Shown here piece after piece: positions 1 to 64,000 of a stretch of 64,000 bases of DNA. How positions within the stretch are numbered: the first letter of the stretch is position 1; every line of letters starts with the position of its first letter. The translations under genes were made by a program, and so were the position numbers. The stretch lies in the NCBI GenBank assembly GCA_019054805.1, contig JAHQIY010000013.1:1550001-1614000 (forward strand), in the 5' to 3' direction. The stretch is from Brachionus manjavacas (lineage: Eukaryota > Rotifera > Eurotatoria > Ploima > Brachionidae). The notes beneath the pieces were generated by a model, which saw nothing but the letters and a program-made list of their open reading frames with translations, ran no database searches and was not told the DNA's origin.

Positions 1-300
1 TTTATTAAGATCCTGAAGGAACTTTCGGTATCGACAATCAAATTGATCACAAGTAAATTAACAATGAAATTGAGTCTCGACAAACTATTTCTCAACAAGA
101 AAAATGAGTTGGAAATAGACCCCTAGACAATCTTTTTGAACACAAGGAAAATGAATTTGAAATTGACGCCTTGACCATCAATTTGTCGACAAAGAAATAA
201 ACGATAAAATGGACGTATGGGCACAAGAATTGTCCATAAGGAAGTTAAAAGGAATTTCAATTCCTTACATTAAATTTGTTTTTTAGGATATCTTGAAGGA

Positions 301-1879
301 ACTTTCGGTATCGACAATCAAATTGATCACAGGTAAATTAAACTATGAAATAAAGTCTCGACAAACTATTTCTCAACAGGAAATATGATGGAAATAGACC
401 CCTCGAGAATCTATTTGAACACAAGGAAAATGAATTTGAAATTGACGCCTCGACAATCAATTTGTCGACAAAGAAATAAACGAGAAAATGGAGGTCTGGG
501 CACAAAATTTGTCCATAAGGAAGTTAAAAGGAATTTCAATTCCTTACATTAAAGTTGTTTATTAAGATATCTTGCAGGAACTTTCGGTATCGACAATCAA
601 ATAAACCACAAGTAAATTAACAACAAAATTGAGTCTCGACAAACTATTTCTCAACAAGAAATATGTTGGAAATAGACTCCTCGAGAATCTATTTGAACAC
701 AAGGAAAATGAATTTGAAATTGACGCTTTGACCATCAATTTGTCGACAAAGAAATAAACGATAAAATGGACGTATGGGCACAAAAATTGTCCATAAGGAA
801 GTTAATAGGAATTTCAATTCCTTACATTAAATTTGTTTTGTAGGAAATCTTGCAGGAACTTTCGGTATCGACAATCAAATAAACCACAAGTAAATTAACA
901 ACAAAATTGAGGATGACATACTGTTTTTCAAGAAGAAAAATGAGTTGGAAATAGACTCCTCGACAATCAATTTGTCGACAAAAAAATAAACGAGAAAATA
1001 AACGTCTGTGCACAAAATTTGTCTATAAGGAAGTTAGAAGGATTTTCAATTCCTTACATTAAAGTTGTTTATTAGGATATCTTGCAGGAACTTTCGGTTT
1101 CGACAATCAAATTGATCACAGGTAAATTAAACTATGAAATAAAGTCTCGACAAACTATTTCTCAACAGGAAATATGATGGAAATAGACCCCTCGAGAATC
1201 TATTTGAACACAAGGAAAATGAATTTGAAATTGACGCCTCGACAATCAATTTGTCGACAAAGAAATAAACGAGAAAATGGAGGTCTGGGCACAAAATTTG
1301 TCCATAAGGAAGTTAAAAGGAATTTCAATTCCTTACATTAAAGTTGTTTATTAAGATATCTTGCAGGAACTTTCGGTATCGACAATCAAATAAACCACAA
1401 GTAAATTAACAACAAAATTGAGTCTCGACAAACTATTTCTCAACAAGAAATATGTTGGAAATAGACTCCTCGAGAATCTATTTGAACACAAGGAAAATGA
1501 ATTTGAAATTGACGCTTTGACCATCAATTTGTCGACAAAGAAATAAACGATAAAATGGACGTATGGGCACAAAAATTGTCCATAAGGAAGTTAATAGGAA
1601 TTTCAATTCCTTACATTAAATTTGTTTTTTAGGAAATCTTGCAGGAACTTTCGGTATCGACAATCAAATAAACCACAAGTAAATTAACAACAAAATTGAG
1701 TCTCGACATACTGTTTTTCAAGAAGAAAAATGAGTTGGAAATAGACTCCTCGACAATCAATTTGTCGACAAAAAAATAAACGAGAAAATGGACGTCTGGG
1801 CACAAAATTTGTCCATAAGGAAGTTAAAAGGAATTTCAATTCCTTACATTAAAGTTGTTTATTAGGATATCTTGCAGGA
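301..1879 (+). repeat. Two copies of the 789-bp L+L+S higher-order repeat
   Basis: Monomer starts at 301, 580 and 858 (L, L, S) are repeated at 1,090, 1,369 and 1,647. The shared variants include the GATGGAAATAGACCC form of the first L monomer and the CTTTGACCATCAATTTG form of the second. The two copies are near identical by eye, with a few substitutions such as TTAGAAGGATTTTC near 1,025. Confidence 0.85.
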
Positions 1880-1890
1880 ACTTTCGGTAT

Positions 1891-2168
1891 CGACAATCAA
1901 ATAAACCACAAGTAAATTAACAACAAAATTGAGTCTCGACAAACTATTTCTCAACAAGAAATATGTTGGAAATAGACCCCTCGAGAATCTATTTGAACAC
2001 AAGGAAAATGAATTTGAAATTGACGCCTCGACAATCAATTTGTCGACAAAGAAATAAACGAGAAAATCGAGATCTGGGCACAAAATTTGTCCATAAGGAA
2101 GTTAAAAGGAATTTCAATTCCTTACATTAAAGTTCTTTATTAGGAAATCTTGAAGGAACTTTCGGTAC
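1891..2168 (+). repeat. Reference L monomer, showing six ~46-bp subunits
   Basis: Subunits start at about 1,891, 1,937, 1,982, 2,029, 2,076 and 2,122, and the next monomer starts at 2,169. Spacings are 46, 45, 47, 47, 46 and 47. The first four open with related words (CGACAATCAAAT, CGACAAACTATTT, CGAGAATCTATTTG, CGACAATCAATTTG) and are followed by an ACAAG/ACAAAG-rich stretch and a GAAATTGACNCCT-like end. Subunits 5 and 6 are more diverged but align in the same register. S monomers lack the third subunit. Confidence 0.75.
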
Positions 2169-2479
2169 CGACAATCAAATAAACCACAAGTAAATTAACA
2201 ACAAAATTGAGTCTCGACAAACTATTTCTCAACAAGAAAAATGAGTTGGAAATAGACCCCTAGACAATCTTTTTGAACACAAGGAAAATGAATTTGAAAT
2301 TGACGCCTTGACCATCAATTTGTCGACAAAGAAATAAACGATAAAATGGAGGTCTGGGCACAAGAATTGTCCATAAGGAAGTTAAAAGGAATTTCAATTC
2401 CTTACATTAAATTTGTTTTTAGGAAATCTTGAAGGAACTTTCGGTATCGACAATCAAATTGATCACAAGTAAATTAACA

Positions 2480-5400
2480 ATAAAATTGAGTCTCGACAAA
2501 CTATTTTTCAAGAAGAAAAATGAGTTGGAAATAGACCCCTCGACAATCAATTTGTCGACAAAGAAATAAACGAGAAAATGGACGTCTGGGCACAAAATTT
2601 GTCCATAAGGAAGTTAAAAGGAATTTCAATTCCTTACATTAAAGTTGTTTATTAGGATATCTTGCAGGAACTTTCGGTATCGACAATCAAATAAACCACA
2701 AGTAAATTAACAACAAAATTGAGTCTCGACAAACTATTTTTCAAGAAGAAAAATGAGTTGGAAATAGACCCCTCGACAATCAATTTGTCGACAAAAAAAT
2801 AAACGAGAAAATGGACGTCTGGGCACAAAATTTGTCCAGTAGGAAGTTTAAAAGGAATTTTAATTCCCTACATTTAAAATGTTTATTAAGATCCTGAAGG
2901 AACTTTCGGTATTGACAATCAAATTGATCACAAGTAAATTAACAATGAAATTGAGTCTCGACAAACTATTTCTCAACAAGAAAAATGAGTTGGAAATAGA
3001 CCCCTAGACAATCTTTTTGAACACAAGGAAAATGAATTTGAAATTGACGCCTTGACCATCAATTTGTCGACAAGGAAATAAACGATAAAATGGAGGTCTG
3101 GGCACAAGAATTGTCTATAAGGAAGTTAAAAGGAATTTCAATTCCTTACATTAAATTTGTTTTTAGGAAATCTTGAAGGAACTTTCGGTATCGACAATCA
3201 AATTGATCACAAGTAAATTAACAATAAAATTGAGTCTCGACAAACTATTTTTCAAGAAGAAAAATGAGTTGGAAATAGACCCCTCGACAATCAATTTGTC
3301 GACAAAGAAATAAACGAGAAAATGGACGTCTGGGCACAAAATTTGTCCATAAGGAAGTTAAAAGGAATTTCAATTCCTTACATTAAAGTTGTTAATTAGG
3401 ATATCTTGCAGGAACTTTCGGTATCGACAATCAAATAAACCACAAGTAAATTAACAACAAAATTGAGTCTCGACAAACTATTTTTCAAGAAGAAAAATGA
3501 GTTGGAAATAGACCCCTCGACAATCAATTTGTCGACAAAAAAATAAACGAGAAAATGGACGTCTGGGCACAAAATTTGTCCAGTAGGAAGTTTAAAAGGA
3601 ATTTTAATTCCCTACATTTAAAATGTTTATTAAGATCCTGAAGGAACTTTCGGTATTGACAATCAAATTGATCACAAGTAAATTAACAATGAAATTGAGT
3701 CTCGACAAACTATTTCTCAACAAGAAAAATGAGTTGGAAATAGACCCCTAGACAATCTTTTTGAACACAAGGAAAATGAATTTGAAATTGACGCCTTGAC
3801 CATCAATTTGTCGACAAAGAAATAAACGATAAAATGGACGTATGGGCACAAAAATTGTCCATAAGGAAGTTAAAAGGAATTTCAATTCCTTACATTAAAG
3901 TTGTTTATTAGGATATCTTGCAGGAACTTTCGGTATCGACAATCAAATAAACCACAAGTAAATTAACAACAAAATTGAGTCTCGACAAACTATTTTTCAA
4001 GAAGAAAAATGAGTTGGAAATAGACCCCTCGACAATCAATTTGTCGATAAAAAAATAAACGAGAAAATGGACGTCTGGGCACAAAATTTGTCCATAAGGA
4101 AGTTAAAAGGAATTTCAATTCCTTACATTAAAGTTGTTTATAAGGATATCTTGCAGGAACTTTCGGTATCGACAATCAAATAAACCACAAGTAAATTAAC
4201 AACAAAATTGAGTCTCGACAAACTATTTCTCAACAAGAAATATGTTGGAAATAGACCCCTCGAAGATCTATTTGAACACAAGGAAAATGAATTTGAAATT
4301 GACGCCTTGACCATCAATTTGTCGACAAAGAAATAAACGAGAAAATGGACGTTTGGGCACAAAATTTGTCCATTAGAAAGTTTGGAAGGAATTTTAATTC
4401 CCTACATTAAAGTTGTTTATTAGGAAATCTTGAAGGAACTTTCGGTATCGACAATCAAATTGATCACAAGTAAATTAACAATGAAATTGAGTCTCGACAA
4501 ACTATTTTTCAAGAAGAAAAATGAGTTGGAAATAGACCCCTCGACAATCAATTTGTCGACAAAGAAATAAACGATAAAATGGACGTATGGGCACAAAAAT
4601 TGTCCATAAGGAAGTTAAAAGGAATTTCAATTCCTTACATTAAAGTTGTTTATTAGGATATCTTGCAGGAACTTTCGGTATCGACAATCAAATAAACCAC
4701 AAGTAAATTAACAACAAAATTGAGTCTCGACAAACTATTTCTCAACAAGAAATATGTTGGAAATAGACCCCTCGAGAATCTATTTGAACACAAGGAAAAT
4801 GAATTTGAAATTGACGCCTCGACAATCAATTTGTCGACAAAGAAATAAACGAGAAAATCGAGATCTGGGCACAAAATTTGTCCATAAGGAAGTTAAAAGG
4901 AATTTCAATTCCTTACATTAAAGTTGTTTATTAGGAAATCTTGAAGGAACTTTCGGTACCGACAATCAAATAAACCACAAGTAAATTAACAATAAAATTG
5001 AGTCTCGACAAACTATTTTTCAAGAAGAAAAATGAGTTGGAAATAGACCCCTCGACAATCAATTTGTCGACAAAGAAATAAACGAGAAAATGGACGTCTG
5101 GGCACAAAATTTGTCCATAAGGAAGTTAAAAGGAATTTCAATTCCTTACATTAAAGTTGTTTATTAGGATATCTTGCAGGAACTTTCGGTATCGACAATC
5201 AAATAAACCACAAGTAAATTAACAATAAAATTGAGTCTCGACAAACTATTTTTCAAGAAGAAAAATGAGTTGGAAATAGACCCCTCGACAATCAATTTGT
5301 CGACAAAGAAATAAACGAGAAAATGGACGTCTGGGCACAAAATTTGTCCAGTAGGAAGTTTAAAAGGAATTTTAACTCCCTACATTTAAAATGTTTATTA

Positions 5401-7440
5401 AGATCCTGAAGGAACTTTCGGTATCGACAATCAAATTGATCACAAGTAAATTAACAATGAAATTGAGTCTCGACAAACTATTTCTCAACAAGAAAAATGA
5501 GTTGGAAATAGACCCCTAGACAATCTTTTTGAACACAAGGAAAATGAATTTGAAATTGACGCCTTGACCATCAATTTGTCGACAAGGAAATAAACGATAA
5601 AATGGAGGTCTGGGCACAAGAATTGTCCATAAGGAAGTTAAAAGGAATTTCAATTCCTTACATTAAATTTGTTTTTTAGGAAATCTTGAAGGAACTTTCG
5701 GTATCGACAATCAAATTGATCACAAGTAAATTAACAATAAAATTGAGTCTCGACAAACTATTTTTCAAGAAGAAAAATGAGTTGGAAATAGACCCCTCGA
5801 CAATCAATTTGTCGACAAAGAAATAAACGAGAAAATGGACGTCTGGGCACAAAATTTGTCCATAAGGAAGTTAAAAGGAATTTCAATTCCTTACATTAAA
5901 GTTGTTTATTAGGATATCTTGCAGGAACTTTCGGTATCGACAATCAAATAAACCACAAGTAAATTAACAACAAAATTGAGTCTCGACAAACTATTTTTCA
6001 AGAAGAAAAATGAGTTGGAAATAGACCCCTCGACAATCAATTTGTCGACAAAAAAATAAACGAGAAAATGGACGTCTGGGCACAAAATTTGTCCAGTAGG
6101 AAGTTTAAAAGGAATTTTAATTCCCTACATTTAAAATGTTTATTAAGATCCTGAAGGAACTTTCGGTATTGACAATCAAATTGATCACAAGTAAATTAAC
6201 AATGAAATTGAGTCTCGACAAACTATTTCTCAACAAGAAAAATGAGTTGGAAATAGACCCCTAGACAATCTTTTTGAACACAAGGAAAATGAATTTGAAA
6301 TTGACGCCTTGACCATCAATTTGTCGACAAAGAAATAAACGATAAAATGGACGTATGGGCACAAAAATTGTCAATAAGGAAGTTAAAAGGAATTTCAATT
6401 CCTTACATTAAATTTGTTTTTTAGGAAATCTTGAAGGAACTTTCGGTATCGACAATCAAATTGATCACAAGTAAATTAACAATGAAATTGAGTCTCGACA
6501 AACTATTTTTCAAGAAGAAAAATGAGTTGGAAATAGACCCCTCGACAATCAATTTGTCGATAAAAAAATAAACGAGAAAATGGACGTCTGGGCACAAAAT
6601 TTGTCCATAAGGAAGTTAAAAGGAATTTCAATTCCTTACATTAAAGTTGTTTATAAGGATATCTTGCAGGAACTTTCAGTATCGACAATCAAATAAACCA
6701 CAAGTAAATTAACAACAAAATTGAGTCTCGACAAACTATTTCTCAACAAGAAATATGTTTGAAATAGACCCCTCGAAGATCTATTTGAACACAAGGAAAA
6801 TGAATTTGAAATTGACGCCTTGACCATCAATTTGTCGACAAAGAAATAAACGATAAAATGGACGTCTGGGCACAAAATTTGTACATAAGGAAGTTTGAAG
6901 AGAATTTAAATGCCCTACATTTTAGTTGTTTATTGGGAAATCTTGAAGGAACTTTCGGTCTCGACAATCAAATTGACCACAAGTAAATTAACAATGAAAA
7001 AGAGTCTCGAAAAACTATTATTCTACAAGTAATATGAGTTGGAAATAGACGCCAGGACAATCTATTTGTCCACAAAGAAATAAACGAAAAAATGGACCTC
7101 TGGGCACAAAATTTGTCCATAAGGAAGTTAAAAGGAATTTCAATTCCTTACATTAAAGTTGTTTATTAGGAAATCTTGAAGGAACTTTCGGTATCGACAA
7201 TCAAATAAACCACAAGTAAATTAACAACAAAATTGAGTCTCGACAAACTATTTCTCAACAAAAAATATGTTGGAAATAGACCCCTCGAGAATCTATTTGA
7301 ACACAAGGAAAATGAATTTGAAATTGACGCCTCGACAATCAATTTGTCGACAAAGAAATAAACGAGAAATCGAGGTCTGGGCACAAAATTTGTCCATAAG
7401 GAAGTTAAAAGGAATTTCAATTCCTTACATTAAAGTTGTT
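2480..7440 (+). repeat. ~2.51-kb tandem segmental duplication of satellite containing 744-bp L+S+S units
   Basis: Diagnostic variants recur 2,511-2,513 bp apart. Examples are the CCTACATTTAAAATG junction at about 2,870 and 5,381, and the CGAAGATCTATTTG variant at about 4,261 and 6,774. Inside each copy the CCTACATTTAAAATG junction also repeats after 743-744 bp (about 2,870 and 3,613; about 5,381 and 6,125). That spacing is one L plus two S monomers. Outer limits are approximate, because neighbouring monomers are also related. Confidence 0.75.
6885..7110 (+). repeat. Diverged satellite monomer variant
   Basis: This monomer carries ATGCCCTACATTTTAG, TTATTGGGAAATC, TCGGTCTCGACAATC and AAATTGACCACAAG. 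It also has private changes such as AAAAAGAGTCTCGAAAAAC and a TATTATTCTAC stretch. The same rare combination of variants reappears only near 21,020 and 26,325. Confidence 0.8.
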
Positions 7441-10030
7441 TATAAGGATATCTTGCAGGAACTTTCAGTATCGACAATCAAATAAACCACAAGTAAATTA
7501 ACAACAAAATTGAGTCTCGACAAACTATTTCTCAACAAGAAATATGTTTGAAATAGACCCCTCGAAGATCTATTTGAACACAAGGAAAATGAATTTGAAA
7601 TTGACGCCTTGACCATCAATTTGTCGACAAAGAAATAAACGATAAAATGGACGTCTGGGCACAAAATTTGTCCATAAGGAAGTTAAAAGGAATTTCAATT
7701 CCTTACATTAAAGTTGTTTATTAGGAAATCTTGAAGGAACTTTCGGTATCGACAATCAAATTGATCACAAGTAAATTAACAATGAAATTGAGTCTCGACA
7801 AACTATTTTTCAAGAAGAAAAATGAGTTGGAAATAGACCCCTCGACAATCAATTTGTCGACAAAGAAATAAACGATAAAATGGACGTCTGGGCACAAAAT
7901 TTGTCCATAAGGAAGTTAAAAGGAATTTCAATTCCTTACATTAAAGTTGTTTATTAGGAAATCTTGAAGGAACTTTCGGTATCGACAATCAAATAAACCA
8001 CAAGTAAATTAACAACAAAATTGAGTCTCGACAAACTATTTCTCAACAAAAAATATGTTGGAAATAGACCCCTCGAGAATCTATTTGAACACAAGGAAAA
8101 TGAATTTGAAATTGACGCCTCGACAATCAATTTGTCGACAAAGAAATAAACGAGAAATCGAGGTCTGGGCACAAAATTTGTCCATAAGGAAGTTAAAAGG
8201 AATTTCAATTCCTTACTTTAAAGTTGTTTATTAGGAAATCTTGAAGGAACTTTCGGTATCGACAATCAAATTGATCACAAGTAAATTAACAATGAAATTG
8301 AGTCTCGACAAACTATTTTTCAAGAAGAAAAATGAGTTGGAAATAGACCCCTCGACAATCAATTTGTCGACAGAAAAATAAACGAGAAAATAAACCTCTG
8401 GGCACAAAATTTGTCCATAAGGAAGTTAAAAGGAATTTCAATTCCTTACATTAAAGTTGTTTATTAGGATATCTTGCAGGAACTTTCAGTATCGACAATC
8501 AAATAAACCACAATTAAATTAACAACAAAATTGAGTCTCGACAAACTATTTTTCAAGAAGATAAATGAGTTGGAAATAGACCCCTCGACAAACAATTTGT
8601 CGACAAAAAAATAAACGAGAAAATGGACGTCTGGGCACAAAATTTGTCCATAAGGAAGTAAAAAGGAATTTCAATTCCTTACATTAAAGTTGTTTATTAG
8701 GATATCTTGCAGGAACTTTCGGTATCGACAATCAAATAAACCACAAGTAAATTAACAACAAAATTGAGTCTCGACAAACTATTTCTCAACAAGAAATATG
8801 TTGGAAATAGACTCCTCGAGAATCTATTTGAACACAAGGAAAATGAATTTGAAATTGACGCTTTGACCATCAATTTGTCGACAAAGAAATAAACGATAAA
8901 ATGGACGTATGGGCACAAAAATTGTCCATAAGGAAGTTAAAAGGAATTTCAATTCCTTACATTAAAGTTGTTTATTAGGATATCTTGCAGGAACTTTCGG
9001 TATCGACAATCAAATAAACCACAAGTAAATTAACAACAAAATTGAGTCTCGACAAACTATTTCTCAACAAGAAATATGTTGGAAATAGACCCCTCGAGAA
9101 TCTATTTGAACACAAGGAAAATGAATTTGAAATTGACGCCTCGACAATCAATTTGTCGACAAAGAAATAAACGAGAAAATCGAGGTCTGGGCACAAAATT
9201 TGTCCATAAGGAAGTTAAAAGGAATTTCAATTCCTTACATTAAAGTTGTTTATTAGGATATCTTGCAGGAACTTTCAGTATCGACAATCAAATAAACCAC
9301 AAGTAAATTAACAACAAAATTGAGTCTCGACAAACTATTTTTCAAGAAGATAAATGAGTTGGAAATAGACCCCTCGACAAACAATTTGTCGACAAAAAAA
9401 TAAACGAGAAAATGGACGTCTGGGCACAAAATTTGTCCATAAGGAAGTAAAAGGAATTTCAATTCCTTACATTAAAGTTGTTTATTAGGATATCTTGCAG
9501 GAACTTTCGGTATCGACAATCAAATAAACCACAAGTAAATTAACAACAAAATTGAGTCTCGACAAACTATTTCTCAACAAGAAATATGTTGGAAATAGAC
9601 TCCTCGAGAATCTATTTGAACACAAGGAAAATGAATTTGAAATTGACGCTTTGACCATCAATTTGTCGACAAAGAAATAAACGATAAAATGGACGTATGG
9701 GCACAAAAATTGTCCATAAGGAAGTTAAAAGGAATTTCAATTCCTTACATTAAAGTTGTTTATTAGGATATCTTGCAGGAACTTTCGGTATCGACAATCA
9801 AATAAACCACAAGTAAATTAACAACAAAATTGAGTCTCGACAAACTATTTCTCAACAAGAAATATGTTGGAAATAGACTCCTCGAGAATCTATTTGAACA
9901 CAAGGAAAATGAATTTGAAATTGACGCTTTGACCATCAATTTGTCGACAAAGAAATAAACGATAAAATGGACGTATGGGCACAAAAATTGTCCATAAGGA
10001 AGTTAAAAGGAATTTCAATTCCTTACATTA
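7111..10030 (+). repeat. Satellite block with repeated ~788-bp spacing
   Basis: L monomers beginning near 7,166 and 7,954, and near 8,697 and 9,485, are copies 788 bp apart. An S monomer with GATAAATGAGTTGG and GACAAACAATTTG variants occurs at about 8,550 and again at about 9,340. This is the L+L+S grammar with local shuffling. Confidence 0.8.
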
Positions 10031-13000
10031 AATTTGTTTTTTAGGAAATCTTGCAGGAACTTTCGGTATCGACAATCAAATAAACCACAAGTAAATTAAC
10101 AATAAAATTTAGGTCTCCACAAGCAATTTGTCCTCGTGAATAACGATTTGGAAATAGATCCCTCTTTAATCTATTTGAACACATAGAAAAAAACGAAAAA
10201 ATGGACGAATTGGTTCAAAATTTGTCCAGTAGGAAGTTTAAAAGGAATTTTAATTCCCTACATTTAAGTTGTTTATTAAGATCCTGAAGGAACTTTCGGT
10301 ATCGACAATCAAATTGATCACAAGTAAATTAACAATGAAATTGAGTCTCGACAAACTATTTGTCCTCATGAAAAACGATTTGGAAATAGACCTCTCTACA
10401 ATCAATTTGTCGACAAAGAAATAAACGATAAAATGGACGTCTGGGCACAAAATTTGTCCATAAGGAAGTTAAAAGGAATTTTAAATTCCTTACATTAAAG
10501 TTGTTTATTAGGATATCTTGCATGAACTTTCGGTATCGACAATCAAATAAACCACAAGTAAATTAACAACAAAATTGAGTCTCGACAAACTATTTCTCAA
10601 CAAGAAATATGTTGGAAATAGACCCCTCGAGAATCTATTTGAACACAAGGAAAATGAGTTGAAAATTGACCCCTCGACAATCAATTTGTCGACAAAGAAA
10701 CAAACGAGAAAATGGACGTCTGGGCACAAAATTTGTCCATAAGGAAGTTAAAAGGAATTTCAATTCCTTACATTAAAGTTGTTTATTAGGAGATCTTGCA
10801 GAAACTTTCGGTATCGACAATCAAATAAACCACAAGTAAATTAACAACAAAATTGAGTCTCGACAAACTAATTCTCAACAAGAAATATGTTGGAAATAGA
10901 CCCCTCGAGAATCTATTTGAACACAAGGAAAATGAATTTGAAATTGACGCCTCGACAATCAATTTGTCGACAAAAAAATAAACGAGAAAATGGACGTCTG
11001 GGCACAAAATTTGTCCATAAGGAAGTTAAAAGGAATTTCAATTCCTTACATTAAAGTTGTTTATTAAGATCTTGTAGGAACTTTCGCTATCGACAATCAA
11101 ATGAACCACAAGATAATTAACAATAAAATTGAGGTCTCTACAAGCTATTTGTCCTCATGAAAAACGATTTGGAAATAGACCTCTCTACAATCAATTTGTC
11201 GACAAAGAAATAAACGATAAAATGGACGTCTGGGCACAAAATTTGTCCATAAGGAAGTTAAAAGGAATTTCAATTCCTTACATTAAAGTTGTTTATTAGA
11301 ATATCTTGCAGGAACTTTCGGTATCGACAATCAAATAAACCACAAGTAAATTAACAACAAAATTGAGTCTCGACAAACTATTTCTCAACAAGAAATATGT
11401 TGGAAATAGACTCCTCGAGAATCTATTTGAACACAAGGAAAATGAATTTGAAATTGACGCTTTGACCATCAATTTGTCGACAAAGAAATAAACGATAAAA
11501 TGGACGTATGGGCACAAAAATTGTCCATAAGGAAGTTAAAAGGAATTTCAATTCCTTACATTAAAGTTGTTTATTAGGATATCTTGCAGGAACTTTCGGT
11601 ATCGACAATCAAATAAACCACAAGTAAATTAACAACAAAATTGAGTCTCGACAAACTATTTCTCAACAAGAAATATGTTGGAAATAGACCCCTCGAGAAT
11701 CTATTTGAACACAAGGAAAATGAATTTGAAATTGACGCCTCGACAATCAATTTGTCGACAAAGAAATAAACGAGAAAATCGAGGTCTGGGCACAAAATTT
11801 GTCCATAAGGAAGTTAAAAGGAATTTCAATTCTTTACATTAAAGTTGTTTATTAGGATATCTTGCATGAACTTTCGGTATCGACAATCAAATAAACCACA
11901 AGTAAATTAACAACAAAATTGAGTCTCGACAAACTATTTTTCAAGAAGAAAAATGAGTTGGAAATAGACCCCTCGACAATCAATTTGTCGACAAAAAAAT
12001 AAACGAGAAAATGGACGTCTGGGCACAAAATTTGTCCATAAGGAAGTAAAAAGGAATTTCAATTCCTTACATTAAAATTGTTTATTAGGAAATCTTGAAG
12101 GAACTTTCGGTATCGACAATCAAATTGATCACAAGTAAATTAACAATGAAATTGAGTCTCGACAAACTATTTCTCAACAAGAAATATGTTGGAAATAGAC
12201 TCCTCGAGAATCTATTTGAACACAAGGAAAATGAATTTGAAATTGACGCTTTGACCATCAATTTGTCGACAAAGAAATAAACGATAAAATGGACGTATGG
12301 GCACAAAAATTGTCCATAAGGAAGTTAAAAGGAATTTCAATTCCTTACATTAAAGTTGTTTATTAGGATATCTTGCAGGAACTTTCGGTATCGACAATCA
12401 AATAAACCACAAGTAAATTAACAACAAAATTGAGTCTCGACAAACTATTTCTCAACAAGAAATATGTTGGAAATAGACCCCTCGAGAATCTATTTGAACA
12501 CAAGGAAAATGAATTTGAAATTGACGCCTCGACAATCAATTTGTCGACAAAGAAATAAACGAGAAAATCGAGGTCTGGGCACAAAATTTGTCCATAAGGA
12601 AGTTAAAAGGAATTTCAATTCTTTACATTAAAGTTGTTTATTAGGATATCTTGCATGAACTTTCGGTATCGACAATCAAATAAACCACAAGTAAATTAAC
12701 AACAAAATTGAGTCTCGACAAACTATTTTTCAAGAAGAAAAATGAGTTGGAAATAGACCCCTCGACAATCAATTTGTCGACAAAAAAATAAACGAGAAAA
12801 TGGACGTCTGGGCACAAAATTTGTCCATAAGGAAGTAAAAAGGAATTTCAATTCCTTACATTAAAGTTGTTTATTAGGATATCTTGCAGGAACTTTCGGT
12901 ATCGACAATCAAATAAACCACAAGTAAATTAACAACAAAATTGAGTCTCGACAAACTATTTCTCAACAAGAAATATGTTGGAAATAGACTCCTCGAGAAT

Positions 13001-13930
13001 CTATTTGAACACAAGGAAAATGAATTTGAAATTGACGCTTTGACCATCAATTTGTCGACAAAGAAATAAACGATAAAATGGACGTATGGGCACAAAAATT
13101 GTCCATAAGGAAGTTAAAAGGAATTTCAATTCCTTACATTAAAGTTGTTTATTAGGATATCTTGCAGGAACTTTCGGTATCGACAATCAAATAAACCACA
13201 AGTAAATTAACAACAAAATTGAGTCTCGACAAACTATTTCTCAACAAGAAATATGTTGGAAATAGACCCCTCGAGAATCTATTTGAACACAAGGAAAATG
13301 AATTTGAAATTGACGCCTCGACAATCAATTTGTCGACAAAGAAATAAACGAGAAAATCGAGGTCTGGGCACAAAATTTGTCCATAAGGAAGTTAAAAGGA
13401 ATTTCAATTCTTTACATTAAAGTTGTTTATTAGGATATCTTGCATGAACTTTCGGTATCGACAATCAAATAAACCACAAGTAAATTAACAACAAAATTGA
13501 GTCTCGACAAACTATTTTTCAAGAAGAAAAATGAGTTGGAAATAGACCCCTCGACAATCAATTTGTCGACAAAAAAATAAACGAGAAAATGGACGTCTGG
13601 GCACAAAATTTGTCCATAAGGAAGTAAAAAGGAATTTCAATTCCTTACATTAAAATTGTTTATTAGGAAATCTTGAAGGAACTTTCGGTATCGACAATCA
13701 AATTGATCACAAGTAAATTAACAATGAAATTGAGTCTCGACAAACTATTTCTCAACAAGAAATATGTTGGAAATAGACTCCTCGAGAATCTATTTGAACA
13801 CAAGGAAAATGAATTTGAAATTGACGCTTTGACCATCAATTTGTCGACAAAGAAATAAACGATAAAATGGACGTATGGGCACAAAAATTGTCCATAAGGA
13901 AGTTAAAAGGAATTTCAATTCCTTACATTA
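10031..13930 (+). repeat. Satellite super-repeat, copy 1 (3.9 kb)
   Basis: It begins with a rare monomer carrying AATTTAGGTCTCCACAAGC, TAACGATTTGG and CCTCTTTAATCTATTTG (about 10,100-10,190). It continues through a fixed order of monomers to the next copy of that rare monomer at 13,931. The order includes the GAGATCTTGCAGAAAC variant (10,790) and the AAGATCTTGTAGG variant (11,068). Confidence 0.9.
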
Positions 13931-16900
13931 AATTTGTTTTTTAGGAAATCTTGCAGGAACTTTCGGTATCGACAATCAAATAAACCACAAGTAAATTAAC
14001 AATAAAATTTAGGTCTCCACAAGCAATTTGTCCTCGTGAATAACGATTTGGAAATAGATCCCTCTTTAATCTATTTGAACACATAGAAAAAAACGAAAAA
14101 ATGGACGAATTGGTTCAAAATTTGTCCAGTAGGAAGTTTAAAAGGAATTTTAATTCCCTACATTTAAGTTGTTTATTAAGATCCTGAAGGAACTTTCGGT
14201 ATCGACAATCAAATTGATCACAAGTAAATTAACAATGAAATTGAGTCTCGACAAACTATTTCTCAACAAGAAAAATGAGTTGGAAATAGACCCCTCGACA
14301 ATCAATTTGTCGACAAAGAAACAAACGAGAAAATGGACGTCTGGGCACAAAATTTGTCCATAAGGAAGTTAAAAGGAATTTCAATTCCTTACATTAAAGT
14401 TGTTTATTAGGAGATCTTGCAGAAACTTTCGGTATCGACAATCAAATAAACCACAAGTAAATTAACAACAAAATTGAGTCTCGACAAACTAATTCTCAAC
14501 AAGAAATATGTTGGAAATAGACCCCTCGAGAATCTATTTGAACACAAGGAAAATGAATTTGAAATTGACGCCTCGACAATCAATTTGTCGACAAAAAAAT
14601 AAACGAGAAAATGGACGTCTGGGCACAAAATTTGTCCATAAGGAAGTTAAAAGGAATTTCAATTCCTTACATTAAAGTTGTTTATTAAGATCTTGTAGGA
14701 ACTTTCGCTATCGACAATCAAATGAACCACAAGATAATTAACAATAAAATTGAGGTCTCTACAAGCTATTTGTCCTCATGAAAAACGATTTGGAAATAGA
14801 CCTCTCTACAATCAATTTGTCGACAAAGAAATAAACGATAAAATGGACGTCTGGGCACAAAATTTGTCCATAAGGAAGTTAAAAGGAATTTCAATTCCTT
14901 ACATTAAAGTTGTTTATTAGAATATCTTGCAGGAACTTTCGGTATCGACAATCAAATAAACCACAAGTAAATTAACAACAAAATTGAGTCTCGACAAACT
15001 ATTTCTCAACAAGAAATATGTTGGAAATAGACTCCTCGAGAATCTATTTGAACACAAGGAAAATGAATTTGAAATTGACGCTTTGACCATCAATTTGTCG
15101 ACAAAGAAATAAACGATAAAATGGACGTATGGGCACAAAAATTGTCCATAAGGAAGTTAAAAGGAATTTCAATTCCTTACATTAAAGTTGTTTATTAGGA
15201 TATCTTGCAGGAACTTTCGGTATCGACAATCAAATAAACCACAAGTAAATTAACAACAAAATTGAGTCTCGACAAACTATTTCTCAACAAGAAATATGTT
15301 GGAAATAGACCCCTCGAGAATCTATTTGAACACAAGGAAAATGAATTTGAAATTGACGCCTCGACAATCAATTTGTCGACAAAGAAATAAACGAGAAAAT
15401 CGAGGTCTGGGCACAAAATTTGTCCATAAGGAAGTTAAAAGGAATTTCAATTCTTTACATTAAAGTTGTTTATTAGGATATCTTGCATGAACTTTCGGTA
15501 TCGACAATCAAATAAACCACAAGTAAATTAACAACAAAATTGAGTCTCGACAAACTATTTTTCAAGAAGAAAAATGAGTTGGAAATAGACCCCTCGACAA
15601 TCAATTTGTCGACAAAAAAATAAACGAGAAAATGGACGTCTGGGCACAAAATTTGTCCATAAGGAAGTAAAAAGGAATTTCAATTCCTTACATTAAAATT
15701 GTTTATTAGGAAATCTTGAAGGAACTTTCGGTATCGACAATCAAATTGATCACAAGTAAATTAACAATGAAATTGAGTCTCGACAAACTATTTCTCAACA
15801 AGAAATATGTTGGAAATAGACTCCTCGAGAATCTATTTGAACACAAGGAAAATGAATTTGAAATTGACGCTTTGACCATCAATTTGTCGACAAAGAAATA
15901 AACGATAAAATGGACGTATGGGCACAAAAATTGTCCATAAGGAAGTTAAAAGGAATTTCAATTCCTTACATTAAAGTTGTTTATTAGGATATCTTGCAGG
16001 AACTTTCGGTATCGACAATCAAATAAACCACAAGTAAATTAACAACAAAATTGAGTCTCGACAAACTATTTCTCAACAAGAAATATGTTGGAAATAGACC
16101 CCTCGAGAATCTATTTGAACACAAGGAAAATGAATTTGAAATTGACGCCTCGACAATCAATTTGTCGACAAAGAAATAAACGAGAAAATCGAGGTCTGGG
16201 CACAAAATTTGTCCATAAGGAAGTTAAAAGGAATTTCAATTCTTTACATTAAAGTTGTTTATTAGGATATCTTGCATGAACTTTCGGTATCGACAATCAA
16301 ATAAACCACAAGTAAATTAACAACAAAATTGAGTCTCGACAAACTATTTTTCAAGAAGAAAAATGAGTTGGAAATAGACCCCTCGACAATCAATTTGTCG
16401 ACAAAAAAATAAACGAGAAAATGGACGTCTGGGCACAAAATTTGTCCATAAGGAAGTAAAAAGGAATTTCAATTCCTTACATTAAAGTTGTTTATTAGGA
16501 TATCTTGCAGGAACTTTCGGTATCGACAATCAAATAAACCACAAGTAAATTAACAACAAAATTGAGTCTCGACAAACTATTTCTCAACAAGAAATATGTT
16601 GGAAATAGACTCCTCGAGAATCTATTTGAACACAAGGAAAATGAATTTGAAATTGACGCTTTGACCATCAATTTGTCGACAAAGAAATAAACGATAAAAT
16701 GGACGTATGGGCACAAAAATTGTCCATAAGGAAGTTAAAAGGAATTTCAATTCCTTACATTAAAGTTGTTTATTAGGATATCTTGCAGGAACTTTCGGTA
16801 TCGACAATCAAATAAACCACAAGTAAATTAACAACAAAATTGAGTCTCGACAAACTATTTCTCAACAAGAAATATGTTGGAAATAGACCCCTCGAGAATC

Positions 16901-17550
16901 TATTTGAACACAAGGAAAATGAATTTGAAATTGACGCCTCGACAATCAATTTGTCGACAAAGAAATAAACGAGAAAATCGAGGTCTGGGCACAAAATTTG
17001 TCCATAAGGAAGTTAAAAGGAATTTCAATTCTTTACATTAAAGTTGTTTATTAGGATATCTTGCATGAACTTTCGGTATCGACAATCAAATAAACCACAA
17101 GTAAATTAACAACAAAATTGAGTCTCGACAAACTATTTTTCAAGAAGAAAAATGAGTTGGAAATAGACCCTCGACAATCAATTTGTCGACAAAAAAATAA
17201 ACGAGAAAATGGACGTCTGGGCACAAAATTTGTCCATAAGGAAGTTAAAAGGAATTTCAATTCCTTACATTAAAATTGTTTATTAGGAAATCTTGAAGGA
17301 ACTTTCGGTATCGACAATCAAATTGATCACAAGTAAATTAACAATGAAATTGAGTCTCGACAAACTATTTCTCAACAAGAAATATGTTGGAAATAGACTC
17401 CTCGAGAATCTATTTGAACACAAGGAAAATGAATTTGAAATTGACGCTTTGACCATCAATTTGTCGACAAAGAAATAAACGATAAAATGGACGTATGGGC
17501 ACAAAAATTGTCCATAAGGAAGTTAAAAGGAATTTCAATTCCTTACATTA
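13931..17550 (+). repeat. Satellite super-repeat, copy 2 (3.62 kb, one monomer shorter)
   Basis: This follows the same monomer order as copy 1, at a fixed offset of 3,621 bp for the variants between 10,786 and 13,663. It lacks the L monomer present at about 10,508-10,786 in copy 1. A hybrid monomer at about 14,170-14,400 replaces the S+L pair. Confidence 0.9.
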
Positions 17551-18849
17551 AATTTGTTTTTTAGGAAATCTTGCAGGAACTTTCGGTATCGACAATCAAA
17601 TAAACCACAAGTAAATTAACAATAAAATTTAGGTCTCCACAAGCAATTTGTCCTCGTGAATAACGATTTGGAAATAGATCCCTCTTTAATCTATTTGAAC
17701 ACATAGAAAAAAACGAAAAAATGGACGAATTGGTTCAAAATTTGTCCAGTAGGAAGTTTAAAAGGAATTTTAATTCCCTACATTTAAGTTGTTTATTAAG
17801 ATCCTGAAGGAACTTTCGGTATCGACAATCAAATTGATCACAAGTAAATTAACAATGAAATTGAGTCTCGACAAACTATTTCTCAACAAGAAAAATGAGT
17901 TGGAAATAGACCCCTCGACAATCAATTTGTCGACAAAGCAATAAACGAGAAAATGGACGTCTGGGCACAAAATTTGTCCATAAGGAAGTTAAAAGGAATT
18001 TTAAATTCCTTACATTAAAGTTCTTTATTAGGATATCTTGCAGGAACTTTCGGTATCGACAATCAAATAAACCACAAGTAAATTAACAACAAAATTGAGT
18101 CTCGACAAACTATTTCTCAACAAGAAATATGTTGGAAATAGACCCCTCGAGAATCTATTTGAACACAAGGAAAATGAGTTGAAAATTGACCCCTCGACAA
18201 TCAATTTGTCGACAAAGAAACAAACGAGAAAATGGACGTCTGGGCACAAAATTTGTCCATAAGGAAGTTAAAAGGAATTTCAATTCCTTACATTAAAGTT
18301 GTTTATTAGGAGATCTTGCAGAAACTTTCGGTATCGACAATCAAATAAACCACAAGTAAATTAACAACAAAATTGAGTCTCGACAAACTAATTCTCAACA
18401 AGAAATATGTTGGAAATAGACCCCTCGAGAATCTATTTGAACACAAGGAAAATGAATTTGAAATTGACGCCTCGACAATCAATTTGTCGACAAAAAAATA
18501 AACGAGAAAATGGACGTCTGGGCACAAAATTTGTCCATAAGGAAGTTAAAAGGAATTTCAATTCCTTACATTAAAGTTGTTTATTAAGATCTTGTAGGAA
18601 CTTTCGCTATCGACAATCAAATGAACCACAAGATAATTAACAATAAAATTGAGGTCTCTACAAGCTATTTGTCCTCATGAAAAACGATTTGGAAATAGAC
18701 CTCTCTACAATCAATTTGTCGACAAAGAAATAAACGATAAAATGGACGTCTGGGCACAAAATTTGTCCATAAGGAAGTTAAAAGGAATTTCAATTCCTTA
18801 CATTAAAGTTGTTTATTAGAATATCTTGCAGGAACTTTCGGTATCGACA
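17551..18849 (+). repeat. Satellite super-repeat, copy 3 (partial)
   Basis: It starts with the same rare AATTTAGGTCTCCACAAGC monomer and follows copy 1, including the L monomer missing from copy 2 (18,028-18,305). It leaves the shared order at about 18,900, where a TTTTTCAAGAAG-type S monomer replaces the expected L. Confidence 0.88.
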
Positions 18850-21800
18850 ATCAAATAAACCACAAGTAAATTAACAACAAAATTGAGTCTCGACAAACTA
18901 TTTTTCAAGAAGAAAAATGAGTTGGAAATAGACCCCTTGACAATCAATTTGTCGACAAAAAAATAAACGAGAAAATGGACGTCTGGGCACAAAATTTGTC
19001 CTTAAGGAAGTTAAAAGGAATTTCAATTCCTTACATTAAAGTTGTTTATTAGGAAATCTTGCAGGAACTTTCGGTATCGACAATCAAATAAACCACTAGT
19101 AAATTAACAACAAAATTGAGTCTCGACAAACTATTTCTCAACAAGAAATATGTTGGAAATAGACCCCTCGAGAATCTATTTAAACACAAGGAAAATGAAT
19201 TTGAAATTGACGCCTCGACAATCAATTTGTCGACAAAGAAATAAACGATAAAATGGACGTCTGTGCACAAAATTTGTCCATGAGGAAGTTTAAAAGGAAT
19301 TTTTATTCCCTACATTAAAGTTGTTTATTAAGATCTTGTAGGAACTTTCGCTATCGACAATCAAATGAACCACAAGATAATTAACAATAAAATTGAGGTC
19401 TCTACAAGCTATTTGTCCTCATGAAAAACGATTTGGAAATAGACCCCTCTACAATCAATTTGTCGACAAAGAAATAAACGATAAAATGGACGTCTGGGCA
19501 CAAAATTTGTCCATAAGGAAGTTAAAAGGAATTTCAATTTCTTACATTAAAGTTTTTTATTGGGAAATCTTGCAGGAACTTTCGGTATCGACAATCAAAT
19601 TGATCACAAGTAAATTAACAATGAAATTGAGTCTCGACAAACTATTTTTCCACAAGAAATATGTTGGAAATAGACCCCTCGAGAATCTATTTGAACACAA
19701 GGAAAATGAATTTGAAATAAACGCCTCCACAATCAATTTGTCGACAAAGAAATAAACGAGAAAATGAACGAATTGGCTCAAAATTTGTCCAGTAGGAAGT
19801 TTAAAAGGAATTTTAATTCCCTACATTAAAGTTGTTTATTAAGATCCTGAAGGAACTTTCGGTATTGACAATCAAATTGATCACAAGTAAATTAACAATA
19901 AAATTTAGGTCTCCACAAGCTATTAGTCCTCGTGAAAAACGATTTGGAAATAGATCCCTCGACAATCTATTTGAACACAAAGAAAAAAACGAAAAAATGG
20001 ACGAATTGGCTCAAAATTTGTCCAGTAGGAAGTTTAAAAGGAATTTCAATTCCTTACATTAAAGTTGTTTATTCATATCCTGAAGGAACTTTCGCTATCG
20101 ACAATCAAATAAATCACAAGTAAATTAACAATGAAATTGAGTCTCGACAAACTATTTTTCAAGAAGAAAAATGAGTTGGAAATAGACCCCTCGACAATCA
20201 ATTTGTCGACAAAGAAATAAACGAGAAAATGGACGTCTGGGCACAAAATTTATCCATAAGGAAGTTAAAAGGAATTTCAATTCCTTACATTAAAGTTGTT
20301 TATTAGGATATCTTGCAGGAACTTTCGGTATCGACAATCAAATTGATCACAAGTAAATTAACAATGAAATTGAGTCTCGACAAACTATTTTTCCACAAGA
20401 AATATGTTGGAAATAGACCCCTCGAGAATCTATTTGAACACAAGGAAAATGAATTTGAAATAAACGCCTCCACAATCAATTTGTCGACAAAGAAATAAAC
20501 GAGAATATGGACGTTTGTGCACTAAATTTGTCCATTTGAAATTTTGGAAGGAATTTTAATTCCCTTCATTAAAGTTGTTTATTAAGATCTTGTAGGAACT
20601 TTCGCTATCGACAATCAAATAAACCACAATTAAATTAACAATAAAATTTAGGTCTCCACAAGCTATTAGTCCTCGTGAAAAACGATTTGGAAATAGATCC
20701 CTCGACAATCTATTTGAACACAAAGAAAAAAACGAAAAAATGGACGAATTGGCTCAAAATTTGTCCAGTAGGAAGTTTAAAAGGAATTTCAATTCCTTAC
20801 ATTAAAGTTGTTTATTCATATCCTGAAGGAACTTTCGCTATCGACAATCAAATAAATCACAAGTAAATTAACAATGAAATTGAGTCTCGACAAACTATTT
20901 TTCAAGAAGGAAAATGAATTTGAATTTGACCCGTCGACAATCAATTTGTCCACAAAGAAATAAACGAAAAAATGGACCTCTGGACTCAAATTTGTAAATA
21001 AGGAAATTTGAAGGGAATTTATATGCCCTACATTTTAGTTGTTTATTGGGAAATCTTGAAGGAACTTTCGGTCTCGACAATCAAATTGACCACAAGTAAA
21101 TTAACAATGAAATTGAGTCTCCACAAGCTATTTGTCCTCATGAAAAACGATTTGGAAATAGACCCCTCGACAATCTATTTGAACACAAGGAAAATGAATT
21201 TGAAATTGACGCCTCCACAATCAATTTGTCGACAAAGAAATAAACGAGAATATGGACGTTTGTGCACTAAATTTGTCCATTTGAAAGTTCGGAAGGAATT
21301 TTAATTCCCTTCATTAAAGTTGTTTATTAAGATCTTGCAGGAACTTTCGGTATCGACAATCAAATTGATCACAAGTAAATTAACAATGAAATTGAGTCTC
21401 CACAAGCTATTTGTCCTCATGAAAAACGATTTGGAAATAGACCCCTCGACAATCTATTTGAACACAAGGAAAATGAATTTGAAATTGACGCCTCCACAAT
21501 CAATTTGTCGACAAAGAAATAAACGAGAATATGGACGTTTGTGCACTAAATTTGTCCATTTGAAAGTTTGGAAGGAATTTTAATTCCCTTCATTAAAGTT
21601 GTTTATTAAGATCTTGTAGGAACTTTCGCTATCGACAATCAAATAAACCACAAGTAAATTAACAATAAAATTGAGTCTCGACAAACTATTTTTCCACAAG
21701 AAATATGTTGGAAATAGACCCCTCGAGAATCTATTTGAACACAAGGAAAATGAATTTGAAATTGACGCCTCCACAATCAATTTGTCGACAAAGAAATAAA

Positions 21801-22624
21801 CGAGAATATGGACGTTTGTGCACTAAATTTGTCCATTTGAAAGTTTGGAAGGAATTTTAATTCCCTTCATTAAAGTTGTTTATTAAGATCTTGTAGGAAC
21901 TTTCGCTATCGACAATCAAATAAACCACAAGTAAATTAACAATAAAATTGAGTCTCGACAAACTATTTTTCCACAAGAAATATGTTGGAAATAGACCCCT
22001 CGAGAATCTATTTGAACACAAGGAAAATGAATTTGAAATAAACGCCTCCACAATCAATTTGTCGACAAAGAAATAAACGAGAAAATGGACGAATTGGCTC
22101 AAAATTTGTCCAGTAGGAAGTTTAAAAGGAATTTTAATTCCCTACATTAAATTTGTTTATTAAGATCCTTAAGGAACTTTTGCTATCGACAATCAAATAA
22201 ACCACAAGTAAATTAATAATAAAATTTAGGTCTCCACAAGCTTATTGTCCTCGTGAAAAACGATTTGGAAATAGATCCCTCGACAATCTTTTTAAACACA
22301 AAGAAAAAAACGAAAAAATGGACGAATTGGCTCAAAATTTGTCCAGTAGGAAGTTTAAAAGGAATTTTAATTCCCTACATTAAAGTTGTTTATTAATATC
22401 CTGAAGGAACTTTCGCTATCGACAATCAAATAAATCACAAGTAAATTAACAATGAAATTGAGTCTCGACAAACTATTTTTCAAGAAGAAAAATGAGTTGG
22501 AAATAGACCCCTCGACAATCAATTTGTCGACAAAGAAATAAACGATAAAATGGACGTCTGGGCACAAAATTTGTCCATAAGGATGTTTAAAAGGAATTTC
22601 AATTCTTTACATTAAAGTTGTTTA
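18850..22624 (+). repeat. Mixed satellite block with GTCCTCATGAAAAACG-type monomers
   Basis: Monomers here alternate between the usual TTTCTCAACAAGAAATATG type and a second type. The second type carries TCTCCACAAGCTATTTG, GTCCTCATGAAAAACG and a CACTAAATTTGTCCATTTG end. Adjacent duplicates are visible, for example the monomers starting near 21,320 and 21,050, and those near 21,610 and 21,885. The order is less regular than on either side. Confidence 0.8.
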
Positions 22625-25600
22625 TTGGGAAATCTTGCAGGAACTTTCGGTATCGACAATCAAATTGATCACAAGTAAATTAACAATGAAATTGAGTCTC
22701 CACAAGCTATTTGTCCTCATGAAAAACGATTTGGAAATGGACCCCTCGACAATCTATTTGAACACAAGGAAAATGAATTTGAAATTGACGCCTCCACAAT
22801 CAATTTGTCGACAAAGAAATAAACGAGAATATGGACGTTTGTGCACTAAATTTGTCCATTTGAAAGTTTGGAAGGAATTTTAATTCCCTTCATTAAAGTT
22901 GTTTATTAAGATCTTGTAGGAACTTTCGCTATCGACAATCAAATAAACCACAAGTAAATTAACAATAAAATTTAGGTCTCCACAAGCTATTTGTCCTCAT
23001 GAAAAACGATTTGGAAATAGATCCCTCGACAATCTATTTGAACACAAAGAAAAAACGAAAAATGGACGAATTGGCTCAAAATTTGTCCAGTAGGAAGTTT
23101 AAAAGGAATTTTAATTCCCTACATTAAAGTTGTTTATTAATATCCTGAAGGAACTTTCGCTATCGACAATCAAATAAATCACAAGTAAATTAACAATGAA
23201 ATTGAGTCTCGACAAACTATTTTTCAAGAAGAAAAATGAGTTGGAAATAGACCCCTCGACAATCAATTTGTCGACAAAGAAATAAACGATAAAATGGACG
23301 TCTGGGCAAAAAATTTGTCCATAAGGAAGTTTAAAAGGAATTTCAATTCTTTACATTAAAGTTGTTTATTGGGAAATCTTGCAGGAACTTTCGGTATCGA
23401 CAATCAAATTGATCACAAGTAAATTAACAATGAAATTGAGTCTCCACAAGCTATTTGTCCTCATGAAAAACGATTTGGAAATAGACCCCTCGACAATCTA
23501 TTTGAACACAAGGAAAATGAATTTGAATTTGACGCCTCCACAATCCATTTTTCGACAAAGAAATAAACGAGAATATGGACGTTTGTGCACTAAATTTGTC
23601 CATTTGAAAGTTTGGAAGGAATTTTAATTCCTTCATTAAAGTTGTTTATTAAGATCTTGTAGGAACTTTCGCTATCGACAATCAAATAAACCACAAGTAA
23701 ATTAACAATAAAATTTAGGTCTCCACAAGCTATTTGTCCTCATGAAAAACGATTTGGAAATAGATCCCTCGACAATCTATTTGAACACAAAGAAAAAAAC
23801 GAAAAAATGGACGAATTGGCTCAAAATTTGTCCAGTAGGAAGTTTAAAAGGAATTTAAATTCACTACATTAAAGTTGTTTATTAATATCCTGAAGGAACT
23901 TTCGCTATCGACAATCAAATAAATCACAAGTAAATTAACAATGAAATTGAGTCTCGACAAACTATTTTTCAAGAAGAAAAAATGAGTTGGAAATAGACCC
24001 CTCGACAATCAATTTGTCGACAAAGAAATAAACGATAAAATGGACGTCTGGGCACAAAATTTGTCCATAAGGAAGTTTAAAAGGAATTTCAATTCTTTAC
24101 ATTAAAGTTGTTTATTGGGAAATCTTGCAGGAACTTTCGGTATCGACAATCAAATTGATCACAAGTAAATTAACAATGAAATTGAGTCTCCACAAGCTAT
24201 TTGTCCTCATGAAAAACGATTTGGAAATAGACCCCTCGACAATCTATTTGAACACAAGGAAAATGAATTTGAATTTGACGCCTCCACAATCCATTTTTCG
24301 ACAAAGAAATAAACGAGAATATGGACGTTTGTGCACTAAATTTGTCCATTTGAAAGTTTGGAAGGAATTTTAATTCCCTTCATTAAAGTTGTTTATTAAG
24401 ATCTTGTAGGAACTTTCGCTATCGACAATCAAATAAACCACAAGTAAATTAACAATAAAATTTAGGTCTCCACAAGCTATTTGTCCTCATGAAAAACGAT
24501 TTGGAAATAGATCCCTCGACAATCTATTTGAACACAAAGAAAAAAACGAAAAAATGGACGAATTGGCTCAAAATTTGTCCAGTAGGAAGTTTAAAAGGAA
24601 TTTTAATTCCCTACATTAAAGTTGTTTATTCATATCCTGAAGGAACTTTCGCTATCGACAATCAAATAAATCACAAGTAAATTAACAATGAAATTGAGTC
24701 TCGACAAACTATTTTTCAAGAAGAAAAATGAGTTGGAAATAGACCCTCGACAATCAATTTGTCGACAAAGAAATAAACGAGAAAATGGACGTCTGGGCAC
24801 AAAATTTGTCCATAAGGAAGTTAAAAGGAATTTCAATTCCTTACATTAAAGTTGTTTATTAGGATATCTTGCAGGAACTTTCGGTATCGACAATCAAATA
24901 AACCACAAGTAAATTAACAATAAAATTTAGGTCTCCATACGCTATTTGTCCTCATGAAAAACGATTTGGAAATAGACCCCTCGACAATCTATTTGAACAC
25001 AAGGAAAATGAATTTGAAATTGACGCCTCCACAATCAATTTGTCGACAAAGAAATAAACGAGAATATGGACGTTTGTGCACTAAATTTGTCCATTTGAAA
25101 GTTTGGAAGGAATTTTAATTCCCTTCATTAAAGTTGTTTATTAAGATCTTGTAGGAACTTTCGCTATCGACAATCAAATAAACCACAAGTAAATTAACAA
25201 TAAAATTTAGGTCTCCACAAGCTATTTGTCCTCATGAAAAACGATTTGGAAATAGATCCCTCGACAATCTATTTGAACACAAAGAAAAAACGAAAAAATG
25301 GACGAATTGGCTCAAAATTTGTCCAGTAGGAAGTTTAAAAGGAATTTTAATTCCCTACATTAAAGTTGTTTATTCATATCCTGAAGGAACTTTCGCTATC
25401 GACAATCAAATAAATCACAAGTAAATTAACAATGAAATTGAGTCTCGACAAACTATTTTTCAAGAAGAAAAATGAGTTGGAAATAGACCCCTCGACAATC
25501 AATTTGTCGACAAAGAAATAAACGAGAAAATGGACGTCTGGGCACAAAATTTGTCCATAAGGAAGTTAAAAGGAATTTCAATTCCTTACATTAAAGTTGT

Positions 25601-26890
25601 TTATTAGGATATCTTGCAGGAACTTTCGGTATCGACAATCAAATAAACCACAAGTAAATTAACAATAAAATTTAGGTCTCCATACGCTATTTGTCCTCAT
25701 GAAAAACGATTTGGAAATAGACCCCTCGACAATCTATTTGAACACAAGGAAAATGAATTTGAAATTGACGCCTCCACAATCAATTTGTCGACAAAGAAAT
25801 AAACGAGAATATGGACGTTTGTGCACTAAATTTGTCCATTTGAAAGTTTGGAAGGAATTTTAATTCCCTTCATTAAAGTTGTTTATTAAGATCTTGTAGG
25901 AACTTTCGCTATCGACAATCAAATAAACCACAAGTAAATTAACAATAAAATTTAGGTCTCCACAAGCTATTTGTCCTCATGAAAAACGATTTGGAAATAG
26001 ATCCCTCGACAATCTATTTGAACACAAAGAAAAAAACGAAAAAATGGACGAATTGGCTCAAAATTTGTCCAGTAGGAAGTTTAAAAGGAATTTTAATTCC
26101 CTACATTAAAGTTGTTTATTAATATCCTGAAGGAACTTTCGCTATCGACAATCAAATAAATCACAAGTAAATTAACAATGAAATTGAGTCTCGACAAACT
26201 ATTTTTCAAGAAGGAAAATGAATTAGAAATTGACCCGTCGACAATCAATTTGTCCACATAGAAATAAACGAAAAAATGGACCTCTTGACTCAAAATTTGT
26301 CCATAAAGAAGTTTGAAGGGAATTTATATGCCCTACATTTTAGTTGTTTATTGGGAAATCTTGAAGGAACTTTCGGTCTCGACAATCAAATTGACCACAA
26401 GTAAATTAACAATGAAATTGAGTCTCCACAAGCTTTTTGTCCTCATGAAAAACGATTTGGAAATAGACCCCTCGACAATCTATTTGAACACAAGGAAAAT
26501 GAATTTGAAATTGACGCCTCCACAATCAATTTGTCGACAAAGAAATAAACGAGAATATGGGCGTTTGTGCACTAAATTTGTCCATTTGAAATTTGGAAGG
26601 AATTTTAATTCCCTTCATTAAAGTTGTTTATTAAGATCTTGTAGGAACTTTCGCTATCGACAATCAAATAAACCACAAGTAAATTAACAATAAAATTGAG
26701 GTCTCCACAAGCTATTTGTCCTCATGAAAAACGATTTGGAAATAGACCCCTCGACAATCTATTTGAACACAAGGAAAATGAATTTGAAATTGACGCCTCC
26801 ACAATCCATTTTTCGACAAAGAAATAAACGAGAATATGGACGTTTGTGCACTAAATTTGTCCATTTGAAAGTTTGGAAGGAATTTTAATT
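22625..26890 (+). repeat. Six near-tandem ~744-bp higher-order repeat units
   Basis: The marker TCTTGCAGG (TCTTGAAGG in the last unit) occurs at about 22,637, 23,381, 24,127, 24,871, 25,616 and 26,363. Spacings are 744, 746, 744, 745 and 747. Neighbouring units share private variants. For example, TCTCCATACGCTATTTG is found only in the units starting at 24,871 and 25,616, and CAATCCATTTTTCGAC in those at 23,381 and 24,127. Confidence 0.88.
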
Positions 26891-27140
26891 CCCTTCATTA
26901 AAGTTGTTTATTAAGATCTTGTAATTAACAACAAAATTGAGTCTCGACAAACTATTTCTCAACAAGAAATATGTTGGAAATAGACCCCTCGAGAATCTAT
27001 TTGAACACAAGGAAAATGAGTTGAAAATTGACCCCTCGACAATCTATTTGGACACAAAGAAATAAACGAAAAAATGGAAGTATGGGCACAAAATTTGTCC
27101 ATAAGGAAGTTTGAAAGGAATTTAAATTCAATTCATTAAA
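26891..27140 (+). repeat. Terminal, truncated satellite monomers and array edge
   Basis: At 26,921-26,924 the text runs AAGATCTTGTAATTAACAAC. The expected ~40 bp from GGAACTTTCGC to ACAAGTAA is missing. The last monomer has private changes (TATTTGGACACAAAG, GGAAGTATGGGC). Satellite homology fades at GGAATTTAAATTC near 27,130, where the AT-rich dispersed modules begin. Confidence 0.85.
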
Positions 27141-29612
27141 TTCCCTTTTATTTACATCATTAATTTAAATTGTATTCATTAAACATTTAAAAATTACATT
27201 CCATTAAGTCATTTTCTTCATTGTTTTTTTCATATCTTCATCTTCATTAGGAAAAAAAGTTAACGAGACAAAAAAGTTTTTCAAAATCAATCAATCAAAT
27301 GCCATTTTTTTATTTTAACCAAAAAAGGTTAAAAATATTTTTTATTTTGGTTGAGTAAATTCAAACAGGCAAACTTCTCATTTAATTAGCAAAATATTTT
27401 GGTTTATTTAATTTTTAAACTATAAAATTCCGGCAGCTTTAACTTTAAATACAATTGATATTAATAATAAGTTGTATTTTTTTCATTTCCTTTAAACTTA
27501 AGTTAGTCAAAATTCCAAGAGTAAATTTTTATATAATATAAGAAGAAAATAAATTGGGGAACCAATTGATTAGTAGAGAATAAACAATACTTTGCTGTTA
27601 AATTTCGGTTTTTCCTTGATTTTTCTATTTTCAATTCATTAAGTGCTAAAAAAATTGCGACGCTATTCCAAAAATTCCTGTAATTTGATCTCCTAGTCTA
27701 AAGTTACACTAAAAACCCATTTTTTCTTTGCTTAATCGCAAATTTCTAATATCTAAATTTTAAGAAATAATTGTTTTTTAATATAAAGAAGTCGCTAAGA
27801 AAAATTTCCAATTCTAACTTTTTTACCGTTTCAGACAATCAAACAGATTGATTATGTTTAACAAACAGATTTTTATTTAGATTTTACATAAAATTGATTA
27901 TATTAAAATATTAGAAATATTAACTTGATTTCGACATGTGTTTAAATTGTGAGTTTATTGATTTTTTGGTATTTAGAGATCTTTTAAACGGATTCATCGA
28001 ATAAAGGCTTACCTTTTAGAATAATGAAATATATTCACTGAAAAAAATATGAATAACATTGTCATATAATATTTAAAGCTTCTAAAATTTTCTTTCCTCA
28101 CTTTAGCCTTTGATACGTAGTTTTTTTTAAAACAGACGTTTTTTTGAAAATAAATCACGCATTCTTAATAAATTGTTCGAAAAAGAATTAATTCCTTATA
28201 AATCATATTAAAAGATAAATATTTTTAATATTTCATGACAAAATAAAATTTCTATTTTGTAAAATCAGTTAAGAATCCAAAACAATGTATTAATGTATAT
28301 CTTGGAATTATGACTAATTTTAATTTAAAGCTAATAAAGACAATATAACTTTTTATTGATATTAACTGATATTTAAAGGTAAAGCTGCCGAAATTTTATT
28401 GATATATAATTGAGAAATTTATTCTAAACCTTAATTTTTCTAAATTCAAGGAAAAAAACGATAGATCTTTTTCATTACATTAATAGGGATTTGGTTAAAT
28501 GAAAAACTTTTCAAAAGACGCATGTATTTTCAAAAGTATGAAAATCATATTTTCATCTAGATTTAATTGTTAAATTCAGGAAAGGAAAGTCTTCCGTGGA
28601 TGAAAAAGTTTCTAAGAGCTGACAATACCAATTAATCATTTTCCTATCACATTACCCCAATGGCTAAATCAATTTAATATTTTATCTAATGAAGTTATTA
28701 ATGAGTATTTTAAATCAATAAAATTATCCTTTCGTTAATTAAATAAATAGAAAAATTATCTAAAAAGTAGTTTTTATTCAGTAATTTACCAAAATATTCC
28801 TCAAAAAAAGATTTAAAACTCTGTCTCATAATGACATTGTTTGTTTTTCTGATTAATTTTTATAAATACATCTTATTGAATTCAAAGAAAAATTACTAAA
28901 AGATATCGATATATTGTCAATAATTCATTCTTGTTTTCTTATTTTAAAATTCTATCTTCAATGAAAACAAATACAATCAAAAAATATTTAATATAAAACA
29001 CAAAAAAAAAACAAATGAATTTTATTTAATTAAAAGCAATATCGATAAAGTGTTTTTTCATAACTAAATTAACTCTCTTTCTAACGGAAAAACTATCTGA
29101 AGGTTTAATTAGTATTGTTTTTACTTTATCAAATCTTTTATTATTTGATAATGACGAAAGATTCTATACTAGACAAGTAAAATTTACGAATCATTTCAAA
29201 TTTGTTTAGAATACAGAGTAAAAAATTGAATGCCATTTATTTAATTTAATTTTAAGACAAAAAGAAAGATTTTTAAATATTATTTTTTTTCAGGAATTAA
29301 ATTGATTTTAAACAACAAATTAGATAAAACCTACCACTTCCTATTTAATGGCCGATAGAATTTTTTTTTTATTTTATTATAATTAGGTTTGTTGTCTCCA
29401 TTTGCTTTAAATAGAAAAAAGTAATAATTCAAAAATATAGATTAATTCATGTTGATTTGAGGTCTTAACTGTTTTTATAAAATAGAAGTTTTTATATTGT
29501 CATTAAATATTATCAAATATTTTAATATGATTTAAAAGGATTTAATTCTATTTATGAACAATTTAATAAGAATGCGTGATTAATATTCAAATGAACAACC
29601 ATATATCAACTA
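27141..29612. repeat. AT-rich intergenic tract of diverged dispersed modules, no gene seen
   Basis: There is no coding potential beyond short random ORFs. Several pieces are old, diverged copies of modules found intact further right. 27,150-27,380 resembles 41,430-41,650 in the same orientation. 27,745-28,260 resembles 30,195-30,720 (AGAGATCTTT, GGATTCATC and ACGTAGTTTTT in the same order). 28,570-28,690 resembles 48,380-48,485. The core word GCTGCCGAAATTTTATTG occurs at 28,384, and an inverted variant lies at about 27,430. Confidence 0.7.
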
Positions 29613-29720
29613 CCATTATGAACTATTTAGAATCGGAGAACAGACTAAACGGGATTCCGTTGATTAATAATAGCTTACTTGCTACTACTCCGATTGGTAC
29701 AAGAAGAAACTAAAATTTGT
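29613..29720 (+). pseudogene. Unidentified coding-like fragment, diverged copy
   Basis: This is a diverged copy of the fragment described at 52,634-52,867. It shares CTAAACGGGATTCCG, then a TGATTAATAA stretch and CTACTACTCCGATTGG. I do not recognise the protein family. It is the most diverged of five copies and the closest to the satellite. Confidence 0.5.
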
Positions 29721-29817
29721 TTAAAGGAAATGAAAAAAATATAACATATTATTAACATTGACTGCTATTTAAAGGTAAAAATGCCGAAATTTTATTGTTT
29801 AATAATTATATATAAAT

Positions 29818-29925
29818 AATAGCATGCAGTTGTGGATGCCAGAAAATGATATACCATCCTGTACGGAACTAATCTATCAGATTATATGTTAATCGGAGTA
29901 GAAAAACATTTGATAAAATTCAAAT
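29818..29925 (+). pseudogene. Helitron Rep fragment (short, after the HxH motif)
   Basis: The plus strand reads like LLWMPENDIPS followed by ELIYQII. It matches the stretch just after the HDH motif of the Rep fragment at 38,390-38,713. It ends at the same ATCGGAGTAG stop context found in the other copies. It is too short to be functional and is a passenger of the repeat modules. Confidence 0.6.
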
Positions 29926-30604
29926 AAACATTACTTAAGAATATTAAAATAATGTCGGCAATTCACTATTTTTTTGCCTAATTTAATATGAATTTTTCCC
30001 AAATGGAAACAAATAAAAACGATCTTTCAAAAATTATTTTCCATAAAACGATTAAAAATCAACTAATAATTTAAATTTAATTAAAATGTTTATCAATCAA
30101 GTCAATAAATATTAATATTAATTATCAGTTATATTTACTTGATTTCCCTTAAACTAATGTTAGTTATATTTCCAAGATTTACATTAATTCATATTGATAT
30201 GAAGACTTTCTAATATCTAAAATTTTAAGAAATAATTGTTTAAATATAAAAAAGTCGTTAAGGAAATTTTCCTATTCTAACTTTGTTACAGTTTCAGACA
30301 ATCAAATAAAAAATCTATGTTTAAAAAACAGAATTTTATTTAATTTTACATTGATTATATTTAAAATTGATTATACTTAAGTTTTAGATAAAATATTTAC
30401 TTGATTTTGCCATGTGTTTAAGTTGTGAGTATATTGATTTATTTGTATTTAGAGATCTTTGAAACGGATTCATCCAATAAAGACTTACCTTTAAGAATAA
30501 TGCAATGTATTCACTGAAAAAAAAATTAATAACATTGTCAAATAATTTCTAAAACTTCTAAAATTTTCTTCCCTCACTTTAGCCTTTGTTACGTAGTTTT
30601 TATA
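29926..30604. repeat. AT-rich dispersed module, no gene seen
   Basis: The text CTTAAGAATAT followed by GTCGGCAATTCACTATTTT, then AAACGATTAAAAA, is the standard module that follows Helitron tail fragments elsewhere (35,720-35,890, 61,620-61,790). A jump then leads to the GAAGACTTTCTAATATC module at about 30,200, shared with 41,830 and 52,205. Confidence 0.7.
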
Positions 30605-32966
30605 AAACAGACGTTCATTTGAATATTAATAACGCATTCTTAAAAAATTGTTCATAAAAAGATGTAAATCCTTTTAAATCATATTAAAAAATAAATAATT
30701 GACTTTCCAACTTAAAAGGCTTTTAAAAGACTTTCCGTTTCTGAATTAAACAATTTATTCAATGTAAATATATTGCATGATAATGTCATTTTAAATATGA
30801 AAGCTCATATAATTTTTATTCCCTGACTGAAGCCGTTGTTCCATAATCTTTATTTCATTACAGACGTTAAATAAAATATTAATCAAGATCTCTAGATATA
30901 TTTTTCATAAATACTAACTAGTCCTTTAAAATTATTATAAGACTTATTTATTTGATAATATTTCATGCCAATGTAAAATCTTGCAATTTTAAAATCAGTC
31001 ATCGATCCAAAATGAATTAATGTAAATCTTGGAATAATAACTAATTTTAATTTAAAACTATTGTAAAAAAATTTAACTTTTTATTAATATTGACTGCTAT
31101 TTAAAGGAAGAGCTGCCGAAATTTTATTGATAAATAGTTGAGAAAGTGAAACAATTGAGCTTGTTTGTATAAAATTAATTCCAAACCTTGAGTAATTATA
31201 AATGAAAATATTTCTCTATGTCTTCATGTGTTTAATTAAAATAATTGCATTTTAGTTAAAAATCGAGCTGTTTTGTCTCTTGTTTAGAGTTTATCTTTTT
31301 TTTTAAGAAAAATAAATATTGCTGAAAAAAATGTTTAATATGTGATAAATGTTATTTTAAAGGGAATTTAATAAATTCTTTGAATATTGGATTATATATG
31401 TTTCAATTGAAAGAGATTCATTTAAAATAAGAAATCAAAAGTAAATTTTTGAAAATTTATAGATATCTTTACGTAATGATCTTCTGAATTAATACATATG
31501 TATTTATAAATATTAAAGTAATCTAATAAAATTAAGTTTATTTCCTATATTCGAAGAGTATTTTGGTAAATAACTAGATAAATACTTTTGTTTAGAGTTA
31601 GATAGAAAATATTTGATCGAATATTTTATTTTACTTAACCAAAGATAATTTTATTAATACATATATATTTATTTTTAATCAGAATCAATACTAATCATTT
31701 GATTTTATTTCTTAAACATTAATTATTTGTGTTCTTCTATCTTTTTACTAAATAAATCAAAATTCGTTTTTGATTTTAAGTACATACATGAATATAAATT
31801 AATAGTGTTATTTTCACATGATTTTTTCAAATTTTACCGACACATTGCAACTATTTCGTTTACATTCCCTTCACTAAAATTTTTCTCCAAAAAACATACT
31901 AGTAAGTAACTAATGTCAAAATCGATTATGTTTACTAAACTTGTTTCATAAAGAATTGAGAAATAGCAATAGTGAATAATTTAAGTTGGTTGTGATTAGA
32001 TGATTAAAACTTTAATAGAGCTGATGAATATTTGTCAAGTTAATAACTCGTCGAATGATCTACATTTGTGTTAAATACTAATAAACTGTTTAGCAATAAA
32101 TAATTCATTATATTTCCTAAAATGAAATCTATAGAATATTAGAAAAATATTTTAATCGATTTTATGTAAAATCTAAATAAAATTCTGTTTCTTAAACATA
32201 TATTTTTTATTTGATTGTCTGAAACGGTAACAAAGTTAGAATAGGAAAATTTCCTTAACGACTTTTTTATATTTAAAAAATTATTTCTTAAAATTTTAGA
32301 TATTAGAAAGTCTTCATTTCAACATGAATTAATGTAGATCTAGGAAATATAACTAACATTCGTTTAAAGGAAATCAATTAAATTTAACTGATAATTACTA
32401 TTAACTGCTATTTAAAGTTAAAGCTGCTAAGTTAATAATTTAAACCAAAATTTTTCGATAATTAATTGAGTAAGTGATATGTTTGGGCTAGTTTGCCTTT
32501 GATTGAGTTTGAAAAACTTTTTTGTCTCGTTAATCTTTTATTCCTTATGATGATGAAAAAAGGAAAAAAAACAAAGAACAAAATGACTTAATTGAATTGA
32601 ATTTTTAAATATTTAATTAATACCATTTAAATTAATGATTGAATAAAAGCATTCTTTATAAAATTTGAATCATTTAATTTTCTGCGTAAATTAAAAAAAT
32701 TGAAATCAAATGATTTAAAAATCGTATTTGCCGTCAAAATCGAATAATAGAATATTTGATAACGAAATAACAATAATAATTAGACTTTCAATTATTTAAT
32801 AATGAAAACGGACTTGATTGATAAACATTTTAATTAAATTAAAATTATAAGTTATTTTTTAATCGTTTTATTGAAAATAATTTTGGAAAGATTGATTTTA
32901 TTTGTTTCCGTTTGGGAAAAATTCATTTTAAATTAAGCAAAAAAATAGTGAATTGCCGACAACATT

Positions 32967-33453
32967 GTACATTCTGGAACACATGTTAGGCCGAGATAAA
33001 TATGGCTGACCTGCAACCAAAGTTTGTTGAAATTCAGGCCAGCTGGGATTTGACGTAAATGTTTTAAAGTAATCGGCCTTACCAAATCTTCCAAATAATT
33101 ACAATGCATCGGAATAATGTTATTTCATGGCTCAATCACTGCCATCAAACGTAGATGGTGGAATATAAGCCCTGTCAATTCTCTCTTCAAGATTTTAATT
33201 ACTATTAACACGATCCATTACGCCCCGATAGTCCATTATTCTTAAACAAGATTGATTAATACGAAGAAATTTTAATTTGTTCTTTTATAATCCGTGAACA
33301 AACCACATATTCTTGAAATAATTTGCTCATTTTAAAAATAGAATTGTGACAATTCAATCGAATGTGTAAACGATGCTTGTAATAATAAATGTTATATTCT
33401 TTCAAAGTTACTCTTGAATTTGTAGTCAAATGAACTTGATTATGTTGATAACC
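32967..33453 (-). pseudogene. Helitron Rep-region pseudogene, copy A
   Basis: Read on the minus strand from 33,453, it gives NQVHLTTNSRVTL, then EYNIYYYKHR, NCHNSIFKMS and EYVVCSRII. Further on come NPSWPEFQQTL-like sequence and the start of the QPYLSRPNMC segment. These are the N-terminal part of the Helitron helicase-like protein. A poly-A-containing insertion cuts off its 5' side at 33,454. A ~239-bp deletion removes the part with the HxH motif, which copy C (43,118-43,786) retains. Stops and frameshifts make it non-functional. Confidence 0.75.
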
Positions 33454-33817
33454 CTATTTATAAAAAAAAAAAAAAAAAAAAAAAAAATTTATATTTACCA
33501 AATTGCCATTAAACCAGTTCTTTGTTACTACTTTTATTTTGGTTTGAATTTTTTTTTTTTCAAAACTTGAGAAAACCAAAAAAAAAAAAAAAAATACTAT
33601 CGAAAAACAAAATTTGAAAATTTATTTTTAGTATTTTTTTTAATTCATCAAAATCATGTGACAAACATTTAAATCATAATTCATTCAAATTAATGTGTTT
33701 CTTTTTTCTAGAAAGACAAAACTTAACTTTACTTTATTTTATTCTACTTTCTATATTTTCTTTACATCACCCTTGCGGTGTTTATTGAATAAATAATAAT
33801 AATAATAATAATAATTA
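33454..33817 (+). mobile_element. Probable 3' tail of a non-LTR retrotransposon
   Basis: About 365 bp of foreign sequence replaces Helitron sequence here (compare 39,062-39,189 in copy B). It contains a 26-A run at 33,462-33,487 and further A and T tracts. Near the end is CACCCTTGCGGTGTTTATTG followed by AATAAATAATAATAAT, a short trinucleotide tail. Simple AAT/TAA tails are typical of some non-LTR retrotransposon clades (the I group, for example). No reverse transcriptase sequence is present, so the assignment rests on the tail alone. Copy: 42,750-43,117, inverted. Confidence 0.45.
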
Positions 33818-34225
33818 TGAGTAATTTATAAAATAAGTTAATACCTTAAATAAACATTAAATGATGGAAATTTTGTAATAATAACTTATTTTTATTTAAA
33901 GCATTTAAAGACAATATTTCTGATATAAATTATAATTTTACTTCCATATAATGATAAATAAATTTTGGCAAGTGAGTTTGTGATACCTTTGGGCTATTTT
34001 ACTAAAATAAAACCATTACATAACCAAAAAAATTAAATTCAAAAATCTAAAAACTAATTTTTACTCAGAAGTTTTTCGATTCTTGGAGGATTAAAGGATC
34101 TTTAAATTGTGGATTTAAAAAAAAACTCAGAATTAATTTCCCAGTCAAGAGTATTAATAATCAGTAATTATTATTTATTCAATGTAATAATAATGCAAAA
34201 AACTGTCATTTTAAAAGACTATTAA

Positions 34226-34253
34226 AATTACTTCCTCACTTAAGGAAGTAATT
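34226..34253. repeat. Perfect 11-bp stem hairpin in a repeated module
   Basis: AATTACTTCCT and AGGAAGTAATT flank a 6-nt spacer (CACTTA). Copies lie near 39,605, 55,055 and 60,715. The copy near 42,310 has a broken arm (GGAGGCAATT). It may be a structural or terminal feature of the module family; its function is unknown. Confidence 0.6.
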
Positions 34254-35589
34254 AATATAATCAGAAGTTAAATAATATTTTGATGATGCTTTCTAGATTA
34301 ATTGTTCAATAAAACAATCTCTTACAATCATTATATGACTTATTTATTTGATAATATTTCGTGCTTATGTGAAAACTGGCAATTTATAAAATCAGCAAGA
34401 ATTAATGTAAATTTTGGAATTTTATCAAATATTAGTTTAAAAGAAATGAAAAAAATATAACTTTATTATTAACATTAAATGCTGTTTTAAGATAAAGCTG
34501 CCGAAATTTTATTGTTTAATGATTAAAAAAATTAAAATTTTTTGCATATTAATTATTGTCTTAAGTAAAATTGTTTCAGAGACGTTTGTCTGACATAAAG
34601 AACCTTAAATAGTGCATTTCCAACTAACAAATGTGCTACTAATTGGTTTTCCAATGTTAGGTCAGGAAACATGGTTGAAACGAAACAGTTAAATGTGTTA
34701 AGTAAACCGGGAAAGAATCTAGACGAGACATTGATTTGAATATATATTCATTAATTAGCAACATCATCGAAATTAGAAAGAGTATGTGAAAACTAAGTGG
34801 AAAAAAAATTTCAGGGCTTAAAATAAAATGATTTTGATAAGATCAAATGGTACGAATTTATTATGAGATTATATACTTGTCTTTCTGTAAATCATGAAAA
34901 ATTCAAGTTGAAACAACGCTTCCAATTTTATATGAATAACGTATCACTTATTTAGTTATTAAATCTTTTTCTAATATTGAAAAAAGTAATTTTATTTTCT
35001 TTAAACTCAAAAAATAGATCTTTTTTTTTTGGGTTGGAAATTTAATTCCCAGCCAAGAGTAATCTGTAATTTTCATTTTAATATTACAGATATTACTTAA
35101 ATTTTTATTACAGATTAGAAATACTCTTGAATGTAATTTAGATTTAATTTAATTTAATTTTAAATTAATCACTTAACGCTACGTAATTTTTATCACAGAG
35201 GATAAATAAAATATCGACCATGCTCTCTAGATAAATAGTTCGATAATGCAAACTAATCATCTAGAATCATTATAAGACTTTTATATTTGATATTATTTCA
35301 TGTTAAAGTAAAAACTGGAAAATTATAAAATCAGCTTAGTCTTCATATCAACATGTATTAATGTAAATCTTTGAATTAAAACTAAAATTTGTTTAAAGGA
35401 AATGAAAAAAATATAACTTAAAATTAACATTGACTGCTATTTAAAGGTAAAAATGCCAAAATTTTATTGTTTAATAATTTAATAAAAAAAAAATTTTGCT
35501 AATTAATTGAGTAAGTGATACGTTTGGGCTAGTTTGCCTATTTGATATCACTCAAATAAGATAAATAATATTTTTTAATCCATTTTTCG

Positions 35590-35700
35590 TTAAAATATAT
35601 AAATAATAGCATGTTGTTGTGGATGCGAGAAAATGATATACCATCCTTTCAGGAACTAATAGATCAGATTAAATGCAAATCGGAGTAGAAAAACATTTGA
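35590..35700 (+). pseudogene. Helitron Rep fragment (short)
   Basis: This is the post-HxH stretch (LLWMREND, then IPS, ELIDQI), ending in the shared CGGAGTAG stop. Its upstream side is joined to non-Helitron sequence (ATATAAATAATAGCATG) at the same point as in the copies at 40,985, 51,360 and 61,515. The junction therefore predates the module duplications. Confidence 0.65.
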
Positions 35701-36165
35701 AAAAATTCAAATAAACATTACTTAAGAATATCTAAAAATTGTCGGCAATTCACTATTTTTTTGCTTAATTTAATATGAATTTTTCCCATTTTTCCCGGAA
35801 ACAAATAAAATCGATCCAAAATTATTTTCCATAAAACGATTAAAAAATAACTTATAATTTTAATTTAATTTAAAATGTTTATCAATCAAGTCCGTTTTCA
35901 TTATTAAATAATTGAAAGTCCAATTATTATTGTTATTTCGTTATCAAATATTCCATTATTCAGTTTTGAAGGCAAATACGATTTTAAAATCATTTGATTT
36001 CAATTTTATTTAATTTACGCAGAAAATTTGATGATTTAATGATTCAAATTTTATAAAGAATGCTTTTATTCAATCATTAATTTAAATAATATTTATTATA
36101 TATTTAAAAGTTCAATTCAATTAAGTAATTTTCTTCTTTGTTTTTTTCATATTTTCATCTTCATA

Positions 36166-38389
36166 ACGTAAAGATATCTATAAATTTTCAAAAATTTACT
36201 TTTGTTATCTTATTTTAAAATGAATCTCTTTCAATAGAAACAAATATAATCCAATATTCAAAGAATTTATTGAATTCCCTTTTAAATAACATTTATCACA
36301 TATTAAACATTTTTTTTCAGCAATATTTATTCTTTTTAAAAAAAAAAGACATAAAAGACAAAACAGCTTGATCATTAACTAAAATGCAATTATTTTAATT
36401 AAACACTTAAAGACATTGAGAAATATTTTTATTTATAATTACTCAAGGTTTGGGATTAATTTTATACAAACAAGCTCAATTGTTTCACTTTCTCAATTAT
36501 TTATTAATAAAGTTTCGGCAGCTCTACCTTTAAATAGCAGTCAATATTAATAAAAAGTTAAATTTTTTTACAATAGTTTTAAATTAAAATTAGTTATTAT
36601 TCCAAGATTTACATTAATTCATTTTGATTCGATGACTGATTTTAAAATTGCTAGATTTTTCATTGGCATGAAAAATTGTCAAACAAATAAGTCTTATAAT
36701 GATTTTAGAGGATTAGTTATTATTTATGAAAAATTTATCAAGACATTTTGATTAATATTTTATTTAACGTCTGTAATTAAATAAAGATTATGGAACAACG
36801 GCTTAAGTCAGGGAAGAAAAATTATATGACATATAGCTTTCTTAATTAAAATGACACTATCATGCTTTATATTTACATTGAATAAATTGTTTAATTCAGA
36901 AACGGAAAGCCTCCTTGGGAAGAAAAAGTTTCAAAGGATGAAAATACCAATTAATCATTTTACTTTCACGTTACACCCATGGCTGAATCAATTTAATATT
37001 TAATCTAATATTTAAAACAATTAACAATGGTACACAAATTTGGAAGATTTTGAACTGAACTACCATAAAGAATTGGAGAATAGACTAAACGGGATTCCGC
37101 TGATTAATAAAAGACTACTATCTACTACTCCGATTGGTACAAGAAAAATTTTACCATTCAACTTGAACTGATGCAACTTGTCATGAAATATAATCAATTA
37201 TTTATCTTTATATATGATTAAAAAGGATTTACATCTTTTTATGAACAATTTTTTAAGAATGTGTTATTAATATTCAAATGAACGTCTGTTTTAAAAAAAG
37301 TATGTAACAAAGTCTTAAGTGAGGGAAGAAAATTTTAGAAGTTTTAGAAATTATTTGACAATGTTATTAATTTTTTTTTCAGTGAATACATTGCATTATT
37401 CTTAAAGGTAAGTCTTTATTGGATGAATCCGTTTCAAAGATCTCTAAACACAAATAAATTTATATACTCACCACTTAAACACATGGCAAAATCAAGTTAA
37501 TATTTTATCTAAAATTTAAGTATAATCAATTTTATATGAAATCTAAATAAAATTCTGTTTCTTAAACATAGATTTTTTATTTGAATGTCCGAAATGTAAG
37601 CAAAGTTAGAATAGGAAAATTTCCTTAACGACTTCTTGATATTTAAACAATTATTTCTTAAAATTTTAGATATTAGAAAGTCTTCATATCAATATGAATT
37701 ATCGTAATTCTTGGAAATATAACTAATATTAGTTTAAGGGAAATCAAGTAAATATAACTGATAATTAATATTAACTGATAATTAAAGTTATAGCTGCTAA
37801 GTTAATAATTATATAAACCAAAATTTTGGATATTTAATTGAGTAAGTGATATGTTTGGGCTAGTTTGCCTGTTTGAATCTAATCAACCAAAATAAATAAT
37901 AAAATTTAAGATTTTTGCGTTAAAATAAAATAATGGCATTCGATTGATTTATTTTGAAAAGCTTTTTTGTCTCGTTAATCTTTTTTTCCTTAAGAAGATG
38001 AAAATATGAAAAAAACAAACAAGAAAATTACTTAATTGAATTGAATTTTTAAATATTTATTAAATACCATTTAAATTAATGATGGAATAAAACAATTCTT
38101 TACAAAATTTGAATCATTGATTCATTTAATTTTCTGCGTAAATTAAATAAAATTGAAATCAAATGATTTTAAAATCGTATTTGCCTTACTTTGATTTATA
38201 ATCGTATTTGCGGACTTGATTGATAAACATTTTAATTAAATTAAAATTATAAGTTATTTTTTAATCGTTTTATTGAAAATAATTTTGGATCGATCTTATT
38301 TGTTTCCGTTTGGGAAAAATTCATATTAAATTGCCGACAATATTTAGATATTCTTAAGTAATGTTTATTTAAATTTTTCAAATCTTTTT
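36166..38389 (+). repeat. AT-rich module chain, direct copy of 62,060-64,000
   Basis: The wider stretch 35,541-38,100 is collinear with 61,444-64,000 at an offset of ~25,904 bp. It is also collinear, inverted, with 51,786-54,342. It carries the core word inverted at 36,513, the unidentified coding-like fragment at 37,024-37,200, and a ~40-bp module CTCTAAACACAAATAAAT near 37,440. No other gene is seen. Confidence 0.8.
37024..37200 (+). pseudogene. Unidentified coding-like fragment
   Basis: The plus-strand frame reads WYTNLEDFELNYHKELENR, then LNGIPLINK. It then loses register with the longer reading at 52,634-52,849, because one A is missing in the run before GACTACTATC. Four near-identical copies exist (here, 48,507, 52,690 on the minus strand, 62,925), plus a diverged one at 29,613. 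I do not recognise the family. Confidence 0.5.
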
Positions 38390-39189
38390 CTACTCCGATT
38401 TGAATATAATCTGATCAATTAGTTCCCGAAATGATGGTATATCATTTTCTCGCATCAACAACAGCATATGATCATGTGGAAGTCCTCTCTTTTGATATAA
38501 CTTCACTCCAACAAAAGCCTCTAACACTGCCATATTGTGTTCGGGGTTCAGATCCTTCCAGAACTCACAGAACTTCAAATTGTACATTCTGGAACACATG
38601 TTAGGCCGAGATAAATATGGCTGACCTGCAGCCAAAGTTTGTTGAAGTTCAGGCCGGCTGGGATTTGACGTAAATGCTATAAAGTAATCGGCTTTACCAA
38701 ATCTTCCAAATAGTTACAATGCATCGTAATTTGTTTCATGGCTCTATCACTGCCTTCAAACGTAGATGGTGGAATCTAAGCCCTGTCAATTCTCTCTTCA
38801 AGATTTTAATTACTATTAACACAATCCATTACGCCCCGATAGTCCATTATTCTTAAACAAGATTGATTAATACGAAGAAATTTAAATTTGTTCTTTTATA
38901 ATCCGTGAACAAACCACATATTCTTGAAATAGTTTGCTCATTTTAAAAATAGAATTGTGACAATTCAATCGAATGTGGAAACGATGCTTGTAATAATAAA
39001 TGTTATATTCTATCAAAGTTACTCTTGAATTTGTAGTCAAATGAACTTGATTATGTTGATAACGCTCATCATAGCCAGATTCACCATATAGAAAAAGCAA
39101 TGGAAAACACATAGGATCACAATTTGGGTTCCTCAATTCAATGCTTTGCATATTATTATTTGGACGTTGTGGTACATGTCCTAGATATA
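38390..39189 (-). pseudogene. Helitron Rep/helicase N-terminal region, most complete copy (B)
   Basis: Two open segments on the minus strand belong to the N-terminal region of a Helitron rolling-circle transposase. The first (39,189 to 38,882) reads GHVPQRPNNNMQSIELRNPN, then CDPMCFPLLF, GESGYDE and NSRVTL. The second is open from 38,713 to 38,390. It contains GRFGKADYFIAFTSNP (matching the family's FITFTCNP-type motif), QQTLAAGQPYLSRPNMC, and the HUH metal-binding motif in YQKRGLPHDH. The stretch between them is broken by stops and frame changes, including a TAA just before LFGRFG. The protein stops (TAG, 38,390-38,392) right after LIDQIIFKSE. The catalytic tyrosines, the helicase and everything downstream are therefore absent. 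It is clearly a dead fragment; the family assignment is strong. Confidence 0.88.
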
Positions 39190-41937
39190 TTATGAGTAAT
39201 TTATAAAATAAGTTAATACCTTAAATAAACATTAAATGATGGAAATTTTGTAATAATAACTTATTTTTATTTAAAGCATTTAAAGACAATATTTCTGATA
39301 TAAATTATAATTTTACTTCCATATAATGATAAATAAATTTTGGCAAGTGAGTTTGTGATACCTTTGGGCTATTTTACTAAAATAAAACCATTACATTAGG
39401 ATTTAATTAAAAAATTAAATCCTAAAATCTAAAACTAATTGTTACTCAGAAGTTTTCCGATTCTTGGAGGATTAAAGGATCTTTAAATTGTGGATTTAAA
39501 ATGAAACTTCGAACTAATTTCCCAATCAAGGGTATTAATAATCAGTAATTATTATTTATTAAATGTAATAATAATGGAAAAAAGTGTCATATTAAAAGAC
39601 TATTAAAATTACTTCCTCACTTAAGGAAGTAATTAATATAATCAGAAGTTAGATAATATTTTGATGATGCTTTCTAGATTAATTGTTCAATAAAACAATC
39701 TCTTACAATCATTGTATGACTTATTTATTTGAAAATATTTCGTGCTTATGTGAAAACTGGCAATTTATTAAATCAGCATGAATTAATGTAAATTTTGGAA
39801 TTTAATAAATATTAAGTTAAAAGAAATAAAAAAATATAACTTTATTATTAACATTAACTTCTGTTTAAAGATAAAGCTGCCGAAATTTTATTGTTTAATG
39901 ATTAAAAAAATTAAAATTTTTTGCATATTAATTATTGTCTTAAGTAAAATTGTTTCAGAGACGTTTGTCTGACATAAAGAACCTTAAATAGTGCATTTCC
40001 AACTAACAAATGTGCTACTAATTGGTTTTCCAATGTTAGGTCAGGAAACATGGTTGAAACGAAACAGTTAAATGTGTTAAGTAAACCGGGAAAGAATCTA
40101 GACGAGACATTGATTTGAATATATATTCATTAATTAGCAACATCATCGAAATTAGAAAGAGTATGTGAAGGCTTAGTGGTAAAAAAAAATTCATGGCTTA
40201 AAATAAAATGATTTTGATAAGATCAAATGGTACGAATTTATTATGAGATTATATACTTGTCTTTCTGTAAATCATGAAAAATTCAAGTTGAAACAACGCT
40301 TCCAATTTTATATGAATAACGTATCACTTATTTAGTTATTAAATCTTTTTCTAATATTGAAAAAAGTAATTTTATTTTCTTTAAACTCAAAAAATAGATC
40401 TTTTTTTTTTGGGTTGGAAATTTAATTCCCAGCCAAGAGTAATCTGTAATTTTCATTTTAATATTACAGATATTACTTAAATTTTTATTACAGATTAGAA
40501 ATACTCTTGAATGTAATTTAGATTTAATTTAATTTAATTTTAAATTAATCACTTAACGCTACGTAATTTTTATCACAGAGGATAAATAAAATATCGACCA
40601 TGCTCTCTAGATAAATAGTTCGATAATACAAACTAATCATCTAGAATCATTATAAGACTTTTATATTTGATATTATTTCATGTTAATGTAAAAACTGGAA
40701 AATTATAAAATCAGCTTAGTCTTCATATCAACATGTATTAATGTAAATCTTTGAATTAAAACTAAAATTTGTTTAAAGGAAATGAAAAAAATATAACTTA
40801 AAATTAACATTGACTGCTATTTAAAGGTAAAAATGCCGAAATTTTATTGTTTAATAATTAAATAAACCAAAAATTTTGCTAATTAATTGAGTAAGTGATA
40901 CGTTTAGGCTAGTTTGCCTTTTTGATTTTACTCATATAAGATAAATAATATTTTTTAATCCATTTTTCGTTAAAATATATAAATAATAGCATGTTGTTGT
41001 GGATGCGAGAAAATGATATACCATTATTTCAGGAACTAATAGATCAGATTATATTCAAATCGGAGTAGAAAAAGATTTGAAAAATTGAAATAAACATTAC
41101 TTAAGAATATTTAAATATTGTTGGCAATTTAATATGAATTTTCCCAAATGGAAACAAATAATATCAATCTTTCCAAAATTATTTTCAATAAAACGATTAA
41201 AAAATAACTTATAATTTTAATTTAATTAAAATGTTTATCAATCAAGTCCGTTTTCATTATTAAATAATTGAAAGTCTAATTATTATTGTTATTTCGTTAT
41301 CAAATATTCCATTATTCGATTTTGAAGGCAAATACGATTTTAAAATCATTTGATTTCAATTTTATTTAATTTACGCAGAAAATTAAATGAATCAATGATT
41401 CAAATTTTGTAAAGAATTGTTTTATTCCATCATTAATTTAAATGGTATTTAATAAATATTTAAAAATTCAATTCAATTAAGTAATTTTCTTCTTTGTTTT
41501 TTTCATATTTTCATCTTCTTAAGGAAAAAAAAGATTAACGTGACCAAAAAGCTTTTCAAAATAAATCAATCGAATGCCATTATTTTATTTTAACGCAAAA
41601 ATCTTAAATTTTATTATTTATTTTGGTTGATTAGATTCAAACAGGCAAACTAGCCCAAACATATCACTTACTCAATTAAATATCCAAAAATTTTGGTTTA
41701 TATAATTATTAACTTAGCAGCTATAACTTTAATTATCAGTTAATACTAATTATCAGTTATATTTACTTGATTTCCCTTAAACTAATGTTAGTTATATTTC
41801 CAAGAATTACATTAATTCATATTGATATGAAGACTTTCTAATATCTAAAATTTTAAGAAATAATTGTTTAAATATCAAGAAGTCGTTAAGGAAATTTTCC
41901 TATTCTAACTTTGCTTACATTTCGGACATTCAAATAA
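39190..41937 (+). repeat. AT-rich module; copies at 33,818-36,165 and 50,153-52,313
   Basis: The first 2.3 kb are a direct copy of 33,818-36,165. The part from 39,745 (GTGAAAACTGGCAATTTAT) to 41,937 is collinear with 50,153-52,313 at an offset of ~10,400 bp and very similar. It ends at an abrupt breakpoint, CATTCAAATAAGAGTTAG, where the other copies read CATTCAAATAAAAAATC. It contains a short Rep fragment at 40,985-41,090. No gene is seen. Confidence 0.85.
40985..41090 (+). pseudogene. Helitron Rep fragment (short)
   Basis: Same content and same two junctions as the fragment at 35,590-35,700. It reads LLWMREND, then ELIDQIIFKSE and a stop. Confidence 0.65.
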
Positions 41938-42749
41938 GAGTTAGTTGGAAATGCACTATTTAAGGTTCTTTATGTCAGACAAACGTCTCCGAAACAATTT
42001 TACTTAAGACAATAATTAATATGCAAAAAATTTTAATTTTTTTAATCATTAAACAATAAAATTTCGGCAGCTTTATCTTAAAACAGCATTTAATGTTAAT
42101 AATAAAGTTATATTTTTTTCATTTCTTTTAAACTAATATTTGATAAAATTCCAAAATTTACATTAATTCTTGCTGATTTTATAAATTGCCAGTTTTCACA
42201 TAAGCACGAAATATTATCAAATAAATAAGTCATATAATGATTGTAAGAGATTGTTTTATTGAACAATTAATCTAGAAAGCATCATCAAAATATTATTTAA
42301 CTTCTGATTATATTAATTACTTCCTTAAGTGAGGAGGCAATTTTAATAGTCTTTTAAAATGACAGTTTTTTGCATTATTATTACATTGAATAAATAATAA
42401 TTACTGATTATTAATACTCTTGACTGGGAAATTAATTCTGAGTTTTTTTTAAATCCACAATTTAAAGATCCTTTAATCCTCCAAGAATCGAAAAACTTCT
42501 GAGTAGATATTAGTTTTTAGATTTTATAATTTTATTTTTTTGGTTATGTAATGGTTTCATTTAAGTAAAATAGCCCAAAGGTATCACAAACTCACTTGCC
42601 AAAATTTATTTGCCATTATATGGAAGTAAAATTATAATTTATATCAGAAATATTGTCTTTAAATGCTTAAAATAAAAATAGGTAAATATTACAATATTTC
42701 CATAATTTTATGTTGATTTAAATTCTCAACTGATTTTATAAATTTCTCA

Positions 42750-43117
42750 TAATTATTATTATTATTATTATTATTTATTCAATAAACACCGCAAGGGTGA
42801 TGTAAAGAAAATAAAGAAAGTAGAATAAAATAAAGTAAAGTTAAGTTTTGTCTTTTTAGATAAAATAAAAAAAAGAAACACATTAATTTGAATGAATAAT
42901 GATTTAAATGTTAGTCACATGATTTTGATTAATTAAAAAAAATACTAAAAATAAATTTTCAAATTTTGTTTTTCGATAGTATTTTTTTTTTTTTTTTTGG
43001 TTTTCTCAAGTTTTGAAAAAAAAAAAATTCAAACCAAAATAAAAGTAGTAACAAAGAACTGGTTTAATGGCAATTTGGTAAATATAAATTTTTTTTTTTT
43101 TTTTTTTTTATAAATAG
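42750..43117 (-). mobile_element. Probable non-LTR retrotransposon 3' tail, inverted copy
   Basis: Mirror of 33,454-33,817: an ATT run at 42,751-42,780, then AATAAACACCGCAAGGGTG. It ends with a 21-T run at 43,089-43,109, against 26 A in the left arm. It was copied with the inverted-repeat arm, not inserted independently. Confidence 0.45.
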
Positions 43118-43786
43118 GGTTATCAACATAATCAAGTTCATTTGACTACAAATTCAAGAGTAACTTTGAAAGAATATAACATTTATTATTACAAGCATCG
43201 TTTACACATTCGATTGAATTGTCACAATTCTATTTTTAAAATGAGCAAATATATGTGGTTTGTTCACGGATTATAAAAGAACAAATTAAAATTTCTTCGT
43301 ATTAATCAATCTTGTTTAAGAATAATGGACTATCGGGGCGTAATGGATCGTGTTAATAGTAATTAAAATCTTGAAGAGAGAATTGACAGGGCTTATATTC
43401 CACCATCTACGTTTGATGGCAGTGATTGAGCCATGAAATAACATTATTCCGATGCATTGTAATTATTTGGAAGATTTGGTAAGGCCGATTACTTTAAAAC
43501 ATTTACGTCAAATCCCAGCTGGCCTGAATTTCAACAAACTTTGGCTGCAGGTCAGCCATATTTATCTCGGCCTAACATGTGTTCCAGAATGTACAATATG
43601 AAGTTCCGTGAGTTCTGGAACGATCTGAACACCGAACAAAAGATGGGAGTGGTAGAGGCTTTTGTTGGAGTGAAGTAATATCAAAAGAGAGGACTTCCAC
43701 ATGATCATTTGCTGTTGTGGATGCGAGTAAATGATATACCATTTAGGAACTAATAGATCAGATTGAATGCATATCGGAGTAGAAAA
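43118..43786 (+). pseudogene. Helitron Rep pseudogene, copy C
   Basis: The plus strand reads NQVHLTTNSRVTL, then EYNIYYYKHR and NCHNSIFKMS. After degenerate sequence it continues QPYLSRPNMCSRMYNMK, REFWNDLN, VEAFVGVK, a stop, then YQKRGLPHDHLLLWM. The HDH motif is kept, but a TAA replaces the residue before YQKRG. Relative to copy B, 11 bp are also missing near 43,247 (GCAAATATATGTGG). It retains the 239 bp lost from copy A. Confidence 0.8.
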
Positions 43787-46198
43787 ACATTTGAAAAAAT
43801 TCAAATAAACATTACTTAAGAATATCTAAATGTTGTCGGCAATTCACTATTTTTTTGCTTAATTTAATATGAATTTTTCCCAAACGGAAACAAATAAAAT
43901 CAATCTTTCCAAAATTATTTTCAATAAAACGATTAAAAAATAACTTATAATTTTAATTTAATTAAAATGTTTATCAATCAAGTCCGTTTTCATTATTAAA
44001 TAATTGAAAGTCCAATTATTATTGTTATTTCGTTATCAAATATTCTATTATTCGATTTTGACGGCAAATACGATTTTTAAATCATTTGATTTCAATTTTT
44101 TTAATTTACGCAGAAAATTAAATGATTCAATGATTCAAATTTTATAAAGAATGCTTTTATTCAATCATTAATTTAAATGGTATCAATTAAATATTTAAAA
44201 ATTCAATTCAATTAAGTCATTTTCTTCTTTGTTTTTTTTCCTTTTTTCATCATCATAAGGAATAAAAGATTAACGAGACAAAAAAGTTTTTCAAACTCAA
44301 TCAAAGGCAAACTAGCCCAAACATATCACTTACTCAATTAATTATCGAAAAATTTTGGTTTAAATTATTAACTTAGCAGCTTTAACTTTAAATAGCAGTT
44401 AATAGTAATTATCAGTTAAATTTAATTGATTTCCTTTAAACGAATGTTAGTTATATTTCCTAGATCTACATTAATTCATGTTGAAATGAAGACTTTCTAA
44501 TATCTAAAATTTTAAGAAATAATTTTTTAAATATAAAAAAGTCGTTAAGGAAATTTTCCTATTCTAACTTTGTTACCGTTTCAGACAATCAAATAAAAAA
44601 TATATGTTTAAGAAACAGAATTTTATTTAGATTTTACATAAAATCGATTAAAATATTTTTCTAATATTCTATAGATTTCATTTTAGGAAATATAATGAAT
44701 TATTTATTGCTAAACAGTTTATTAGTATTTAACACAAATGGAGATCATTCGACGAGTTATTAACTTGACAAATATTCATCAGCTCTATTAAAGTTTTAAT
44801 CATCTAATCACAACCAACTTAAATTATTCACTATTGCTATTTCTCAATGCTTTATGAAACAAGTTTAGTAAACATAATCGATATTGACATTAGTTACTTA
44901 CTAGTATGTTTTTTGGAGAAAAATTTTAGTGAAGGGAATGTAAACGAAATAGTTGCAATGTGTCGGTAAAATTTGAAAAAATCATGTGAAAATAACACTA
45001 TTAATTTATATTCATGTATGTACTTAAAATCAAAAACGAATTTTGATTTATTTAGTAAAAAGATAGAAGAACACAAATAATTAATGTTTAAGAAATAAAA
45101 TCAAATGATTAGTATTGATTCTGATTAAAAATAAATATATATGTATTAATAAAATTATCTTTGGTTAAGTAAAATAAAATATTCGATCAAATATTTTCTA
45201 TCTAACTCTAAACAAAAGTATTTATCTAGTTATTTACCAAAATACTCTTCGAATATAGGAAATAAACTTAATTTTGTTAGATTACTTTAATATTTATAAA
45301 TACATATGTATTAATTCAGAAGATCATTACGTAAAGATATCTATAAATTTTCAAAAATTTACTTTTGATTTCTTATTTTAAATGAATCTCTTTCAATTGA
45401 AACATATATAATCCAATATTCAAAGAATTTATTAAATTCCCTTTAAAATAACATTTATCACATATTAAACATTTTTTTTTCAGCAATATTTATTTTTCTT
45501 AAAAAAAAAGATAAACTCTAAACAAGAGACAAAACAGCTCGATTTTTAACTAAAATGCAATTATTTTAATTAAACACATGAAGACATAGAGAAATATTTT
45601 CATTTATAATTACTCAAGGTTTGGAATTAATTTTATACAAACAAGCTCAATTGTTTCACTTTCTCAACTATTTATCAATAAAATTTCGGCAGCTCTTCCT
45701 TTAAATAGCAGTCAATATTAATAAAAAGTTAAATTTTTTTACAATAGTTTTAAATTAAAATTAGTTATTATTCCAAGATTTACATTAATTCATTTTGAAT
45801 CGATGACTGATTTTAAAATTGCAAGATTTTACATTGGCATGAAATATTATCAAATAAATAAGTCTTATAATAATTTTAAAGGACTAGTTAGTATTTATGA
45901 AAAATATATCTAGAGATCTTGATTAATATTTTATTTAACGTCTGTAATGAAATAAAGATTATGGAACAACGGCTTCAGTCAGGGAATAAAAATTATATGA
46001 GCTTTCATATTTATAATGACATTATCATGCAATATATTTACATTGAATAAATTGTTTAATTCAGAAACGGAAAGTCTTTTAAAAGCCTTTTAAGTTGGAA
46101 AGTCATTTATTTATTTTTTAATATGATTTAAAAGGATTTACATTCTTTTATGAACAATTTTTTAAGAATGCGTTATTAATATTCAAATGAACGTCTGT

Positions 46199-46970
46199 TT
46201 TCTTAAATAAAAATGTTTTACAGACGTTTGTCTGTCTTAAAGAACATTAAATATTGCATTTCCAACTAAAAAATTTGCTACTTATTGGTTTCACAATGTG
46301 AGGTCAAAAAACATGGTTTAATCGAAACAGTTAAAAGCGTTAAGTAAATCAGGAAAGAATCTAGACGAGGCGATGATTTGAATATATATTCATCAATGAG
46401 CAACATCATCGAAATTAGTAAGAGAATGGGAAGACTTAGTGGTAAAAAAAATTTCATGGCTTAAAATAAAATGATTTTGATCGTTAATCTTTTTTTTCCA
46501 TAGTAAGATGAAGAAATGAAAAAAACAGAGAAGAAAATGACTTTAAATAAAGCAATTTTCAAAATATTTAATAAATACCATCTTTGTAAATTAATGAATA
46601 ATGATGCATTCTTTGAGTGATTTAAATCATCGAATCATTTAATTTTCTGCGTTTATTAAATAAAATTCAAATCGAATGATTTTAAAATCTTACTTGCCTT
46701 GTCTATCGAATAATTAAAAAAAAACTAAGAAAAACCAATAAGAAGCACACTTTCTAATTGGAATTGCACTATTTTAGCTTACTTTTGACAGACAAACGTC
46801 TCTGAAGCTAAAATCTTTCATCATACTTTTGTAAATACATCAGTCTATTAAAAAATCTTTCATTTACCCAAATCCCTATTAATGAAATGAAAAAGATCTA
46901 CAGTTATTTTCCTTGATTAAAAAAAAATTAAAAAAATTTTTCGGGGGATAAATGCATTTTTCTTACTATT
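46199..46970. repeat. Older diverged module pair, no gene seen
   Basis: 46,215-46,460 is a diverged copy of the 34,585-34,815 module (AGACGTTTGTCTG, then CATGGTTTAATCGAAACAG, then GAATCTAGACGAGGC). 46,735-46,805 carries the first part of the same module inverted (GACAGACAAACGTCTCTG). 46,480-46,690 resembles the CTCGTTAATCTTTTTT and GAATCATTTAATTTTCTGCG module. The divergence is clearly higher than in the surrounding copies. Confidence 0.65.
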
Positions 46971-49902
46971 TTTCTAATATTTTATAGATTTCACTTTAGG
47001 AAATAAAAACAATTTTTTATTGCTAAACAGTTTATTAGTATTTAACACAAACGGAGATCTTTCGACGAGTTATTAACTTGACAAATATTAATCAGCTCTA
47101 TTGAAGTTTTAATCATCTAATCACAACCAACTTAAATTATTCACAATTGATATTTCTCGATGCTTTATGAAACAAGTTTAGTAAACATAATCGATTTTGA
47201 CATTAGTTACTTACTAGTATGTGTTTTGAAGAAAAATTTTAGTGAAGGGAATGCAAACGAAATAGTTGCAATGTGTCGGTAATATAGGAAAAAATTTTGT
47301 CAAAATAACAATTTTAATTTATATTCAAGTATGTCATTAATGTATTGATTAAAACGAATATTGATTTATTTAGTAAAAAGAAAGAAGAAAACAAATAATT
47401 AATGTTTTAAGAAATTTAATCAAATGATTTGTATTGATTGTGAGCTTATTAATAAGTATATTTGTATTAATAAAATTATCTTTTGTTAAGTTAGAATAAA
47501 TATTCGATCTATCTAACTTTAAACAAAAGTTTTTATCTAGTTATTTACCAAAATACTCTTCATACATAGGAAATAAACTTAATTTTATTAAAATTACTTT
47601 AAATATTTATAAATACATATGTATTAATTCAGAAGATTAGTACGTAAAGATATATATAAATTTTCAAAAATTTACTTTTGATTTCTATTTTTAAAATGAA
47701 TCTCTTTCAATTGAAACAAATACAATCCAATATTTAAAGAATTTATTTAATTCCCTTTAAAATATCATTTATCACATATATAAACATTTTTTTTTCAGCA
47801 ATATTTATTCTTTTTAAAAAAAAAAATAAACTCTAAACAATGACAAAACAGCTTGATCATTAACTAAAATGCAATTATTTTAATTAAACACATGAAGAAA
47901 TAGAGAATTATTTTTATTTATAATTACTCAAGGTTTGGAATTAATTTTATAAAAACAAGCTCAATTGTTTCACTTTCTCAATTATTTATCAATAAAATTT
48001 CGGCAGCTCTACCTTTAAATAGCAGTCAATATTAATAAAAAGTTAAATTTTTTTTTCATTAGTTTTAAATTAAAATTAGTTATAATTCCAAAATTTACAT
48101 TAATTCATTTTGATTGGATGACTGATTTTAAAATTGCTAGATTTTACATTGGCATGAAATATTATCAAATAAACAAGTCTTATAATGATTTTAAAGGATT
48201 AGTTAGTATTTATGAATAATTTATCAAGACATCTTGTTTAATATTTTGTTTAACGTCAGTAATGAAATAAAGATTATGGAACAACGGCTTTAGTCAGGGA
48301 AGAAAAATTATATGAGCTTTCATATCTAAAATGACATTATCATGCAATAAATTTACATTGAATAAATTGTTTAATTCAGAAACGGAAAGCCTTCCTGGGA
48401 AGAAAAAGTTTCAAAAGATGAAAATACCAATTAATCATTTTACTTTCACGTTAAACCCATGTCTGAATCAATTTAATATTTTATCTAATATTTAAAACAA
48501 TTAACAATGGTACACAAATTTGGAAGATTTTGAACTGAACTACCATAAAGAATTGGAGAATAGACTAAACGGGATTCCGCTGATTAATAAAAGACTACTA
48601 TCTACTAATCCGATTGGTTCAAGAAAAATTTAACCATTCAACTTGAACTGATGGAACTTGTCATGAATTATTATCAATTATTTATCCTTAAATATGATAA
48701 AAAGGATTTACATTTTTATAATGAACAATTTTTAAAGAATGCGTTATTTATATTCAAATGAACGTCTATTTAAAAAAAAACTACGTAACAAAGGCTTAAG
48801 TGAGGGAAGAAAATTTTAGAAGTTTTAGAAATTATTTGACAATGTTATTAATTTTTTTTTCAGTGAATACATTGCATTATTCTTAAAAGAAAGTCTTTAT
48901 TGGATGAATCCGTTTCAAAGATCTCTAAACACAAATAAATTTATATACTCACCACTTAAACACATGGCAAAATCAAGTGAATATTTTATCAAAATTAAAG
49001 TATAATCAATTTTATATGAAATCTAAATAAAATTCTGTTTATTAAACATAGATATTTTATTTGAATGTCCGAAATGGAAGCAAAGTTAGAATAGGAAAAT
49101 TTCCTTAACGACTTCTTTATACTTAAACAATTATTTCTTAAAATTTTAGATATTAGAAAGTCTTCATATCAATATGAATTAATGTAAATCTTGGAAATAT
49201 AACTAACATTAGTTTAAAAGAAAATCAAGTAAATTTAACTGCTAATTAATATTAATTGCTATTTAAAGTTATAGCTGCTAAGTTAATAATTAAAAAAAAC
49301 CAAAATTTATGGTTATTTAATTGAGTAAGTGATATGTTTGGGCTAGTTTGCCTGTTTGAATTTACTCAACCAAAATAAATAATATAATTTAACCTTTTTC
49401 GTTAAAATAAAATAATGGCATTCGATTGATTTATTTTGAAAAACTTTTTTGTCTCGTTAATCTTTTTTTTCCTCAAGAAGATGAAAATATGAAAAAAACA
49501 AAGAAGAAAATGACTTAATTGAATTGAATTTTTGAATATTTAATAAATACCATTTAAATTAATGATTAAAAGCATTCTTCATAAAATTTGAATCATTGAA
49601 TCATTTAATTTTCTGCGTAAATTAAAAAAAATTGAAATCAAATGATTTTAAAATCGTATTTGCCTTCAAAATCGAATAATGGAATATTTGATAACGAAAT
49701 AACAATAATAATTAGACTTTCAATTATTTAATAATGAAAACGGACTTGATTGATAAACATTTTAATTAAATTAAAATTGTTAGTTATTTTTTAATCGTTT
49801 AATTTAAAATAATTTTGGAAAGATTGATTTTATTTGTTTCCATTAGGGAAAAATTCATATTAAATTGCCGACTTAAGTAATGTTTATTTCAATTTTTCAA
49901 AT
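46971..49902 (+). repeat. AT-rich modules copied from 44,660-46,150 and 37,020-38,390
   Basis: 46,971-48,390 follows 44,660-46,070 in the same orientation at an offset of ~2,314 bp. 48,500-49,900 follows 37,020-38,390 at an offset of ~11,480-11,520 bp. The core word GCTGCCGAAA occurs inverted near 48,000, and a GCTGCTAAG variant near 49,275. There is no gene apart from the coding-like fragment at 48,507. Confidence 0.8.
48507..48690 (+). pseudogene. Unidentified coding-like fragment
   Basis: A copy of the 37,024 fragment with small changes (CTACTAATCCGATTGGTTC). The frame WYTNLEDFELNYHKELENR is kept in the first part. Confidence 0.5.
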
Positions 49903-50152
49903 CTTTTTCTACACCGATTTGAATATAATCTGATCTACTGGTTTCTGAAATGATGGTTTATCCTTTTCTCGCATCCACAACAGCATATGATCATATGGAA
50001 GTCCTCTCTTTTGATATTAATTCACTGCAACAAAAGCCTCTACCACTAACATATTCGAAGTTCGAAGTTCAGATCCTTACAGAACTCACAGAACTTCAAA
50101 TTGTACATTCTGGAACACATGTTAGGAAGAGATAAATATGGCTGACCTGCGA
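49903..50152 (-). pseudogene. Helitron Rep fragment around the HUH motif, copy D
   Basis: Read on the minus strand, this is the RPNMCSRM-to-ELIDQI region of copy B, including the stretch corresponding to RGLPHDH. It is degraded: CATATGATCATATGG gives an altered residue in the HxH region. The upstream end is cut off at 50,152, where an unrelated module (50,153 onward) begins. A plus-strand ORF at 49,950-50,135 is only the antisense shadow of this fragment. Confidence 0.7.
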
Positions 50153-51785
50153 CATGTGAAAACTGGCAATTTATAAAATCAGCATGAATTAATGTAAATT
50201 TTGGAATTTAACAAATATTAAGTTAAAAGAAATGAAAAAAAATAACTTTATTATTAACATTAACTGCTGTTAAAAGATAAAGTGCCCAAATTTTATTTTT
50301 TAATGATTAAAAAAATTAAAATTTTTTGCATATTAACGTTTGTCTGACATAAAGAACCTTAAATGGTGCATTTCCAACTAACAAATGTGCTTCTAATTGG
50401 TTTTACAATGTTAGTTCAAGAAACATGGTTGAAACGAAACAGTTAAAATTGCTAAGTAAACCAGGAAAGAATCTAGACGAGACATTGATTTGAATATATA
50501 TTCATTAATTAGCAACATCATCGAAATTAGAAAGAGTATGTGAAGGCTTAGTGGTAAAAAAAATTTCATGGCTTAAAATAAAATGATTTTGATAAGATCA
50601 AATGGTACGAATTTATTATTAGATTATATACTTGTCTTTCTGTAAATCATGAAGATTCAAGTTGAAACAACGCTTCCAATTTTATATGAATAACGTACCA
50701 CTTATTTAGTTATTAAATCTTTTTCTAATATTGAAAAAAGTAATTTTATTTTCTTTAAACTCAAAAAATAGATCTTTTTTTTTTGGGTTGGAAATTTAAT
50801 TCCCAGCCAAGAGTAATCTGTAATTTTCATTTTAATATTACAGATATTACTTAAATTTTTATTACAGATTAGAAATACTCTTGAATGTAATTTAGATTTA
50901 ATTTAATTTAATTTTAAATTAATCACTTAACGCTACGTAATTTTTATCACAGAGGAAAAATAAAATATCGACCATGCTCTCTAGATAAATTGTTCGATAA
51001 TACAAACTAATCATCAACAATCATTATAAGACTTTTAAATTGATATTTTTTCATGTTAATGTAAAAAAATGGAAAATTGTAAAATCAGCTTAGTCTTCAT
51101 ATCAACATGTATTAATGAAAATCTTTGAATTTAAACAAAAATTTGTTTAAAGGAAATGAAAAAAATATAACTTAAAATTAACATAGACTGCTATTTAAAG
51201 GTAAAAATGCCGAAATTTTATTGTTTAATAATTAAATAAACCAAAAATTTTGCAAATTAGTTGAGTAATTGATACGTTTAGGCTAGTTTTCCTTTTTGAT
51301 ATTACTCAAATAAGATAAATAATATTTTTTAATCCATTTTTCGTTAAAATATATAAATAATAGCATGTTGTTGTGGATGCGAGAAAATGATATACCATCA
51401 TTTCAGGAACTAATAGATCAGATTATATTCAAATCGGAGTAGAAAAAGATTTGAAAAATTTAAATAAACATTACTTAAGAATATCTAAATATTGTCGGCA
51501 ATTTAATATGAATTTTTCCCAAATGGAAACAAATAATATCAATCTTGTCAAAATTATTTTATATTAAACGATTAAAAAATAACTAACAATTTTAATTTAA
51601 TTAAAATGTTTATCAATCAAGTCCGTTTTCATTATTAAATAATTGAAAGTCTAATTATTATTGCTATTTCGTTATCAAATATTCCATTATTCGATTTTGA
51701 AGGCAAATACGATTTTAAAATCATTTGATTTCAATTTTATTTAATTTACGCAGAAAATTAAATGAATCAATGATTCAAATTTTGT
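50153..51785 (+). repeat. AT-rich module, direct copy of 39,745-41,410, no gene seen
   Basis: It is collinear with 39,745 onward from GTGAAAACTGGCAATTTAT. It lacks ~30 bp near 50,330, where the TTAATTATTGTC stretch is missing. It contains a short Rep tail at 51,360-51,455 with the shared CGGAGTAG stop. The collinearity continues into the palindrome arm, to about 52,313. Confidence 0.8.
51360..51455 (+). pseudogene. Helitron Rep fragment (short)
   Basis: Same content and junctions as at 35,590 and 40,985. Confidence 0.65.
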
Positions 51786-52633
51786 AAAGAATTGTTTTAT
51801 TCCATCATTAATTTAAATGGTATTTAATAAATATTTAAAAATTCAATTCAATTAAGTAATTTTCTTCTTTGTTTTTTTCATATTTTCATCTTCTTAAGGA
51901 AAAAAAAGATTAACGAGACAAAAAAGCTTTTCAAAATAAATCAATCGAATGCCATTATTTTATTTTAACGCAAAAATCTTAAATTTTATTATTTATTTTG
52001 GTTGATTAGATTCAAACAGGCAAACTAGCCCAAACATATCACTTACTCAATTAAATATCCAAAAATTTTGGTTTATATAATTATTAACTTAGCAGCTATA
52101 ACTTTAATTATCAGTTAATATTAATTATCAGTTATATTTACTTGATTTCCCTTAAACTAATGTTAGTTATATTTCCAAGAATTACATTAATTCATATTGA
52201 TATGAAGACTTTCTAATATCTAAAATTTTAATAAATAATAGTTTAAATATCAAGAAGTCGTTAAGGAAATTTTCCTATTCTAACTTTGCTTACATTTCGG
52301 ACATTCAAATAAAAAATCTATGTTTAATAAACAGAATTTTATTTAGATTTCATATAAAATTGATTATACTTAAATTTTAGATAAAATATTAACTTGATTT
52401 TGCCATGTGTTTAAGTGGTGAGTATATAAATTTATTTGTGTTTAGAGATCTTTGAAACGGTTTCATCCAATAAAGACTTACCTTTAAGAATAATGCAATG
52501 TATTCACTGAAAAAAAAATTAATAACATAGTCAAATAATTTCTAAAACTTCTAAAATTTTCTTCCCTCACTTAAGCCTATCTTACGTAGTTTTTTTAAAA
52601 CAGACGTTCATTTGAATATTAATAACGCATTCT

Positions 52634-52867
52634 TTAAAAATTTTTCATAAAAAGATGTAAATCCTTTTTATCATATTTAAGGATAAATAATTGATAATAT
52701 TTCATGACAAGTTGCATCAGTTCAAGTTGAATGGTAAAATTTTTCTTGTACCAATCGGAGTAGTAGATAGTAGTCTTTTTATTAATCAGCGGAATCCCGT
52801 TTAGTCTATTCTCCAATTCTTTATGGTAGTTCAGTTCAAAATCTTCCAAATTTGTGTACCATTGTTA
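52634..52867 (-). pseudogene. Unidentified coding-like fragment, longest open copy
   Basis: An open frame of 71 codons on the minus strand reads MEDFELNYHKELENR, then LNGIPLINKKTTIYYSDWYK, then a hydrophilic tail rich in leucine and lysine. Codons upstream of the methionine also read in frame (WYTNL). The composition, with tryptophan, tyrosine and acidic residues and few random-looking runs, looks like decayed protein. I cannot place it in a family. The sister copies are frame-shifted by one A. Confidence 0.4.
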
Positions 52868-54169
52868 ATTGTTTTAAATATTAGATTAAATATTAAATTG
52901 ATTCAGCCATGGGTGTAACGTGAAAGTAAAATGATTAATTGGTATTTTCTTCCTTTGAAACTTTTTCTTCCCAAGAAGGCTTTCCGTTTCTGAATTAAAC
53001 AATTTATTCAATGTAAATATAAAGCATGATAGTGTCATTTTAATTATGAAAGCTATATGTCATATAATTTTCTTCCCTGACTTAAGCCGTTGTTCCATAA
53101 TCTTTATTTAATTACAGACGTTAAATAAAATATTAATCAAAATGTCTTGATAAATTTTTCATAAATAATAACTAATCCTCTAAAATCATTATAAGACTTA
53201 TTTGTTTGACAATTTTTCATGCCAATGAAAAATCTAGCAATTTTAAAATCAGTCATCGAATCAAAATGAATTAATGTAAATCTTGGAATAATAATAATTT
53301 TAATTTAAAACTAATGTAAAAAAATTTAACTTTTTATTAATATTGACTGCTATTTAAAGGTAGAGCTGCCGAAATTTTATTGATAAATAATTGAAAAAGT
53401 GAAACAATTGAGCTTGTTTGCATAAAATTAATTCCAAACCTTGAGTAATTATAAATAAAAATATTTCTCTATGTCTTTAAGTGTTTAATTAAAATAATTG
53501 CATTTTAGTTAATGATCAAGCTGTTTTGTCTCTTTTATCTTTTTTTTTTAAAAAGAATAAATATTGCTGAAAAAAAAATGTTTAATATGTGATAAATGTT
53601 ATTTTAAAGGGAATTTAATAAATTCTTTGAAAATTGGATTATATATGTTTCTATTGAAAGAGATTCATTTAAAAATAAGATAACAAAAGTAAATTTTTGA
53701 AAATTTATAGATATCTTTACGTTATGAAGATGAAAATATGAAAAAAACAAAGAAGAAAATTACTTAATTGAATTAAACTTTTAAATATTTAATAAATATT
53801 ATTTAAATTAATGATTGAATAAAAGCATTCTTTATAAAATTTGAATCATTAAATCATCAAATTTTCTGCGTAAATTAAATAAAATTGAAATCAAATGATT
53901 TTAAAATCGTATTTGCCTTCAAAACTGATAATGGAATATTTGATAACGAAATAACAATAATAATTGGACTTTCAATTATTTAATAATGAAAACGGACTTG
54001 ATTGATAAACATTTTAATTAAATTAAAATTATAAGTTATTTTTTAATCGTTTTATGGAAAATAATTTTGGATCGATCTTATTTGTTTCCGTTTGGGAAAA
54101 ATTCATATTAAATTAAGCAAAAAAATAGTGAATTGCCGACAATTTTTAGATATTCTTAAGTAATGTTTA

Positions 54170-54285
54170 TTTGAATTTTTTCAAATGTTTTTCTACTCCG
54201 ATTGGTATATAATCTGATCTATTAGTTCCTGAAAGGATGGTATATCTTTTTCTCGCATCCACAACAACATGCTATTATTTATATA
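54170..54285 (-). pseudogene. Helitron Rep tail fragment
   Basis: Minus-strand copy of the post-HxH stretch ending with the shared stop. It is joined to the ATATATTTTAACG module at 54,286, as at 35,590. Its palindromic partner is at 61,505-61,615. Confidence 0.65.
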
Positions 54286-54321
54286 TTTTAACGAAAAATG
54301 GATTAAAAAATATTATTTATC

Positions 54322-54641
54322 TTATTTGAGTGATATCAAATAGGTCGTTATAATCCGTGAACAAACCACATATTCTTGAAATAATATGCTCATTTTAAAA
54401 ATAGAATTGTGACAATTCAATCGAATGTGGAAACGATGCTTGTAATAATAAATGTTATATTCTTTTAAAGTTACTCTTGAATTTGTAGTCAAATGAACTT
54501 GATTTAGTTGATAACGCTCATCATAGCCAGATTCACCAAATGGAAAAAGCAATGGAAAACACATAGGATCACAATTTGGGTTCCTCAATTCAATGCTTTG
54601 CATATTATTATTTGGACGTTGTGGTACATGTCCTAGATATA
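54322..54641 (-). pseudogene. Helitron N-terminal fragment, copy E
   Basis: Open on the minus strand from about 54,641. It reads GHVPQRPNNNMQSIELRNPN, then CDPMCFPLLFPFGESGYDER, then NSRVTLKEYNIYYYKHR and EYVVCSRII. It then jumps at ATAACGACC (about 54,340) into the non-Helitron TATTTGATATCACTC module, giving a chimeric end (TTYLISLK). The rest of Rep is missing. PFGESGY in this copy preserves the family-like PxGE motif better than copy B, which has LYGESGY. Confidence 0.8.
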
Positions 54642-55761
54642 TTATGAGTAATTTATAAAATCAGTTAATACCTTAAATCAACATTAAATGATGGAAATTT
54701 TGTAATAATAACTTATTTTTATTTAAAGCATTTAAAGACAATATTTCTGATATAAATTATAATTTTACTTTCATATAATGATAAATAAATTTTGGCAAGT
54801 GAGTTTGTGATACCTTTGGGCTATTTTACTTAAATGAAACCATTACATAACCAAAAAAATTAAATTCAAAAATCTAAAAACTAATTTTTACTCAGAAGTT
54901 TTTCGATTCTTGGAGGATTAAAGGATCTTTAAATTGTGGATTTAAAAAAAAACTCAGAATTAATTTCCCAGTCAAGAGTATTAATAATCAGTAATTATTA
55001 TTTATTAAATGTAATAATAATGGAAAAAAGTGTCATATTAAAAGACTATTAAAATTACTTCCTCACTTAAGGAAGTAATTAATATAATCAGAAGTTAAAT
55101 AATATTTTGATGATGCTCTCTGGATTAATTGTTCAATAAAACAATCTCTTACAATCATTGTATGACTTATTTATTTGAAAATATTTCGTGCTTATGTGAA
55201 AACTGGCAATTTATAAAATCAGCATGAATTAATATAAATTTTGGAATTTAACAAATATTAAGTTAAAAGAATTAAAAAAATATAACTTTATTATTAACAT
55301 TAACTGCTGTTTTAAGATAAAGCCCAAATTTTATTGTTTAATGATTAAAAAAATTTAAATTTTTTTGCATATTAATTATTGTCTTAAATAAAAGTGTTTC
55401 AGAGACTTTTGTCTGACATAAAGAACCTTAAATAGTGCATTTCCAACTAACAAATGTGCTTCTAATTGGTTTTACAATGTTAGTACAAGAAACATGGTTG
55501 AAACGAAACAGTTAAAATTGCTAAGTAAACCAGGAAAGAATCTAGACGAGACATTAATTTGAATATATATTCATTAATTAGCAACATCATCGAAAACAGA
55601 AAGAGTATGTTAAGGCTTAGCGTTAAAAAAAATTTCATGGCTTAAAATAAAATGATTTTGATAAGATCAAATGGTCCGAATTTATTATGAGATTATATAC
55701 TTGTCTTACTGTAAATCATGAAAAATTAAAGTTGAAACAACGCTTCCAATTTTATATGAAT

Positions 55762-55850
55762 GCTGTTGTGGTTGCGAGAAAATGATATACCATCATTTCA
55801 GGAACTAATAGATCAGATTATATTCAAATCGGAGTAGAAAAAGATTTGAA
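55762..55850 (+). pseudogene. Helitron Rep tail fragment
   Basis: Post-HxH stretch with the shared stop, here joined upstream to TTATATGAATGCTG of a different module (the GCTTCCAATTTTATATGAAT unit). Its palindromic partner is at about 59,936-60,024. Confidence 0.6.
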
Positions 55851-57405
55851 AAATTGAAATAAACATTACTTAAGAATATCTAAATATTTTCGGCAATTCA
55901 CTATTTTTTTGCTTAATTTAATATTAATTTTTCCCAAATGGAAACAAATAAAATCAATCTTTCCAAAATTATTTTCCATAAAACGATTAAAAAATAACTA
56001 ATAATTTTAATTTAATTAAAATGTTTATCAATCAAGTCCGTTTACATTAAAAAATAATTGAAAGTCTAATTATTATTGTTATTTCGTTATCAAATAATCT
56101 ATTTTTCGATTTTGAATGCAAATACGATTTTTAAATCATTTGATTTCAATTTTATTAAATTTACGCAGAAAAATCAAATGATTCAATGATTCTAATTTAA
56201 TAAAGAATGCTTTTATTCAATCATTAATTTAAATGGTATTTATTAAATATTTAAAAATTCAATTCAATTAAGTCATTTTCTTCTTTGTTTTATTTCCTTT
56301 TTCATCATCATAAGGTATAAAAGATTAACGAGACAAAAAAGTTTTTCAAAATCAATCAAAGGCAAACTACCAAACATATCACTTACTCAATTAATTATCG
56401 AAAAATTTTAGTTTACTTAATAATTAACTTAGCAGCTTTAACTTTAAATAGCAGTTAATAGTAATTATCAGTTAAATTTACTTGATTTCCTTTAAACTAA
56501 TGTTAGTTATATTTCCAAGATCTACATTAAATCATATTGATATGAAGACTTTCTAAAATCTAAAATTTTAAGAAATAATTGTTTAAATATAAAAAAGTCG
56601 TTAAGGAAATTTTCCTATTCTAACTTTGTTACCGTTTCAGACAATCAAATAAAAAATCTATGTTTAAGAAACAGAATTTTATTTAGATTTTACACAAAAT
56701 CGATTATACTATTTTTCTAATATTCTATAGATTTCATTTTAGGAAATATAATGAATTATTTATTGCTAAACAGTTTATTAGTATTTAACACAAATGGAGA
56801 TCATTCGACGAGTTATTATCTTGACAAATATTCATCAGCTCTATTAAAGTTTTAATCATCTAATCACAACTAACTTAAATTATTCACTATTGCTATTTCT
56901 CAATGCTTTATCAAACAAGTTTAGTAAACATAATCGATTTTGACATTAGTTACTTACTGATATGTGTTTTGAAGAAAAATTTTAGTGAAGGGAATGCAAA
57001 CGAAATAGTTGCAATGTGTCGGTAAAATAGGAAAAAAATCATGTGAAAATATCACTTTTAATTTATATTCATGTATGTACTTAAAATCAAAAACGAATTT
57101 TGATTTATTCAGTAAAAAGATAAAAGAACACAAATAATTAATGTTTAAGAAATAAAATCAAATGATTAGTATTGATTCTGATTTAAAAATAAGTATATTT
57201 GTATTAATAAAATTATCTTTGGTTAAGTAAAATAAAATATTGGATCAAATATTTTCTTTCTAACTCTAAACAAAAGTTTTTATCTAGTTATTTACCAAAA
57301 TACTCTTCGAATATAGGAAATAAACTTAATTTTATTAAAATTACTTTAAATATTTATAGATACATATCTATTAATTCAGAAGATCATTACGTAAAGATAT
57401 CTATA

Positions 57406-57731
57406 CAGTGAATTCTCGATTATCGAGACCCACGATTATCGAGACTCCAGACTTTTTATATAAATTTTTGTTTCCCGAATTTTTTAAATCCTTTTACACG
57501 TAAAAAAAAATTGATTATCGAGACTCGAGTCTCGATTATTTTTTTTTTATCGACACTCTATTTTATAATAAAACTGAGACTTTTAATGTAAAGTTTACTT
57601 AATTTTCGAGACCTAAACTATGTCTTATTGAATATTTTTTCAAATGTTAATTTTCCATGCTATATAGAAAAATTGATAATTAAAAGCACCATTTTTATTT
57701 CTTTTATTCTTTGGTATTAATTTTCAAAATG
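57406..57731 (+). repeat. Left ~325-bp terminal inverted repeat of the pogo-like element
   Basis: It pairs with 58,055-58,380. Visible mismatches are few, for example CTCCAGAC here against CTCGAGAC (complement) on the right, and CCTAAACTATG against CCTAAATTATG. The repeat covers the element's end and its whole 5' untranslated stretch. Confidence 0.88.
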
Positions 57732-57968
57732 AATCTTGAAAAGAAACGTTTAAACATTTTGCAAAAAATTGAAATAGTTCAATATGCTAAAGCCAATCCA
57801 AAAGAGACTCATGTTTTTATTGCTGCAAAGTTTGCCAAAAAATTTGGTTTCAAACATGAAAGTGATTTAGATCACCTTGCTGCGATAAAAATCAGATTGG
57901 ATAGCTTGAAAGAAACAAACAAATCTCAAATATTGATAACTTCATTTTTTGATTTTGAATCTAAATGA
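57729..57968 (+). CDS. Short pogo/Tigger transposase-derived ORF (N-terminus joined to C-terminal tail)
   Basis: A 79-residue open frame starts at ATG 57,729; an upstream in-frame TTG at 57,711 is unlikely to be used in a eukaryote. Residues ~4-40 (KKRLNILQKIEIVQYAKANP, then IAAKFAKKFG) resemble the first helices of the CENP-B/pogo N-terminal DNA-binding domain. Residues ~41-79 (LDHLAAIKIRLDSL, then ITSFFDF) resemble the extreme C-terminal tail of Tigger-type transposases, which often ends in an ITDFF-like motif. The recognition helix, the second DNA-binding repeat and the DDE core would lie between them and are absent. This is best read as an internal-deletion product. It could at most make a small binding or competitor peptide; most likely it is inert. 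The family call rests on the element ends plus this weak similarity. Confidence 0.55.
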   Translation: MNLEKKRLNILQKIEIVQYAKANPKETHVFIAAKFAKKFGFKHESDLDHLAAIKIRLDSLKETNKSQILITSFFDFESK

Positions 57969-58054
57969 TATTAATTTGTATAATATACTTTAAATTTTTT
58001 ATTTTTTTTTAAATAATATTTTTTTTAAATAATATTTTTTTAATACTTTGGTAT

Positions 58055-58380
58055 TAATTTGAAAAATAATACCAAAGAATAAAAGAAATAAAAATGGTGC
58101 TTTTAATTATCAATTTTTCTATATAGCATGGAAAATTAACATTTGAAAAAATATTCAATAAGACATAATTTAGGTCTCGAAAATTAAGTAAACTTTACAT
58201 TAAAAGTCTCAGTTTTATTATAAAATAGAGTGTCGATAAAAAAAAAATAATCGAGACTCGAGTCTCGATAATCAATTTTTTTTTACGTGTAAAAGGATTT
58301 AAAAAATTCGGGAAACAAAAATTTATATAAAAAGTCTCGAGTCTCGATAATCGTGGGTCTCGATAATCGAGAATTCACTG
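58055..58380 (-). repeat. Right ~325-bp terminal inverted repeat of the pogo-like element
   Basis: Inverted copy of 57,406-57,731. Just before it (58,046-58,061) lies a direct repeat of CTTTGGTATTAATTT from the inner end of the left repeat. It forms a small hairpin with the start of the right arm. This is a possible switch point. Confidence 0.85.
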
Positions 58381-59935
58381 TATAGATATCTTTACGTAAT
58401 GATCTTCTGAATTAATAGATATGTATCTATAAATATTTAAAGTAATTTTAATAAAATTAAGTTTATTTCCTATATTCGAAGAGTATTTTGGTAAATAACT
58501 AGATAAAAACTTTTGTTTAGAGTTAGAAAGAAAATATTTGATCCAATATTTTATTTTACTTAACCAAAGATAATTTTATTAATACAAATATACTTATTTT
58601 TAAATCAGAATCAATACTAATCATTTGATTTTATTTCTTAAACATTAATTATTTGTGTTCTTTTATCTTTTTACTGAATAAATCAAAATTCGTTTTTGAT
58701 TTTAAGTACATACATGAATATAAATTAAAAGTGATATTTTCACATGATTTTTTTCCTATTTTACCGACACATTGCAACTATTTCGTTTGCATTCCCTTCA
58801 CTAAAATTTTTCTTCAAAACACATATCAGTAAGTAACTAATGTCAAAATCGATTATGTTTACTAAACTTGTTTCATAAAGCATTGAGAAATAGCAATAGT
58901 GAATAATTTAAGTTAGTTGTGATTAGATGATTAAAACTTTAATAGAGCTGATGAATATTTGTCAAGATAATAACTCGTCGAATGATCTCCATTTGTGTTA
59001 AATACTAATAAACTGTTTAGCAATAAATAATTCATTATATTTCCTAAAATGAAATCTATAGAATATTAGAAAAATAGTATAATCGATTTTGTGTAAAATC
59101 TAAATAAAATTCTGTTTCTTAAACATAGATTTTTTATTTGATTGTCTGAAACGGTAACAAAGTTAGAATAGGAAAATTTCCTTAACGACTTTTTTATATT
59201 TAAACAATTATTTCTTAAAATTTTAGATTTTAGAAAGTCTTCATATCAATATGATTTAATGTAGATCTTGGAAATATAACTAACATTAGTTTAAAGGAAA
59301 TCAAGTAAATTTAACTGATAATTACTATTAACTGCTATTTAAAGTTAAAGCTGCTAAGTTAATTATTAAGTAAACTAAAATTTTTCGATAATTAATTGAG
59401 TAAGTGATATGTTTGGTAGTTTGCCTTTGATTGATTTTGAAAAACTTTTTTGTCTCGTTAATCTTTTATACCTTATGATGATGAAAAAAGGAAATAAAAC
59501 AAAGAAGAAAATGACTTAATTGAATTGAATTTTTAAATATTTAATAAATACCATTTAAATTAATGATTGAATAAAAGCATTCTTTATTAAATTAGAATCA
59601 TTGAATCATTTGATTTTTCTGCGTAAATTTAATAAAATTGAAATCAAATGATTTAAAAATCGTATTTGCATTCAAAATCGAAAAATAGATTATTTGATAA
59701 CGAAATAACAATAATAATTAGACTTTCAATTATTTTTTAATGTAAACGGACTTGATTGATAAACATTTTAATTAAATTAAAATTATTAGTTATTTTTTAA
59801 TCGTTTTATGGAAAATAATTTTGGAAAGATTGATTTTATTTGTTTCCATTTGGGAAAAATTAATATTAAATTAAGCAAAAAAATAGTGAATTGCCGAAAA
59901 TATTTAGATATTCTTAAGTAATGTTTATTTCAATT

Positions 59936-60024
59936 TTTCAAATCTTTTTCTACTCCGATTTGAATATAATCTGATCTATTAGTTCCTGAAATGATGGTAT
60001 ATCATTTTCTCGCAACCACAACAG
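59936..60024 (-). pseudogene. Helitron Rep tail fragment
   Basis: Palindromic partner of 55,762-55,850, with the same content and stop. Confidence 0.6.
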
Positions 60025-61144
60025 CATTCATAAAAAATTGGAAGCGTTGTTTCAACTTTAATTTTTCATGATTTACAGTAAGACAAGTATATAATCTCAT
60101 AATAAATTCGTACCATTTGATCTTATCAAAATCATTTTATTTTAAGCCATGAATTTTTTTTTACCACTAAGCCTTCACATACCCTTTCTAATTTCGATGA
60201 TGTTGCTAATTAATGAATATATATTCAAATCAATGTCTCGTCTAGATTCTTTCCTGGTTTACTTAGCAATTTTAACTGTTTCGTTTCAACCATGTTTCTT
60301 GAACTAACATTGTAAAACCAATTAGAAGCACATTTGTTAGTTGGAAATGCACTATTTAAGGTTCTTTATGTAAGACAAACGTCTCTGAAACACTTTTATT
60401 TAAAACAATAATTAATATGCAAAAAATTTTAATTTTTTTAATCATTAAACAATAAAATTTGGGCAGCTTTATCTTTAAACAGCAGTTAATGTTAATAATA
60501 AAGTTATATTTTTTTATTTCTTTTAACTTAATATTTGTTAAATTCCAAAATTTACATTAATTCATGCTGATTTTATAAATTGCCAGTTTCACATAAGCAC
60601 GAAATATTTTCAAATAAATAAGTCATACAATGATTGTAAGAGATTGTTTTATTGAACAATTAATCTAGAGAGCATCATCAAAATATTATTTAACTTCTGA
60701 TTATATTAATTACTTCCTTAAGTGAGGAAGTAATTTTAATAGTCTTTTAATATGACACTTTTTTCCATTATTATTACATTTAATAAATAATAATTACTGA
60801 TTATTAATACTCTTGACTGGGAAATTAATTCTGAGTTATTTTTTAAATCCACAATTTAAAGATCCTTTAATCCTCCAAGAATCGAAAAACTTCTGAGTAA
60901 AAATTAGTTTTTAGATTTTTGAATTTAATTTTTTTGGTTATGTAATGGTTTCATTTAAGTAAAATAGCCCAAAGGTATCACAAACTCACTTGCCAAAATT
61001 TATTTATCATTATATGAAAGTAAAATTATAATTTATATCAGAAATATTGTCTTTAAATGCTTTAAATAAAAATAAGTTATTATTACAAAATTTCCATCAT
61101 TTAATGTTGATTTAAGGTATTAACTGATTTTATAAATTACTCAT

Positions 61145-61466
61145 AATAAATCTAGGACATGTACCAAAACGTCCAAATAATAATATGCAAAGCATTGAAT
61201 TGAGGAACCCAAATTGTGATCCTATGTGTTTTCCATTGCTTTTTCCATTTGGTGAATCTGGCTATGATGAGCGTTATCAACTAAATCAAGTTCATTTGAC
61301 TACAAATTCAAGAGTAACTTTAAAAGAATATAACATTTATTATTACAAGCATCGTTTCCACATTCGATTGAATTGTCACAATTCTATTTTTAAAATGAGC
61401 ATATTATTTCAAGAATATGTGGTTTGTTCACGGATTATAACGACCTATTTGATATCACTCAAATAA
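61145..61466 (+). pseudogene. Helitron N-terminal fragment, copy F
   Basis: Palindromic partner of copy E and nearly identical to it. CCAAAACGTCC here replaces CCACAACGTCC. The open frame MQSIELRNPNC to ITTYLISLK ends in the same chimeric junction at 61,441-61,445. As in copy E, no HUH motif is attached. Confidence 0.8.
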
Positions 61467-61504
61467 GATAAATAATATTTTTTAATCCATTTTTCGTTAA
61501 AATA

Positions 61505-61615
61505 TATAAATAATAGCATGTTGTTGTGGATGCGAGAAAAAGATATACCATCTTTTCAGGAACTAAAAGATCAGATTATATACAAATCGGAGTAGAAAAA
61601 CATTTGAAAAATTGA
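61505..61615 (+). pseudogene. Helitron Rep tail fragment
   Basis: Post-HxH stretch with GTTGTGGATGCGAG, a degraded ELKDQII reading and the shared CGGAGTAG stop. The upstream junction to ATATAAATAATAGCATG is the same as at 35,590. Confidence 0.65.
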
Positions 61616-62924
61616 AATAAACATTACTTAAGAATATCTAAAAATTGTCGGCAATTCACTATTTTTTTGCTTAATTTAATATGAATTTTTCCCAAACGGA
61701 AACAAATAAGATCGATCCAAAATTATTTTCCATAAAACGATTAAAAAATAACTTATAATTTTAATTTAATTAAAATGTTTATCAATCAAGTCCGTTTTTC
61801 ATTATTAAATAATTGAAAGTCCAATTATTATTGTTATTTCGTTATCAAATATTCCATTATCAGTTTTGAAGGCAAATACGATTTTAAAATCATTTGATTT
61901 CAATTTTATTTAATTTACGCAGAAAATTTGATGATTTAATGATTCAAATTTTATAAAGAATGCTTTTATTCAATCATTAATTTAAATAATATTTATTAAA
62001 TATTTAAAAGTTTAATTCAATTAAGTAATTTTCTTCTTTGTTTTTTCATATTTTCATCTTCATAACGTAAAGATATCTATAAATTTTCAAAAATTTACTT
62101 TTGTTATCTTATTTTTAAATGAATCTCTTTCAATAGAAACATATATAATCCAATTTTCAAAGCATTTATTAAATTCCCTTTAAAATAACATTTATCACAT
62201 ATTAAACATTTTTTTTTCAGCAATATTTATTCTTTTTAAAAAAAAAAGATAAAAGAGACAAAACAGCTTGATCATTAACTAAAATGCAATTATTTTAATT
62301 AAACACTTAAAGACATAGAGAAATATTTTTATTTATAATTACTCAAGGTTTGGAATTAATTTTATGCAAACAAGCTCAATTGTTTCACTTTTTCAATTAT
62401 TTATCAATAAAATTTCGGCAGCTCTACCTTTAAATAGCAGTCAATATTAATAAAAGTTAAATTTTTTTACATTAGTTTTAAATTAAAATTAGTTATTATT
62501 CCAAGATTTACATTAATTCATTTTGATTCGATGACTGATTTTAAAATTGCTAGATTTTTCATTGGCATGAAAAATTGTCAAACAAATAAGTCTTATAATG
62601 ATTTTAGAGGATTAGTTATTATTTATGAAAAATTTATCAAGACATTTTGATTAATATTTTATTTAACGTCTGTAATTAAATAAAGATTATGGAACAACGG
62701 CTTAAGTCAGGGAAGAAAAATTATATGACATATAGCTTTCATAATTAAAATGACACTATCATGCTTTATATTTACATTGAATAAATTGTTTAATTCAGAA
62801 ACGGAAAGCCTTCTTGGGAAGAAAAAGTTTCAAAGGAAGAAAATACCAATTAATCATTTTACTTTCACGTTACACCCATGGCTGAATCAATTTAATATTT
62901 AATCTAATATTTAAAACAATTAAC

Positions 62925-63150
62925 AATGGTACACAAATTTGGAAGATTTTGAACTGAACTACCATAAAGAATTGGAGAATAGACTAAACGGGATTCCGCT
63001 GATTAATAAAAGACTACTATCTACTACTCCGATTGGTACAAGAAAAATTTTACCATTCAACTTGAACTGATGCAACTTGTCATGAAATATTATCAATTAT
63101 TTATCCTTAAATATGATAAAAAGGATTTACATCTTTTTATGAAAAATTTT
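62925..63150 (+). pseudogene. Unidentified coding-like fragment
   Basis: Palindromic partner of 52,634-52,867. It reads WYTNLEDFELNYHKELENR and then falls out of frame, because it has one A fewer in the run before GACTACTATC. The frame difference between the two arms is a single-base indel. Confidence 0.5.
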
Positions 63151-64000
63151 TAAAGAATGCGTTATTAATATTCAAATGAACGTCTGTTTTAAAAAAACTA
63201 CGTAAGATAGGCTTAAGTGAGGGAAGAAAATTTTAGAAGTTTTAGAAATTATTTGACGATGTTATTAATTTTTTTTTCAGTGAATACTTTGCATTATTCT
63301 TAAAGGTAAGTCTTTATTGGATGAAACCGTTTCAAAGATCTCTAAACACAAATAAATTTATATACTAACCACTTAAACACATGGCAAAATCAAGTTAATA
63401 TTTTATCTAAAATTTAAGTATAATCAATTTTATATGAAATCTAAATAAAATTCTGTTTATTAAACATAGATTTTTTATTTGAATGTCCGAAATGTAAGCA
63501 AAGTTAGAATAGGAAAATTTCCTTAACGACTTCTTGATATTTAAACTATTATTTCTTAAAATTTTAGATATTAGAAAGTCTTCATATCAATATGAATTAA
63601 TGTAAATCTTGGAAATATAACTAAAATTAGTTTAAGGGAAATCAAGTAAATATAACTGATAATTAATATTAACTGATAATTAAAGTTATAGCTGCTAAGT
63701 TAATAATTATATAAACCAAAATTTTTGGATATTTAATTGAGTAAGTGATATGTTTGGGCTAGTTTGCCTGTTTGAATCTAATCAACCAAAATAAATAATA
63801 AAATTTAAGATTTTTGCGTTATAATAAAATAATGGCATTCGATTGATTTATTTTGAAACGCTTTTTTGTCTCGTTAATCTTTTTTTTCCTTAAGAAGATG
63901 AAAATATGAAAAAAACAAAGAAGAAAATTACTTAATTGAATTAAACTTTTAAATATTTAATAAATATTATTTAAATTAATGATTGAATAAAAGCATTCTT

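Follow-up and report, generated by a model that had tools for sequence, protein, structure and literature searches.

Large-loop fold-back inversions that were resolved by homology have been described in yeast (Li et al. 2020, PMC7467729), and human inverted duplications carrying single-copy spacers and locally derived insertions have also been reported (Hermetz et al. 2014, PMC3907307). Literature searches of titles and abstract openings returned work on palindromes and gene conversion, including several studies of sex chromosomes, and nothing on point for a transposon at the center or hinge of a palindrome, for pogo with a palindrome and inverted duplication, or for fold-back palindromes in satellites. 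The palindrome described here is a further instance of the already known fold-back inverted duplication, located in a palindrome-rich repeat island. With the human duplications (PMC3907307), the likeness lies in a single-copy spacer, very short homology, inserts derived mostly from within 1 kb, and loss of the sequence beyond the break. The human duplications are large and adjoin terminal deletions, whereas the present palindrome is interstitial, with about 6 kb copied; their sequenced spacers range from 766 bp to 70 kb, compared with a 329-bp loop here, and the present hinge lies within a transposon in a repeat island. The yeast inversions (PMC7467729) likewise have loops of more than 15 nt and an inverted end that was probably resolved by repeat homology, but they were obtained in selected cells, and it was mostly in named mutants that the large loops appeared, whereas the palindrome here is a natural genomic state with patchy differences between its arms.

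Palindrome arms and the apparent element at the hinge

Self-comparison of the window (the whole 64,000-nt stretch of Brachionus manjavacas DNA that was analyzed) with neighboring sequence added identified palindrome arms at 51365-57728 and 58058-64417, sharing 98.65% identity over 6,371 aligned bp (68 mismatches and 13 gap openings), which excludes a chance match. The 13-kb palindrome runs 417 bp beyond the window end; inside the window, the arms (51787-57728 and 58058-64000) share 98.99% identity over 5,949 bp, with 47 mismatches and 11 gap openings. A sequence-only reading had placed the axis at a coordinate sum of 115,786, and both the palindrome and this axis were confirmed. The unpaired stretch, put at about 320 bp, exists and measures 329 bp, and the inverted copying of flank, proposed as at least 5.6 kb, also held, with a size of about 6.0 kb instead. 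Arm A is taken as the original copy because its left flank is collinear with that of a sister copy, B. The features at the hinge are as follows.

51365-57728, forward strand: left palindrome arm A (self-comparison)
57404-57405, no strand: left TA target site, with its mirror at 58381-58382
57406-58023, forward strand: left ~618 bp of a pogo-like element, native up to about the break (alignment with B and the C1, C4, and C5 copies)
57729-58057, no strand: unpaired palindrome loop, 329 bp (self-comparison)
58024-58060, forward strand: junction insert of about 37 nt, missing at this place in B, C1, C4, and C5
58058-64000, continuing to 64417 outside the window, reverse strand: right palindrome arm A', the inverted copy (self-comparison)

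TA followed by CAGTGAATTC... starts at 57404 and its mirror image ends at 58382, delimiting an apparent element of 975 bp (57406-58380). This span agrees with the 975-bp central element of the earlier reading, but it is no single unit, and a 975-bp element with 323-bp terminal repeats was ruled out by copy B (72990-73731), located 15.6 kb downstream. B is an intact element of 742 bp with identical 24-bp terminal repeats and TA on both sides; the long "terminal repeats" of about 323 bp at the hinge are palindrome arm. Element ends also match on both sides in the C1, C4, and C5 copies, the C11 copy has the matching terminal repeat at its right end, and the right ends of all four have the same form as that of B. 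When aligned with the intact copies, the window copy did not have two ends of its own, its right end being the left end inverted. The native right end is gone and is replaced by the inverted left end plus about 6 kb of flank, such that A lacks both the right end of the element and the right flank that B retains.

Pogo/Tigger-like elements of the Tc1/mariner superfamily are characterized by a TA target site, terminal repeats starting with CAGT, and a DDE_1 domain. The element resembles them in its TA site, in its short CAGT-starting terminal inverted repeats, and in the DDE_1 matches of longer relatives (C5:5318483-5318665, C11:3382116-3382596, and C7:2937103-2937453), including a match at 2.3e-9 in a 136-aa ORF of the C11 copy. 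The window copy differs in lacking its own right end and in being a nonautonomous derivative. Pfam identified no transposase domain in its 79-codon open stretch. The sole match there, to MHC_II_alpha, was below threshold and was taken as chance. The window has one ORF of at least 120 aa (spliced genes fall outside this count), and tRNA and Rfam scans of the window each returned zero hits. A search with COX1 hit a cyo-type operon of bacterial kind on C21, with 58% identity to its best listed relative.

Order of insertion and inverted duplication

Paralogous modules crossed the insertion site at TA without a gap in 13 of 69 alignments, seven of which were 858 to 864 bp long at 89.7 to 95.2% identity. 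Three such modules with an empty site are listed.

44747-45600, forward strand: paralogous module with an empty site, no element, and no gap at TA
31205-32056, reverse strand: paralogous module with an empty site
47063-47914, forward strand: paralogous module with an empty site

These comparisons place the insertion of the element first and an inverted duplication that broke inside it second, because B is intact, the right end at the hinge has been replaced, and the empty sites are free of gaps. Insertion of the element into the center of a preexisting palindrome has only its position in favor and is given next to no probability. Intact copies end differently on the right, as shown by the short terminal repeats of B, and the apparent long repeats are the arm itself. 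This possibility, already judged unlikely in the earlier reading, was ruled out by copy B, which carries the same insertion without a palindrome.

Hinge junction

The loop aligns with intact elements up to about 58023, giving native continuity on one side only, and the break falls in an A/T tract well within the element, at a depth of about 620 bp and away from the terminal repeats. The junction insert holds a second copy of a 16-bp local unit, which occurs twice at the hinge (58003 and 58019) and once in B (73586), plus a forward 15-mer at 58046 identical to 57709-57723; within 110 kb this 15-mer occurs only at 57709, 58046, and 73293. A 12-mer on the junction at 58,040 is present a single time in that 110 kb. 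Junction homology amounts to a few nucleotides in A/T-rich DNA; a 9-bp overlap considered as microhomology was dropped after alignment of the junction insert. The 16-bp duplication and the stray forward 15-mer suggest fold-back synthesis with template switching.

The palindrome probably originated when a broken or stalled end inside the inserted element turned back and used the sequence to its left as template. A short nonautonomous pogo-like element first entered a TA of one module of a locus-specific repeat island. The element-bearing module is present in two direct copies, A and B, a duplication that may have preceded the fold-back. The next step would have taken place in copy A, where either a DNA end or a nascent strand that had stalled in the A/T tract turned back over about 295 nt and paired through very short homology. 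After a local template switch, synthesis would have yielded an inverted copy of the element's left part together with about 6 kb of the flank to its left. The element right end would thereby have been lost and its left end doubled, generating the false 975-bp "element." Copying probably stopped where homology allowed the new strand to join an inverted module already present in the island, and neighboring paralogs probably converted patches later. The earlier proposal that the left flank was copied in inverted form after the DNA broke or stalled within the element is supported by B as the intact pre-event state and by locally derived junction insertions. Single-strand fold-back and a fork or strand switch give alike end products.

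Divergence of the arms

Outside two patches, A and A' differ at 11 of 4,589 columns, A and B at 30, and A' and B at 35. Changes found only in A' are clumped, with 12 of 55 in 55360-55676 and 35 of 55 in 51368-52499, the first clump matching the paralog at 65850-66200 at 99.4%. Features relevant to these patches are as follows.

60090-60440, reverse strand: A' patch nearer another paralog (identity of 99.4% with 65850-66200, compared with 96.3% for B and 95.7% for A)
63280-64000 (to 64417), reverse strand: distal part of A' departing from A, its outermost 250 bp closest to the older module C end near 38467
35537-41937, forward strand: locus C, comprising an inverted module, a 2.5-kb spacer, and a module start, the same outer arrangement as A'-spacer-B

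The outermost 250 bp of A' has 3 differences from C and 12 from A, while the second 250-bp bin, with 22 differences from C and 17 from A, belongs to neither, which complicates the picture of the outer end. Low A-A' divergence could also stem from later arm-to-arm conversion, so that either the palindrome or the A/B duplication may be the older.

The hinge structure as described rests on the assembly, and a repeat-rich island is hard to assemble. Fold-back reads also yield a short loop, a few-nucleotide junction, and high identity near the hinge. An artefact of the library or assembly, whether a read that folded back through template switching or repeats that were wrongly joined, is nevertheless quite improbable: A has private changes at 57448 and 57618, near the hinge, where A' retains the state of B, whereas fold-back of an A molecule would have copied the changes of A. 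The clumping of A'-only differences, with one clump matching a nearby paralog, and the presence of further, more diverged inverted pairs in the island also argue against it.

Other inverted pairs and other element copies

Scattered matches define an island from about 1.50 to 1.86 Mb of C13, which was read beyond the window at 1505-1515, 1540-1550, 1614-1660, and 1709-1719 kb. In 110 kb, 46 inverted pairs were listed (at least 200 bp, spacers below 3 kb), among which the hinges of the palindrome and of a pair at 77.6 kb were inspected; two pairs with 235-bp spacers (79647-80632 and 86631-87616) have arms of less than 400 bp at 80 to 81% identity. The 77.6-kb pair and two pairs elsewhere in the island, L040 and L049 (outer arms truncated by the limits of the fetched stretch), were the three other large inverted pairs examined, and none has the element at its hinge. 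At L040 and 77.6 kb, native DNA continues through the spacer and then jumps back about 239 and 183 to 190 nt, respectively. As they stand, these two are not clean self fold-backs because their inner arms resemble paralogs at least as much as they resemble one another: the 77.6-kb right arm shares 93.7 to 96.7% identity with six paralogs and 89.0% with its own left arm, and both L040 inner arms are about 95% like paralogs.

Of the 40 substitutions at L040, 35 fall in the 462 bp nearest the hinge and five in the remaining ~4.35 kb, and because of this crowding, arm homogenization probably occurs in the island. In palindromes of the sex-chromosome type, which carry genes and stay alike through arm conversion, the arms are nearly identical and differ only at the hinge. 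Such a pattern is seen at L040, whereas the differences between A and A' are patchy and away from the hinge.

Homogenization of this kind fits a single-step origin by inverted triplication, of the ODIRA or DUP-TRP/INV-DUP type, in which A, A', and B arose together and A and A' were later homogenized by conversion. Their order and orientation also fit, B retains the native right end of the element, and a forward-inverted-forward triplet is the product of origin-dependent inverted-repeat amplification (PMC4689423). This origin is nonetheless unlikely. The A'-spacer-B junction does not look new, having an older-looking counterpart in the similarly arranged locus C; the left flanks of A and B are 95.6% alike, compared with 98.3% overall; and ODIRA requires a short-inverted-repeat junction at both ends.

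Fold-back within the element, the reading preferred here, leaves the question of what the element itself contributed. A transposon-driven origin, in which the chromosome was broken here by the transposase or by hairpins of the element and the element also gives rise to palindromes at other sites, is consistent with a hinge inside the element and with the folding of the retained element strand, which surpassed that of all 20 shuffles (z = -6.07). The element of B also sits between the arms of an older inverted pair (71342-71942/74615-75214, 92.9%, 2.67-kb spacer), and copy L023 lies near the center of a loose pair that is likewise old (76.5%, with a spacer of 4.36 kb). This origin is very improbable, however, as the break is internal rather than at an element end and the copy lacks a transposase domain, which also speaks against the transposase-linked break suggested earlier. 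Only one of the four pairs with 0- to 500-bp spacers in 110 kb has the element. The sequence-only reading had suggested looking for other element copies at palindrome centers; 9 of 11 other match places were fetched (8 to 10 kb each, C19 and C9 fragments being left out), and inverted pairs of at least 150 bp at E values of 1e-15 or better placed none of the nine in a tight palindrome, search counts being lower bounds. The element as a general palindrome seed was rejected on the strength of the other examined hinges, which do not contain it, and of the fetched copies, which lie outside tight palindromes; the "palindrome factory" proposed earlier is therefore not supported. The break took place within the element, and nothing indicates that the element caused it, although it may have contributed to the stall, given the strong folding of its strand. 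Most likely it marks the turning point and does not drive the process, because other palindromes of the same repeat-rich region lack it.

Implications

Tentatively, and with the balance against it, the C13 island may normally grow by recurrent fold-back duplication over distances of about 190 to 330 nt, with arm conversion keeping palindromes alike and transposons as passengers that mark the order of events. Such distances roughly equal the size of single-stranded gaps on the lagging strand. Against such growth stand one of the four hinges, that of L049, with its 1.78-kb spacer, and the inner arms of two others, with their resemblance to paralogs. Annotation calls for caution, since at the center of a palindrome an apparent "transposon with long terminal repeats" can be a broken element plus its mirror. 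The element serves as a ruler by which events can be ordered: empty, intact, and broken insertion states all survive in one island, and a single genome therefore suffices to reconstruct an interstitial fold-back duplication that arose naturally. If more hinges share one range of loop sizes, a replication-gap model of palindrome birth would become testable in a natural setting.

The hinge element is composite

Self-comparison of the window returned palindrome arms at 51787-57728 and 58058-64000 (98.99% identity), separated by a loop of 329 bp, and gave the axis coordinate sum of 115,786 that the sequence-only reading had claimed. Once neighboring sequence was added (110 kb in all), the left arm (A) and the inverted right arm (A') extended to 51365-57728 and 58058-64417 (6,371 aligned bp, 98.65% identity, 68 mismatches, and 13 gap openings). 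In the 114.17-Mb genome (61 contigs; the window is C13:1550001-1614000), the pogo-like element at the hinge had matches at about a dozen places at least. A right end is common to the aligned copies B, C1, C4, and C5 and is also present in the C11 copy, but the window copy is without it. DDE_1 matches were located within the C5, C11, and C7 copies, including a 136-amino-acid open reading frame in the C11 copy at 3.38 Mb (2.3e-9). B, the sister copy downstream of the palindrome, carries an intact element whose two ends have 24 identical bp:

72990-73731, element copy B, 742 bp, TA at each side

In the window, TA followed by CAGTGAATTC begins at 57404 and its mirror image ends at 58382. This copy retains the left ~618 bp of the element, to about position 58023, after which come an insert and then a reflected copy of that same left end. 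Thus, the 975-bp element with paired terminal repeats described from the sequence is the left part of the element plus its reflection, and a single element of that length is ruled out.

Junction at the hinge

The native sequence at the hinge crosses the tract TTTTTTTTAAATAATATTTTT. A 16-bp unit is present twice in A (58003 and 58019) and once in B (73586); after these units lies a forward 15-mer at 58046 that is the same as 57709-57723 and is found within the 110 kb only at 57709, at 58046, and in B (73293). Past the 15-mer, the inverted arm begins opposite 57728. This is the pattern that local template switching would leave, in which the 16-bp unit would have been doubled, the 15-mer inserted, and the inverted arm begun, with a fold-back from 58023 to 57728 (about 295 nt). 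As the retained part of the element, folded as a single strand, gave a stronger structure than all 20 shuffles (z, -6.07), hairpins of this strand may have helped a stall, although this is suggestive only.

Order of insertion and duplication

The B flanks, joined without the element and aligned across the 110 kb, gave 69 alignments, 13 of which cross the site, all ungapped at the TA. Five of these are 275 to 280 bp (88.5 to 89.6%), three of them located elsewhere within A, A', and B themselves; one matches at just 68%, and seven are 858 to 864 bp (89.7 to 95.2%):

44747, 80112, and 47063, empty sites, forward strand
32056, 87151, 92547, and 99883, empty sites, reverse strand

At least 57 matches to the 854-bp empty-site module were found, every one of them on C13 in the interval from 1.526 to 1.755 Mb, and the modules are therefore taken as older than the insertion. 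A (50155-58038) and B (65696-73620) share this stretch at 98.3%; a single insertion was thus duplicated, with B having the insertion without this palindrome.

Across 6,349 ungapped columns, 10 changes were private to A, 55 to A', and 38 to B, with one three-state site. The A' changes were clumped: 51368-52499 contains 35 of them, and 55360-55676, a segment in which A' matches 65850-66200 at 99.4%, contains 12. With 51365-52530 and 55100-55700 left out, A and A' differed at 11 of 4,589 columns, A and B at 30, and A' and B at 35. The palindrome either postdates the A/B split or has had its arms homogenized from then on. The chance that a fold-back read or misassembly made the palindrome is lowered, though not removed, by this clumping, with one clump matching a nearby paralog, and by private bases of A at 57448 and 57618 (within 280 bp of the loop), where A' keeps the B state.

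The left flanks of A and B are collinear (95.6%). A' meets at 64417 a spacer like that of an older module region, locus C (38468-40953, 96.8%):

35537-41937, locus C, inverted module, spacer, and module, arranged as at the outer end of A'

Compared with C and A, A' shows 3 and 12 differences, respectively, in its outermost 250 bp and 22 and 17 in the next 250 bp inward; further in, it becomes A-like. Plain conversion of the arm end fits too, being compatible with this pattern; we read the outer end as probable homologous joining of the A' copy into the older inverted module, which would have ended copying, with conversion afterwards.

Other palindromes and other element copies

Within the 110 kb, 46 inverted pairs (at least 200 bp, spacer under 3 kb) were counted, four with a spacer of 0 to 500 bp; the element was present in one of these four, the palindrome under study. 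The B element sits within the 2.67-kb spacer of an older inverted pair (71342-71942/74615-75214, 92.9%). The palindrome was compared with three further large inverted pairs from the surrounding repeat-rich island:

C13:1709001-1719000, L040, arms about 4.8 kb, spacer about 239 bp
C13:1505001-1515000, L049, 3,977 aligned bp, 2 mismatches, 10 gap openings, spacer about 1.78 kb
76447-77500/77690-78749, 77.6-kb pair, 90.5%, spacer about 190 bp

The element had no match in L040 and none in the L049 spacer, with only two 35- to 36-bp matches (83%) outside that spacer; within the 110 kb, which includes the 77.6-kb pair, both element ends were found only at A and B. At L040 and the 77.6-kb pair, as judged from paralogs, native DNA traverses the spacer and then jumps back about 239 and 183 to 190 nt, respectively, a geometry matching that of the element hinge; the L049 spacer is much longer. 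Next to the L040 and 77.6-kb hinges, however, the arms resemble each other no more than they resemble paralogs (the 77.6-kb right arm is 93.7 to 96.7% identical to six paralogs and 89.0% to its own left arm), so both pairs are older, rearranged, or not self-copied. In the L040 arms, the 462 bp next to the hinge hold 35 substitutions and one 60-bp gap, with 5 substitutions and a few short gaps in the rest; this near identity outside the inner 462 bp hints at arm-to-arm conversion short of the hinge. Matches at L049 suggest that its arms extend further.

At none of the nine other element loci fetched (8 to 10 kb each) is the element enclosed by a tight palindrome. Short self-inverted stretches occur in L017 and L018 at a distance from the element, and loose inverted pairs (71 to 77%) in L019 and L023, that of L023 with an element copy roughly at the center:

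C11:2182001-2190000, L023, old inverted pair, 1.3 kb, 76.5%, spacer 4.36 kb

The proposed transposon-seeded palindrome factory is not borne out, given three comparison hinges without the element and nine loci without tight palindromes. On this evidence, the palindrome habit appears to be a property of the island, not of the element.

Window positions 10-26923 hold a long tandem array (periods of about 232, 278, and 465 bp); a 1.5-kb array probe had its best matches on C13, where diverged copies also lie at 1835-1861 kb, and it matched C9 and C50 weakly. L048 (C3:930001-936000) is an inverted pair of 1,653 bp (99.6%, spacer about 2 kb) at a site where two DDE_1 pieces are oppositely oriented; it has no match to the window element. 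L050 (C21:120555-121901) is a bacterial cyo-type (quinol oxidase) operon in the assembly, whose best relative among the matches listed is 58% identical; it may come from a symbiont, a contaminant, or transfer.

Comparison with known fold-back duplications

Human inverted duplications are described as having single-copy sequence for the spacer at the fold-back loop, along with short inverted homology and insertions of local origin (PMC3907307). Fold-back inversions in yeast, which are resolved mostly via homologous recombination, are reported to include some whose loops measure at least 15 nt, up to thousands of nucleotides (PMC7467729), and the ODIRA product is described as forward-inverted-forward triplets (PMC4689423). 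The locus probably belongs among known fold-back inverted duplications as a further example. It is unusual that three states of one insertion (empty, intact, and broken) survive next to one another, within an island that holds several palindromes differing in divergence.
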